Origin: Onthophagus taurus
Taxonomy: Eukaryota > Arthropoda > Insecta > Coleoptera > Scarabaeidae
NCBI RefSeq assembly: GCF_036711975.1
Contig: NC_091971.1
Coordinates: 6,827,501-6,891,500 of the forward strand
Direction: 5' to 3'
Length of the DNA stretch: 64,000 nucleotides
Shown: positions 1-64,000 of the stretch, piece by piece
Position numbering within the stretch: position 1 is the first letter of the stretch
Layout of the letters: every line of letters begins with the position of its first letter
The notes under the pieces: model-generated
Seen by the model: only the letters and a program-made list of their open reading frames with translations
Databases searched by the model: none
Told to the model about the DNA's origin: nothing
Made by a program: the position numbers and the translations under genes

Positions 1-388
1 TGATATTTGAATAAATGTGAAAGTTTTATTTCTTTTTTTTATTATTATTATTATTGATATGTAATTACATTATTATTTCTGATTTTTTGGGAATTTTATA
101 GTAAATTAGTTGTATATAAAAAGATATATTCAGTAGCTCACTGTTATATAACAAAAAAACATAAAAAAACAAGTATTTGGTAGTCACTTTAGGTACAATT
201 TAATAACGCTACTGATTTCAAAAAAGAAGGCTCAAAATTTTTCTAAAAAATATGTATAAACAACATTTATAAATTATTGTTGTTTAAAACTTATAATTTT
301 CTGATAGCTTTAATTTTTTTCTTTGATTTTAAAGGAAAAATCTGTATATTTATAATTTTTTTTAAATAAATATTTTCTTTGTAAAAAT
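1..388. other. AT-rich flank, no gene seen
   Basis: Very AT-rich sequence downstream of the minus-strand gene that ends at 389. I see no open frame with coding character and no recognisable repeat. It probably holds the 3' UTR of that gene. Confidence 0.5.
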
Positions 389-1215
389 TTATGTCTCTCC
401 ATATTCCAAAGGATAACACCGAGTCCTTTTCACCGCCAATTCTTTTCCATCGCTATAAACCCCTTTGCAAAAATTGTACGATCTCGATCTATCCGATTTA
501 ATCCTTTGGAGTTCCTGAGATTTTTCATGAAAACCTTCATCGTAAAATGTATGCTCGGAAAATTCGGGATTATCATACTTAAATATCCTATTTTTTAAAT
601 GAGGAAGTTTCGGCGTTGATAACTAAATATAAACATTATTCATAACTAATTTAAAATAAATTTTTAACAATCACCCTTTCCATAGCATAAGGAAACGGAG
701 GTGTATAACTCGTTTGCATTGTTGTTCCATAATCATTAAAAGTTGTACTGAGACAAAATTCATTGTGAGACCCACACGGAAGCAAACTAAAAAATAAAAT
801 TAATAAAAATTTAAAAAAAAGTTATATTAGATACTCTTTATAACTCATATAAGTCATCATATGTTTCCGATTTGATGGGGTAAACCTGGAAGGTTTATAT
901 CGTTGACTCAACATATCCATAGTTTCGGTGATGTACGGTGGTTGTTCATCAAAACCGAGATGTTTATAATGCGATTTAAACAAATTAATACTCCCCGGGC
1001 AATACGGATCTTCATCAAAAGGAAGAGTGTCTCTAAATTGATCCCAATCTTCTACTTTTACTGGTAAACTATACGTGCGTTTCGTGAACAACACATTTTT
1101 TATCACTTCATCTCGAGGAACAGTCAAGTCTAACTAAAAAAAAGTTTAATTGAAAAGTTGTGATAATTTTAATAAAATTTACTCGAAATTCCGGGCAAAT
1201 TATCGATCGGGGCAT
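389..1215 (-). CDS. uncharacterised 225-residue protein, four exons
   Basis: I do not recognise this protein. Exons by splice signals and phase are 1183-1215, 835-1133, 675-786 and 389-622, giving 225 residues with a clean stop. The first exon encodes only 11 residues (MPRSIICPEFR). The product has no signal peptide or membrane segment. It is rich in aromatic residues and proline (PFDEDPYCPG, QTSYTPPFPY), and the middle and C-terminal parts carry many Tyr/Phe-Pro and basic residues, a texture common in small axonemal microtubule-associated proteins. That comparison is inference only. It is divergent from Caper, with 518 bases between the two starts. Exon boundaries are well supported; function is not. 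Confidence 0.7.
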
Positions 1216-1733
1216 TTTCTTTTTTTAAAATGAGTACAAGAAAAGCAGAGTTGAGGTGTTGATTGAAATTTGAAATTGAAGATTGTTTTGACAGAAAATG
1301 ATACCAACCTAAATTGTTTTCAATAATAAAATAAGACGAGAAGGAGTAAGTTTTTAAGGGCTAATTTTTAATAAATTTTTATGTTATAATCAAGAACGAT
1401 GTACCATAAGGTCCTTGGTTATCATATCAAATTTATATATAAATAAATATGAATTTATAAGTAGTGCCATCTATAATCGAATAGTAACTTTAATCAAGAC
1501 GACAATTGATTACTTTATGTTGTCACTTGTCAGCCATTTTCTACTAAACTTATCTCTAATCGGTGGTGCATCTCGAGTTTTCGTCAAGTTTTTTTGGATC
1601 GCGTCTCGCCGAAATCATTACCTAACTTGTGAATTTGTGTTGCTTCATCCGTAGGTCGTCGAATTAATAATTTTCTTGGCCCGGAAGGATTTTCCTGCTC
1701 GAAGCCCGTTGTCCGAATCCCGTTCAGGCGAAC
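1216..1733. promoter_or_regulatory. shared upstream region between two divergent genes
   Basis: A 518-base interval separates the ATG of the minus-strand gene (1215) from the ATG of Caper (1734), so both promoters and 5' UTRs must lie here unless upstream non-coding exons exist. The part close to Caper (about 1560-1733) is more GC-rich and CG-containing than the rest, which fits a housekeeping promoter or 5' UTR. A 79-codon open frame at 1415-1654 has no coding character. I see no clear TATA box. Confidence 0.45.
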
Positions 1734-4700
1734 ATGGCGGAAGATATTGACGTTGAAGCTATGCTAGAAGCCCCGTACAAAAAAGAGGTCAGTGTCCGAT
1801 TCAAATTAGATATTACGATTAGTTTATTTTACGTAAAAATATATAATATAGAACGCCAGTTTATGAACTTAAATGGCAAGTACGATGGTCGGAAAATGTA
1901 AAAAAAGCTACGAGACAAGATAAACATGTTCGTACTTGACATTTTCCTTGTATGAGTGTTTTAGTTTTTTAAATGTTTTTTTTTAGTTTATAATTAATAA
2001 TTTTTAATAATATATTTAATTGTTTGGATTATTATTTTTACATCACTTTCCTAATTTTAATTTTAGACTTATGAGGTTTATTTCGGTCTTGCGTCGGCTT
2101 CAAGTGTAACGAACAGGTACTGAATCCATACTTTTAATAAGTTTTAAACTATTTACATATATATATCTTTATCAATATCTTTAATATAGGAAAAATAATC
2201 ATTTTTTTTTGTTTACAACACACTGTACATGTACATTTTTCTTTTTTTCTTCCCCCTTTTTCATTGTAAAAATTAACCGAGGTATCGTTTATATAAATCC
2301 TCCTAAAAATATGTTTAAAATTTAGAATAAAAGCAAAATAACTTAAAAGAACAAATTTTCAAGTACATACATTAGTATTTTTTGTATATTTATTATTTTT
2401 GTTAATTTGTATATTGGTAAAGCTGATCGGTGAATTTCTCATCATAGGGTTGCAGTGGACGATCGTGACCCCCTCTGGTGTTGCAATGGCCCGTGTCTAC
2501 ACCTATTCACCCGAGTCGGTGAAACAACTCAATCTCTCTTAAGGTGGAATATATTAACAGAGTCTATCAGTTGCAATTAACTTTATTAATTGTATATCAA
2601 TTTGAAACAAAAAAAGATCAAGTACGGGACATTATTATTATTATTTTTTTAATTTAAAATATTCTGTTATATAGGTACCAAAATCAAAACAATTCTTTTT
2701 TTACGCACATTGCATAAGTATTTAAAATGACAAACAGGATACGTTGGTAAATAATGTTTCCCTTTTTTTATAAATAATTTCTTAGTTTACACCATAATTT
2801 GCTCACCTAACCTCACTTTTTAATGAAGTGAGGTTAGGTTACATTTTTTAAGTGTCAAATTTTCAATTAAGACTTAATTATTAGTTTAAATGTGACGAAA
2901 ATCTTGTAAAATTCTGTTTGGATTATAAAATCGTTATAATCTAATTAGATTTTTGCTGAAAAACATGTTGATTTTTTTTCTATAATACTGATATTTGTCA
3001 AGGTAAATTTTTTAGGGTTTCTGTTGGTATTATCCCTTATAAAATTTACGGTGTTTTCCTGATTTCTAGTAACATTTGCAGTAACTAAATACTTGAGGTT
3101 AAAATACTATATAATACATTTTTGATAAATACGATTTTAACGAAGTACATATTTAATGTAAAAACGTGCTACAAATTATTGAAATAGTACAAAACACCTT
3201 TTCTAGGTAAACAAATGGGAAATAAACACCCCAAAATGTTTTTTATGCATCATATTCATGTTTATTACCTTCCAAATAAGAGTTTTTGAGGTTTATGATG
3301 AATGGAGGATCAAATAAACGTCAGTGTGACATATTTATTTCAAAACATGATAAAACAAAACTCCCTGTTAATTTTACCAACTTTACAACAATTTGACAGG
3401 TATTATAGAAAAAAAAAACGAAGTGTACATATTTTAAATTTTCAAACGGCTACAACTTTGTTATTTTAATTGGTATAATTTTTATTATATATTTATTTTC
3501 TAGCAAGACAACGACTCCAAGCACACATTGGTAAACTTTGATTGTTTCTTATATTATGAGCTGTCTCAGAGCTCAGATTTAAATCCAATTGATTATGTTT
3601 AGGAGATTTATAAATTTTATTTAAATACAGAAAAATTAAATTTCGTCACAATTCAGAGGCGTTCATCCAATAAAACATTCTCCAGCAAATTTGTGTCGTT
3701 CTCATTTTATGTTAAAGATCATTAAACTATCAAAAAGAAAGATGAGAAGATTATGGTGTGAAACAAGAAAATTCTAAATCTAATTGAAGCCTGTTTGTTA
3801 TTTTACAAAAAAAAATTGAAATAAATTAATCAAAGAGATCAAATTAAATTTCGTTATACATCTATATTTTTGTATTTCACAATAAGACACTGATGGTCTT
3901 ATGCAGTGTATTTTTTCAGAAGTATTGATCTGGATCACAAACAAGTTTAGCCAGCAAGTGTTCGTTTGTAATTCTGCACAGACGGTAAGTCTAGTCCCGA
4001 CTAGACGACGCGTTTTTCAGCCCCCCTACATCGACATCAAAAAGTAAAATTAAAAATTGACACAGAAAGAGACAGAGGCGATGTGTCCTATTAGGATTTC
4101 TTCTCGTTTGACTGCGTCTTATACGAGACACGACGTCATCTCCGTCGAAGAACGTTTTGCTATTTTATTACGATTACTTACACCAACAAACATTTTTTCT
4201 TCCATCATCCTTCCATCCAAATCCCAACAAGAAGATATGTTTATTGATGTAAAAAAAAGCGAATTGAATGATTTGAAACGTTTTCAAAGAAAAGTCGCGA
4301 TTCTTTTGGCAGAAAATCACGATTTTTCTATTATTATGTCTTATCTTATTATCTCGTATGGTAAATTTTTCTTTTTTTTTATTTAATTAAAAAAAAATTT
4401 AATTAAATTCGACGATCGTTCTTTTTTGTAAATCGATCGCCGAGTAGAGTTTAAGTTGTGTAATTTGACACTTGATTAATGCGCTCTCTGTTTCCGCCAT
4501 TTCCTTGCGGCGCCCCTTCACATTGCTGTTGCTGTTCGTAGGAGGAAATCAACGGAAAAATCAAAGAAAATGGAGATTCAAGCAACAAATACAGATCATC
4601 CGAGTAAGTTAATTTATTTAATTAATATTATTTATTTAAGTATAAAGGTTTTTACGGAAAGTTTTAATTGAATTAAAATTAGAACTAACACTTTTCAATA

Positions 4701-7465
4701 CACAACAATTTAGTGCAGAATAACAACTAGAACTAACACTAGAGGTAGAACTAGAATCATTCGGATTTAGCCGTCTTGAGAGACGTGCGGCTAAACCCGA
4801 ATGATTCTAGTTCTAGGTCTTGTGTTAGTTCTAGTGATAGTGCTAGTGTAAAACTAGAAGTAACACAAGACCTAGAACTAGAATTATTTGGGTTTAGCCG
4901 TCTTGAGAGACGTGTGTCTAAACCCGAATGATTCTAGTTCTAGGACTAGTGTTAGTTCTACTGTTAGTTCAATAAAGATAAACAACGGTCTAGTACTGAA
5001 TAACAGCTAAATTTTTAGTTTAACACGGCTAAACCCGAAACTTTCTAGTTCTAGGTGTAATGTTAGTTCTAGTTTTACGCTAACACTGTTACTAGACCTA
5101 ACATCAGACCTAGAATCATTCGGATTTAGCCGTCTTGAGAGACGTGCGGCTAAACCCGAATGATTCTAGTTCTAGTGATGGTGCTAGTGTAAAACTAGAA
5201 CTAACACTAGACCTAGAACTAGAATCATTCGGATTTAGCCGCACGTCTCTCAAGACGGCTAAACCCGAATGATTCTAGTTCTAGGTCTTGTGTTAGGTCT
5301 AGTAACAGTGTTAGCGTAAATCTAGAACTAACACTATACCTAGAACTAGAATCATTCGGATTTAGCCGCACGTCTTTCAAGACCACTAGTCTAGTTAGTG
5401 TAAAACTAGAACTAACACTAGAACTAGAAAGTATCGTGCGTCTAAAGACGCTAGACCCATATAGATACTTTCTACTTCAAGATCTAGTGGTAGTTCTAGT
5501 ATTAGTTCCATAAAAATATGCAACAAGCTGGCGCTGATTAACAACTAACACTAGCACTATCACTAGAAACATTCGGGTTTGGCCGTCTTTAAATATGCGC
5601 AGCTGATTCGCACGAATGATTCTAGTTCTATGTATAGTGTTAGTTCTAGTTGTGTAAAACTAAAACTAACACGACCACTAGAAGTAATGTTAGATCCACA
5701 ACTAGAATCATTTCCGAATATTTCTATTTTTAAATCTACTGTTCTATTGATAGTTGTGATGTTAATTTTAGTTTTAATTCAAATATTATTTATTAATAAT
5801 TATTTTTAGAAGAAACGGTAGACGTCGTAGTAGAAGTAATAGCCGAAGACGTTCCCGATCCCGTTCGAAAGATCGTCGCCGTACCAGCCGTGATCGCAGA
5901 CGAAGTCGTAGCCGAGAAAGACGCCGCTCAAAAGATCGTAATAGGTCGCGAGAACGCCGTTCTCGCTCACGATCCAAAAAACGCAGCCGTTCCAGGGATG
6001 TAAATAAACGCTCCTCAGATAATAAGCGACGAAACGATAGGCGTAGTCGCAGCAGAGAGCGGCGACCAAGAGATAAAGCTGGAGCTGTAACCGCTACCGG
6101 AGGAAATGCAAGTAGTGGTGGAGGCGCCGGAGCTAGACATACACCTTCCCCTCCTTCCGTACGACTTCCTTTCCCGAAAAAAGGACGTTCCCCAATCGGG
6201 TTGGGTTACAATAGAGGAACGTCCCCTCCGGAAGATCTTAGCCCAGAGGAGAGGGATGCTAGAACCGTTTTTGTTATGCAATTATCTCAAAGGATTCGAG
6301 CGAGGGATTTGGAGGAATTTTTTAGTTCAGTTGGAAAAGTGCGGGATGTTAGGTTGATTACTTGTAATAAAACGAGAAGGTTTAAAGGGATTGCTTATAT
6401 CGAGTTTAGAGACCCTGAAAGTGTAGCTTTGGTAAATTCTTTACCTTTATTAATAAATAAAATCTTTATTAATTTAATTTTATATTTTAGGCTTTGGGCT
6501 TATCAGGACAAAAACTTTTGGGGGTCCCAATTATCGTACAACACACCCAAGCGGAAAAAAACAGAATGGGAAATTCAATGCCAAACCTTATGCCCAAAGG
6601 AATGACCGGCCCTATGAGATTATACGTTGGATCTCTACATTTTAACATCACCGAAGATATGTTGCGAGGAATTTTCGAACCTTACGGAAAAATCGATAAC
6701 ATCCAATTAATTATGGACCCGGAAACTGGGAGATCTAAAGGATACGGATTTATTACAGTAAAAAAAAAAATTATATTTTATTTTAACCCAAATCTAAGAT
6801 TCCTTATTTTCTTTATTTTTTAGTTCCATAATTGTGATGATGCAAAAAAAGCTTTGGAACAACTAAATGGTTTTGAATTAGCTGGTCGTCCGATGAAAGT
6901 CGGAAATGTAACCGAACGTCTTGATTTGCAACAACAAGGTCCTTCAATTTTAGATTCCGATGAATTAGATCGATCGGGAATCGATTTAGGTGCAACTGGA
7001 CGTCTTCAGCTCATGTTTAAATTAGCTGAAGGTGCTGGAATGCAAGTACCACAAGCGGCGGCTAACGCGTTAAGCATGGCAACCGGCCAACCAGTTGTAC
7101 CTCAAGTCCAAACTAACAGCACCCCTCCGATAGCGACTCAATGTTTTATGTTAAGTAATATGTTTGATCCGACGTCGGAAAATCAACAAAGTTGGGATAC
7201 AGAGATACGAGATGATGTAATTGAGGAGTGTAATAAACACGGTGGAGTTTTGCACGTTTTTGTGGATAAAGGTTCCCCCCAAGGAAACGTTTACGTAAAA
7301 TGTCCGTCGATTGCGACTGCGGTGGCTTCGGTTAATTCGCTTCATGGGCGTTGGTTTGCTGGAAGAGTTATTACGGCCGCTTATGTACCTTTGATGAATT
7401 ATCACGCGTTGTTTCCTGATGCTATGTCCGCCCAACAATTATTGTTGCCATCAACAAGGAAGTAA
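1734..7465 (+). CDS. Caper: Caper/RBM39, RNA-binding splicing coactivator (548 aa)
   Basis: SR-related nuclear RNA-binding protein, the ortholog of RBM39/Caper (CC1.3), which acts in pre-mRNA splicing and transcription coactivation. Exons: 1734-1787, 4542-4603, 5810-6431, 6491-6757 and 6824-7465; phases match and give 548 residues. The N-terminus MAEDIDVEAMLEAPYKK is a family hallmark. An Arg/Ser domain follows (encoded from 5810), then RRM1 starting at RDARTVFVMQL, RRM2 starting at MRLYVGSLHFNITEDML with RNP1 KGYGFIT, and a C-terminal UHM-type RRM with CNKHGGVLHVFVDK and GRWFAGRVITAAYVPL. Introns 1 and 2 are unusually large (2.75 and 1.2 kb) and hold repeats; introns 3 and 4 are under 70 bases. 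An AATAAA-like signal lies near 7728. The family assignment is secure. Confidence 0.96.
2985..3415. repeat. dispersed terminal-inverted-repeat element, copy 1
   Basis: The left end reads like ATTTGTCAAGGTAAATTTT and the right end ACAATTTGACAGGTATT, so the ends are inverted relatives (TTTGACAGGT type). A second copy lies at about 23465-23755 inside a Rrp5 intron, sharing both ends and internal stretches such as TTGGTATT, TATAAAATTTA and CCCTGTTAAT. It is non-coding. The two copies make it a MITE-like family, degraded and of uncertain superfamily. Confidence 0.6.
3504..3780 (+). pseudogene. Tc1/mariner-type transposase relic
   Basis: Reading forward from 3504 gives QDNDSKHTL and then, after a gap, SQSSDLNPIDYV followed by an in-frame stop. 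These match the two catalytic-domain blocks of Tc1-like transposases (QQDNDPKHT and SPDLNPIE). The rest is eroded and no complete frame survives. It lies in Caper intron 1 on the same strand as the gene. Confidence 0.7.
4690..5720. repeat. array of palindromic hairpin units in Caper intron 2
   Basis: About 1 kb built from degenerate variants of CTAGAACTAACACTAG spacers and a 60-70 base palindrome. Each palindrome runs from TAGAATCATTCGG through a TTTAGCCG arm, a loop with GTCTTGAGAGAC, and the mirrored CGGCTAAACCCGAATGATTCTA. Good copies sit near 4755-4815, 4885-4945, 5110-5170 and 5220-5280; degraded ones are near 5025-5060, 5345-5385, 5425-5475 and 5565-5630. The copy near 5220 carries the loop in the opposite orientation. 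The same spacer and arm vocabulary recurs at 32385-32660 in the FADD intron, so this is a mobile or foldback-like family and not a local satellite. Confidence 0.85.
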
Positions 7466-7981
7466 AAGTAAGGATTGTGGATTTGAAGATATATTTTCTT
7501 TACGTTATTTTTTTTTTGTTAGGAAGAAGTAGAATTTAAATTGTGTGTTTAGATTAACACTATAACAATTAAAAATGAGTTGTAATAATTTGTGTATATT
7601 TTAAGTACTACATATAGCTGATAAGTAATTTGTAGATAATATAATTGATGATAAAAAGGTAATAAGAAACATAATTATCTTTTAATTTTTTTTTTATTAG
7701 CGTAATGTTCGTTTTTTCTTTAACGAAATAAATTTTTACTTATTTTTGAACTGGGTTATTTTTTATGACATTTTGATTTATTACAAAATAATTTTTTTTA
7801 ATGTTATTGAAGATTAAATCTAATTATTATTATTACAGTAATCTAATACTTCCAATGTGATTTTTTTTTTATTAATTTAAATCAACATAAAAACTTAAAC
7901 AACTACACATTTATTCTCATTCGCTTTTAATCCTTTCCATTAATCGTACAAAAGAGGCAACCAAGCAATTTTTCTCATCAT
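7466..7981. other. convergent 3' region of Caper and FBXO42
   Basis: AT-rich sequence between two convergent stops. It contains the presumed 3' UTRs, with an AATAAA at about 7728 for Caper. I see no gene or repeat. Confidence 0.5.
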
Positions 7982-10749
7982 TTAAATTACATACTTAGGG
8001 GCAGTTATAAAATGCAAAGAATTCGAAACTTGTTTACTTAAATTGGTGTCGCACGCAAAAGAAGTGGGGTCCTTTTGAATTCCACCAAACATAACCAATT
8101 CGGCTTTACCCTCAACTAAAGTATACAAAATCGTTTCTTCCGGTCCATTAGAAAGACCACTACTTTTCGGTGGTAACCAAGTTACATATGGTCGATCATC
8201 GAGAGCGTGCGATATATCCAAAACGTACATTTCTAATAAATTACGTTTGTGCTTCGTTTTTAATTCGGCAGCTTTTTCTTTTTGTTTTTGAATCCCTTTC
8301 CATTTCTCTTCAACTCTGCGCAAATTTTCCATTCGTCGTTCTTCTTTTGAAGTGGACGGTTGTTGATCGTCAGGATTATTAAACGCCGCTAAAGGTAGAT
8401 CTCTTAACGGTAACTTTGGCTACAAAGAAAATTAATTATTTAATTACCCCAATCTTTAATGGGGCCGTTACAAATTTTTTTTTTATTGGCTTATTCGATA
8501 GTTTAGCAAAATTGAAGAGTTCTATAATTTTTTATTTTTCAAACTGGGCTCTAGTATTTCCAAGAAAAAATAATAAAAATGTGGAAAAACTTTGGAGACG
8601 TCACAGTCGTTTCGTACGGGGTTGGTTGAAAAAAAAGGTGCATGAGTGAGATGCCACGAGAATCTTAAGCGCTAGAAGAAGAGATCCGAACGATGCACGT
8701 TTCTGTCTTCTAGATCTTACGCGAAAACTTCGTAAACGTCACCAAAGCTTTTATAGAGGGGATTTTGAGGTCCGTTGAGTAGTGCTTATAAGCCCGAACA
8801 AATTGACATTGGCGGGGTGAGGTGGAAAACGTGACGTCATTGGAGGAAAAATATAATATAGTATAGTATTATTGTTAGGTCGTGAAGGGCCATATTATAA
8901 ATAATTTGTACCATCGTTAATAGTCAATTTAACGAAGATGTTTTAACTCTCGCAACGAGTACTGTCTTAAAGTGTTTACTTCAAGAAAATTCGATAAAAA
9001 TAATGTATCGTGCCGCCATCTATTTTCTAAACAAACAATTATTAGTACAATTAAAACATTTTTATCGTAATTTTAGATATAAATATAATAATATTTGTAA
9101 TAATAATTATTTATGCGCTAACCAAGTGTTATTAAAATCAAGAAATAGAGAGTTTACATTGGTTTACGTATATAAATAAAAATGTAGAAATGTCAATTCC
9201 TCCAATGACGTCATTGCGATGGACCTTGAGGATTTTAAATTTTATTATTACTTATTGCAAAAATTAAACAATTTTAGGATCTGAAAATGTTACCAATCCT
9301 TCTATTTTCACATAGTTTATCGATTTTTTGATTGAGAGTAACGGCCCCATTGAATTAATTTAGTTAATTTACCACATGTCTTTGGTGTAACTCATCAGCA
9401 TCAGGATTATTTCGTTTCAATCCTTTTAAAACACCCCTCCTTCCATTAACATTTTCATCAGTATCAATAGATCGTTGTGAATTTCGCCTTTGAGCGTCCG
9501 GATCACCATCTAATCTAGGAGGGGCCCAAACCCCTTTCGAAAAATACATCAACGGCGATGAAGAACTTTGCCTACCTCTATTTAGTACGATTATTTTATC
9601 ATCTACTTTACAAACGGGATTGCACCATAAATTCGATGGGGCATCCACGGTGTTTCTAACCTCAACAGGAATCCACCTCCAAATGTCACCTTTCATGTTT
9701 AACACCCACGCGTCGTTATAATAAAAAGATGGGCCCCCGGAACCGCCCAAAATAAAAATGTTTTCATCATCTAAAGCCGTTTGAGAATGCCCGTATCGTT
9801 CGACGGGGCCCATGTTGCCTAAAACATCTTTTTTCTCCCACATCCAATTGTCTAAGTCTAATTTCCACACGTCGTTGGTTTTTGTTGAATGCACCGCCGT
9901 TTTAGCTCTTTGTAAGCCGCCGAAAACCACCATAAAATTGTGGTGGATTGATGCTGAATGACCGGCTGTTGGGGGTGGGGTTATATCTGTGTTAATACAC
10001 GTCCAACAATTCCCTGCGATATCATAAGTGTGAAGTTCATTGAATAAATGCCATGTTTGGTGTAATGGATAAGATGGGGGGTAAGTCCAACCACCAAATA
10101 ATACTTAATCATAAAAAAATCGAATTAAAATTAACAAAAACAGTAATTTATATTCCATACTTAATAAATCTTTATAACAAGCCATAGTTCCACAAGCTTT
10201 TGGCGAAGGATAAGTCCCCATTGTTAAAGGTCTAACCCATTTTCTTTTAGATAAATCCAACCTCCATAAATCGTTAAATGTAGTCATTGAGCAAGTGCAA
10301 CCTCCAAAAACATACATGGAATTTCCATGAACAGCAGCCGCATGAGAATACCTTCACCAAAATAATAAAATAAAAAAAAACGTTTAAATCATTATTTTGT
10401 TTATACCTTTTTGTGATGGTAGGGGCCATAGGGGCGGGAGTAATCGTGTTCCATGATATGTTGAAGTCTTCTATTGCTTTGTTCAGGTTTCGGCGTTTTA
10501 TTTTTATCACATCTCCACATAAAGAGTACTTAGTGTTAAAGACAAAGGGCTTATTTTGAATGTTATTCTAAATTTAGAATAAACCAACAAAGAGGGTTTG
10601 TGGGTGTACTTACTGGAAATGCAGTTCCTCCACCTCTTGCAAACCAGCATGCAATCGTGTATGTCCTTGTAAGGTGGAATTAGGCTCAAAATGAACTCTA
10701 AAACTTCATCCGGAAGGTCTTGGATGGTGTAATCTTTCTTTGATTCCAT
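7982..10749 (-). CDS. FBXO42: FBXO42-like F-box and Kelch-repeat protein (533 aa)
   Basis: Substrate-receptor subunit of an SCF-type ubiquitin ligase; mammalian FBXO42 (JFK) is reported to target p53. Exons: 10614-10749, 10407-10512, 10161-10351, 9373-10103 and 7982-8419, summing to 533 residues. The N-terminal F-box is [16 protein letters not shown]...[11 protein letters not shown]. Kelch repeats follow, with [50 protein letters not shown] and [20 protein letters not shown]. The last exon ends with the conserved FBXO42 tail (MYVLDI...[20 protein letters not shown]). The acceptor of exon 2 (GTGGAG at 10513-10518) was chosen because it is the only nearby site that keeps phase. The long serine-rich linker of the vertebrate protein is much shorter here. 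The last intron carries a 0.9 kb element. Confidence 0.93.
8458..9351. mobile_element. 0.9 kb non-coding element with GGGGCCGTTAC terminal inverted repeats
   Basis: The left end AATGGGGCCGTTAC (8458-8471) is mirrored exactly by GTAACGGCCCCATT (9338-9351) inside the last intron of FBXO42. Inside lies a second inverted pair, GTGACGTCATTGGAGGAA at 8831-8848 and TTCCTCCAATGACGTCAT at 9197-9214, each with a perfect TGACGTCA palindrome. There is no transposase frame, so it is a non-autonomous DNA element, possibly with another nested in it. The superfamily is undecided because the target duplication cannot be separated from the palindromic ends. Confidence 0.65.
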
Positions 10750-11459
10750 TATTACAGTCGCGTACAAATAATTTATACGATCTTAACTCACGTCTAGACA
10801 CATTTTCGATTAAAGAGCAAGTGAATTTGACGTTTCTTATTTATGTTTTTTTGTGGGATGGTGGTAACACTGCTTAAAAACATTTTTGGTTGGTATTTAA
10901 CCTTTCAATACATGCGCATTGACTGTCAGTACGCGTAATTTAAATACTTAATTTTTGCAGTAGCGCCATCTTTTGCCTGACAATCGTTTCATATAATATT
11001 GGCAGTTACGCACTCCTACAATCTTTATTTTAATTTAATAAAAATTAAATAAATTTAAATCTAAATTTGGCATATTTGTTTATTTAAATAATAAGTCATT
11101 CTTTTATCTAATCAATAAGTGAATAAAATAAAAAGATTAGATCATAAGTGAATAAGTTCATTTGACCGAAAAATGGAAAAAATTTTTTAGTCAAATTATA
11201 TGCAACCAACTTCACCCGACAGAACGAATTTGACACTTGCGATTTTTGGGTGAGTGATGGTTTAGTTTTCAAAATTTCCTCCTAAATTATTTTTCCTTTT
11301 CGGATCGTTAAGAGTAAATTCGTCTTAGGTTTAAGTTTCCTTACTCGCGCGCGTTTCGTATTTTAAGTTTTCTCGCGCGTTGAAACCCGTTCGTCAGACC
11401 TCGATCGCCCTCCTGTTTTTCTAATTTCACAATATTGAACGACTTTCCGTTACAAAACG
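10750..11459. promoter_or_regulatory. divergent promoter region of FBXO42 and shuttle craft
   Basis: About 710 bases between two divergent starts. The stc-proximal part (11330-11459) is rich in CG dinucleotides (TCGCGCGCGTTTCG type) and likely is the stc promoter and 5' UTR. The middle is AT-rich. I see no gene. Confidence 0.5.
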
Positions 11460-14400
11460 ATGTCTAATTGGAACCAAGATTACTACGCGAACCAGAATTA
11501 CCCAGGGAACACATACCACAACCGTTTTTATAACAACACCCCAGAACAACCAAGCTACAACAATTCTTATTCTGCCGGAAATTACGTTCCACCAGCTCAA
11601 GCTATGAGCGCCCCGGGCGGTTCCCAAATCGACGTTTTACGATCCAATTTACATCCCACCGCTGCCGAATTCAAACCTAGACAATACCACAATCCAGATG
11701 GTGTACAGAGTGTTCAGAACACACAAAATGTTCAGAGTACTTCTGGGACTGTTAAGAAACCTCAAAAATATAGGAATAATAAAAAGAATTATTACAATAA
11801 CGGGTATAGGAGAGGAGGAGATGATGACTACGAAAATGGGGGATCTGAAAATAAAGGAGAAGCACAAAGCGTAGATGGTAGAGACGTTAAGGAGGAGAAT
11901 TTCAGTGGTCGAGATAGAAACGATAAATATTATAAAGGGTATCAAAATCGAAGTAATAATTGGTATGATAATAAGGGTGGTAGTGATAATAATAGGAGTG
12001 ATTATAAGAAAAAATGGGGTGGTAGGAATAATTATAATAATAGCAAATTTAATAAAAGAAATGATAATAGTTCAGAAGTTAATTGGAGGGAGAAAAAGGA
12101 TTTCAATAAAGACCCAAAAGAAAAGAGGGGACAAAAATATCAAAACGTACAATGTAAGTATTTTTTTGATTTTTTTTTTAATGTAGCATCATTTTTGACT
12201 TAAAATAGAGATTGCTTGTGGGCAAGGCGCTGGAGATGATATGATATTGACATAAATGTTGTACATCTTTCTGTCATGTTTTGATATGCAACAAATGTAT
12301 ACCTTTACATATTTGTCTGATAACTATATCAATAAAGCTTTCTGTTTTAGCATCACTTGTGCTACTTCTACTATAAGACGTTTCTTTTAATCCTTTTAGG
12401 GCCAAGCTGGATTTTGTAGCTGTTGAGTTGCAGTAACTTTTTATTAAAACATTATTTGTTTTGTTCTCTTGTTGAAAACTGGATTTTTCCCCAAAGCAAT
12501 TTAACTCTGATTGTCACAAAGCAGTGTTGGACAGTCCTTACAATCAACAAAGTCATCAAATAACTTTCTAAGCCATATTATATTCTTTATTGCTTCACTC
12601 CGCCGCCGTTGATGAAAGCGCTACCAATCTTTGTTGTCCACTGGACCATAGTACAGCTCCTCTAGCATCTAGACTAACTAACCCTGTAGTTGATTTTGCT
12701 GGCTCCCAATCGCCTCCATGATCAGCATCACTGTAAGTGACAAAGACTCCTTCATCACTTTATATAAAATACCAAAGATCTTTTTAGATATTGAATTATC
12801 CTCTTTACTCGCTGCCAGTCAGGTAGACTTGGTTTTGAGACCGCTTGTGCTGCTACTCTAACTGCAAATGCTATGTCAGGACTAGTAGCAACTGCCAAAT
12901 ACATTAGACAAACCACAGCTTCACGATATGGAGTACTTCCAGTTATGTCTACGCTTTTTTCATGTTTTTCAAAAGCCATACTGGGTATTGCGATCGGCTT
13001 GGCAATTCCTAGTCCAAATTTTTTAATCACTTTTCTGGTATAAGCGCCTGGCTAATAAAAATTCCTTCATCTATGTACTATACTCGAATACCTAGAAAAA
13101 AGTTCAAAGGTTTTTCCATGGTTTTGACCTGACTGCAAATCAAAAACAAGTTTATTTATTCCATTAACATCATTTCCGGCAACTAGTCCGTCATCTATGT
13201 GGATGGCTAGAAATAGTTTCTTATCGCGGCGAACGTGCACGAACAAGCACGGATCGGCACTACTTTCGCGAAAACCGTGCGCGAACAGAAATTCTTTAAA
13301 GCAACTTTTCCAACAGCATGGAGCTTGTTTCAGCCCATATAGCGATTTTCTGAAACGACACACACGATTACTACCGTCTCTGGTACTTTACGTGTACCAC
13401 GACGTCGAATAAACGAGTCGTACGAAACAGCATGTTCATGGATTCTTCTCAAACTTTCCAGTTCTTAATTCGAAGAAGTTCATTGACACACGACAACGTT
13501 GTGTTAGTGTTTCTTACCGTAAACACTTGTGTTTTTAACCGATTTTGCACACTCTGGCTCCATAACCTGTTGAGTTGTTGTAATGGTTTCATTTTCAATT
13601 TCAGCAAATCAACGTGAACGTCTCCAAGATCAATTAGAACGTAATCAATTAGAATGTATGGTCTGTTGCGAACGCTTACGAAATACAGATCCCGTTTGGT
13701 CCTGCAAACAATGTTACAACGTCCTCCACTTAAAATGTATAAAACAATGGGCGAACACCTCCAAACTAGAATCTGGTTGGAGATGCCCCGCTTGTCAAAA
13801 CATATATCCAACGATTCCCGAAGAATATTACTGTTACTGCGAAAAAATACTTAACCCAAAATACGAACCAGGAATGACGCCTCACAGTTGCGGGGAAATT
13901 TGTCAAAGAAAAGGTCGTTTTTGCGAGCACGCTTGTACGTTATTGTGTCATCCGGGACCTTGCCCCGAATGCACCGTTTCCGTTGCAAAACCGTGCGGGT
14001 GTGGACGTACAAAAGCGACGGTTGCGTGTAACGCTGATACTCCCGTTACTTGTCAAAGTAAATGTGAGAAATTATTAAACTGTGGACTGCATAAATGCGA
14101 GAAAAATTGTCACGCGGGCGATTGCTCCCCTTGTACCAAGTATGTAAAACAAGAATGTTACTGCGGAAAAGTGGGAAGAACCGTAATTTGTACCGAAGAA
14201 GTTAAAAATGTCGATAAATACGAATGCGACGATGTTTGTGGGAAAATGTTAGCGTGTGGGAATCATAAATGTATGTTGATTTGTCATTCGGGAAGTTGCC
14301 CACCGTGCGAAACAAGTCCAGATGTGGTTACAACTTGTTATTGCGGACAAACAAAATTGGCGGTCGTCCGAGAATCATGCTTCGATCCCATTCCATCGTG

Positions 14401-17400
14401 CGAAAAGATTTGCAATAAAATTTTGAAGTGTGGCCAACCTTCACAACCGCATCGTTGCCAAGAAAAGTGTCACAAAGGTGAATGCCCAGATTGTTCTCTA
14501 ACTACAATGGTTCGATGTAGATGTGGTTATATGGATAAGGAAATTGCTTGTTCTGAGTTAACTACTAAAGCTGATGATGCTAGATGCCAAAAGAAATGCA
14601 CAAAAGTAATATTAATTAATTTAATAAACGTTTTACTTAAAAAAAATTTTTTTATAGATGCGTCTTTGTTGTAAACACAAATGCAACCAATTTTGTTGTA
14701 TAGAAATTGAACATCGCTGCTCGTTAATTTGTAATCGAGCTTTATCTTGCGGAATCCACCGCTGCGAACAAGAGTGTCATCGTGGTCGTTGCTTGCCGTG
14801 TCCCCGGATGAGTTTTGAAGAGCTCTTTTGCGAATGCGGTGCCTGCGTTACTTACCCCCCGATAGCTTGTGGTACTCGCCCCCCAGATTGTAACCAACCA
14901 TGTTCGAGGCGAAGAGAATGTGGACATGATCCCGGTCATAAATGCCATATTGGCCCATGCCCCCCATGTACTGTTTTATGTAAACGATGGTGTCATGGTA
15001 AACATGAACAGAGATCAACGATATTGTGTTATCAAGATGAATTTAGTTGTGGATTACCGTGTGGTAAGATTATATTAATTTAAATAATTTTTTTGTAATT
15101 CGCGACGGTAATGAAAGCTATTACAATACTTAAACGGATGCTGTAATGAGTCTCCTTATAGGATCCGATGCTGTAATGAGATTTTAGTAACATTTTATGG
15201 AAGCAATTTAAGTTGGTGATATTGGGTCATTAATTTTTCTAGTTGTCAAAGTGACAATTTGAATTGGAATTTATACCTTGTAAAATTGAAAATTATTAAT
15301 AAATTTAGGAAGTAAGTTTTGTTCAATGCAAAATACATTTAAATTTGCGAAAATCAATTAATTCGTGAACGAAGCGCTATCGTCTTTGGTTTTTCCCCTA
15401 GCGGCCAAAATTGAAAATATCGTAAAACCAACAAGTGCAATTATCTTGGTTATTATTATAGGTGGAGTATTATAACTAAGACATTATATGGACACTTTTT
15501 TACAGAGAATATCATGACGTAGTCAAAAAAATTTTTTCGGTTTTAGATATTGAGATATCATGACAATTTCCGTTTTTTTAAATGGAAACAACCACTGATT
15601 ATTCGCTTATTACATTCGTTATTTTTTTCTGATTACAAAAATATAGGGTTTGACAGGTCTATTTCTTATTGTTTTAGAATAAAGCAAAAATAAACTTTTT
15701 TTTTAGTGTCATCAAAAAAACTAAATTTACAGTTTCCTGTAAATTATAACTAAAAATTAAAAAAACATATTTCTGATATTTGAAACAAATACATTTGTTG
15801 AACTATTTAATTTATATTTGTTTTACACAAAAGTTGGAATAGATTGCATTATTTCACATTTTTTATTAATATTTAATATTATTATTAAATTACTTAATAA
15901 ATTGATAGATGGCGCTCATATATTTTTTTTTGTAATTCAAATAAACAACATTTGTTTGTATTCAAAAATTTTCTGAAGTGTCAAATTAAAAATCCTGTTT
16001 TTTAAGATGGATAACGAAAATTACGAAAGGTTTAACATATTAGAAAATAAAGTAAATTTTATATAAATTTTTAGTAGAATAATTTTTAGTTATAATACCG
16101 TAATTTACAGGAAACTGTAATTTCTTTGACGACACTAAAAAAAGTTTATTTTTAAGTTTAGTTTACTTTATTCTAAAACAATAAGAAATAGACCTATAGT
16201 CGAGCCGTCGAATTTGTGCAGTGATAAATCACCGTGACAGATAGGTAAATTTCTCACATCGTCGGTCGCCCTGTCCAGATTCGTCAAAGTAAGTGACCAC
16301 ACCCCTTCTGGGGGTGCGCACTGAGCGCGTTACTGGAGACAAAAAATAATAAAAGCCGCTGACGCACTGTGAACGGTATTCATAACTTCTTATCTGACTG
16401 TAAAGGAAGGTTTATTCTCGTATAGTGTAGCTGCGCCTTAAAGACTCTGGTGGGAGTAGGCGGTTACATAACGAAGGAACCGACTACCCCTTTTTTGTAA
16501 GTACCTGTCACGGTGATTTACCACTGCACAAATTCGACGGCTCGACTATATATAACCCTATATTTTTGTAATCAGAAAAAAATAACGAATTTAATAAGCG
16601 AATAATCAGTGGTTGTTTCCGTTTAAAAAAACGAAAATTGTCATATTTCAATATCTAAAAAATTTGTTTGACTACGTCATCAAATTGTCTGTAAAAAAAT
16701 GTCCATATAAAGTCCTCATACCTAATACTTCACTTATAATAAGTTATAACAATAACCAAGATAATTGCACTTGCTGGTTTTGCTATGTTTTTAGTCTATT
16801 TGGACATCGAATTTGAACCACCCTATACATGAAAAATTTTTTTCATACATTTTGTGTTTTGACATTTCTATTTTCAAGTGACACGGTGTTACCAACTGCT
16901 ACATACCTATTTCCCTACATTGTCAAAATTTATTTTATTTTTGTTAAAAAAAGGATAAAAACGCGAATTACAAAAAATGGCATAAAAACACGTTTCATAA
17001 GACTTAAAGCACTCATTCATTAAAAAACTCGTGGCATCTCCACTCCTTTTTAAACTTGAATTCGTGCAAGTGTGTCTTACGAAACTAGTTTCTTAATATA
17101 CTATTTTCTAATTTAATATTTTAGGAAAAGATTTACCATGTGGTCAACACAAATGCATCCAACCTTGCCACACTAATTCTTGTCCATTACCTTGTACCCA
17201 ACCGTGTACAAAACCAAGAGTCGGATGCGACCATCCTTGTGCAGCTCCATGTCACAAAGATGCTCCTTGCCCCGACACTCCATGCAAACAAATAGTAAAA
17301 GTTACTTGTGAATGTGGGTTGCGTTCGAGTACTCGAGTTTGTATGGATTTGGCCGGGGAATATCAATCGATTACAATGAAACAACTCGCCTCTAAAATGG

Positions 17401-18092
17401 CCGATATCCAAAAGGGGCAAACGGTTGATTTAAGTGATATAGTCGGGGGGCAAAAGAAAAATGTTACACCAAAAACGTAATAAAAAAAATGCCTAAAATA
17501 ATATTTATTTTAATTTTAAATTGTTTTTTGTTCTAGTTTGGAATGTACTGAAGAATGTCGCGTAGTCGAACGTAATCGTCGTTTAGCAATAGGTTTACAA
17601 ATTCGTAATCCCGATCTTTCCGCAAAATTAACCCCGAGATATTCCGATTTTATGAGAACATGGGCGAAAAAAGATCCAAGATTCTGTCAGCACATTCATG
17701 ATAAACTATCTGAATTGGTTCAATTAGCTAAACAAAGCAAACAAAAAAGTCGATCGCATTCATTTGAAACGATGAATCGTGATAAACGGGCGTTTGTTCA
17801 CGAATATTGCGAACACTTTGGGTGCGAAAGTGCCGCTTATGACGCCGAACCAAATCGAAACGTTGTTGCAACAGCTTTTCGTGATAAATCCTGGTTGCCG
17901 AGTGTGAGCATTTTGGAGCTTTTGCAAAGAGAAAATGGACAAAGAAAAGTTCCTGGGCCTATTTTGAGGAGTACAGTTGCGCCGAAAAAGGAACTGGTTT
18001 CTTTGAGGGTTAATAATACTCGTTCTGGTGGAAGTGTTAATTTACAGTCTGGATCAGCTGGGGAAATAGTTGATTGTTATGATGAATATTAG
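11460..18092 (+). CDS. stc: shuttle craft / NFX1-type zinc-finger protein (1002 aa)
   Basis: Ortholog of Drosophila shuttle craft and human NFX1, nuclear/cytoplasmic regulators with RING, NF-X1 zinc-finger and R3H domains. Exons: 11460-12153, 13605-14605, 14658-15063, 17125-17476 and 17537-18092, 1002 residues. Order seen: a low-complexity Asn/Tyr/Gly N-terminus with a PAM2-like motif (SNLHPTAAEFKP, residues about 61-72), which in NFX1 binds poly(A)-binding protein; a RING/PHD finger (CMVCCERL...CKQCYNVLHLKCI...CPACQ); a run of NF-X1 fingers (C-x-C-G-x-H-x-C-x-x-x-C-H type: CGLHKCEKNCH, CGNHKCMLICH, CGIHRCEQECH, CGQHKCIQPCH); and an R3H domain near the C-terminus (FVHEYCEHFGCES...NRNVVATAF). 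Introns 1 and 3 are expanded by transposable elements. It is convergent with the aldo-keto reductase, only 179 bases apart. Confidence 0.96.
12590..13430 (-). pseudogene. Ty1/copia retrotransposon relic (RT and RNase H)
   Basis: On the minus strand, about 13067-13400 encodes a copia reverse-transcriptase segment (KSLYGLKQAP, ADPCLFV, LFLAIHIDDGLVAG). About 12755-13030 encodes the following part (GSTPYREAVVCLMYLAVATSPDIAFAV), and 12600-12740 an RNase H segment (YSDADHGGDW, LVALSSTAAE). Frameshifts and missing parts separate them and no LTRs were recognised. It sits antisense in intron 1 of stc, so it should be spliced out of stc transcripts. Confidence 0.85.
15400..16810. mobile_element. large inverted-repeat element in stc intron 3, with a second element nested in one arm
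   Basis: A long left arm (about 15400-15757) is mirrored by a right arm (about 16066-16810). Shared blocks include AAGTGCAATTATCTTGGTTA, ATATAGGGTT near ATTACAAAAAT, and ACAGTTTCCTGTAAATTATA. The right arm is interrupted at 16199-16546 by a separate element. The central 300 bases contain no convincing transposase. A partial copy of the inner arm (ACAGTTCCCTGTAATTTATA) occurs at about 35445-35475 in an eIF4E intron, so the family is dispersed. Arms this long suggest a foldback or MITE class. Confidence 0.75.
16199..16546. mobile_element. 348-base MITE with 42-base terminal inverted repeats and TATA target duplication
   Basis: The left end starts GTCGAGCCGTCGAATTTG and continues through a CACCGTGACAG block; the right end is its reverse complement over about 42 bases with one visible mismatch. 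TATA flanks both sides (16195-16198 and 16547-16550). It splits the right arm of the larger element, whose uninterrupted left arm shows the empty site. The interior is non-coding and GC-richer than the surroundings. Confidence 0.85.
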
Positions 18093-18271
18093 TATTTTGA
18101 ATAAGATTTAATTTTTTTCTGTATTTGGTAATTCTGAATTTTATGCTATTATTGATTAATATTACATGGATTAATTTTTGATAAGTTGTTTAAATTTCGT
18201 GTTTATAAGGCAATTTTTAGAATTAAACAAACTGTTTTTCTCCAAGAGAGTTAATTACGTTTTATTGAATA

Positions 18272-19521
18272 CTAATCGTATTTTAATGTTGAGTTTTTAA
18301 ATTTTTCCAATTCAACACCTTCCCAATGTTTCACTTTTAGATCAACAAATCCTTTTTTGACCTCTTCTAAAATTTCTTTCTCTTTTTGGGTGATCCCATT
18401 GAATAAAACATCCAAATTTGAATCTAACTGACCCAAAGTCTTCATCCCAACCAAATTTGTGTCAATATCAGGATCGTTATAAATATAATAAGTAGCCAAT
18501 CTCGCTAAATCAGTTCCATTTTCGATACATAAATCTCTAGCTTTTTTACAAGCCGTTTTAATCTCATCTTGGGCTGGATGCCAAGGTTGGGGACCTGAAT
18601 TAGATAATAACCCCATATTAAGACCGGATGCGTTAACAATCCCCATTTTTTTTTCCTAAAAATAAAAAATTAATTAGTTAGAATTAATTAATGATTTGAA
18701 TTACCTTAAAAAATGGTATAAAATCCTTTAAAGTATCATCAACTAAATTAAACCGACAATAACTCAAAACCATATCAATTTTAATTGGTGATTTTTCAAC
18801 AATTTCTTTTAAAGCACTAACTGGGTATCCTGTAACTCCAATATACTTGACAATACCCTTTTTTCGAGCTTCATCAAGTACAGGTAAAGTGTTTTCGATT
18901 AAATATTCAATTGATGGAGCAAATTCAATGTCGTGAATCTACAAAGTTATTTATTTATAATTTGTTAATTATTTTTGAAGGTCAAATAACTTGGATAACA
19001 TCGATGTAATCAACACCTAAAGTTTTTAAGTTATTCTCCAAACACCAACGAGTTTTTTCAGATGAGAAATCAAACATTTCCTTAGGATCTTGCTCATATC
19101 TACCTACTTTCGTTGCTAAATAATATGATGAACGAGGAACATCTTTTAAACACTAATAAATTAAATTTAAAGAAAATGGTTTAATTTGAAAATCATTTTA
19201 ATTACTCTTCCTAAAACTTCTTGTGAGGTGTTTTGTCCATACCAATAAGCTGTATCCAAGTAGTTTATGCCTGATTTTAAACTTTTTATTAATGTTGCTT
19301 TACAATTATCTTCTGAGTAATCTCTAAAAAATTAAATTCATTCTTTTATTTATCGCTTTTATTTAAATACAGGGTATTTACCCATAAATAGATGAAAATT
19401 CTGCACACCCTAAAGAAAGTTTGGATACTTGCATACCGGTATCACCAAAAATAGAATATTTCATCTTTTTTACGACGTTTTCGTCGTGAAAGTTAGATAC
19501 AAAAGTACTTGGCAAAGACAT
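18272..19521 (-). CDS. aldo-keto reductase, L-galactose dehydrogenase-like (345 aa)
   Basis: NAD(P)H-dependent aldo-keto reductase of the group annotated in insects as L-galactose dehydrogenase-like; the physiological substrate is not deducible. Exons: 19382-19521, 19206-19323, 18991-19152, 18705-18938 and 18272-18655, 345 residues. Visible TIM-barrel motifs: GMQVSKLSLGCAEF at the start, SGINYLDTAYWYGQ with the catalytic Asp and Tyr, YYLATKVGRY with the catalytic Lys, VIQIHDIEF with the catalytic His, and KGIVKYIGVTGYPVSALKE. A cofactor-side region follows (SGLNMGLLSNSGPQPWHPA). The catalytic tetrad is complete, so it should be active. It is divergent from Rrp5 (357 bases) and convergent with stc. 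Confidence 0.93.
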
Positions 19522-19878
19522 TTTTAACAATAATATGGAAAATGTGTAAAAATTGATATAAAACTTATTTATCTATGTCTGAAGGTCACCAAAATTTTTT
19601 GAGGTTCGATTCACTCAATGTTAAAAATACATAATTAAACAATCAAATCTTTATAGCATTTATTATTTATTAAAAACATACATAAACGATTTAATCCATT
19701 TATTTTTTTGCTTCATAAACTTTAAATGTCTTGAAATATTCTTAATCGAACATAACTTTTATAATAAAATAACGCATGCGCCCTCTATCAAAACACGTGC
19801 TTGACGTTTTTATCGAATTCTACATAACCTCAATACTTGTTTTCTAGCTTATTTTTTAAGAATAACTGTTTTTGAAAA
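19522..19878. promoter_or_regulatory. short divergent promoter between the aldo-keto reductase and Rrp5
   Basis: 357 bases between two divergent ATG codons (19521 minus, 19879 plus). It must contain both transcription starts unless non-coding exons lie elsewhere. I see no strong motif. Confidence 0.45.
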
Positions 19879-22800
19879 ATGCCCGAAATTGAAGAAGCAA
19901 ATTTTCCTCGCGGCGGTTCTACCATTAAGAAAAAGCGCGATGATGAAAGACCCAAACAAAAAAATGTAAGATATTTTAAATAATTAAAGAGAAAAATTTA
20001 AACCTAACCTAATTTCATTTAGTTATTCAGCGTTAATGAGCACCAAAAGAAGAAAAAAATAATTAAATCAATTCAATCAAAAAAAGATAGTACTGATTTA
20101 CATTTAAACTCGGTTGATTTATTAGCGTACAACAAAATCCAACCTTCGATGATAATTTTAGGCTGTGTTAAAGAAGTTTTGGGTGTTACCGTTAAAGTTC
20201 AGTTACCTGGTACCTTATATGCGGATGTTCAAGTTAATTCTATATCAGATAAATTAACAAAGGAGTTAATTAAAAATGAAGAGTTTTATAATGTGAGTTA
20301 TTTTATTTATTTTTTATTTTATTTAATTTTTTTTTTTATCGACGGGAAATCACTTAAGTAAGTCATTACAAATAAAAAAAAAGTGCGGAAAAGTGTAAAA
20401 CTTACTGAAAAATTACTTTAAAGTTTCGACGTGACGTCATTTTTTGTGACGTCATCAACCATGCTAACCATATGCAACCAAGTATGCAAGCATGTATTGC
20501 AATATGAATACTGTGATATTGGTTGCATACTTACAATGATGACGTCGGGTCGGATTCTTTAATTTTTCCCTACTTTATATTAATACATTTTTTTAGTCAT
20601 TTAATCTAAAAGATTTATTTGAAATCGGTGATTGCATCCCCGTTCAAATCCTTGAAAACAAAGAAACGAATCAAGGAAATAAACGACTCATCGCTACCAC
20701 AAACCCAATGAATATAAACCATCAAAGTAATTGCAATTCGTTTCGTAAAGGAATGTTAGTTTGGGGGGCAATTTTAGAAAAAGCAGATCATGTTTATTCG
20801 ATTGATTTAGGAGTACAAAATGTGCGTTGTATATTGAATATAAAAGATTGCGATGAAAATGATGAATATAGTAAGTTAAAACGGACATAAATTTTTATTT
20901 TTATTATAATTATTATTTATTTTAGTTGAGGGGCAACCTCTTTGGGTTTTAATCAAAAATATAGAATCCTCAAACAATATAACGACAATTATGGTGACGA
21001 CATCAAAAGATGTTTTAAACGATTATGACTCCCCAATTTGTAACTTAGATATTTTATGCCCTGGAAGTTGTGTGGACGTAAAACGCACGAAAATATTAAA
21101 AAACGGAATTGAAGTAACCTTTTTCGATGGTTTAATTGGTTACATAAACAAGATTTATTTAGATTCAACGAAAAATGATTTAAATTTTAAAGCGTACGTT
21201 TTATACAAAAATCCGATAACTAAATTTACTTATTTTACAACAACACCACCTCATTTAAAACTTCCCCCACCGAATTATCCCATTGGGACCGTTTCAAAAT
21301 CAACGATAATCGATGATTTTGCTAAAGGCGTTTTGGTTGAGTTTAAAAATGGAGATCGAGGATTTATCACGTTTAAACGTTTAATTAAATCGTTAAAAGT
21401 GAAAGATAACGCTGATATTCAAAGTTTAATCACAGAGAAATATCCTAAAGGAAGAAAGGTGGAGTGCCGCATCATGGATTATTCATACATTGATAAAATG
21501 TATATTTGTACCTTTGAAACTGACATAATCAAAGAAAAGTATTTTTCAAAAACTGATTTTAAACCTGGGGAGATTGTCAGTGGAAAAATAATTTATATAA
21601 ACCGAAGCGGGGTCGTAGTTAAAGTTGGAATGGTGGAATGTTTCGTTACAAACGAACAACTCACGAATGTCTTATATAGCGAAAACGTTAAATTAAAATT
21701 TAAAGTTGGTAAAAATGTTAAAGGTAGAGTGTTATCTGTGGATCCAACCTCGGTTAAGTTAACGTTAAAACCCGCTTTGTTGGAGGAGCACGAATGTTTG
21801 TGTTCGTATAAAGATGCTAAATTAAATAAAAGTTATTTAGGGGTTGTTGTTTTTATTAAACAACACATGGTGATTGTCAAGTTTTATAACGAGGTTAAAG
21901 GAATTGTTTTGGATAAGGAGAAAAAGATGGATTTTAAAAGATTTTTTTATCAAGGAGAAGTTGTAAGTTTATAAATTATTTATTATATAAATATTAATTA
22001 TTTAATTAAGATTACAGTGAGCGTGGTTCATAAGAAAAACGAAAATCTTTTATTATCAATTGGAGAGAGTGATAAAAAAGAAAATATTCCTTTAGATAAT
22101 GTTATTGGAAAAAATTTTGATGGAAAAATTACAAAAATAACCAACACCGGCGTTTTTATCACAACAACAAAAAATAATTTGCAAGGATTTATCCCCCTTA
22201 ATTATTTAAATCCAGATTTAAAACTCTCAAAAATAATTATCGGTAAAAAATTAAATATTCCATAAAAATTTCCGACTTTAATAATTTTCTTTTAAGATAA
22301 TCTTAAATTGGACCAAAAACTTTCCGGATTAATTTGTTTAAAATCTTCGTCATCAACAGATTGTTTATTTACGTTAAAGCAAAACTTAAAAATTCCAACA
22401 AAAAAATCGTTAAAAGCAGGTGTTATTTTACATGGTTTTGTGGATAAGTTTGATGGGAATTATTTAATTGTCGATATTTTCACAAAGAACGGAGTTGTGA
22501 AAGTAAATGTTGCTAAAAATAGCTTTTTTGATGATGAATCTTTATTGGATCAAGTTAGATTTGAGTTTGGACAACAACTTTTAGTTAAATTAATTTCTAA
22601 AGTTAATAAAAATGAATTTAATGGAACCATACAATTTTCAGAAGTTTTTGGCGGATTAACAGTAAGTTTTATAATTAATAATAATTTATTGTTTCCCATA
22701 AGGTTTGATAATGCTTATCTCTTTAACCAGTCTCTCCCTGTTACCTTATGTCTCCCTTTGCCCTCTCCCCCAGCACTTGCCTCCAATCCATCTCCTCTTC

Positions 22801-25800
22801 CCTCAACTCACTGCACTCCATCAGCAGATGGTGCAAAGACTCCCACCTTCCCCATATAGTCTGCAACCTCTTTCCTCATCCAATATCTATTGGCCCTTTC
22901 TTCATTGCCACATCTAAACGTGACTATCAACCTCTTCCCCTCCTCACCCCCCTCCATCATCAGGTACTTTGTCAGCCTTTCCGCTACAATTTCGGCATAT
23001 TTTGGGTTGTCCTCTTTTCTTTTTCTGTTCACTTCTTTTGTTGATCCAACCTTTTGTAGTATTCCTCTCTTTCTCGCTGCCTATCACGTCCCTTTCTTGC
23101 CTCAATCTGACTGTAGCAAATTTTACAGTGCCCTCTACCTTCCATCCTCTCCTCAAAACGCTTTGCTCGCTTATCCGCCTCCACCCTCACCTTATCTACC
23201 TTCATTTCTTCCCTGACTATACATATATCCTGGAGTCTCCCTAGCTAACCCCAACACCCACCTTCAGTACCTGGTCTGCACATCCTCTAAGAAAAACTAA
23301 CCTTACTTAACATTCTTTCCTGGGAAATTGACGTTTCAAAAGAAAACTAAAGAAAATCATTTAATTCACAACTAATTTCACCAGACGAACTTAATAGCTT
23401 CGTTCAAAGTTTATATTTATCAAAATTGCTATTAGATTTTTGTACAAGTGCAAAAATACAATTTATTTTTTTGGAATACCTGTCAAAGTCAAATTTTTAT
23501 GGTTTGTGTTGGTATTGCTTGGTGTCTTTATAAAATTTATGTTGTTCTGAGTAATATTTTTAGTAACTCCCAATAAGTTGCTCTTTTTTCTGACATTTAT
23601 TTTATTCCAATTATTTATGTATATTTATAAAACAAAAATTAAATTTTGTTTTTAAATAACAAAGTTGAAACGTCAGCGTGACACAAGTTGATTTAAAATT
23701 CCCTGTTAATGATACCAACTGTCACCAACTTTACAACAATTTGACAGATCTAAAAAATTACTTTTTTAAGCACAATTAAAGTAGAATTAATTGTTTGAAC
23801 TTTTCAGAGTTCATCTATTTATTTGCAAAAGCAACTTAACGATATGGATTTAATAAATAATATTTTAAAAGAATCAAAAGCGATTTTAAATTACAAAGTT
23901 GGTCAAAAAGTAAATGTACGCTTAATGAATTTATCAAATAACGATTGTATCGTTGAAACTAATGATGGAATTAAAGGAATTGCAAAAAAAGAAAATATGT
24001 TAAGTGAGTTATTTTTAATTATTAAATAAAAAAGGTTAACCACAATTTTTTTTCGAAGAAAATATGAAGCTTGGATCGATTTATACAGCACGAATCTTAT
24101 TTATAAACATAATAGATAACCAACTTGAGATAACTTTTAAGCCCAAAGTGGTGAATCAAAAGATTTTGGAGAAAATCGATTTCAAAAATGATGAAGAACC
24201 ATTCGCAACGATTTTATTAATTCGCGAAAACTTGGCTATTTGCTCATTAAAATTGAAAGGAAAAAAATCGTTTGGGTTTATTCCTATTAAAAGAAACGAA
24301 AATGATTTTAAACCAGATTTAAAATTTTTAAAGGCGATTAAGGATAAGTTTCGATTCACAATTTTAAGGTAAACTTAAATTTGAAATGAGTTAATAAGAA
24401 TTAAAGCTAATATTTTATTTTTAGTAAAAATGAATTAGGGTTTATCGGGTTTCCAAAAGATTTATTTAAAAAATCAATTCTCAAAGAGAAGAAACGCAAA
24501 TTAAGTGAGGTTAAAAAAGATAATAATAAACAAACAAAAAATGATAAAGAAGATGATGTTGAAAATAAAAGTGAAGATGATGATGCTAATATAAAACAAA
24601 ATACATCTTGTAATGATGATTTAAACGAATTAGAGAAGAAAACTAAACCAAAAAAACGTAAACTTGAAAAAGAAGATTTAAAAGAACCGATAAAGCCTAT
24701 TGAAAAGCCTTTAATACCAATAAGTACAGATGAATTTAAACCTCCAAGCATGAAATCATTTTTTGAACCAAATTTAATTAAAGGATCCAATTCTGAATCG
24801 GATTCTGATAACGAAACCGACGAAAATGAACGACCAAAAAAGAAAAAAAAGCTCACAAAAAAAGAACAAATCGATTTATTAAAACAAGAAGAAGAAAAGT
24901 TACGGAAAATCGAACTTTCTTACGCCGATATGACCCAAGATAGCATCCCACAAACGGCGGATCAATTTGATAGGAGGTTATTGGCGGAACCGAATTCATC
25001 CTCACTTTGGATTCAATATGCTTCACTTCATATAAGCGTAAATAAAATTAATTTTTCTTTTATTTTTGTAATAAATACATTTTTTTAGAATACTGAAATC
25101 GATAAAGCACGCGCAGTTTTTCGAAGAGCCGTTCAAAATATTAATCCAACACTTACAGTGGATGTTTTAAACGTTTGGACTGCATTTATAAATCTTGAAC
25201 ATCTTTATGGAACGAAGGTATAATAACGTTTATTTTGAATGTCTTGGTATAAATGGCCAAAAAGAATCCCATTGGGGAGATGGCGCATATCGATCCGATT
25301 TGCATCGTTCTCCACTCCAATATTGCCGATCGCGTTCCCAACGCATCCAAAACGATCGACTTTTTTCTTTATGTCTATTTGAACACTCCCTGAAATCATC
25401 CATTATATCCCTACATTTTATCCTACCCTTATCTAATCCATATGCTTCCAAACAATCCATCATTTTCATTTCAATAGTTGCACAACGACCAAACCATTGA
25501 TGATTTCCCATATGGGCTCCCAAATCGGTCAATGGTGATCTAAGCCATGGACAAAAAGACATTTTTTTTTGAATATATTTAATTATTATGTCAATTTGTT
25601 TATATTAGGTTTGTTCCAATAACAATTTTGACAATTGACAAAAAACAGCAGGCGTTTGTGCAGTTGAAAAATACTGTAAAGTAGTATAATACTGTAGTGG
25701 ACCAAATTAAATTGCCCCTCAGCTCGGACATAACCATTTTTTAAGCAGAAGTTCTTGCTATAAACTTTTACACCGCTTTGAACCTACAAACGCGATAGAA

Positions 25801-27231
25801 AGGTGCATCCATAAACATTTTCATAGACAGTTGGGCCGCCGTAAAGGCAATTCAGACGTATATCTGTGACTCCGCACTGATAAGAGAGTGTACCAGTAAC
25901 CTGAGAGATGTTACTCTATGGTGGGTTCCAGGTCATAGAGACATTTAGGGTAATGAGAAGGCAGAGAAGTTGGCTAAAGAGGCAGCGAAAACGCCCTTTA
26001 TCGGACCCCCACCCGGTTGTAGATTACAAAAAAGGCCCCTAAAGCAAGTAATCAAAAGTTGGGTGGCCTCAAAGGTAGTCTTACGCTGGAAGGACTTCCA
26101 GGTCACAGACAAGCAAAGAGCTTTTCTGTTTCAGCAAATGAGGTTTCCTAAGGACGCTCTTAGGTTTCCTGACCGGCCATGCGCCCCTAAAATACCACCT
26201 CTTCCACATTTGATAAGCTGAGGATCAAACTTGTCGACTTTGCAACGACGAGTCAAAAACGGCTGTACATATACCATGTACTAATTGCGTTGCCAGAAGC
26301 CGCCTAAGACTCAAAATTTTCGGTAAAGCTCTTTTGACACTTACCGACATAAAGGAACAAGACCTTGGAGCAATACTAAGGTTTATTATGGACCTACATT
26401 TGTCCTAAACTTTTGGAGGGCTAGATCTTATAGGTCGGTGTAGTTTTGCTATGGTATTAATTCTATGGCTTCGACCGCAAGCAACCTCAACTTAATCGAT
26501 TAACATCATTCAATTTTTGTCAAATTTGTTACACAATTATTATTTTGAAAATGAGAAGTCTAAAATAATTAATTTTGATTGATTTTAGGAAACTTTTTCC
26601 CAAGTTTTTAACGAAGCGGTTCAATACAACGATGATCTTACCATTTATACCCACGCAATAACCGCATTATCAAGCTCGCATAACCCTCACGATGTTGATG
26701 ATTTAATTTTAAAAATGATAAAAAAATTTAAACAAGAACCAAAAATGTACGTTGATGTAGCTAAGGTTTATTATAAACAAAAAAGATTTGCGGAAGCAAG
26801 GAAATTAAGGAGTAAAGCTTTAGGAACGCTTATTGAGAAGAAGAAACGTAATAAAACCAAATTAATAATAATCGACGTTAATAATAATTAATTTTATTTT
26901 AGATATTCCTTTAATAATTCAATTTGCTAAATTAGAATTTGATAATGATGAAGATGAATATGCGGAAACTTTATTTGAGACGATTTTAAAAGATGCCCCT
27001 CAACGTGTTGATGTATGGACCGTTTACGTTGATCAATTGGTGAAGAAAAATAAAATAGATTTGGCTCGAAGAGTTCTACAACGCGCGGTGGGTCAAAAAT
27101 TAAAAATTGCCAAAATGACGAGTTTGTGTAAAAAATATGTTGCGTTTGAAAGGGAATTTGGCACTGATGAAAGCAGGAATGTTGCTGAAGGTATCCTTAA
27201 CGACGTATTTTCTTCAGTTAAAAGGAAATAA
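19879..27231 (+). CDS. PDCD11: Rrp5/PDCD11, S1- and HAT-repeat rRNA processing factor (1366 aa)
   Basis: Nucleolar factor needed for early pre-rRNA cleavages in 18S and 5.8S/25S maturation in yeast and animals. Twelve exons: 19879-19965, 20023-20292, 20597-20870, 20926-21962, 22011-22242, 22297-22661, 23808-24003, 24059-24368, 24425-25037, 25089-25217, 26589-26847 and 26903-27231. They total 1366 residues. The N-terminus MPEIEEANFPRGG matches the family start. Multiple S1 RNA-binding folds follow (MIILGCVKEVLGVTVKVQLP, VSGKIIYINRSGVVVKVG, FDGKITKITNTGVFITT), then a Lys/Asp-rich linker, then C-terminal HAT repeats (QFDRRLLAEPNSSSLWIQYA, DKARAVFRRAV, DLARRVLQRAV). It is shorter than human PDCD11 (about 1870), implying fewer S1 repeats. 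The acceptor of exon 5 at 22010 was chosen over the nearer one at 22017 because the latter gives an immediate stop. Confidence 0.93.
20425..20550. repeat. small palindromic insertion with TGACGTCA motifs in Rrp5 intron 2
   Basis: TGACGTCA occurs at 20432-20439 and 20447-20454, with TGACGTCG at 20540-20547. The flanks read as partly inverted repeats (ATGCAACCAAGTATGC against GTTGCATACTT). It is a short MITE-like piece. The CRE-type palindromes also occur in the FBXO42-intron element, but I see no wider homology between the two. Confidence 0.45.
22690..23310 (-). pseudogene. non-LTR retrotransposon 3' fragment
   Basis: On the minus strand the sequence decodes in broken frames to stretches such as REEMKVDKVRVEADKRAKRF and YMGKVGVFAPSADGVQ, resembling the C-terminal region downstream of reverse transcriptase in insect non-LTR elements. 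Frameshifts abound. The fragment is GC-richer than the surrounding Rrp5 intron 6 and lies antisense to the gene. The family assignment is tentative. Confidence 0.5.
23465..23755. repeat. dispersed terminal-inverted-repeat element, copy 2
   Basis: Second copy of the element at 2985-3415. It begins ATACCTGTCAAAGTCAAATT and ends ACAATTTGACAGATCT; it shares AAACGTCAG-GTGACA and CCCTGTTAATG with copy 1. It lies in Rrp5 intron 6 and is shorter than copy 1 by an internal deletion. Confidence 0.6.
25230..25562 (-). CDS. NDUFS5: NDUFS5, complex I 15 kDa subunit, nested and intronless (110 aa)
   Basis: Accessory subunit of mitochondrial NADH:ubiquinone oxidoreductase on the intermembrane-space side. 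The 110-residue frame starts MSFCPWLRSPLTDL and contains a twin CX9C (CHCH) signature: CATIEMKMMDC and CRDIMDDFREC, as expected for Mia40-dependent import without a presequence. It lies wholly inside Rrp5 intron 10, on the opposite strand, without introns. The stop codon (25230-25232) overlaps an AATAAA polyadenylation signal (25229-25234). Transcript cleavage would therefore fall at or beyond the splice donor of Rrp5 exon 10 (25217), so the two transcripts probably overlap. The intact frame and conserved cysteines argue for a working gene; an old retrocopy that replaced the parent is possible. Confidence 0.92.
   Translation of the reverse strand: MSFCPWLRSPLTDLGAHMGNHQWFGRCATIEMKMMDCLEAYGLDKGRIKCRDIMDDFRECSNRHKEKSRSFWMRWERDRQYWSGERCKSDRYAPSPQWDSFWPFIPRHSK
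25800..26420 (+). pseudogene. non-LTR retrotransposon RNase H-domain relic
   Basis: Forward translation gives FIDSWAAVKAIQTYI, then WWVPGHRDI, an in-frame TAG, and GNEKAEKLAKEAA, a classical RNase H block of R1/Jockey/I-type elements, followed by about 80 residues of downstream domain (WVASKVVLRWKDFQVT). The stop inside the catalytic block and the missing reverse transcriptase mark it as dead. It lies in Rrp5 intron 10 beside NDUFS5. Confidence 0.75.
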
Positions 27232-27654
27232 TTTAAAGTTAATAAAATAATTTTAATTTTAATCGTTTTATTATTTATTCTCTAACACTCACAAAGTTTT
27301 TGCAATAAAAATTTTCTGTACAAAAAAAACTTATGCGATAAAAAATAAGTCTTGTATTTTTGTGTATGCATTTTTAATAAAAAAATTAGGAACATAATCC
27401 TTTTCTTAGTAAATGCTTAAGATTCGAGACTTTATTCAGATACTGGCGTTTCAAGCATAACATTTAAGACATATTTTTGTAAATTTTGAAAATACATCCA
27501 CAAATCACATATAAAATGACAATTTTTTTTTGTATTTAAACTTATCTTAAAAAGTACTTAAGTAAAACTGTCTTAAAAGACGTTTATATACAAAATACTC
27601 AATTTTTTATTGCAACTGACTTAATTATTGCCCCCTCTTATTTTAAAAATCGTT
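27232..27654. other. convergent 3' region of Rrp5 and the Golgi-type gene
   Basis: AT-rich 423 bases between two convergent stop codons, containing both presumed 3' UTRs and polyadenylation sites. I see nothing else. Confidence 0.5.
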
Positions 27655-29240
27655 TTAATTGCGTTGCGCTTCTCGTTCTGGGTGGCGATTAGCATATTCG
27701 TCGACATCATCTAAAAATAATCAATTAATTGAGAAAGTTAATTATTTTTTATACTCACCATCCTCTTCATTTTCTTGTAAATTATCATCATTTTGCGGAA
27801 ATTTATCATATTCTTCATAAACCCGGTCTTTATTATTATCCCCAACATGTTTTCCTTCCTTCCCATCCCCAACCTCGTTATCTTCCGGAAAATCTAAAAC
27901 TTCATTTGCCCCATTTTCCTTTTCAATTTCATTTCGCTCATCGATTTTATTTTTTTCAACTTCCGCCACATTTCTATATCTATTATTAATTAAATCTATA
28001 ACGCTATCTGATGGCGATTTCAAAACGGATTCTTGATGAACCGGTTGTGCAAATGGTTGAGGTGGAACCCCATCGGGTAATTTCCGCACCGTTTCGGTCG
28101 TTTTATTTTTATTAACACTTTCGGGAGTTACAGTTGGCATTTTTAAAGGTGCAGCGGCTAAATTGAACTCTTTGGAACCTTTTAAGTTCGCTGGAGTGCT
28201 AGTTTTTGCATTACTTGAACCGGGTTTTTGAAGAAAATTTTGAGTATCAATGTTATCCTTGTTGACGTTGTTGGTGTCGTTATCGTTTGATAATAAATTT
28301 GGTAAATCGGCGACGTTGTTGTTGGTGTCGATTTGGCGGGATTCTTCATTGGTGATTTTGTAATCGTTTGAATCTAGGGGAATTTGTTTTTTGAAACTAG
28401 TTTTATTTTCTGAATGATTTGGGGGGACAAAATTTTCGGATGTTTTTAATGATTTTCCTTTGTACTTTTCAAGTTCTTTTTGAAGACGAAGAAGTTCCTC
28501 TTTGCTGGGATCTGATTTTAATTGATTCTCCAGGTTAATTTTATCGTTTTGCAAATGTTCAATTTGACTCTAAAATTAAAAATTTAAATTTTGCTTTAAA
28601 GTAAACACCAAAAAATACTTTTAAATGCTCCAAAGCATTCTCTTTATCCTTTTCAATCTTCTTAATTCGCTCCTTAAACTCGCTCTCCCTCGCTTTTAAA
28701 TTATTAATCTGCTCGGATTGATCATTTTGCGCTTTCGCACATTTTTCTTGTAAATCATCATGACCGGTCTATAAAAATTTACTTTGTTTAAACTTAATTA
28801 ATTAATTTTAACCGATTAAAATCTACTTTTAAAATGTTGTATTGTTGCTGTAAAGAATCAAATCGTTTTGTAGCCTCCCCAGCGTTTTTCGCAGTGCGTT
28901 TCTTCTCCTCATCAACTCTCCTTTCTAACTCTAATTTGGTCTGTTGATGCTCGGTCTTTTCATTCTTTAAGCTTTTCTCTAATCCCTGTTTATAATCTGA
29001 AATAACTAAAATTTCTCATCATCAAATTGCCTTATTATTTATAATTTTAATTGAAGCACCTTGTAATTGAGTAGCAAGATTTTCTTGTTCTCGCTGACAC
29101 AATTCATTACTTTTAGTTGCTTTATCCAATTCGATTCTGGTGCTATTGAAACAGGCTATAAATCCGGTAAGAACAACTGCCGCGACGATATAAAGCAAAA
29201 CTCGCGTTTTTGTACCACGTACGATCCGTGAGCTGGTCAT
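27655..29240 (-). CDS. type II membrane coiled-coil protein, GOLM1/CASC4/GOLIM4-like (455 aa)
   Basis: Likely Golgi-resident type II membrane protein. Exons: 29060-29240, 28827-28996, 28619-28768, 27759-28569 and 27655-27710, 455 residues. A short basic cytosolic N-terminus (MTSSRIVRGTKTR) precedes one transmembrane anchor (VLLYIVAAVVLTGFIACF, about residues 14-31). Then comes a long lumenal coiled coil (TEHQQTKLELERRVDEEKKR, ARESEFKERIKKIEKDKENA, EELLRLQKELEKYK) and an acidic, Asn/Pro-rich low-complexity tail ending DDVDEYANRHPEREAQRN. This architecture is that of GOLM1, CASC4 and GOLIM4, which cycle between Golgi and endosomes. The assignment rests on topology and tail composition, not on a catalytic motif. 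Intron 2 (28768 to 28827) was placed so that the coiled-coil frame stays open. Confidence 0.75.
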
Positions 29241-30528
29241 ATCACATTGATTTATTGTGAAATTTTGATGTTTACAAACATTAAACAGGAGTTAACCTCG
29301 ATTTTCGCGTAAACGTCACTTTCACTGCAACGGGTAAGAAGTGAAACGGCAATTTTTTTCGCCTCGATCCAACGACGCGAAAGTTATAGGTTATAACATT
29401 CTATTCATACGATATTACAATTTTTTATTTTGCAATTACAATTTATTTATAAAATCCCGCCAAATAAATTTCTTTAGGAACCGGTGTGTGAATTAATTAA
29501 GTTTGTTTTGTTGTTGTAAAATGATTATTAAATGGTGTGGTTATGTAAATTAATCTTAAATGTCAAAGATAGGTGGCACTACCAAAAAAAATTTCAAAAA
29601 GTAAACAAAAATCGTTTTTATTTTTCAAAATATAATTATAATTAGATATTTTAACAATAAATTATTTTATTAACAATTAATTAATAATTCAGACCTAAAA
29701 TTAATGGTTCATCTAAATCTAATCTGTCAAAATGGTTGCCTAAACAAAATTTATATTCTTGTTTATGAATTAAATATTCCTTTAAAGAAACTTTATACGT
29801 ACACATACTGTTTCAAAATATAGAATTATATTTATATAGAGAATCAGAGTAGTTGGAATCTGGTTATACCTAAAGAAATGGGAAGAGTACAATATTTTAG
29901 AAAAAGATGCAAATAATTTAAAATCAGATGATATGCAACCAATTATATTCTCACGTAGATTTCTTATTATCTGTTATACCTTTATCTATGATCTGTTCAT
30001 TCTTATTTATATCTATAAAATATCACAATATTTACACACAAAAAAGCGCAGATACTCTCTGAAATTCAATAAATCGAAACAACATTTAAAATGTATATGT
30101 TATGTAATAATTAATAATACTCAAAAACTATAATTCTACAAAACACTTTAATTGACATTAAGATTGCATACATTCTAAAATGTTATAACCTTGATTATTG
30201 TGTTAAAAATTTTCTTCCGAAACTTAACCACATCAGAATAACAAACAAAATTGACCTAACCCAACCCAACAAATTAATTCGAATCAAAGAGGATGTCGAA
30301 GACGCTATTGTAAGAAAAATCATATTATTAGATTATTCTAGAAAAACATATTGTTAATGGGCATCCCCAACGATTACGTCACAGCTTATCAAATCCACAA
30401 CAAAAATGTCCTCTCCAGTATGAATGATTCATTCATCCCGTAAACAACCACAAACTAACGTTAGAAAAGTTAAAACCATCCGTTAGGATGTTCAAAAAAG
30501 TGTTTCAGTTTGAAAGTTTCGTAAGAAA
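29241..30528. other. AT-rich intergenic region upstream of FADD
   Basis: Between the divergent starts of the Golgi-type gene and FADD. I see no convincing gene; a 66-codon frame at 29933-30133 has no coding character. Promoters of both genes must lie here. No clear transposon ends were found. Confidence 0.45.
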
Positions 30529-33425
30529 ATGACTCGATATCAGGATTTGTATCATTACGTACGAGCTGCATCCTGGCCAGATGCAGTTATATCCGACATA
30601 AAGTTTAAATATAAAGATATCATTGCTTCAAATCGGCAATTGGCAGCCTGTAAAAACATTACTGATTTTTTGTACATATTGGAGAAAAGGGACGAACTAA
30701 ACGAAGAAAATTATGTTATCTTAGAAGATCTTTACATTTTATTGAGGGATGTAAACGAATCTCACCCACAACAAAAAGGAAATCTAGAAACAAGAATCAG
30801 CCCAGGTATATTTCGATTTGATTATATAATCTTATTTATCTTCGCTGAATTAATGAGACATGCGTGTCTTGTAGGAACGTGCTACTCATTGTAGCTTGTA
30901 CAGTTAAAAAATGTTACAAAAAATATTTTGAGCTGCCATGCTTTCGTAAAGTACGGCAACTAAAAAACGGTAGGGACATAAACCTTTTGGTTTATTTACT
31001 ACCCTTTTTGTTAATTGTTGTTATAAAACAAATTTATTTCCAATTTTGTTTTCTCACAACGAATTTTTTGAGAATTTCGTATCCTTATTTGGGTTGTTAT
31101 TTTCATTCGGTGTTTCATTGGTATAGGGCTTGCGTACTAGAAGCTGAAAATCACGTTTTTGAAATGATTGATAGGGAGTTGGATGAAGTTTAAATTTTAA
31201 TTATTTGGGTAAATTAAAAAAATTATTATTTTAGGTTAGGTTAATTTTAAGTCTCAAAAACTTTTTTTAGGTTAGGTTAACAATGGTTTTCTAATCATTA
31301 CTGATAAATGTTATCTATTTTTTTTTTTTTTTTATTAAGAAAAACAGATATCATGTTTTTAAATATTACTGTTTTCTGTTTTAAAATAGCTGAAATTACA
31401 GTTTATTTAATTACTAATCTTTATGACCTTAAATCTTAATAAGTGATATGGGTTGCCTATATGAAATATTTTTGTTATTATATTTAGGCCCACTTTTACC
31501 ACCTCTTGGTAAATTTATCCGATAGATAATTACCATGGTTACAGCGGTTTTAAGCGCTCTCATTGGTTAAGAGCTCCAATTTATCAATCGGTTAAATTTA
31601 TCAAGAGGTGGTAAAAGTGGGCCTTAGTTTTATATTTTATGTTAATATTATTATTATTAGTTATCCAAAGATTTTTTTAGGTTCGGGAAAATGTTATTTG
31701 TTTAATAGTTTATAAAGATATCATTTCATTGTGATTTTCATTGTTTGTAGTATGCTGTCCATACACTTATGATTCAGCGAATTTCTATAACTATAAAGTA
31801 AGGAGATATCAACCGTTTTGAGTTTACTTAACTCGCTGGTTTCGGTGCCGATAATCTGTTTTTTAAATAAAATGGATAATTGGGTAACGTTTTTAGTGCG
31901 GAAGTACTACTCGCGGATGGTACCTTACATACCTAATTGTTGGCAGACTTTGTGCGCCAAAATAAATAAATATGTTATATTTTGGTGAAACAGGCTCTGC
32001 TTAAGGTTAAATCTAATCCATTTATTATGGATTTGTTCAGTAAATCTTATGATTTACTTGTTAATCACAATGTGGTGTAGATCATCCGTTGCAAATGATC
32101 CGTATAAAAACGTGGAAAATATGAAACTTTGACATATTTCCTTGTTGCTTGCGTATCATTATGAACGTATAATTATATTTGTTTGTTGTTGTATATATTT
32201 GAATGCATGTACGAGTTAAATTCTTGGTTGCAACTTTATATTAAAGCTTGTTTTACTATAATTAAAATAAACTGCAAGTAAGTTTAATTATTTGTGAAAC
32301 ATGCTTCAAAAAAACCTAACCAAGAAACTTTGTAAATCTTGTTGCATGGTAAAACTTTTCTTAGTAAAAGTTTTTTTAAACTAAAACTAGAACTAACACC
32401 AGCACTATCACTACAACTAACACTAAACCTAGAACTAGAAACTTTCGAGTTAAAAACGTTTTTTAAAAAGGTGTTTGACTTTCAACTTGTTTCTGAAGAA
32501 GGTTTGGAAGTCACTCCAAGTCATTTCCAACTTGTATCTGAAAAAAGATGCAACATGGCATCTTGAAACGACAAACACTTTTTCAAAATACGCTTTGTTT
32601 AACCCGAAAGTTTCTTGTTTTAGGTTTAGTGTTAATTGTAGTGATAGTGTTAGTGTTAATTCAAGTTTTTGTTTAATTAACTCTGGCCGTGAAGGCCTTC
32701 ATACTTATAAAACTTTTTTTGTTGAGTATTTATAGATGTTTCTTTTCGCGGTATTGAAAAGAAATAGATAAATACTTAAATGTATATATTGTTAATACAC
32801 ACGCTTTGGCCTTTTAACAAAAAAAGACCAAAACCTCCTTGGAAACAATTAGGTATGTAAAGCCGTCCGTGAGTGTACTTTTTACCGCACGGGTAGCTCG
32901 TTTTTACTTGTCACGTATGGGCTCCAACATAAATGGGTTGGAACTACCAATATATTTGGAAGCTATCACTTCATTCTGCAGGGCAATACGAATGTGTGTC
33001 AGGTATTTGAATAACAGCTTTTAATATAAAAAGTGATACTTTGACTTAAATACACTTCTGTTTATTCTATAGATACTTTTTAAGACATATTTGTTGTAAC
33101 ACGATTTAAATCAATTTTTGTTTTAGAAGTTCGGGTGCTTCCTGTTGTACCAAATGGGCTTTACAAAAGACTTGAACAAGTCATTTCTCTAAAAATCGGT
33201 CACAAATGGAAAGATTTTGCGCGGGGACTAGGAATACTTGAAGGACAAATCGATGAACTTGAAGATCGACACAAAAACATATCGGATCGTATTCGTGACG
33301 TACTTGAATTTCATGAACATTGCTGTCCCAAGCAATTTTTGTATTCCTCCATTTACAACGCTTTATGTTTAGCTAGACGTAAAGATCTCGCTTTGGATGT
33401 ACAACTTATTATTGACACAAATTAA
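30529..33425 (+). CDS. Fadd: FADD, death-effector/death-domain adaptor (191 aa)
   Basis: Adaptor of the insect IMD immune pathway linking IMD to the caspase Dredd. Exon 1 (30529-30805) encodes an N-terminal death-effector domain (MTRYQDLYHYVRAA... FLYILEKRDELNEENYVIL... LYILLRDV). Exon 2 (33127-33425) encodes a C-terminal death domain (LYKRLEQVISLKIGHKWKDF, ARGLGILEGQIDELEDRH, YNALCLARRKDLALDVQLI). The junction is phase 1 and yields 191 residues, close to human FADD (208). The DED-then-DD order and length identify FADD. The 2.3 kb intron holds two inverted-repeat elements and an in-frame alternative exon candidate (see findings). The start ATG at 30529 is the first in frame. Confidence 0.88.
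30895..31193 (+). other. candidate alternative last exon of FADD encoding a hydrophobic tail
   Basis: An acceptor (TTGTAG at 30889-30894) opens a 99-residue frame that joins exon 1 of FADD in the correct phase and ends with a stop at 31191-31193. The tail contains a strongly hydrophobic stretch (LLVYLLPFLLIVVI) and ends in an acidic segment (LEAENHVFEMIDRELDEV). If used, it would give a membrane-anchored DED protein lacking the death domain. No homologous domain was recognised and the frame could be chance. Confidence 0.3.
31487..31623. mobile_element. 137-base PIF/Harbinger-like MITE
   Basis: Terminal inverted repeats of about 33 bases begin GGCCCACTTTTACCACCTCT and end with the mirror AGAGGTGGTAAAAGTGGGCC, flanked on both sides by TTA (31484-31486 and 31624-31626). 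A TTA/TWA target duplication with GGCCC-type ends is typical of PIF/Harbinger MITEs. It is non-coding and lies in the FADD intron. Confidence 0.85.
32385..32660. repeat. single copy of the foldback family seen in the Caper intron
   Basis: The left arm has ACTAGAACTAACACCAGCAC and CTAGAACTAGAAACTTTCGAG; the right arm has AACCCGAAAGTTTCTTG and TTAGTGTTAATTGTAGTGAT, the inverted counterparts. The interior is about 150 bases and unrelated to the Caper array loops. The arms use the same degenerate CTAGAACTAACAC vocabulary as 4690-5720. Confidence 0.7.
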
Positions 33426-33684
33426 TTTTTAAGTAAACGTAGATAGTATTTTTTAATATTTTTATTGTGATTTTGATTAAGATGTAACCCTTTTTATAGA
33501 TATTGTTTTATGTGTTAAAGTTTAATGATAAAGATTTTATTAATTTAAACTGCCATTTTGGCTTTTCTTTGTTTATATATTCCAAGGATAAATTTAAGAG
33601 GTCAAATAGAACAATAGGTTCATTATTGAATTCATCTGCTATATACACATTTATTTATTATTATTAGTACTGGGAATGAATTTG
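33426..33684. other. FADD 3' flank
   Basis: AT-rich sequence after the FADD stop, presumably its 3' UTR. No gene is seen. Confidence 0.4.
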
Positions 33685-33753
33685 AAGCATTGAGTTGAAA
33701 CCAATGATTTCAAGAGAACACCAAAAAGCAACAAACAACCTCATTTTTTGGCA
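33685..33753 (-). pseudogene. truncated duplicate of the neighbouring secreted-protein gene start
   Basis: This stretch closely matches the start region of the gene at 33819-34085 (compare GAACACCAAAAAGCAAC followed by an AACCTCATTTT block in both). It covers the ATG and the signal-peptide codons but stops there. It is a partial tandem duplication with no open frame of its own. Confidence 0.65.
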
Positions 33754-33818
33754 CTAAATAAATTTTCAATGGTTTTTTTTTATTAAATATTAATTAAGAG
33801 AATTTAATATTAAATTAC

Positions 33819-34085
33819 TTATTTTCCAACATCTTCATTTAACATATCTTCAAGTTTATCTTTAACACTTCCAAAAACTTCTTTACAAATGACATCTCCA
33901 GATTCATCACTTATTTTATCAACAATTTCATCACCAGATTTTGAAATAAAACACTTCTTGTAGGTGAATTGAGTAAAATTAACTGTGTTTATTAAACTAT
34001 CTTCATTATTTTCGATGGTTAAAGATTGAATTGAAACTAATAATTTTAAAAGGAGAACACCAAAAAGCAACGAAAATAACCTCAT
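33819..34085 (-). CDS. small secreted protein of unknown function (88 aa)
   Basis: Single-exon frame of 88 residues starting MRLFSLLFGVLLLKLLVSI, a clear signal peptide probably cleaved after IQS. The mature part, about 67 residues, is acidic with only two cysteines (KKCFISKSG and DVICKEVFG) and ends LEDMLNEDVGK. I recognise no family; two cysteines do not suffice for a defensin-like fold. A truncated copy of its 5' end lies just downstream. The upstream in-frame codon at 34097 is TTG, so the ATG at 34085 is the start. Confidence 0.55.
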   Translation of the reverse strand: MRLFSLLFGVLLLKLLVSIQSLTIENNEDSLINTVNFTQFTYKKCFISKSGDEIVDKISDESGDVICKEVFGSVKDKLEDMLNEDVGK

Positions 34086-35113
34086 TTTGTGGCACAAATT
34101 TAATTATAATTATGGACCTTCTTTATTAATTTCCTCGTTTTTGTACTAATTTTATCTTTATTACGATTTGTGTCTAGACAGAAACAATAAACGTTTTATT
34201 TTTAATACTGTAATAAAAAATTTCATTCTAGAACATGTAAGGTTATGTTTTTAATTATTTTTCATTTAATTTGTTATTAACAAATTATTCTCAGGATCAT
34301 TTAGTTTTCTTTTAATAATAACTCAACGTTTAGATGCACAAATATATGTTGGATTAGATCGTTTTGGACCTACATATTGCCCTTATCTGTAATCTTTTGG
34401 ACAATGGTGTATCAGTGATGAAAGAGACTTATAAATAAGATTTTTTGGTTAAGTTGGGTTAAAAAAATAAGTGCTAAATTGTAGAAACCTTAATATAATT
34501 TTATTTAATTTATAGAAAAGAAAAAAGATCCTATCACAAAAAAAAGAATCTTCAAAATATTACTTCATTCAACTAAAAAAAGAAACAATATAATAATGAA
34601 AATAAAGTTATGCTTCACAAAAATAAAATAAAATAGCTTCCAATTCATTCCAAATTCAATCCTTAAAAGAAAATGAATGATTGTATTAAAACGTAAATAT
34701 TTCTTCATATTTTAAACTAAGTATCAAACGACACTATAAACAACGGCCAAAATGGGAAAAAGTATTATTTTTTTAGTTTTAAATAAGTGTACAGCGGTAC
34801 GTTAACCACAAAGATTACAATACATTCGTACAGAGCAAAGTAAAGTCAAAACAACGGGCTCAAACAAGTGTCATTCTGTCAATATATCTCAAAGAAAATT
34901 ATTAATAATCAATCATTTCGGTTTAAGCTGGAGGCGAATTTTGGGGGTTAGGAGGTAAAGGGAAATATGTTTTAATAAGGAGTTTTGCTTTTTTGCAATT
35001 TTTCTTTTTTGCAAGTATAGTATGGGGTGGGACGATAGAAATTATCATTATTTAATTAATTATTGGTTGTTATACTCGACAGAACGACAAGGTCTGGCTA
35101 CGCCCACCCACCG
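34086..35113. other. intergenic region including the eIF4E 3' UTR
   Basis: About 1 kb between the secreted-protein start and the eIF4E stop, on the 3' side of eIF4E. The eIF4E mRNA likely extends into it. I see no coding frame or repeat. Confidence 0.45.
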
Positions 35114-36007
35114 TTATACGGTATACGAGTTCTTGGTGACCGAACCGGCCTTGTCTATGGTGTCTTTATGGACTTGGTAGCCGATCGTCACCTTCGGCGA
35201 GATGCGCAATCTATCTTTTAATTTCCTACCAATTTCTATAACAGCTGCAGCCCTCATTGCATCCGCAGTCCATATTCCTACATACAAAAAATAATTATAA
35301 TTTAATTTTAAATCATTAAAACGGAATTATTTTTACCTATTTTATCACCTTTTCCCCTTATATTCACCACAGCACCGCATACATCTTCAGAATTTTCAAA
35401 CGCTTCCCCAATTAGGCAAAGAATCTAATTAAAAAATAAAGTTAATTTACAGTTCCCTGTAATTTATAACTAAAAAGTGAGTCATTGCACAAAAATGTGA
35501 AAGGCGAAACTTACAACATCTAGCCAAAATCGATCAAGATCATTTCCACGTTGTTTCTTATCCAAATTAATAAGCCAACGGCCGCCCCTTTTATTAGCAT
35601 CATCCTCCCACATGGGTCTGATGCCCTTCTTAAATAGCGAATAATCGCAACCTTGCCTAAGCTCGCTAGCCAACTTTATGTGGTTGTAAAGGCTCCAAAA
35701 GTCCTCCACCGTTTCAAACGACGCGATTTCCTTCTGGTTCTTTTCCCAGGTGTTGGCACGATCGTTCTCAAAGTACCACAGGGTCCAACAATTTTGCAGA
35801 GGGTGTTTCATCGAATAATCTATCGTGTCGATCATCTGATCCGGTTCCTGCCTCTCGTTTTTATCGTTCTAAACAAATAAAAAATGTCGATTAAAACGTG
35901 AGGCTCGTCAATATGCTTGCGGAGTATATTTTAGGTTAGGTTCGGGTAGATGATGTTCTAATAAAAAAGCGGTTTATTACCTCGTTTTCTAACGAATTCG
36001 TAGACAT
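35114..36007 (-). CDS. eIF4E: eIF4E, cap-binding translation initiation factor (210 aa)
   Basis: Binds the 5' cap of mRNAs and eIF4G in the eIF4F complex. Exons: 35981-36007 (9 codons), 35515-35868, 35337-35424 and 35114-35277, 210 residues against about 217 in human. Conserved features: HPLQNCWTLWYFENDR with cap- and eIF4G-region tryptophans, IRPMWEDDANKRGGRWLI with the Trp-Glu pair that stacks on and contacts the cap, RFWLDVILCLIGEAF, DVCGAVVNIRGKGDKIGIWT with the basic residues that contact cap phosphates, and the C-terminus SVTKNSYTV. The first exon is tiny, a common arrangement in this family. Intron 2 contains a fragment of the inverted-repeat family found in stc intron 3. No residue needed for cap binding appears lost. 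Confidence 0.96.
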
Positions 36008-36581
36008 TTTCGCAGAAGACGTACAGCCCTGTTAGCAAAAAGAAAGTTTAATTTTTGCTTTTTTTGATTGAGTTACGAGCCGACCACTATCGGCTTCGCA
36101 CCTAAATTCACTCCAATCAATTAAGCGGTTTATTTAAATTTAAGAATAAAAGAAAATGAATTTTTACTTCATTTCATCAAATTAAATTTATTGTTTTTAA
36201 AATTATTATAGTTAAGTTTATTAACGGTTAATTGAAATAAAGTAAACATGATAAAATTAATTTTTGACAGATTAAAGGTTTAGTTGACTAATTTCACTCA
36301 AATGATTATTAATTTATTGGTTTATTACAGATTAATAATAAATATTTGTTATATTTAGGATCAAAATGATCATTTTATTAATTTTTATTGTATAAAAATT
36401 TATTTTGACATATTTGTCATTATTATCTAAAGGAGAAAGAATTTTGTTAAAACGATTTGTAACTAATTTCGCATGAATATTTCAAATTATGAATTAAATT
36501 TTAATTATTATAACGAATTTTAGTGTAAATAATAATTTTAATATAATTTTATTGACTGTATTAATAAATTTTATTATAATC
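36008..36581. other. eIF4E upstream region
   Basis: Contains the presumed eIF4E promoter (a GC-richer patch near 36060-36110) and then AT-rich sequence. No gene is seen. Confidence 0.4.
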
Positions 36582-36762
36582 TTATTTCTTTTTTTGGATG
36601 GAATTTGTTTTGGCTGTTTGAAAGGCGGGTAATTTGAATATGAGGGTGATGAATTTGTGTTTTAAGAAGGAACTTACCCACATTTTTGTTGAGATATGAC
36701 AATACACTAAAATTCAAAACGAACACAAATGAAACAAATATGTGAGTAGTTTTTATTTTCAT
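36582..36762 (-). CDS. candidate 38-residue secreted peptide, two exons
   Basis: Exon 1 (36678-36762) encodes a signal-peptide-like start (MKIKTTHIFVSFVFVLNFSV) and ends at a canonical donor (G|GTAAGT). After a short intron, an acceptor CAAACAG leads to exon 2 (36582-36613), which joins in phase to give a basic tail ending KTNSIQKKK and a stop. An AATAAA-type signal follows at once. Without splicing the frame would run 62 residues. The mature peptide would be only about 15 residues, so this is either a tiny peptide gene or a chance frame. I do not recognise it. Confidence 0.3.
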
Positions 36763-36841
36763 CAGCCAACTTTAATATTTTCAAAAATATTATTTTAATA
36801 ATCCTGTCAATCAATTTATTTTACATTTGGTTTGCAATAAA

Positions 36842-39289
36842 ATGAATCCCGATGATCCTGCAAACCCGAATTATACCCAACCAGCCACACTTCCAGTTCC
36901 GCAACAAAGTCAACTTCCAAGTTATTTAAGCTTTGGTCATTACAGCATTAATACGAAAGGATATCGAAAGATTGACGATGAGCTCCAGCCCCGCGGAAGT
37001 ATCATTCTCCCACAACTCCAACAATCAGAAAGAAAATTTTTCGAGATGGTAGCTTGTAATGATATAGCCGCAGTACGAGACTTTTTACAAGAAAATCCTC
37101 ATTTTAACATAAACTGTGTGAATTTTCAAGGAGTATCAGCTCTCCATATCGCAGTTCAAAACGTTTCGGAGAATATGGTTGAATTGTTAATAAGCCAACC
37201 GGATATTGAAATAGGCGATTGTGTTCTCCATGCAATCCGAGATAACCAAATCAAAATTTTAAAAATTCTCTTAAATAAACTCCATCAAACAGCTCCAGGA
37301 TTTGAATTTGTTGGTGTAACTAATAGTTCGGATTTTCCAGAGTATGTCACGCCTTTAATTTTAGCCGCTCAATGCGGTCACTTTGAAATAATCGAACTTT
37401 TGATCGAAAGAGGACATAAAATCGTTAAACCACATCCTCCAGATTGCCAATGTCACGAATGTCGAGCTCAATACTTAGCGGATGATTTATTACACGGAGA
37501 AACGTTGAGATTAAATTTATATCGTGCAGTTTCAAATCCATCTTATATTTGCCATTCGACGTATGACCCAATTTTAACAGCTTTCCAACTATCGAAAGAG
37601 TTAATGGATTCGGCTTACGTTGTGCCGCAATTAAAAACTGCCTATCAAGAATTAGCGAATGAAATAAGCCAATTTGCTGTTGATTTAATCGGTTGTTGTA
37701 GAAGTACGGAAGAAATGGATTTAGTTTTAAAACAGGTTGATGGATTGTATGTTTCACCTCATTTTTTGTACCCTCGATTACTTCTGGCTATTGATTACAA
37801 ACAAAAACATTTTGTTGCGCATCCAAATTCGCGGCAAATGATTGATACTGCTTGGCATCGAGAATTTCGCGAATGGAAATACAAATCGATTTTAATTAAA
37901 GCTTTATATCCGTTTTTCAGACTTTTAATGATACCTGTTATTGCTATTTTATGTTTGGTTATGCCACATCATCATTTAGTTACGTTTTATTCGATTCCAG
38001 TGAATAAAATGTTGAGTCACATGGCAGCTTATTTTATTTTTTTGGTTATAATTTTTTTGGAGAGTAACATTGATAAAAAAGAAGCTAAAAGAGGGCCTCC
38101 AAATTCAGGGTTGGAGCCGGTTATCATTATTTTTGTAATTAGTAGGATTTGGAGTAGTTTTCGTTTGTGTATGATTAGAGGCCCAGCAAGGCATTTCAAA
38201 AAATTATGGAATTGGTATGATTTGGTCAATTATATTTTGTATCTTTTAACGTTTTCTTTCTGGGTTTTTGCTGCTATTGATGTTCGCGATAATGGGCAAG
38301 TTGATTTAGAACGGAAGTATTGGCATCATTTGGATTACACTTTAATTGCAGAAGGAACTTTTGCAATAGCCGTTGTGATGTCTTTTTTTCGTACGATGAA
38401 TTTGATGCGTTTAAACTACATGCTTGGTCCGTTACAAATATGTTTGGGAAAAATGAGTGCTGATATAGCGAGATATCTAACCATGTTTGCATTAATTATA
38501 ATTGCTTTTACATGCGGAACTTGTCGCCTATATCACTATTACGAAGGTATGGTTCAAATTGATAAAGAAACTGGGGTGAAAAAGTCCCAAGAAGATTCTT
38601 TTGTAAGTTTCGCCGCCGCTTTAAAAACTTATTTTTGGGCGATTTTTTGTATGTCTGGTTTAAGTTCGGGCGATGTTATCATCGAAACTTTACCCGGAGA
38701 ACAAGAAAATACTTACATTTACAACACGCACGAGTTTACTGAAGCTGTCGGCTACATTGCCTTCGCCCTTTTCGAAGTAATCATTGTCATCGTTCTTTTA
38801 AACATGTTAATTGCGACAATGTCGAATACTTACCAAAGAGTTATTGATAATGTTGATATTGAATACGCGTTTGGAAAAACGGAGTTTTATATGGAATACA
38901 TGGCCCAAACTTGTCTTCCGCCTCCGCTAAACTTAATTCCTACTGCAAGAGGATTAGGTTCGATTTTTGAGTGGTTGCACGTTTTAACGAAAACGCCCCC
39001 ACAGAAAAAAGCTCGATTTACTTTAACGAATTGTTGCTTTATTGAAACTGAAATGGACGAACAATTAACGAAGGATTTTCCTATTTTAATGACGCAATTA
39101 ATTCAAAGATATTTTAGAGAAAAAGATGTTTCTTCTGATAAAATTTCAACTGATGTTGATGTGGTTAAACAAGATTTAAATGAAATTAGAAGTATTTTAA
39201 GGGAATCTTTGCAACCGGTAATAGTTGTTGACTTGGCTGGGGATGATGAAAATCCACCGGGTCAAGGAATTCCAGATCGGATGCCATAA
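36842..39289 (+). CDS. TRPC-type cation channel, intronless copy 1 (815 aa)
   Basis: Six-helix TRP channel subunit of the TRPC class (relatives: trp, trpl, Trp-gamma), non-selective cation channels downstream of receptor and phospholipase C signalling. One continuous frame: N-terminal ankyrin repeats (NFQGVSALHIAVQN, VTPLILAAQCGHFEIIELLI), a TRPC zinc-site motif (HPPDCQCHEC, starting at residue 198), the TRPC segment YDPILTAFQLSKEL, membrane helices, and the pore TYFWAIFCMSGLSS. The S6 end is IVLLNMLIATMSNTY, followed by a TRP box (EYAFGKTEF) and PPPLNLIPT. At the pore position where Drosophila TRP and Trp-gamma have Asp (FGLVDL type), this copy has Gly606. TRPC genes normally have many introns; this one has none. 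I start at the first ATG (36842), since the frame upstream begins with TTG. Confidence 0.9.
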   Translation: MNPDDPANPNYTQPATLPVPQQSQLPSYLSFGHYSINTKGYRKIDDELQPRGSIILPQLQQSERKFFEMVACNDIAAVRDFLQENPHFNINCVNFQGVSALHIAVQNVSENMVELLISQPDIEIGDCVLHAIRDNQIKILKILLNKLHQTAPGFEFVGVTNSSDFPEYVTPLILAAQCGHFEIIELLIERGHKIVKPHPPDCQCHECRAQYLADDLLHGETLRLNLYRAVSNPSYICHSTYDPILTAFQLSKELMDSAYVVPQLKTAYQELANEISQFAVDLIGCCRSTEEMDLVLKQVDGLYVSPHFLYPRLLLAIDYKQKHFVAHPNSRQMIDTAWHREFREWKYKSILIKALYPFFRLLMIPVIAILCLVMPHHHLVTFYSIPVNKMLSHMAAYFIFLVIIFLESNIDKKEAKRGPPNSGLEPVIIIFVISRIWSSFRLCMIRGPARHFKKLWNWYDLVNYILYLLTFSFWVFAAIDVRDNGQVDLERKYWHHLDYTLIAEGTFAIAVVMSFFRTMNLMRLNYMLGPLQICLGKMSADIARYLTMFALIIIAFTCGTCRLYHYYEGMVQIDKETGVKKSQEDSFVSFAAALKTYFWAIFCMSGLSSGDVIIETLPGEQENTYIYNTHEFTEAVGYIAFALFEVIIVIVLLNMLIATMSNTYQRVIDNVDIEYAFGKTEFYMEYMAQTCLPPPLNLIPTARGLGSIFEWLHVLTKTPPQKKARFTLTNCCFIETEMDEQLTKDFPILMTQLIQRYFREKDVSSDKISTDVDVVKQDLNEIRSILRESLQPVIVVDLAGDDENPPGQGIPDRMP

Positions 39290-40548
39290 TTACTTTTTAA
39301 TTTAATATTTAACACTATATTAGGATTTATAACCAAAATCTTCATCAATACTGTACAACTTTATTATATTATTATTGTTATTATTAATTTTATTATAATT
39401 GATAAAATCTGCAAAACTAACCACACTTTTATTTTCAAAACAGTTTTATAATTATGCTGTAAAATATCACTTTTTCCTCAACAATTGGAGATATTAACAT
39501 ATTTTAGGACTTTTCATTTATACTATACTTTTTCTTTTAATTTAAACATTGTTTATTCAAATAAATTTTGTGCTCTCCAAACATTTAATTTAGATGTTAT
39601 TGGTCCAAATGTGCTATAATTATCATTCTGCTTGATTTAAAGTATATTGATTAAAGCATAGCTGAACAAATAATAGTAATAAGATTAATATAAAAGCACT
39701 TTATTGCAAAACTGTATTGTTCATTTTGAAACATAACCTAAATCATGTGTCAATAAATAATACCCATAATACCATACAAAAATCTATTATAGCGCCATCT
39801 GTTGACGAAAAGTCAGTTATAAAAATAAAAGCTATGTATTTTGAGAGATTAAGAACACCATTTGTAATAATTTATTACCTAATAATAAGATTTAAGCGTA
39901 AAGCCAATAATTAAGCGGGATTAAAGATGAAAAACGGGCAAAAGAGTATTTGGATTTTACAATAAATCCATAGACGGCTACATGAAAATCACGTTAGATG
40001 TCGCTGATGTCTCAAATTCATTCGACGCACAATTTGGCCAAATTTGGCACAATTTGAGAAAACTAACCTAAAAGGGTCACATACGTTTTTACTTCTAATA
40101 TTTTAATTAAATTTATCGTTTATTGTATAACGTATTAATAAAAACGAAGTTACAGTTGTTAATCATATTAGGGTCGATTACTGAAGTAAGTATCTAAAAT
40201 AATTTAATAGTTAGTAACATAACCTAAAAAGCATTTTTAGTTATTTTTCTCAGATTGGGGAATTAAAAGACAATTATTGAAGCAGTAATATGGATTTGGA
40301 TTCCAACGTTGTGCCAACGCTCAATTTCAACAAAAGGTACAGTCTATTCTCTTTTATTTATTTCTTATCTGATGTTAAGTGTACCAATATTAAATGAATG
40401 TCTTGATACAAATTGTATTCTACAAGTAATTTATTTATGGACATTTTAGTAAGCTCTGTTTAAAAATTTGTCACTTAAAATCAAAATTTGACAAAAACCA
40501 TCAATTTCACCTAATTTCCAACTAATTCCCTTATTATTAATTATCGAA
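39290..40548. other. intergenic region between the two TRPC genes
   Basis: AT-rich sequence containing the 3' region of copy 1 and the promoter of copy 2. It holds one candidate short exon at 40291 (listed separately). I see no other gene and no clear transposon ends. Confidence 0.45.
40291..40337 (+). other. possible orphan first exon (16 residues)
   Basis: ATG at 40291 opens MDLDSNVVPTLNFNKR and meets a donor-like AG|GTACAG at 40336-40339. No in-phase downstream exon was found before the second TRPC gene. It could be the first exon of a longer gene that spans or flanks TRPC copy 2, or chance. Confidence 0.2.
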
Positions 40549-43032
40549 ATGGACCGTGATAATTACAAATATGATCCAAACTTACTTGCACCACCGGGAG
40601 CTGGAAATAGAGAAGCAGGTGGCCAACAAGGAGGAGAAAACCAACCTGCGGGTGCAACTCTTCAACCAAGATTATCGAGAATGTTCCACTTACCAACCGG
40701 ATTAAGTATAGGAAGATATAGTTTTAGCGCAAAAGGTTATCGAAAATTAGAGGTCGAACCAGACCTTCAAAAACGAGCGAGTATTCTGTTACCTCATCTA
40801 CAAGAACCCGAAAAACGTTTCTTTGAATTAGTCGCAACAAACGAACTTCAACGCGTTAAAGAATTTCTTTTAGACAATCCAACTTTTAATATAAACTGTG
40901 TTAACTTTCAAGGTGTTTCAGCGCTTCATATTGCCGTGCAAAACCATGCGGATCAAATGGTTGAATTTTTACTTCAACAACCGAATATTGATATCGGCGA
41001 TTGCGTTTTAATCGCAATTCGGGATAATGACATAAAAATTTTGCAATTATTATTGAATAAGTTACAAGAAATTGCGCCTGGATTAGAATTTGTTGGTGTT
41101 ACGAATAGCTCGGATTTTCCGGATTACGTGACCCCTATGATTTTAGCCGCTCAATGCGGACACTTTGAAATTATTGAATTATTAATTGAACGTGGACATA
41201 AACTTATTAAACCTCATCTACCCAATTGTCGTTGTATCGATTGCGTTCAAATTTACGAATTGAGTGATTTATTACATGGCGAGACTTTAAGATTAAATTT
41301 GTATCGAGCTGTTACTAACCCAGCATATATTTGTCATTCAACACACGATCCGATATTAACAGCTTTTGAATTATCTAAGGAATTAAAAAGTTGTGCTACA
41401 ATGGTAGCTGAATTTAAAGCGGCTTATATAGATTTATCGGAAGAAATATCAAATTTCGCAGTTGATTTAATTGCTTGTTGTCGAAGTACCGAAGAGGTAG
41501 ATATGATTTTAAAAAATCCAACTGGGGTTCATATGGCGGGACAATTTCTTTATCCCAGATTAAAATTGGCTATGGATTATAAACAAAAACGATTTGTAGC
41601 TCATCCCAACACACAACAAATAGTTGTAATGACTTGGCAAGGAGATTTTTATGATTGGAAGTTTAAACCTTTCGTCGTCAAATTATTTTATCCTTTTTTT
41701 CGACTTTTATTGATACCTTTAGTGACGATTATGTGTATAATTATGCCAAATCATAGTTTGGTTAAACATTATTCGATTCCGCTAAATAAAATGTTAACAC
41801 ATACTGCTTCTTATATGGTGTTTTTGGTGATTATCTTCTTAGAGTCGAATATGAATAAGAAAAGTATGAAGCGGGGAGCCCCAGATTCAGGGTTAGAGCC
41901 GATTATAATCGTTTTTGTGGCCAGTTTGATTTGGAGTAGTCTTCGTGTGTGCTTAATAATGGGTCCGATGCGTCATTTTGCCCAACTTTGGAATTGGTTT
42001 GATTTGGTTATGTACGTTTTGTATATTGTTACTTTTATTTTTTGGTTGGCAGCATCGATAGATGTTCAACAAAACGATCAAGCCGATTTAGAACGCAAAT
42101 ATTGGCACCATTTGGATCCTACGTTAATAGCTGAAGGAACTTTTGCGATCGCTGTGGTTATGTCGTTTTTTCGAATGCTAAATTTGGTGAGATTACATCA
42201 ACACATGGGACCTTTACAAATTTGTATGGGAAAAATGAACGCTGATATTGGAAAATATTTATTAATTTTTGCCTTAATTATTATATCCTTTACGTGTGGG
42301 ACTTGTAGGTTGTATCATTACTACGAAGGGATGGTTCAAACTGATAAAAGTACCGGAATACAAAAATCCCAAGAAGATTCTTTTGTAAATTTCGCCGGAG
42401 CATTAAAAACGTATTTTTGGGCAATTTTTTGTATGTCAGATTTATCTTCGGGAGATGTTGTTATCGAAACTTTACCCGGTGAAGTTGAAAACACCTACAT
42501 CGTTAACGAACATAGTTTTACGGAAGCTGTTGGACATACCGCTTTCGCAATTTTTGAAATTTTAATCGTTATCATTTTATTAAACATGCTTGTTGCGACT
42601 ATGTCCACCACATTTCAAAAAGTCACCGATAACGTTAACGTTGAATGGACTTTTGGTAAAACGGAATTATACATAAACTTTATGCACCAAACGGTTTTAC
42701 CACCGCCGTTAAATCTTATTCCTACAGCCTCGGGGGTTACTCATACCCTCGATTGGATTCATGTTTTTATAAAAACCCACCACGAGAAAACCGCGAAATT
42801 CACTTTAACTAATTGTTGCTACATTGAGAGACACCCCGATGCAAAAATGATGAAGGATTTTCCTGTTTTGATGACGCAACTCGTTCAGAGATATTTTAGA
42901 GAGAAAGATGTCGCTAATGAAGGGAATCAATTGGGGGAAATTGAGGGAATTAGAGCTGAAATTGCTGATATTAAAGGACTTTTAAAGGAGGCTTTTGCTT
43001 CTTTTGCTATGGATTTACCTCCAGATCAATAA
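40549..43032 (+). CDS. TRPC-type cation channel, intronless copy 2 (827 aa)
   Basis: Tandem paralog of the preceding gene, on the same strand and also without introns; similarity is high through the ankyrin region, membrane core and C-terminal segment. It starts MDRDNYKYDPNLLAPPG with a longer Gly/Gln-rich leader. Landmarks: NFQGVSALHIAVQN, the zinc-site motif HLPNCRCIDC, HDPILTAFELSKEL, pore TYFWAIFCMSDLSS, S6 IILLNMLVATMSTTF, TRP-box region EWTFGKTEL and PPPLNLIPT. Here the pore position equivalent to the Drosophila TRP selectivity aspartate is Asp (residue 631), unlike copy 1. Both copies end in a KDFPVLMTQLVQRYFREKD-type segment followed by a short divergent tail. Two intronless neighbours suggest one retroposition followed by tandem duplication. 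Confidence 0.9.
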   Translation: MDRDNYKYDPNLLAPPGAGNREAGGQQGGENQPAGATLQPRLSRMFHLPTGLSIGRYSFSAKGYRKLEVEPDLQKRASILLPHLQEPEKRFFELVATNELQRVKEFLLDNPTFNINCVNFQGVSALHIAVQNHADQMVEFLLQQPNIDIGDCVLIAIRDNDIKILQLLLNKLQEIAPGLEFVGVTNSSDFPDYVTPMILAAQCGHFEIIELLIERGHKLIKPHLPNCRCIDCVQIYELSDLLHGETLRLNLYRAVTNPAYICHSTHDPILTAFELSKELKSCATMVAEFKAAYIDLSEEISNFAVDLIACCRSTEEVDMILKNPTGVHMAGQFLYPRLKLAMDYKQKRFVAHPNTQQIVVMTWQGDFYDWKFKPFVVKLFYPFFRLLLIPLVTIMCIIMPNHSLVKHYSIPLNKMLTHTASYMVFLVIIFLESNMNKKSMKRGAPDSGLEPIIIVFVASLIWSSLRVCLIMGPMRHFAQLWNWFDLVMYVLYIVTFIFWLAASIDVQQNDQADLERKYWHHLDPTLIAEGTFAIAVVMSFFRMLNLVRLHQHMGPLQICMGKMNADIGKYLLIFALIIISFTCGTCRLYHYYEGMVQTDKSTGIQKSQEDSFVNFAGALKTYFWAIFCMSDLSSGDVVIETLPGEVENTYIVNEHSFTEAVGHTAFAIFEILIVIILLNMLVATMSTTFQKVTDNVNVEWTFGKTELYINFMHQTVLPPPLNLIPTASGVTHTLDWIHVFIKTHHEKTAKFTLTNCCYIERHPDAKMMKDFPVLMTQLVQRYFREKDVANEGNQLGEIEGIRAEIADIKGLLKEAFASFAMDLPPDQ

Positions 43033-43920
43033 TTTGATTTTTAAAATAGTTTATGTATTTTTTAATTATAATATATAAGTTTACATAAGAATATTAAGTT
43101 ATTGAGTGAGGTGAGTAGATTAGATATCTTTGGTATTCCTCTTGAAGAAAGAGTTTAATGTTGTCTTTTAAAAATAGTACAAAAATATTGAGGTTAATTT
43201 GTGAAATTTGACGGTTAGTAAGGCTACGTTCAAATAATTTACTGTTAAAAACGAAGGATTAATTCAAAATGTGGTAATGAATCATATTTTATTATTTTTC
43301 ATTTTAAAACTCCGAATATCTTAATATCAATTAAAAATGAATGGGTTTTATATCGATAATCGATTTTAAAACGATTTAGTAGATGATTAGTGAGGTTAAT
43401 TTTTTCTAAAACGTCAAATTTGACATATATGCTTTTTATACAGTCGATTTTTTGTTTATAATCGAAATGTAAGGTCAAAGAAGTATTTATTATGTAATTT
43501 TTTGCAGTGATGGACACAATTTTTCCTCATATCTTGCAACCGCTTCGGATTTTCGGGCTTCGAGTTACTTATGTCTTCTGGGTTAACTGGTGTATGAAAA
43601 TGGGGAGTGTTACTTAGTTCACCCTCAATTGGTACAGATAATGCTTCGGTAAGTACATTTTTTACATCTTTGAAATGGTTGAATCGTGATCCACGCCTTT
43701 TTTAAGAAGTGACTTTCGGTAATGTCGAATGTGTACTTGGAAGTTGAAAAATAAAAATATAACTCGGTAGAGGTTACATATAATTTTTAGATTGACAGTT
43801 CAAATAGGGTGTACATAACCTCACTGATTAGTTGGTGATGTTAAAAATTAGTGTAGAATAATCAAAAAGATTAATAAAATTAACCAAGCTTAATATATTA
43901 AAGGATACATTTAAAACCTG
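43033..43920. other. intergenic region between TRPC copy 2 and the esterase cluster
   Basis: AT-rich. From about 43800 it is homologous to the 3' flank of esterase B (near 46590-46830), marking the edge of the esterase duplication. No gene is seen. Confidence 0.45.
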
Positions 43921-46127
43921 TTAATAAGTATCATAAGGTCTGTTTCCATAAGTATTGTACCAATATGTCCATTTATCCAAATACATCTTTTCGGGGTTCA
44001 CACTTTGATTGTAAACAACAAATTCTTCACCTATATCAAGGTATGAATAATCGTTTGCTTGAAAACTTGGAGTCCATGTAATGTTAAATTCATTAGGAGT
44101 TGGATTTCTAAAAAACATTGATTAGAAAATGTTGAAATAAAAAATGTAGTAAAATTAATTACCCGGATTTAATAAATTGAGACCATAAATTAACGACTTT
44201 ATTTGAAACGGCTTTTTGAGCGGCAGTTAATTTACTGTCGTAAAAGAAATATGGTAATTCTCCGGTGTGAGCAACACCTAAAAGAATATTTAGTACATCT
44301 TGAATTAAATTATGAACTTTTTGTTACCTTGAGTGGAATTTCCATTATAAGAAAATCTGTATAAATAAACTTGTGGTGTCCATTTCGAGTAAAGCTCAAC
44401 GTATTTCAGTATGGGTCGAACAAATTCATCGTGGCTAATATACTGTAATAAAATTAAAGACAATCAAATTTAAATAATTTATAAGATCCAAAATAAAATT
44501 TTATTTTGGTAGTTCCATTAACTGTAACTGTTATCATTCCATTTTCTACATAAGTTTGTTGTATTTCATTGTCAACTTTATTCTTCTGGGTATCGTTTAC
44601 GTTCATATCCAACGGAACTAGTCTACCGGGATTGAAATCATATGTTAATAGGATGAATGGAGGTAATCCAACAACTAAATTCAAAAGTTTTAATTTTATA
44701 TTTTTTAAGGAATAAATTTAATAAACCATCGTTAAATCCTTCTCCTTCCTCAGAGTTATATCCAATAATAATTGGAACTTTTGTGAAATTACCGCTGTTT
44801 AGTTGCTCGTAACTTTTATAAGAGAAAAGTTCTGTTGGATTGGATGTTTCAATAACCGGAGCGTAAACTAATCCATTTAAAGGATCATTAAGTAAAATCT
44901 AAAAACAAAAAAATTAAATCCAACAATGATACATATAGAACCTTAATTACAGAATTCTTAGAAAGCGAAGCGAATGAATACAGAAGAGTAGGAGCAACTT
45001 GTTTCATCCTTATCATAGCTTCAGTTTTATTAGTTCCAAAATATAATATTTCAGATGCTAATAACCAAAAATTTCGTTCGGCAGTTCTTGATAAAGCCCA
45101 AGGACACAAACTATTTCCACTATGCATAATAGCTTGATGAAACAATCCCTTAGTAACTGGCGATTGTATTAAATAAGCTACAGAAGCACCTCCGGTACTT
45201 TCACCCATAATTGTAACATTTTTTGGATTTCCCCCAAAATAACCAATGTTTTCTTGAACCCATTCCAAAGCCATCGCTTGATCTTTTAATCCCATATTAC
45301 CCGGAACCACATCATCACCAGATGATAAAAATCCAAAAACGCCTAAACGATAATTTAAGGTGACCACAACCAGGTTTTGATCGATGAAGTTGTCGGGAGC
45401 GCGAGATTCATAGTTTCCATCGCCGTAATAAAATCCACCACCATGAATCCAAACTAAAACTGCAAGCTTTGATGTTAAGTTGGGGCTATAAACGTTTAAA
45501 TAGAGACAATCTTCGTTGCCCTTTGTTGAAGATTCAATCGGTGCTGTCGAGCTTTGGATGCAAATGTTTCTTTGATAAGTTGCTGAGTAGTTGCCTTCTA
45601 ATACATATTTTTGAGGTGGCTAAAAACAGAAAATATTAAATTTAATGTAGTATATTTTAAAAGGTAATACTAAAAATTGGCAATAGATGGTGGCATTTTC
45701 ATTATTTAAATTAATTGAAATATAGTTTATTTACCTCAAATCTTAAATCTCCAACAGGTGGTTTAGCATAAGGAATTCCTTGAAACCCGAAATAACGAGT
45801 ATCTTTTCCAGTATTAGTCTTATTAATAACCCCTTCAATTTGTCGATTATCCCCCAAGTTAACTGAAATGGTCCCCTAAAAACTCATAAACATCTTATCT
45901 GAATTATAATAATTACAAAAAAGATTTACTTGAATTCGTTTACTTTTCACTCTTTTATTAAAATGACTCCCAAGTATTGCTTGATGATGTTTTTTATGAT
46001 TCTTATTAGAATGTTTTTCTTTATGATTATATTCATGTTTCTTCTTATGCTTTAAATGTTGATGTTCATCGCAAATTACAAAACATATTAAAACCGCAAT
46101 TAATAACGCAATTAAGACGTTCTTCAT
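43921..46127 (-). pseudogene. carboxylesterase A with a broken splice donor (probable pseudogene)
   Basis: Secreted alpha/beta-hydrolase of the carboxylesterase family, a close tandem copy of esterase B. Exons: 45930-46127, 45735-45875, 44951-45619, 44727-44898, 44505-44674, 44328-44442, 44163-44277 and 43921-44107. Signal peptide MKNVLIALLIAVLICFVIC, then a Lys/His-rich spacer, then catalytic parts GESTGGAS (nucleophile serine), NSEEGEGF (acid) and GVAHTGELPYFF (histidine). After exon 5 the donor is AT instead of GT (AAA|ATAAAA at 44504-44503; gene B has AAA|GTAAAA). Read-through adds a short hydrophobic tail and stops near 44454, before the catalytic histidine. Apart from that donor all frames are open, so the lesion is recent; rescue by a cryptic donor cannot be excluded. 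Confidence 0.85.
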
Positions 46128-46832
46128 TTTGTAGTTACACGTATTACTTTGAATAATGTTAACGTAGTTAAATATGTTTATATACCTAAAAAAAAAGAAT
46201 TTAAAAACTCTAAGAATTTCGTTAAAATATTTCATTTTTACAATTTGTTATCGATGTTTGCGTTGCAATTATTTAAATATTTCACATTTTGGGGGAAGTA
46301 CAAAGTAAAAATAAACATGTTTTTGTCATACTTTTTGTTATTATATTTGTAAAGTTATGTTTGGTTGTGTTTATAAATTATAAACCTTTATTATAATTGT
46401 CGTCGTGCTTGTCTTGCTATCATTTAATTTTCTTTTAAAAGCGCTAACTTCTTTTTCAATGATTTTTCATGTAACCAATTTTAATAGATATTACATTAAT
46501 AATTGATTTATATGGTGTATTTTAAACAAAAATGTTTATTTGTTGGGAAATAAAAGAAAATTGAAATTAAAATACCTCACTTATTATTTGGTGATGTAAA
46601 AACTGATGTAAAGTAATCAAAAAGATTAATAAAATTTTAAAAAATGAACGGATACTATCAATTAGCGTTGTCCAGGTCAATTAGAATTTAATTTATATTA
46701 AAAAAGCGGGGAAAGAAAATTTAAATCTGAAAATTGACAATAGATGGCGGCACTAATTTTAATACATATTTTATGTTACGTTTATTCAAAATTAACCAAA
46801 CTTAATATATTAAAGGATACATTTAAAACCTG
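46128..46832. other. 5' flank of esterase A and 3' flank of esterase B
   Basis: The first half resembles the 5' flank of esterase B (near 49100-49190, for example ACATTTTGGG followed by GAAGTACAAAGTA), as expected of a tandem duplication carrying its promoter. A stretch around 46650-46790 is absent from the equivalent flank of gene A and looks like an insertion or deletion difference. No gene is seen. Confidence 0.5.
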
Positions 46833-48982
46833 TTAATAAGTATCATAAGGTCTGTTTCCATAAGTATTGTACCAATATGTCCATTTATCCAAATACATCT
46901 TTTCGGGGTTCACACTTTGATTGTAAACAACAAATTCTTCACCTATGTCAAGGTATGAATAATCGTTTGCATGAAAACTTGGAGTCCAAGTAATGTTAAA
47001 TTCATTAGGAGTTGGATTTCTAAAAAACATTGATTAGAAAATGTTGAAATAAGAAATATAGTAAAATTAATTACCCGTATTTAATAAATTGAGACCATAA
47101 ATTAACGACTTTATTTGAAACTGCTTTTTGAGCCGCAGTTAATTTACTGTCGTAAAAGAAATATGGTAATTCTGCGGCGTGACCAACACCTAAAAGAATA
47201 ATTAGTACATCTTGAATGAAATTAGGAACTTTGTTGTTACCTTGAGTGGAATTTCCATTATAAGAAAATCTGTATAAGTAAACTTGTGATGTCCATTTCG
47301 AGTAAAGCTCAACGTATTTCACTGTGGGCCGGACAAATTGATCATGGCTGATGTACTGTAATAAAATTAAAAACAATCAAATTTAAATCATTTATAAGAT
47401 CCAAAATAAAATTTTACTTTGGTAGTTCCATTAACTGTAAATGTTATCGTTCCATTTCCTACATAGGTTTGTTTAATTTCATTGCCAACTTTATTCTTCT
47501 GGGTATTGTTTACGTTCATATCCAATGGAACTAGTCTACCGGGATTTAAATCATATGTTAATAGGTAGAATCGAAGTAATCCAACAACTAAAATCAAAAG
47601 TTTTAATATTAAATTTATTAAGAAATAATTTTAATAAACCATCGTTAAATCCTTCTCCTTCCTCAGAGTTATATCCAATAATAATCGGAACTTTTGTGAA
47701 ATTACCACTGTCTAGTTGCTCGTAGCTTTTATAAGAGAAAAATTCTGTTGGGTTAGATGTTTCAATAACCGGAGCGTAAACTAATCCATTTAAAGGATCA
47801 TTAAGTAAAATCTAAAATAAAAAAATTAAATCCAACAATGTTACATATAGAAACTTAATTACAGCATCCATAGAAAGCGAACCGAGTAAATACAGAACAG
47901 TAGGAGTAACTAGTTTCATCCTTCTCACAGCTTCAGTTTTATTAGTTCCAAAATATAATAATTTAGCTGCTAATAACCTAAAATTTTGTTGGGCTGTTCT
48001 TGATAAAGCCCAAGGACACAAACTGTTTCCACTATGCATAATTCCTTGATGAAACAATCCCTTAGTGACTGGCGATTGTACTAAATAAGCTACCGAACCA
48101 CCTCCGGCACTTTCACCCATAATGGTAACATTTTTTGGATTTCCCCCAAAATAACCAATGTATTCTTGAACCCATTCTAAAGCCATCGCTTGATCTTTTA
48201 ATCCCATATTACCCGGAACCACATTATCACCAGTTGATAAAAATCCAAAAACGCCTAAACGATAATTTAAGGTGACCACAACCAGGTTTTGATCGATGAA
48301 GTTGTCGGGGGCGCGAGATTCATAGTTTCCATCGCCGAAATAAAATCCACCACCATGAATCCAAACTAAAACTGCAAGCTTTGATGTTAAGTTGGGGCTA
48401 TAAACGTTTAAATAGAGACAATCTTCGCTGCCCTTTATTGAAAATCCAACTGGAGCTGCTGTGTTTTGGGTGCAAATGTTTCTTTGATTAGTTGCCGAGT
48501 AGTTGCCTTCTAACACGTATTTTTGAGGTGGCTAAAAACAGAAAATATTAAATTATTACTAATAAATAATTGAAATATAATTTATTTACCTCAAATCTTA
48601 AATCTCCAACAGGTGGTTTAGCATAAGGAATTCCTTGAAACCCGAAATAACGAGTATCTTTTCCAGTATTAGTCTTATTAATAACCCCTTCAATTTGTCG
48701 ATTACCCCCCAAGTTAACTGAAATGGTCCCCTAAAAACTCATAAACATCTTATCTGAATTATAATAATTACAAAAAAGATTTACTTGAACTCGTTTACTT
48801 TTCACTCTTTTATTAAAATGACTCCCAAGTATTGCTTGATGATGTTTTTTATGATTCTTATTAGAATGTTTTTCTTTATGATTATATTCATGTTTCTTCT
48901 TATGCTTTAAATGTTGATGTTCATCGCAAACTACAAAACATATTAAAGCCGCAATTAATAACGCAGTTAAGACGATCTTCAT
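46833..48982 (-). CDS. secreted carboxylesterase B (588 aa)
   Basis: Serine hydrolase of the type-B carboxylesterase family (ester hydrolysis of xenobiotics, pheromones or lipids; substrate unknown). Eight exons: 48785-48982, 48590-48730, 47863-48531, 47640-47811, 47418-47587, 47241-47355, 47075-47189 and 46833-47019, 588 residues. Signal peptide MKIVLTALLIAALICFVVC, an unusual Lys/His-rich spacer of about 45 residues (HLKHKKKHEYNHKEKHSNKN), then FQGIPYAKPPVGDLRF, EDCLYLNVY, oxyanion-hole region VWIHGGGF, nucleophile GESAGGGS (Ser254), acid in NSEEGEGF and histidine in GVGHAAELPYFF. The triad is complete. The GESAG elbow, not GQSAG, argues against juvenile hormone esterase. All splice sites are canonical. 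Confidence 0.92.
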
Positions 48983-49490
48983 TTTGTAGTTACAAGTATT
49001 ACTTTGAATAATATTAATGTGGTTAAATATGTTTATATACGTATTAAGAAATGAAAGAATTTAAGAACTCAAAGAATTTCTTTAACATATTTCACTTTTA
49101 CAATTTATTATCGATGTTTGCGTTGCAATTATTTAAATATTTCACATTTTGGGTGAAGTACAAAGTAAAAATAAACTTGTTTTTATTATACATTTTATGA
49201 AGATTTGTTGCTTGCTGTCAATATATAAGGTCAAGAAGATTGTTTAAATTCCTTACGTTTTAAAGTTATGTTTGGTTGTGTTTAGAAACCTTCTTTATTA
49301 TAATAGTCATCGTAAGTCCCTTGCTAGCATTCCTTCACTCTTGTTCAATGACTTTTTATATCAAGAAATTTAATAGTTAAATTTAATAATTGATTTTTAT
49401 GGTGTATTTTGAACAAAAATGTGTATTTGTTGGGAAATAAAAGAAAATTAAGATTAAAATATTTATTTATTAATATAAAATGAACTGGAA
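48983..49490. other. 5' flank of esterase B, 3' flank of esterase C
   Basis: AT-rich flank with homology to the 5' flank of gene A. No gene or transposon was recognised. Confidence 0.45.
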
Positions 49491-51449
49491 TTAAATTCCT
49501 TTTACTTTTCCACAAGTTTTATAAAGATTCTCCCACAAATCGAAGTCGTTTTTAAATGGTGCACCGTTCAAGTTATTTTTAGCAAGTTCAATGTCGATGT
49601 CTAAATATTCATGTTGATTTTTTGCGGTGCTTTTATTCCAATTTATGTTAAATTCGCTTTGTGTTGGAGTTGGATTTCTGAAAAACAAACATTAAATTAA
49701 AAATTTAAATTTAGGAGATAAATATTAACAAACCCAGTTTTCATAAAATTACTCCATAAAGAAACGATGTTTTTAGAAACTTTTTGTTCCTCAACTGTTA
49801 GAGGTTCTCTTATTGTAACTAAAGGATACGTTGGGAATAAATATCTTAATTCATCCGTATGGCCAGCACCTACACAAAAAGTTATTTTAGATTTATTTTC
49901 GAGTTGGATTAAAACGTTACCTGTAGCAGTTTTGTTTCTGACATAAGAAAATCGATATAAATAAACATTTTGGTTACATTTCGAATACAACTTTGAGTAC
50001 TCAACGGCTGTTTTCATAAATAAAATATCGCTCACATACTAAAAATGAAACTTATTAATATTTATAGAAGCAAAATTTTTATTTTTACCCGAATAATCGG
50101 TTGCTTTTCGTTAACGAAGCTTCCATCTCTCCCCGCATAATGATCTTTAATTTTTTTCCCAGTTTCTTTCGGGTCACATCTTCCTTTAACATCCATATCT
50201 TTAGCTACTAAAGTCTCAGGATTCACATCGAAATTTATATATGTATATCTTTGATTGTCTAAAACTAAAAATTAAGACGAGAATAAAATTAAAATTATAT
50301 TTTAATCAATTTTACCGTCTTCGTAAGTTAAAGATTCTTCAGAATTAAACCCGATTATAATCGGAACGGATTCAAAATTGCATTTTTGTACTTGCTCGTA
50401 TGGTGGTTGGGTTATAACCCCTAATTTTGAAGTTTCCTTTTCTAAGACGGCCCCAAATAAACTTTCATCGAATAAATCGGCGCGAAGTTTCTCGGTAAGA
50501 ACGATCGAGTAAAGATGTAGTGAAGAAAAATCGACCGTTTTTAATTTGTTGATGATTTCTTGATTATTTCCATTAACCCCGAAAAATTCCCCGAGAAGTT
50601 TTAAAGCATTTCTCATTTTTTCTGGCCTAACTAACCCGTTTATTGGAGTCCAACTTTGTAGGATACCCCTTTTAAATAATCCTTGAGCTGATTTTGATTG
50701 GATTAAATAACCGACGGATCCAGCCCCAGAACTTTCTCCCATTATTGTAACTTCAGATGGGTTTCCCCCGAAAAATTCAATGTTTTCTTTGATCCATTTT
50801 AATGCAAAAATCGTATCTTTTAGCCCCATATTTCCAGGGATGATTTCATCCCCTGTGCTTAAAAAGCCAAAAACTCCTAACCTGTAGTTAATGTTGACAA
50901 CAACCATATCTTTATCTAAGAAATATTCGGGGCTATAATAATTTTTATTTCCACTTCCGAAGACGTAACTTCCCCCGTGAATCCACACCATAACCGGTTT
51001 TAAATTTTTATTGGATTTCGATCTGGTGTAAACGTTCAAATATAGACAATCTTCACGCCCACTAATTGGAATGTAAAACCCGGGGAAAGCTTGCACGCAT
51101 TCATTTCTTTCGTAAGTTGCATTCCAAAGTTCATCATTCCAAGAAAATTCTTGAGGGGGTTCAAATCTTAATTGATTTAAAGGTGGTTTTGCATAAGGAA
51201 TTCCTTGGAACGAAAAATATTTAACCCCGGTTTCAGTTTGATCATTTTTTCCGATCACGCGTCCTTTAGTTGTTTGAACGATTAAACTTTCTTCTTGCTA
51301 TGTAAAAACATAAATAATAATTTATTTTTGTGTTATATATAAATACAAACCCGTTTGGAATGCTGATGATATCCATAACAATCGGAAATTGTTGAAATGG
51401 CTAATAAGAAAATTACAACTTGAGCTTGTTTTGTTAGAGACACCAACAT
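49491..51449 (-). CDS. secreted carboxylesterase C (563 aa)
   Basis: More diverged member of the cluster with six exons: 51351-51449, 50316-51297, 50089-50258, 49921-50038, 49734-49869 and 49491-49677, 563 residues. Signal peptide with core QVVIFLLAISTISDC; there is no Lys/His spacer. Catalytic landmarks: FQGIPYAKPPLNQLRF, EDCLYLNVYT, VWIHGGSYVFGSG, nucleophile GESSGAGS, acid in GFNSEESLTYED and histidine in GAGHTDELRYLF. Exon 2 is a fusion of what are three exons in genes A and B, so intron loss or gain separates C from A/B. The C-terminal exon is clearly homologous to that of A and B (NPTPTQSEFNINW against NPTPNEFNITW). Confidence 0.9.
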
Positions 51450-51810
51450 ATTTGCGAGCTTGAAATTGCACTGCAGCGATATCACAAATGGACAGCGGTT
51501 TTTAACTTTCTATAAACTAGATAAAGGCGTCATTGGGAATACCGAAGGTGAATAGGACGATGTATTGACGTGTGATAAAAAATTCCACATAGTATTTTTT
51601 CTTTGAAATATATATTATATTTATTGTGCTTTGTCTTAAAAACATATAGAATTTCATTCTCGTTAAAACCGTTAAGTAATTTCTTCTTTATTTATTAATT
51701 CATCTAACTCTTAAGAAATCTCGGTTTTGTTAGAAATATAAATTTTGTTCATTATTCATCAATTGAATTTTCCTTTAATTTCCAACAAAGAGATTATTTT
51801 TTGATAACAT

Positions 51811-52470
51811 ACAGTGGCGGACAAAAGTCTACATACAGCATTGAATTATGAGGTTCTAAAACAGCACGCAGGCGTTCTGCTTCTGCTGTTATTTCATCCC
51901 AAGATTCGACTAACGCTAAGATTTCAGTGTTTTCGCATCTGTGATGTTGTGCTGCCGGATCTTACGTTCCAAAGGCTTCCAAACATATTCGATTGGATTT
52001 AAATCCGGCATCTGAAGAGGTGTATTCAACTGCCTGGGTGCATAATATAGCAACCAATGTTTGATAAGGTTTGCGGTATGCTTAGGTTCATTGTCTTGCT
52101 GGAATATCCAGCGATCCTCGAAGGCTAAGCTTTCTACCGATGGGTTAAAATTTTGTTCTAAAATACTTTTATATTTATACCGATCCATAATTCCATCAAT
52201 GAATGCCAGTTTTCTTACAGCAGATGCTCCTATCGCTCTCCGAACCATGACACTACCTCAGCCATGCTTTACAGTTGGTACCAAATTTTTAACTCCATCG
52301 CCGTGTTTCGTTTCCTCTAAATTTTTGCCCGACCATCACTTCCAAAAAGATTGTACGTCGACTCGTCAATAAACAAAACCCTGGATCAAATTGTAGTCCC
52401 AGACGGCGATTCTTTTCTGAAATCAGCGGTTCTCTTTGGGGTGTCCAGCTAAGACACTCTTTGTACGATT
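51811..52470 (-). pseudogene. Tc1-like transposon relic
   Basis: The low-coordinate end reads ACAGTGGCGGACAAAAGTCT (from about 51810), a typical Tc1-family terminus. Reading on the minus strand, the DDE domain is recognisable: VLFIDESTYNLFGSDG near 52380-52320, then two stops, then RWIFQQDNEPKHTA, LQMPDLNPIEYVWKPLERKI and a C-terminal tail. In-frame stops and the missing N-terminal part make it inactive. It lies between the minus-strand and plus-strand esterase groups. Confidence 0.85.
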
Positions 52471-52800
52471 CTTGGATGTACAGACTAATTAGACACAGTC
52501 TAATTAATAGTCTTTTAATAGGGTGCTAATATCTCTTTGCTATCGAATGAATCAGTCTCATTGTAATTTTTGATGATGGTCTAGACAAAAGCTATTTTAA
52601 ATGTGGTAAAACCATAAAAAAAATTCAAGTATTTTTTCGTTTTTAATTCATAAATTTTAGGGTGTAATTTACGTTGGTAGATTATAACTCTATAAACAAT
52701 GGGTTCATTCGGTTTTACGATACCACTTTAAATTTGTTTCTGTCTCATATTATCGTTTTTACGTTAATTGTTAAACTCTGTAAATATAAATGTGATTTTA
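52471..52800. other. upstream region of esterase D
   Basis: AT-rich. The last 35 bases (from about 52767, TTGTTAAACTCTGT) are nearly identical to those before esterase E (from about 55619), so the duplication begins just upstream of the start codon. The rest shows no feature. Confidence 0.45.
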
Positions 52801-54909
52801 ATGTCTACTTCAGTAATCATTTTTAGTTTTTTATGTCTTCTCTCAGTAATTAATGGTTATGTGGTATCCACATCGGTAGGTGATATAAACGGGAAGTATG
52901 AGGAAACGATTTCGAAAGGAACTCCTCATCACGCGTTTTTGGGAATCCCTTACTCTCAACCTCCCATCGGATCAAAACGATTTAAAGTAAATTAATTTTT
53001 TAAATTAAATTCATTAATTAACTGTTATTTTAGCCACCACGAAAGGTGAAAAATTTTACTACGATATGGGACGCTACTTATTATAAAAGTAGTTGTGTAC
53101 AATTTCATTGGGAAAAAACTCTTTCGTGGACGGGTGAAGAAGATTGTTTATTTTTAGATATTTTAACAACAGCGGTAAATTCACCAACTCAATCACTTGA
53201 TTAATTCTAATTTTAACGTTAAGTTTTATCATAACGAATCAAATTTGGCTGTTATGGTTTGGATTCATGGCGGGTTCTTTTTCCGTGGGGATTCCCACAG
53301 TTCCAGTTATAACCTCGATTATTTCCTTGATGAACACATCGTGAGCATTAAATTGAATTATCGATTAGGATTTTTGGGTACTCCAAAAAAATGTTGTATA
53401 CATTTTTAATCGATTAAAAATAAATAAAAACTTAAAGGTTTTTACCACGGCAAGAAAAACATTTTTGGAAATATGGGTATTAAAGACCAATTGATGGCTT
53501 TAAAATGGATCAAAGAAAATATTAAATATTTCGGTGGTGATCCGAAAAAAATAACGATTATGGGCGAAAGCGCAGGAGCTGCTTGTGTTTCTTACTTGAT
53601 TCAAACTCCTTTGAGTAAAGGGCTTTTTCAACGAGCCATTATGCAAAGTGGTAATACATTAACAGGGTGGGCAATTGCAAGAAAAGCTGCATCCATCACG
53701 AAAATTATGTTAAAATTAAATAAGATGTTGATTAAGTTTCTCGATAACGTGTCTGATAGAATTTCAGGATTTTTTTCGGTGATTTTACCTGGTTTTAAAA
53801 TGGCTTTTGACGTAAGTTCACGTTTCGTTACAGTTTTAATGAATACATTCGATGTTTTTTGCCGGGCATTAATAATTCTAATAACTTAATATTAAGCTCT
53901 TTCTTTCTTGGAAGTTGAGTTAAAGGAATCTTTTTAGACCGCTTTAGATCCGCTGCAAGGTTTATTATATGCTCCAGTTAAAGAAAAAGAGAACCCAACA
54001 GCGATTCATTTGAATGATACCGATAAGATTTTAGATAAATGCGAAAATGGGAGTTTTGTTCCGATAATGATTGGTTTTAATAAAAACGAAGGGAGGACGA
54101 TAACTGATCATAATATTGGTAATTTCTTTTAACTTTGTTAAAATTTATAAATTAATCGTCTTATTATTTTTTTAGTTACTAAATTTCTTTCGATAGTTTT
54201 AAATAATATATATTCTTTATTTTCGTCGAGTTTGTTGCCTAAAGATCTGAAAAAATTAGCGAACTGTTCCCATTTGGGAACAGAAATTAAAGAGTACTAT
54301 AAATTATCGTCTTATAATGACACAGCTAAAGTATTGAATTAACAAAAAGTTATTGCAGTTTATAATAAATGTGTAGTTCTCATTTTAGTTTATTGGTGAC
54401 GTATTTTTTGTGGAACCAACAGTTCAATACGTTAAAATGTTTTCTAAATGCAACAAGGTTTATTTTTATAGATTTTCCTATAAAGGTATAAACAAAATGA
54501 AATAAAATTTCAATAATGGATTTGCTTATATTTTTAGACGCCGGACATGGAGACGATTTGCATTTTCTATTCGCAAATTTCTTTTACAAATTAGAAACGT
54601 ATAAAGAACGATTGGTTTCTAAGAAAATGATTAAGATTTGGAGTCATTTTATAAAATACGGGTTCGCATTCTTAAACGCTACAATTATATTTTGACATTG
54701 TTTATTTTAGTTATCCAAGAAAAAAAAATAATAGTTTAACTTGGCCCGAAAGCACGCACGACAACAATTACGTTTACATGGATATTAGCCGAAAATTAAC
54801 TTTAACCAATTTATCATCGAGCCCTCATTCTGAAACATTAACTTTTTGGAAAAAAATTTATAAGAAATGTGGATTAGGTCATTTAAAAGTAATACAAAAT
54901 AATTATTAG
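52801..54909 (+). CDS. secreted carboxylesterase D (536 aa)
   Basis: Plus-strand carboxylesterase with nine exons: 52801-52986, 53034-53174, 53224-53377, 53438-53811, 53938-54118, 54176-54330, 54389-54485, 54538-54661 and 54711-54909, 536 residues. Signal peptide [20 protein letters not shown]. Landmarks: [24 protein letters not shown], oxyanion region [11 protein letters not shown], nucleophile GESAGAAC, acid in GFNKNEGRT and histidine in [12 protein letters not shown], so the triad is complete. The exon-3 acceptor is AAG, weaker than the others. An unusual amphipathic insert follows the nucleophile region ([20 protein letters not shown]). It is a near twin of gene E, and more distant from A, B and C. 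Confidence 0.9.
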
Positions 54910-55652
54910 ATAAATAAATTGTTGTTAAATCACTTAAGGATGGAATTTTGCCCTGTCCACCAACTTTGAAAATTAACTTCGGTGATTCCTCTTTTATATA
55001 CTAATTTTAATTAGCGTAATTTGCATTGTGTACTTCTATCGTTTCAATCAAGAGAAACCATTCTTTGTTTTGTAGAATAGGAAAGTAGGTAAAAAGTTAC
55101 CTTTTAGTTACAAACTTTCAATTGATATTACTCCAAATTAAATCTTTAATTATGAATTTAGTTGAATGGTTTCCTTCAGTATGGGTATAATAATACATAA
55201 TATACTGAGAGGAACAATATAAATAAATTGTATTTTCGACAAAATCACCGAAGTTTGAGTTTTGAAAACAAATTTAAGGTTTTTGGTATAGATAAGTTGA
55301 TTTAGTTACTTTCAAAAGTTCACCGATTCTGAAGTAGATGGCAGGATTGAATTTTACCCTATGATAAATATTATATTGTATGTCGTATAGGTCGTATACG
55401 GAGTATATGATACCACCGATCTGGCAACGTCACTTTGATTCCTTCGATCGCTTACTCTCCCAACATCCAACATAAAATAATCTTTATTTATGTGGGATTA
55501 CTATATTTGTGCACCCAACAAAACATTATATTAAAAATATACCGATTTGTGCCTTATCCATTTAAATAGACGATTCGCATACTTGTCATGAGTTTTGACA
55601 GCTGCAATTCCGCCCTTAATTGTTAAACTCTGTATATATAAATGTGATTTTA
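54910..55652. repeat. inter-esterase spacer with a probable degenerate MITE
   Basis: Inverted partners can be seen between about 54940-54990 (GGAATTTTGCCCTGTCCACC, ACTTCGGTGATT) and about 55240-55375 (AATCACCGAAGTTTG, GATTGAATTTTACCC). This suggests a MITE of about 430 bases inserted after gene D. The rest, 55380-55618, is not recognised. The copy boundary upstream of gene E begins near 55619. Confidence 0.4.
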
Positions 55653-57776
55653 ATGTCAACTTCAGTAATCATTTTTAGTTTTTTATGTCTTCTATCAGTA
55701 ATTAATGGTCATCTGGTATCCACATCGGTAGGTGATATAAACGGGAAGTATGAGGAAACGATTTCGAAAGGAACTCCTCATCACGCGTTTTTGGGAATCC
55801 CTTATTCTCAACCTCCCATCGGATCAAGACGATTTAAAGTAAATTAATTTTTTGAATTAAATTTATTAATTAACTGTTATTTTAGCCACCACAAAAGGTG
55901 CAAAATTTTACCACGATATGGGACGCTACTTATTATAAAAGCAGTTGTGTACAATTTAGTTGGGAAAAAACTCTTTCGTGGATGGGTAAAGAAGATTGTT
56001 TATTTTTAGATATTTTAACAACAGCGGTAAATTCGCCAACTCACTCACTTTATTAATTCTAATTTTAACATTAAGTTTTATCATAACGAATCAAATTTGG
56101 CTGTTATGGTTTGGATTCATGGCGGGTTCTTTTTTTCCGGGGATTCCCACAGTTCCAGTTATAACCTCGATTATTTCGTTGATGAACACATCGTGAGCAT
56201 TAAATTGAATTATCGATTAGGATTTTTAGGTACTCAAAAAAAAATTATACATTTTTAATCGATTAAAAATAAAAAAAACTTAAAGGTTTTTACCACAGCA
56301 AAAAAATTTTTGGAAATATGGGTATTAAAGACCAATTGATAGCTTTAAAATGGATCAAAAAAAATATTAAATATTTCGGTGGTGATCCGAAAAAAATAAC
56401 GATTATGGGCGAAAGCGCTGGAGCTGTTTGCGTTTCTTACTTGATTCAAACTCCTTTAAGTAAAGGGCTTTTTCAACGAGCCATTATGCAAAGTGGTAAT
56501 ACATTAACAGGGTGGGCAATTGCAAGAAAACCCTCATCCATCACGAAAATGATGTTAAAATTAAATAAGATGTTGATTAAGTTTGTCGATAAGGTGTCTG
56601 ATGGAGTTTCAGGATTTTTTTCGGTTTTTTTACCTGGTTTAAAAATGGCTTTTGACGTAAGTTAATGTTTCAATATTCGCGCGCTATAAAATATCTTAAT
56701 TTTTAATAAATACAAACATTCGATGTTTTTTACCGGGAATTAATAATTCTAATAACTTAATATTAAGCTCTTTTTTTCTTGGAAGTTGAGTTAAAGGAAT
56801 CTTTTTAGACCGCTTTAGATCCGCTGCAAGGTTTATTATATGCACCAGTTAAAGAAAAAGAGAACCCAACAGCGATTCATTTGAATGATACTTATAAGAT
56901 TTTAGATAAATGCGAAAATGGGAGTTTTGTTCCCATAATGATTGGTTTTAATAAAAACGAAGGGAGGACGATAACAGAACATAATATTGGTAATTTTTTT
57001 AACTAAGTTAAAATTTATAAATTAATCGTCTTATTTTTTTAGTTACTAAATTTCTTTCGATAGTTTTAAATAATATATATTCTATATTTTCGTCGAGTTT
57101 GTTGCCTAAAGATGTGCAAAAATTAGCAAACTGCTCCGATTTGGGAACAGAAATTAAAAAGTACTATAAATTATCGTCTTATAATGACACAGCTAAAGTA
57201 TTGAATTAACAAAAAGTTATTGCAGTTTATAATAAATATGTAGTTCTCATTTTAGTTTATAGGTGACGTATTTTTTGTCGAACCAACAGTTCAATACGTT
57301 AAAATGTTTTCTAAATGCAACAAGGTTTATTTTTATAGATTCTCCTATAATGGTATAAACGAAATGAAATAAAATTTCAATAATTGATTTGTTTATATTT
57401 GTAGACGCCGGACACGGAGACGATTTGTATTTTCTATTCGCAAATTTCTTTTACAAATTAATAACGTATAAAGAACGATTGGTTTCTAAGAAAATGGTTA
57501 AGATTTGGAGTCATTTTATAAAATACGGGTTCGCATTCTTAAACGCTTCAATTATATTTTGACGTTTTTTATTTTAGTTATCCAAGAAAAAAAAATAAAA
57601 GTTTAACTTGGCCCGAAAGCGCTCACGACAACAATTACGTTTACATGGATATTAGCCGGAAATTAAGTTTAACCAATTTATCATCGAGCCCCCATTCTGA
57701 AACATTAACTTTTTGGAAAAAAATTTATAAGAAATGTGGATTAGGTCATTTAAAAGTAATACAAAATAATTATTAG
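55653..57776 (+). CDS. secreted carboxylesterase E (535 aa)
   Basis: Tandem duplicate of gene D, 2852 bases downstream, with the same nine-exon structure: 55653-55838, 55886-56026, 56076-56229, 56286-56656, 56809-56989, 57043-57197, 57256-57352, 57405-57528 and 57578-57776, 535 residues. All splice sites are canonical and the frame is open; exon 4 lacks exactly one codon relative to D. Signal peptide [20 protein letters not shown]. Oxyanion region [11 protein letters not shown], nucleophile GESAGAVC, acid in NKNEGRT and histidine in [12 protein letters not shown] are all present. The substrate is unknown. Very high similarity extends through the introns, so the duplication is recent or homogenised by conversion. 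Confidence 0.9.
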
Positions 57777-58128
57777 ATAAATAAATTGTTGTTAAAAAAA
57801 ATAAGGTTATGTAACGTTTTGTGTAAATTCATGAAACTCAAATTTAAAGAAAAAAACAAATCATTACAATTTTTTTAAAATTCGCTAAAAATGAATTAAT
57901 TCCATGATTTAAGCTTTTCTGTTTAAACTACATCTTCATTTTCTTTGAAAAAGATATTATACTTTTATGAATCAAAAAGAGCTTCTAATTTGACACATCA
58001 AAATGAAGTTAGGTTGCTTAAACAAAAAAATCGTTAGGACTGGTGTTTAAAATTTAATCAAGACACCCATCATCTTGACATTATTTAAATTGTCAAAGTC
58101 AGAAATAACATTTACTTTTTAGTTTAAA
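57777..58128. promoter_or_regulatory. upstream region of the multi-repeat CNBD channel gene
   Basis: 352 AT-rich bases between the esterase E stop and the channel ATG, containing the esterase 3' end and the channel promoter or 5' UTR. No distinctive motif is seen. Confidence 0.4.
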
Positions 58129-61100
58129 ATGACTTCAAGATCTGGAAGATCACTTCTTATTGATGCCGAACAATCTCCAGATGTAAACGAACGTAAACTA
58201 AAAAACATCATCTTTCTGCCTTTCAATAAAAAATGGGAACTCTTCGTCTCAATTACGATCCTTCTCAATTTTATGTTCAACATTTTCATCATAACCTACG
58301 ACATCCGGGTAACAATAAAATGGTGGATATTTTATTACGTTTGCGAGATAATCTTTTTTATAAACACTTGCGCCTTGGTTCTTCATCGAGTATTTACATT
58401 GGTACGAAAAACGAGACATCATCGGAAGAAAAATTCATTTTTAATTGGAATTTGTTTACTGACGGTTCTTCCGGTACAGGAAGGTTATTACATGATTTCA
58501 GCGTTTACTTGGTCTACGGAAAAAGAACCATCAGTGGAGAGATTTATTGGGTTTAAGTGTTGTTTACGAATAATTTATGCTATGGTTTATTTTAACCAGG
58601 TTAAGAACCAAGTTGGAAAAAACGATCTATTTTTTGTTTTGTATACACACATTTTCATTGGGATTTGTGTAACGGCGATTGGAACGTGTGCTTGGCATAT
58701 AAGTTATAATTTTTCTGGGGATACCTCGAGTACTTGGAGAGATCGATTGCAGTTTTTATATATTGACCCTAATGTAGCTAATCATATGTTGGCGATTGGG
58801 TATCATACCAACGTAGCCTTTTTTACTGGATCCTCTAATGGGGTTATTTACGGCGAAAATAATTACGAAAAAATTTTAATAATTATAATGATGTCAATTG
58901 GGTTTATTTACCAACACGTTGTTTTAGCCGGAGAATTATTAGCGACGTTTCTTCGAAAGCAACGCCATAAATTTACTTTTTCATCACAATTAAAAAAAAT
59001 TATTCACCTTTTAGACGATTGGCGCGTTAAAAGGGACGTTAAACGACAAACGATTGATTATTACAAAGTTTATTGGGAGCGAAGAAGCGGAATCGGCTCA
59101 ATGCCCTCCGCTTTTAATTTATTACCATTTTCTTTAAGGAAGGAAATCACCGTGGATATTTATTGGGAGGCGTTTCGGCATTCAAAAATTTTCTCCGAAT
59201 TGGATACCCCGTTTAAGAGATCGCTTAGTTTAAAAATGAAAAGCGAATTTTATTTGTCTGGTGATTATTTATATCGCGTGGGGGAACCTAAAAACAAAAT
59301 GATTTATATCTTATCTGGAACGGTTCAAATTCTTTCCGAGGAAGATCACGACACCCCCGTTTTAAATCTTTGTGGTGGGACGATTTTAGGGGAATTATCC
59401 TGCTTAACGATTCATAAAAGTCGAGTTAATGTCCGGTGTAATACGTATTGTGAGATACAATCGTTGGATATTAGGTCGTTTTATTCGGTTTTGATGGAAT
59501 ATAGGCGACTGAATGAGAAATTTACGAAGGAGGAGCTAAAAAGGATTGATTATGCTCGTTGGGCCTTAAGTGATGATGTTCCAAAAGTTGATTATACAAA
59601 AACAACTCTTCCAATTAATTTGCCGACTTTAACTAAATTAAAGCGGCAGTGGAACTTGTTGATGAAAATGCACAAAAGTAAAAGACCCCAAGAACAATTG
59701 TGGTTAAAATTAGATAAAAGTTTTACTTCGAATCATTTAGACGCTTTGGTGATTTGTGATACCCAAGAATCTGATGAGCACAAAATTTGTATTAAAGATA
59801 CTTGCCCGGTTATTATGCGGGAAGAATCGAGTTTCCGAAATTTTCTTGAAAACTTAGTTTTATTGGCGGTTTTTTTCGAGTTATTGATTATCCCATATAG
59901 CATATTTTTTAGGCGAGAAATCACTTATTTCACTTGGGTGGTAATGGTTCCGATTGATTTGATTTATTATTTCGACATTTTCGTACAATTATCAACAACG
60001 ATTAAAGTATCCCCGGAAGTCACTTTAACGCAATCTAAAGATATCATTTTATATCGATTCAAACAAGTCGGATTTTACATCGATATCTTAGCGGGGATCC
60101 CGCTACACGCTGGATTTTTACTGGTTGGGATTGAAAAAAGAACGGCTTTAATCGCGTACTGCTTCAGGATTTTAAAAGCTAAAAAGATTTACGCCAAAAT
60201 TTATAAATTAGAAAAACAACTTTTCTTGCATATTCTAACAGTTAATTCGATTAAGTACACAACAATGACGATTATTTTCACCTACATTTTTTGTTGCATC
60301 CTTTATGCGATTGCTTGTTATTACCCGGAGTGCGTCGAAGAGAGTTGGTACAAAATCAGTTCAACTTTAAGCGAATTCAAAGAAAGCATCCTTTTCGAAA
60401 TTGTTTATTTCTTCTCAGTATCTTTAGTTCTAAATTATCACGTCACCGATTATCTTTTAGCCACGGTGAATGAAATAATAATCCACATCATCATTATCTT
60501 AATAGCTTACACAATACATAGTTTTATGTACGCCGAAATGACGTCATCAGCGTGGATGTCTTACAAAGAAGGGTTAGAACACCAAGATGAAACAGCCATG
60601 TTTAAAATAATCGTTAAAAAACGAAACGTTGGGCAAGAATTAAAGATGAGGTTGTTAAATATTTTGGAATTCCACTGGGTTTTTAATCAGGGTGCGGAAA
60701 TAATTGGTGCAAATGGAATTTTGAAGGAAGCTTCGGAGAAAATTCGATCCGATGTGATTAGCGATCGCATGATTCATTGTTTGCAAAAAGTCCCTTTATT
60801 TAAAAATTGCCCACCGACTTTATTATCTAAACTAGCAATGGCTGCGGAAGTCGTCGTTTTACCCCCAGACACTTACATCCAAAACGTCGATGTGATGTCC
60901 CACAACATTTACGTGGTACTCCGAGGTTATTGCCAAATGATGTCGAAACTTCCCGGAGACAATGAGCGAAATGCAAAAATCATTTTAAAACACGGCGATA
61001 TGTTAGCTGTTATAGAAACGTTACATCGCGTAAGAATGTTTGGATTAATCACAACTGTAACGGCCGTTGAATTACTTTCAGTGTCTTACGATAATTTTGT

Positions 61101-64000
61101 TGATATTTTTCAAAGTTTTCAAACTGAAGATTTGATTTTACAGAATGCTTTGGACGGACATATGGAAACTTTTCAAACAATTTTGATGCGAAAAGGGTGT
61201 CGATTGCCGGAAATGAGAGCGCCCGGTGTGGCTTTGGGAAAAGTTGAAACGTTTAGTTTTAAAGTAATCATGGGAAAAAGGCATAAATCGCATCTTAAAG
61301 ATGAATACATGAAACCGTTTCTTTTACTGGGAAGATGGAAATGGATTAGATTCTTTTTAATGAAATCAACGATAAATCCAAGCGGATTAAAATATAAAAT
61401 TTATGAAACGTGCCGATGCTGCTTCATACTTTTTGACATCTTCACGATAATCTGCTCGTTAAGTATTCTTAGTACTAACGTTACATTGATACAAATTTTA
61501 GTTAGTTTTGGGCATGTTTTTGGATGTATCGATCAATACATTAGGATGCATTGTCAGTATTATAACCAAAAAGGAATTTTGGTTACTCATCCATTACACA
61601 CTCTTTATTACTACCTTTCAACGGCATTTATTACCGATTTAACCGCAAATTTACCGCTGAATCTGATTCATATACGAGACTTTTTTCATAACAACAAATA
61701 CGAAACCGAACTATTAATAATTTTGGCGATACGATGTTTATCGTTGTATCGACCTTATAAAGGTCTTTCGTACCTTCAACACAGATATTCTTGGTCCGGA
61801 TTTATTCTACGACTCAAAATAATTATGGTCATCGTAATAATAATTTCAATCTTTTCGATTGCTTTGATGTCGGTTGCTTGTGAATTTCACGAGAATGGAA
61901 TAACTAGCTGTACGGGAGGATCATTTCGAATTCATTCGATATTTAATGGTTATACTTCACCATCCCAAGTTTTCGTACAAACGCTTTATATCACTACGAC
62001 AATGTATTGTCAAAGAACGATTGATTTATTTTATTACACCCACGAAGATGATATCACCAAATTCATTATTTTATTACTGCTTTGTCAAATTATTAGAATG
62101 ATTTTATTGGCTATTTATACAAGTGCAGGGGTAAGTATATACTTTTTATGATGAGAAAATATTGATTTCGGAGCACTTTTTATTGAAATTATAATGAATT
62201 TAGAGAAACCACTTGCCTTACAACAACTTGTTTGATTGAGGAAAAGTGGATAAAACCTGGTATAAAAACAGCTCCAATTTTATTAAGCATCATTTCTCAT
62301 TCAACTTAAGAAATTTTGTACTAAGAATACAATTTTCTTCTTTTGCAGATTGGTGGAAATGTAAACTTATCAAATCATCAAGCTCGAATGAGACAATTTC
62401 TAACATTCGCTAAATCGGTTGATTTGGATGAAAATATCACCGAAGAAATGGTAAACCATTACGAATATGTTTGGCGTGAAACTCTGGGTACAAACATAAC
62501 GGCTCTTTCAAAAAAGTTTAATTTATATCTTCGTACTCAATTTTTTTCTTTTCTCTACGAAGAAACGCTAAGAAGAACGAATATTTTCTGTAATGCCCCG
62601 GACGCGATTGTTCAACATTTTCTCCCAATGCTCGAAGAACAACATTACAAAAAAGGTGCTGAAATCATCCGGTGCAACGACGTTCAAGGTAAAATGTTTA
62701 TTGTTCATCGGGGAGCCATAAATATTACAGTGGCGAATACGGAAATTTGTGAGATGGAAATGGGTGGAATTTTTGGTTGTTTCCAAAAAGGTGGTATTAC
62801 AAGACAAACGATTAATGTTACTGCAAAAAGTCATACGATAGTTCTTACAGTCGATAGTGTTAAATTTCACGAATTAATGTCCGAATGGGACGATCGAAAT
62901 ATTGAGACGTTTTTAAAACAACTTAAAGTAATTCATACTGAATTTATCGAGGTTTCCTCAAAAGTCACCCAACGTTTACTTACCCGGGAAAAATTACAAG
63001 TTTTACCCTTCGAAGATGTAACCATATACGACCCCATCATAGCAACTGTTAGCAAATACATCGAAGAGGATTCAAAATCTTTTCGGATCTTCGTATACAT
63101 CTTAAACGTCCATATAGCATCAATATCCTCTGTAGGATTTTTAGCTTACGCTTTTATAGACGCGGGAAAATCACCTCATTTCACTTTTTATATCGTATTA
63201 TATTTGTTGGATTTATTATTTTTCATCAAAATTTTTTTTGGATTTCATTTACCGTTTGTTGATTTAATAACTGGGTTTAAAGTGTTAAACGCGAAGATAA
63301 TCGCGAAGAGATACGCGAAAAAAAATTTTGTGGTTGACATGGCTTCTTTATTCCCTTTCGAAATTATTTCTTGGAATTTATATCCAAACTGGATTAAAGT
63401 GTTTACTTTAAATAGAACGTTAAGGATATTGTACCTTTATCGTTATTATCAATCGTGCATTAATAAATTAACGGTTAGTGTGCATTTAAGATGGTCATTT
63501 TTGGTTTATTCTACTTTATTCAAATTGCAATTTATGCATAGTATTTGGTGAGAAATGTTTCATTTGGTTGTGAGTTGTTGTAATTGATTTTTTTAGGGTT
63601 GTTGTCGCTTGTCTTAATCCGAGATGTTATGAGACTTCTAATGTTATTGGGAGACCAAATGGGACTGTTATAGCAAGCGATGTTACTTCATCAACGATTT
63701 TGGGATACACTTACATCATAAATTTATTTACTAAGAATGGGTTAAAGGATTCAATTCCAACCTCAACGTTACAACTTCTTATAACGGCAATTATAGCTAT
63801 TTATTCGCATATTATTGTTGCTCATCTCACTAGTAGTTACGCCAACATCACTATCATTGAAAACAATACTATGGATAGATATTATTATAAAATTAATCAC
63901 ATAAAATTGTATTTAAAGGTAAATTTTTTAAATTAAAAAAGTTAGGTTTTATATAAATATTTTTAGGGTAGACAATTATCACCAGCAATTTTTAAAAAGG
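58129..64000 (+). CDS. giant multi-repeat CNG/HCN-like channel protein, at least four repeats, runs off the window
   Basis: Membrane protein made of concatenated cyclic-nucleotide-gated/HCN-like units. Exons: 58129-62130 (1334 codons in one exon), 62349-63547, 63597-63918 and 63967 onward; about 1850 residues lie inside the window and the protein continues. Repeat I: helices about residues 36-275 and a CNBD about 350-460 that keeps GELSCL and RVNVRC. Repeat II: helices about 570-805, C-linker FHWVFNQG, CNBD about 885-995 lacking the GE and Arg signature. Repeat III: helices about 1090-1334, CNBD in exon 2 (GGIFGCFQ in place of GE). Repeat IV: helices starting at KSFRIFVYILNVHI, S4-like LNRTLRILYLYRYY, a pore loop in exon 3 and a C-linker at the window edge. 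None of the pore loops has GYG or GFG. Known CNG/HCN subunits have one repeat and form tetramers; four in one chain suggests a pseudotetramer. Ion conduction is doubtful; a sensor or scaffold role is possible. Confidence 0.88.

What the first reader, a model, noticed from the sequence alone, without database searches (positions are those of the whole stretch)
58129..64000. Four CNG/HCN-like repeats fused in one polypeptide, a pseudotetrameric CNBD channel-like protein
Seen: one gene encodes at least four successive blocks of channel-type helices, with CNBD-like beta-rolls after blocks I to III inside the window and a C-linker starting after block IV. Known: CNG, HCN and EAG subunits carry one such block and assemble as tetramers, whereas NaV and CaV channels carry four blocks in one chain, without CNBDs. 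Inference: this is an independent concatenation of the CNBD-channel unit, by analogy with NaV/CaV. I know of no named animal family with this architecture.
Basis: partly seen in the sequence, partly recalled or inferred. Interest (0 to 1): 0.88.

Follow-up and report, generated by a model that had tools for sequence, protein, structure and literature searches.

The report
Divergent four-in-one CNBD channel-like protein
This gene, probably from an insect, joins four copies of an ion-channel unit into one long protein; that layout is already known from CNGK sperm channels, but this one is extremely diverged and has lost the usual potassium-selecting motif.

Summary
Four exons (58129-62130, 62349-63547, 63597-63918, 63967-edge) give 1852 codons without a stop; the three introns fall inside channel blocks, so separate genes are very unlikely. 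Solved-structure searches recover CNBD-channel homology in every block: I P-loop to CNBD (EAG1, HCN4, SthK), II S1-CNBD (HCN4), III S1-CNBD (CNGA1), IV S2-S4 (EAG1). Pfam Ion_trans is found in none; CNBD clears Pfam's cut-off only in I. Block I's S1-S5 rests on weak evidence. CNBD IV lies outside the window.

The claim that no animal family has this architecture is wrong: CNGK/tetraKCNG (sea urchin, ascidian, fish, choanoflagellate) has four 6TM-CNBD repeats in one chain. But CNGK carries G(Y/F)G in its pore; here G(Y/F)G occurs nowhere in 1852 residues, and the P-loops of II and III contain no glycine. The conserved phosphate-binding arginine is missing in register in three of three complete CNBDs. 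CNGK descent versus independent fusion is unresolved.

Best reading: a CNGK-like pseudotetramer, strongly diverged, probably neither K+-selective nor conventionally cyclic-nucleotide-gated. New variant of a known kind. Expression, distribution and function are untested.

The parts
58129..62130 (+). Exon 1: blocks I and II complete, membrane part of block III (residues 1-1334)
   Evidence: single open frame, donor GGG|GTAAGT
62131..62348 (+). Intron 1, 218 bp, phase 0, between S6 and C-linker of block III
   Evidence: GTAAGT...TTTTGCAG
62349..63547 (+). Exon 2: C-linker and CNBD III, S1 to (part of) S5 of block IV
   Evidence: open frame; homology
63597..63918 (+). Exon 3: pore, S6 and start of C-linker of block IV
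   Evidence: open frame, 49-bp and 48-bp introns on either side
63967..64000 (+). Exon 4, start only; gene runs off the window
58219..58953 (+). Block I membrane part (residues 31-275)
   Evidence: hydropathy; weak profile match; P-loop and S6 within the EAG1 alignment; Foldseek on a low-confidence model; residues 1-278 alone find nothing in PDB
58792..58806 (+). Block I candidate filter AIGYH (HCN4 CIGYG register; needs a 12-residue insert). Rival gapless register against EAG1 puts TGSSNG (residues 233-238) on TSVGFG
58969..59553 (+). C-linker and CNBD I
   Evidence: Pfam PF00027 8.2e-11; PDB 9.3e-17; hhalign E 1.8e-22
59824..60543 (+). Block II membrane part; candidate filter VLNYH 60427-60441, no Gly in P-loop
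60544..61158 (+). C-linker and CNBD II
   Evidence: Pfam 4.6e-4, below cut-off; hhalign E 1.5e-15
61369..62130 (+). Block III membrane part; P-loop TTTMYCQRTIDL, candidate filter stretch 61999-62028, no Gly
62355..62921 (+). C-linker and CNBD III
   Evidence: Pfam 6.4e-6 at best, just below cut-off; hhalign E 3.6e-13
63057..63861 (+). Block IV membrane part (interrupted by intron 63548-63596); candidate filter KNGLK 63733-63747
63862..64000 (+). Start of C-linker IV (interrupted by intron 63919-63966)
   Evidence: E 0.0023, probability 12.5%

Best explanation
A single gene encodes a pseudotetrameric CNBD-channel-like protein with the CNGK architecture: four 6TM blocks, each (for IV, as far as the window shows) followed by a C-linker/CNBD, so that one chain should supply all four quarters of a pore and its intracellular gating ring. 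It is most likely a very fast-evolving descendant of the CNGK type (inferred, not shown). Because G(Y/F)G is missing from the chain (shown) and the phosphate-binding Arg is missing in register from three of three complete CNBDs (shown on one alignment), I infer that it is not a K+-selective, cGMP-gated channel. Its CNBDs probably serve as a ligand-independent or otherwise regulated gating ring, as in KCNH channels or zebrafish CNGK, and its pore is non-K+-selective or silent.
For: Uninterrupted 1334-codon exon with blocks I, II and III-membrane; the three introns lie within blocks. CNBD-channel homology in all four blocks. Same repeat unit and number as CNGK (passages). No G(Y/F)G in 1852 aa; no Gly in P-loops II and III. 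PBC Glu/Arg positions: I Glu and Ser; II Val and Met; III Cys and Gln; EAG1 also reads Ser at the Arg position in that alignment. [quoted passage not shown]
Against: No CNGK sequence could be compared. The 1~3 / 2~4 kinship reported for CNGK is not demonstrable here: CNBD I-III (z 13.7-17.5) and membrane II-IV (z 5.6-5.7) are the top sister pairs, but membrane I-III shows nothing (z 0.7-0.9), CNBD II-III also scores (z 5.0-5.1), and outgroups score higher for I, II, III (CNBD) and II, III, IV (membrane). PMC6259924 (passages) stresses near-identical, unspecialised repeats in CNGK, the opposite of this protein. An Arg does lie one residue beside the PBC position in each of the three CNBDs (I after, II and III before), so a register shift could restore it. 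AlphaFold models have mean pLDDT 52.5 and 41.6. Ion_trans was not found.
Confidence: 0.6

Rival explanations
1. Independent concatenation of a CNBD-channel unit, unrelated to CNGK.
For: Blocks are mutually undetectable by phmmer; apart from the membrane part of I, each part scores higher with at least one outgroup channel than with any sister block; the filters lack the CNGK signature.
Against: Parsimony: four-repeat CNGK is reported from animals and choanoflagellates, so the layout probably predates animals (inference). High divergence erases kinship, so the sister-block result is not positive evidence.
Confidence: 0.22
2. A non-conducting pseudo-channel: membrane scaffold or sensor, or a protein whose only ion path is through a voltage-sensor domain, as reported for HCNL1. 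It overlaps with the best explanation and differs only in pore activity.
For: No G(Y/F)G in the chain; HCNL1, an HCN-like channel with a CNBD, conducts protons through its VSD (abstract in the listing; passages).
Against: Non-GYG filters can conduct (the CNGA1 chain printed reads TTIGQT; that CNGA1 conducts is recalled); C-linker and CNBD I remain clearly recognisable.
Confidence: 0.4
3. A decaying pseudogene.
For: Eroded pore and CNBD motifs; block IV's codon use is not best in the true frame (0.047 against 0.063 in a reverse frame).
Against: 1852 codons without stop or frameshift and clean splice sites; the true frame scores best of six for blocks I, II and III, narrowly for I (0.080 against 0.059).
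Confidence: 0.06
4. Separate tandem genes or an assembly artefact.
For: None found.
Against: Blocks I, II and the membrane part of III share one open exon; introns split blocks III and IV; blocks are too different to be duplicated reads.
Confidence: 0.03

Closest known systems
CNGK / tetraKCNG channels (sea urchin, ascidian, zebrafish, choanoflagellate)
   Same: Four 6TM + C-linker + CNBD repeats in one polypeptide (CNBD IV here lies outside the window)
   Different: CNGK keeps GYG/GFG in the pore and is described as having near-identical repeats; here no G(Y/F)G, blocks mutually undetectable by phmmer, three of three complete CNBDs lack the phosphate-binding Arg in register
CNG, HCN and KCNH subunits; bacterial SthK
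   Same: Each block is homologous to one such subunit
   Different: These carry one block and assemble as tetramers
NaV / CaV / NALCN
   Same: Four 6TM blocks in one chain (analogy)
   Different: No C-linker/CNBD; the homology found here is to CNBD channels
[quoted passage not shown]
   Same: Concatenated 6TM-CNBD units; the dinoflagellate ones have reduced CNBDs
   Different: Two repeats, protists

Membership tests
CNGK / tetraKCNG | Four 6TM-CNBD repeats in one chain | tested here: inconclusive
   Four membrane blocks and three CNBDs found in one reading frame, block I's S1-S5 only weakly; CNBD IV and the stop codon lie beyond the window
CNGK / tetraKCNG | GYG or GFG in the pore (PMC4749565) | tested here: not met
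   Regex G[YF]G: 0 matches in 1852 aa; P-loops II and III have no Gly
CNGK / tetraKCNG | Four nearly identical, pseudo-symmetric repeats (PMC6259924) | tested here: not met
   phmmer among the four blocks finds only self matches at E up to 10
CNGK / tetraKCNG | Repeats 1~3 and 2~4 related (PMC7576140) | tested here: inconclusive
   Highest sister-pair scores are I-III (CNBD) and II-IV (membrane), but membrane I-III shows nothing, CNBD II-III also scores, outgroups score higher, and no fork involving the blocks is well supported (I, III and EAG1 together at 48/79)
CNGK / tetraKCNG | Third CNBD binds cGMP (sea urchin) | tested here: inconclusive
   CNBD III has Cys and Gln at the Glu and Arg positions; binding itself not testable
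CNGK / tetraKCNG | K+-selective conductance in sperm | not testable with these tools
   needs expression data and electrophysiology
CNG / HCN / KCNH subunit | One 6TM-CNBD block per chain | tested here: not met
   four membrane blocks in one frame
NaV / CaV | Four 6TM blocks of the NaV/CaV lineage, without CNBD | tested here: not met
   CNBD I above Pfam cut-off; no NaV/CaV among the solved-structure rows listed (60 of 130, 60 of 92, 60 of 103, 60 of 65, 15 of 15, 60 of 72), which are CNBD channels or cyclic-nucleotide-dependent kinase chains
Pfam Ion_trans | PF00520 match in each block | tested here: not met
   no match at E up to 10 in the 6 pieces or in the 2 spliced blocks (III, IV)

The most novel reading that the evidence does not exclude
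A pseudotetrameric CNBD channel, probably in an insect, has dismantled the carbonyl-lined G(Y/F)G filter in all four blocks and now lines its pore with four different side chains (in one of several possible registers H, H, Q and K at the last filter position), an asymmetric filter reached independently of NaV's DEKA ring, with the CNBD ring gating it without cyclic nucleotides.
Probability: 0.15. Interest if true: 0.8.

Novelty: new variant of a known kind. Interest (0 to 1): 0.5.

Why it matters
The passages read here place CNGK mainly in marine invertebrates, fish and choanoflagellates. A four-block CNBD protein in what looks like an insect, with the K+ signature and the CNBD ligand site eroded but the frame kept open, would be a natural case of a pseudotetramer changing or losing its ion selectivity, and a candidate reproductive or sensory channel in a group where the listings (several of them capped, open-licence papers only) showed me no report of one.

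Tried and rejected
Rejected: separate genes (introns fall inside blocks); assembly duplication (blocks mutually undetectable); novelty of the architecture itself (CNGK). Considered and dropped as evidence of CNGK descent: the I-III and II-IV pairing (z 13.9 and 5.6), because membrane I-III scores nothing and outgroups score higher. The trees of 8 and 7 rows are uninformative. Structure predictions were poor (mean pLDDT 52.5 and 41.6). Foldseek still ranked CNG/HCN chains first, but with TM-scores of 0.14-0.33 in the 50 rows listed each time, and the alignments given to AlphaFold contained bacterial CNBD channels, so I give it little weight; the alignments span 394-564 columns of an 819-residue model. 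Viral contigs: 8 and 13 candidate stretches, none a relative of exon 1 or exon 2. No genome is held for the window, so paralogues elsewhere and the rest of the gene could not be searched; within the window tblastn finds no convincing further copy. Rfam (gathering threshold) and tRNA scans of the window were empty. A note read block I's filter as GYH and the last-position ring as H-H-Q-K; on re-reading, block I has a rival gapless register (TGSSNG), block II a rival (YHVT), block III three registers, and block IV another GY pair (LGYT, residues 1769-1772), so only the register-free statements are relied on. Paper searches with loose term sets returned mostly unrelated work.
Full report
WHAT WAS CHECKED. 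The region 58129-64000 holds one long open frame and three further exons. The frame starts at ATG 58129 and is open to 62148 (1340 codons). At the window's base composition a stop is expected about every 13 codons, and 1340 open codons have a chance of about 1e-46; the five other frames over exon 1 contain 76 to 107 stops and no open run above 108 codons. A donor GGG|GTAAGT at 62130/62131 and an acceptor TTTTGCAG before 62349 keep the frame, as do two short introns (63548-63596 and 63919-63966). The joined frame is 1852 aa, without a stop, and still open at the window edge. The splice sites are read from sequence; no transcript was available.

ONE CHAIN. Exon 1 contains blocks I, II and the membrane half of block III. 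Intron 1 separates S6 of block III from its C-linker; intron 2 lies in the hydrophobic stretch taken as S5 of block IV; intron 3 lies in the C-linker of block IV. No block boundary coincides with a gene boundary. If intron 1 were retained, the protein would end after S6 of block III (stop at 62149-62151).

HOMOLOGY, BLOCK BY BLOCK. Block I: Pfam cNMP_binding 8.2e-11. With the whole exon 1 as query HCN4 scores 5.7e-21 over two stretches; the one in block I (end of S6 to CNBD) has 4.3e-15, and EAG1 aligns from the P-loop to the CNBD with 7.6e-14. Searched alone, residues 229-468 give 9.3e-17 to a prokaryotic CNG channel (5v4s) and 1.3e-16 to SthK. Residues 1-278, the membrane part, alone find nothing (0 matches up to E 10). 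Block II: a single alignment from S1 to CNBD with HCN4, 2.1e-12; Pfam CNBD 4.6e-4, below the curated cut-off. Block III: the spliced block aligns with CNGA1 from before S1 to the CNBD, 3.8e-08, though its best hits are CNBDs of cGMP-dependent protein kinase, 6.9e-10; its CNBD scores 26.5, 24.9 or 24.3 bits, by the piece scanned, against a cut-off of 27.5; its membrane part alone finds 0 matches. Block IV: S2-S4 with EAG1, 3.3e-04, and a longer stretch with KAT3, 0.0018. Profile comparison of the four membrane parts with a five-channel profile gave scores 16.7, 46.0, 26.3 and 43.0; the best of 20 shuffles each were 12.8, 8.6, 9.9 and 6.7. Profile comparison of the C-linker/CNBDs with eight channels gave E 1.8e-22, 1.5e-15 and 3.6e-13 for I-III, and 0.0023 (probability 12.5%) for the 30-residue start of IV. 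Pfam Ion_trans was found in none of the 6 pieces and neither of the 2 spliced blocks, at E up to 10.

CODING SIGNAL. Codon log-odds trained on six other ORFs of the window are highest in the true frame for blocks I (0.080, next 0.059), II (0.153, next 0.076) and III (0.088, next 0.038), but not for block IV (0.047, a reverse frame 0.063). The signal is thin; the open frame and homology carry the case.

THE PORES. G(Y/F)G occurs nowhere in the 1852 residues, and the P-loop stretches of blocks II and III contain no glycine (stretch limits set by me). Exact registers are uncertain. Block I reads HMLAIGYH, close to HCN4 HMLCIGYG, if a 12-residue insert follows, but the gapless EAG1 alignment puts TGSSNG on TSVGFG. 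Block II reads VLNYH or YHVT opposite the filter. Block III reads TMYCQ, QRTI or TIDL (my ungapped reading). Block IV reads KNGLK opposite TIGYG (the same register). The conclusion that none keeps the K+ signature does not depend on the register. S4 stretches carry 4, 7, 4 and 5 Lys/Arg (segment limits set by me).

THE CNBDs. On the alignment with HCN4, CNGA1, SthK, 5v4s, EAG1 and three bacterial channels, the phosphate-cassette Glu and Arg positions read Glu/Ser in I, Val/Met in II and Cys/Gln in III. An Arg lies one residue after that position in I and one before it in II and III, so a register shift is not excluded. EAG1 also reads Ser there in the same alignment. That the second Arg of RRTA is the phosphate-binding residue is recalled; PMC4749565 (passages) says that a highly conserved Arg is crucial and that it is replaced in repeat 2 of zebrafish CNGK. 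Cyclic-nucleotide binding by I-III is therefore doubtful, not excluded.

WHAT IT IS. CNGK channels (also tetraKCNG) are described as four 6TM-CNBD repeats in one pore subunit, found in marine invertebrates, fish and a choanoflagellate (passages of PMC7576140; PMC4749565; PMC8835908; PMC6259924). But the protein fails two features stated for CNGK: the GYG/GFG filter and near-identical repeats. I therefore do not file it as a CNGK channel; I call it CNGK-like in architecture.

DESCENT. PMC7576140 reports that repeats 1 and 3, and 2 and 4, of CNGK are closest (section read). Here the strongest sister pairs are CNBD I-III (z 13.9) and membrane II-IV (z 5.6) in 300 shuffles, which resembles the CNGK pattern; but membrane I-III shows nothing (z 0.8) and CNBD II-III also scores (z 5.4). 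Against outgroups (200 shuffles per ordered pair) CNBD I is nearer to HCN4 (z 30-40) than to III, CNBD II nearer to SthK (21-22) than to III (5), CNBD III somewhat nearer to SthK (19-21) than to I (14-17.5) but about level with HCN4 (14.5-16); membrane II is nearer to HCN4 and EAG1 (10-14) than to IV, membrane III nearer to EAG1 (9) than to II (2.5), membrane IV nearer to CNGA1 and EAG1 (8-13) than to II (5.6) though HCN4 (4) is below that. Membrane I is significant with nothing; its highest score is with block II (2). The pairing may only reflect which blocks are least eroded. Trees of 8 and 7 rows left the blocks unresolved; I, III and EAG1 fall together at 48/79. CNGK descent is favoured by parsimony only.

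HOW IT MOST LIKELY WORKS. Shown: four blocks, one frame, lost K+ signature, altered CNBD pockets. Inferred: the chain folds as a pseudotetramer with a non-selective or silent pore, and the CNBD ring acts without cyclic nucleotides. Precedents are zebrafish CNGK, gated by pH and not cyclic nucleotides (passages), and HCNL1, which passes protons through its voltage sensor (abstract in the listing; passages). A role in sperm is a guess from CNGK; nothing in the window bears on expression.

STRUCTURE. Two AlphaFold2 jobs with 5- and 4-row alignments gave mean pLDDT 52.5 (block I) and 41.6 (blocks II and III-membrane). Foldseek ranked CNG/HCN chains first for both, with low TM-scores. I treat this as consistent, not as proof.

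ORGANISM. No call names it.

LITERATURE LIMITS. Ten searches were made; those for CNGK with insect terms, pseudotetrameric CNG in insects, beetle channel repertoires and related term sets listed no paper whose title or shown abstract start reports a four-repeat CNBD protein in an insect. Several listings are capped: 15 of 65,824, 12 of 174, 10 of 4,007, 20 of 76. Of the 4 papers holding both CNGK and insect, I saw CNGK passages in 3 and only the listing of the fourth. The library holds open-licence papers only.

Noticed in passing
36836-39286 and 40549-43029 (+): Two tandem uninterrupted ORFs (817 and 827 aa) with ankyrin, TRP_2 and Ion_trans domains; copies 72% identical in DNA. The second is closer to TRPC4/5 chains (2e-113) than to TRP-gamma (7e-91) among solved structures. 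A second set of intron-poor channel genes near the CNBD gene.
   Followed up: partly
43876-46574 vs 46788-49461; 52764-54929 vs 55616-57796: Two recent tandem duplications (88.9% and 93.9% identity). Pfam COesterase was found in the two pieces scanned nearby (50305-51297 minus strand, 56273-56662 plus strand); the first pair was not scanned.
   Followed up: partly
51919-52257 (-): Fragment of a DDE_3 transposase (6.5e-7) beside the esterase genes.
   Followed up: no
4711-5712: Array of diverged repeats, 68-86% alike at several offsets, one pair inverted.
   Followed up: no
15414-15650 and 16554-16791: Inverted repeat of about 240 bp, 83% identical, downstream of an ORF with NF-X1-type zinc fingers (13574-14671).
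   Followed up: no
58112-58128: The ATG lies 6 bases after a TAG preceded by a T-rich stretch, which could be a splice acceptor, so an upstream non-coding or short coding exon is possible.
   Followed up: no
62131-62151: Retention of intron 1 would end the protein after S6 of block III, a possible truncated isoform.
   Followed up: no
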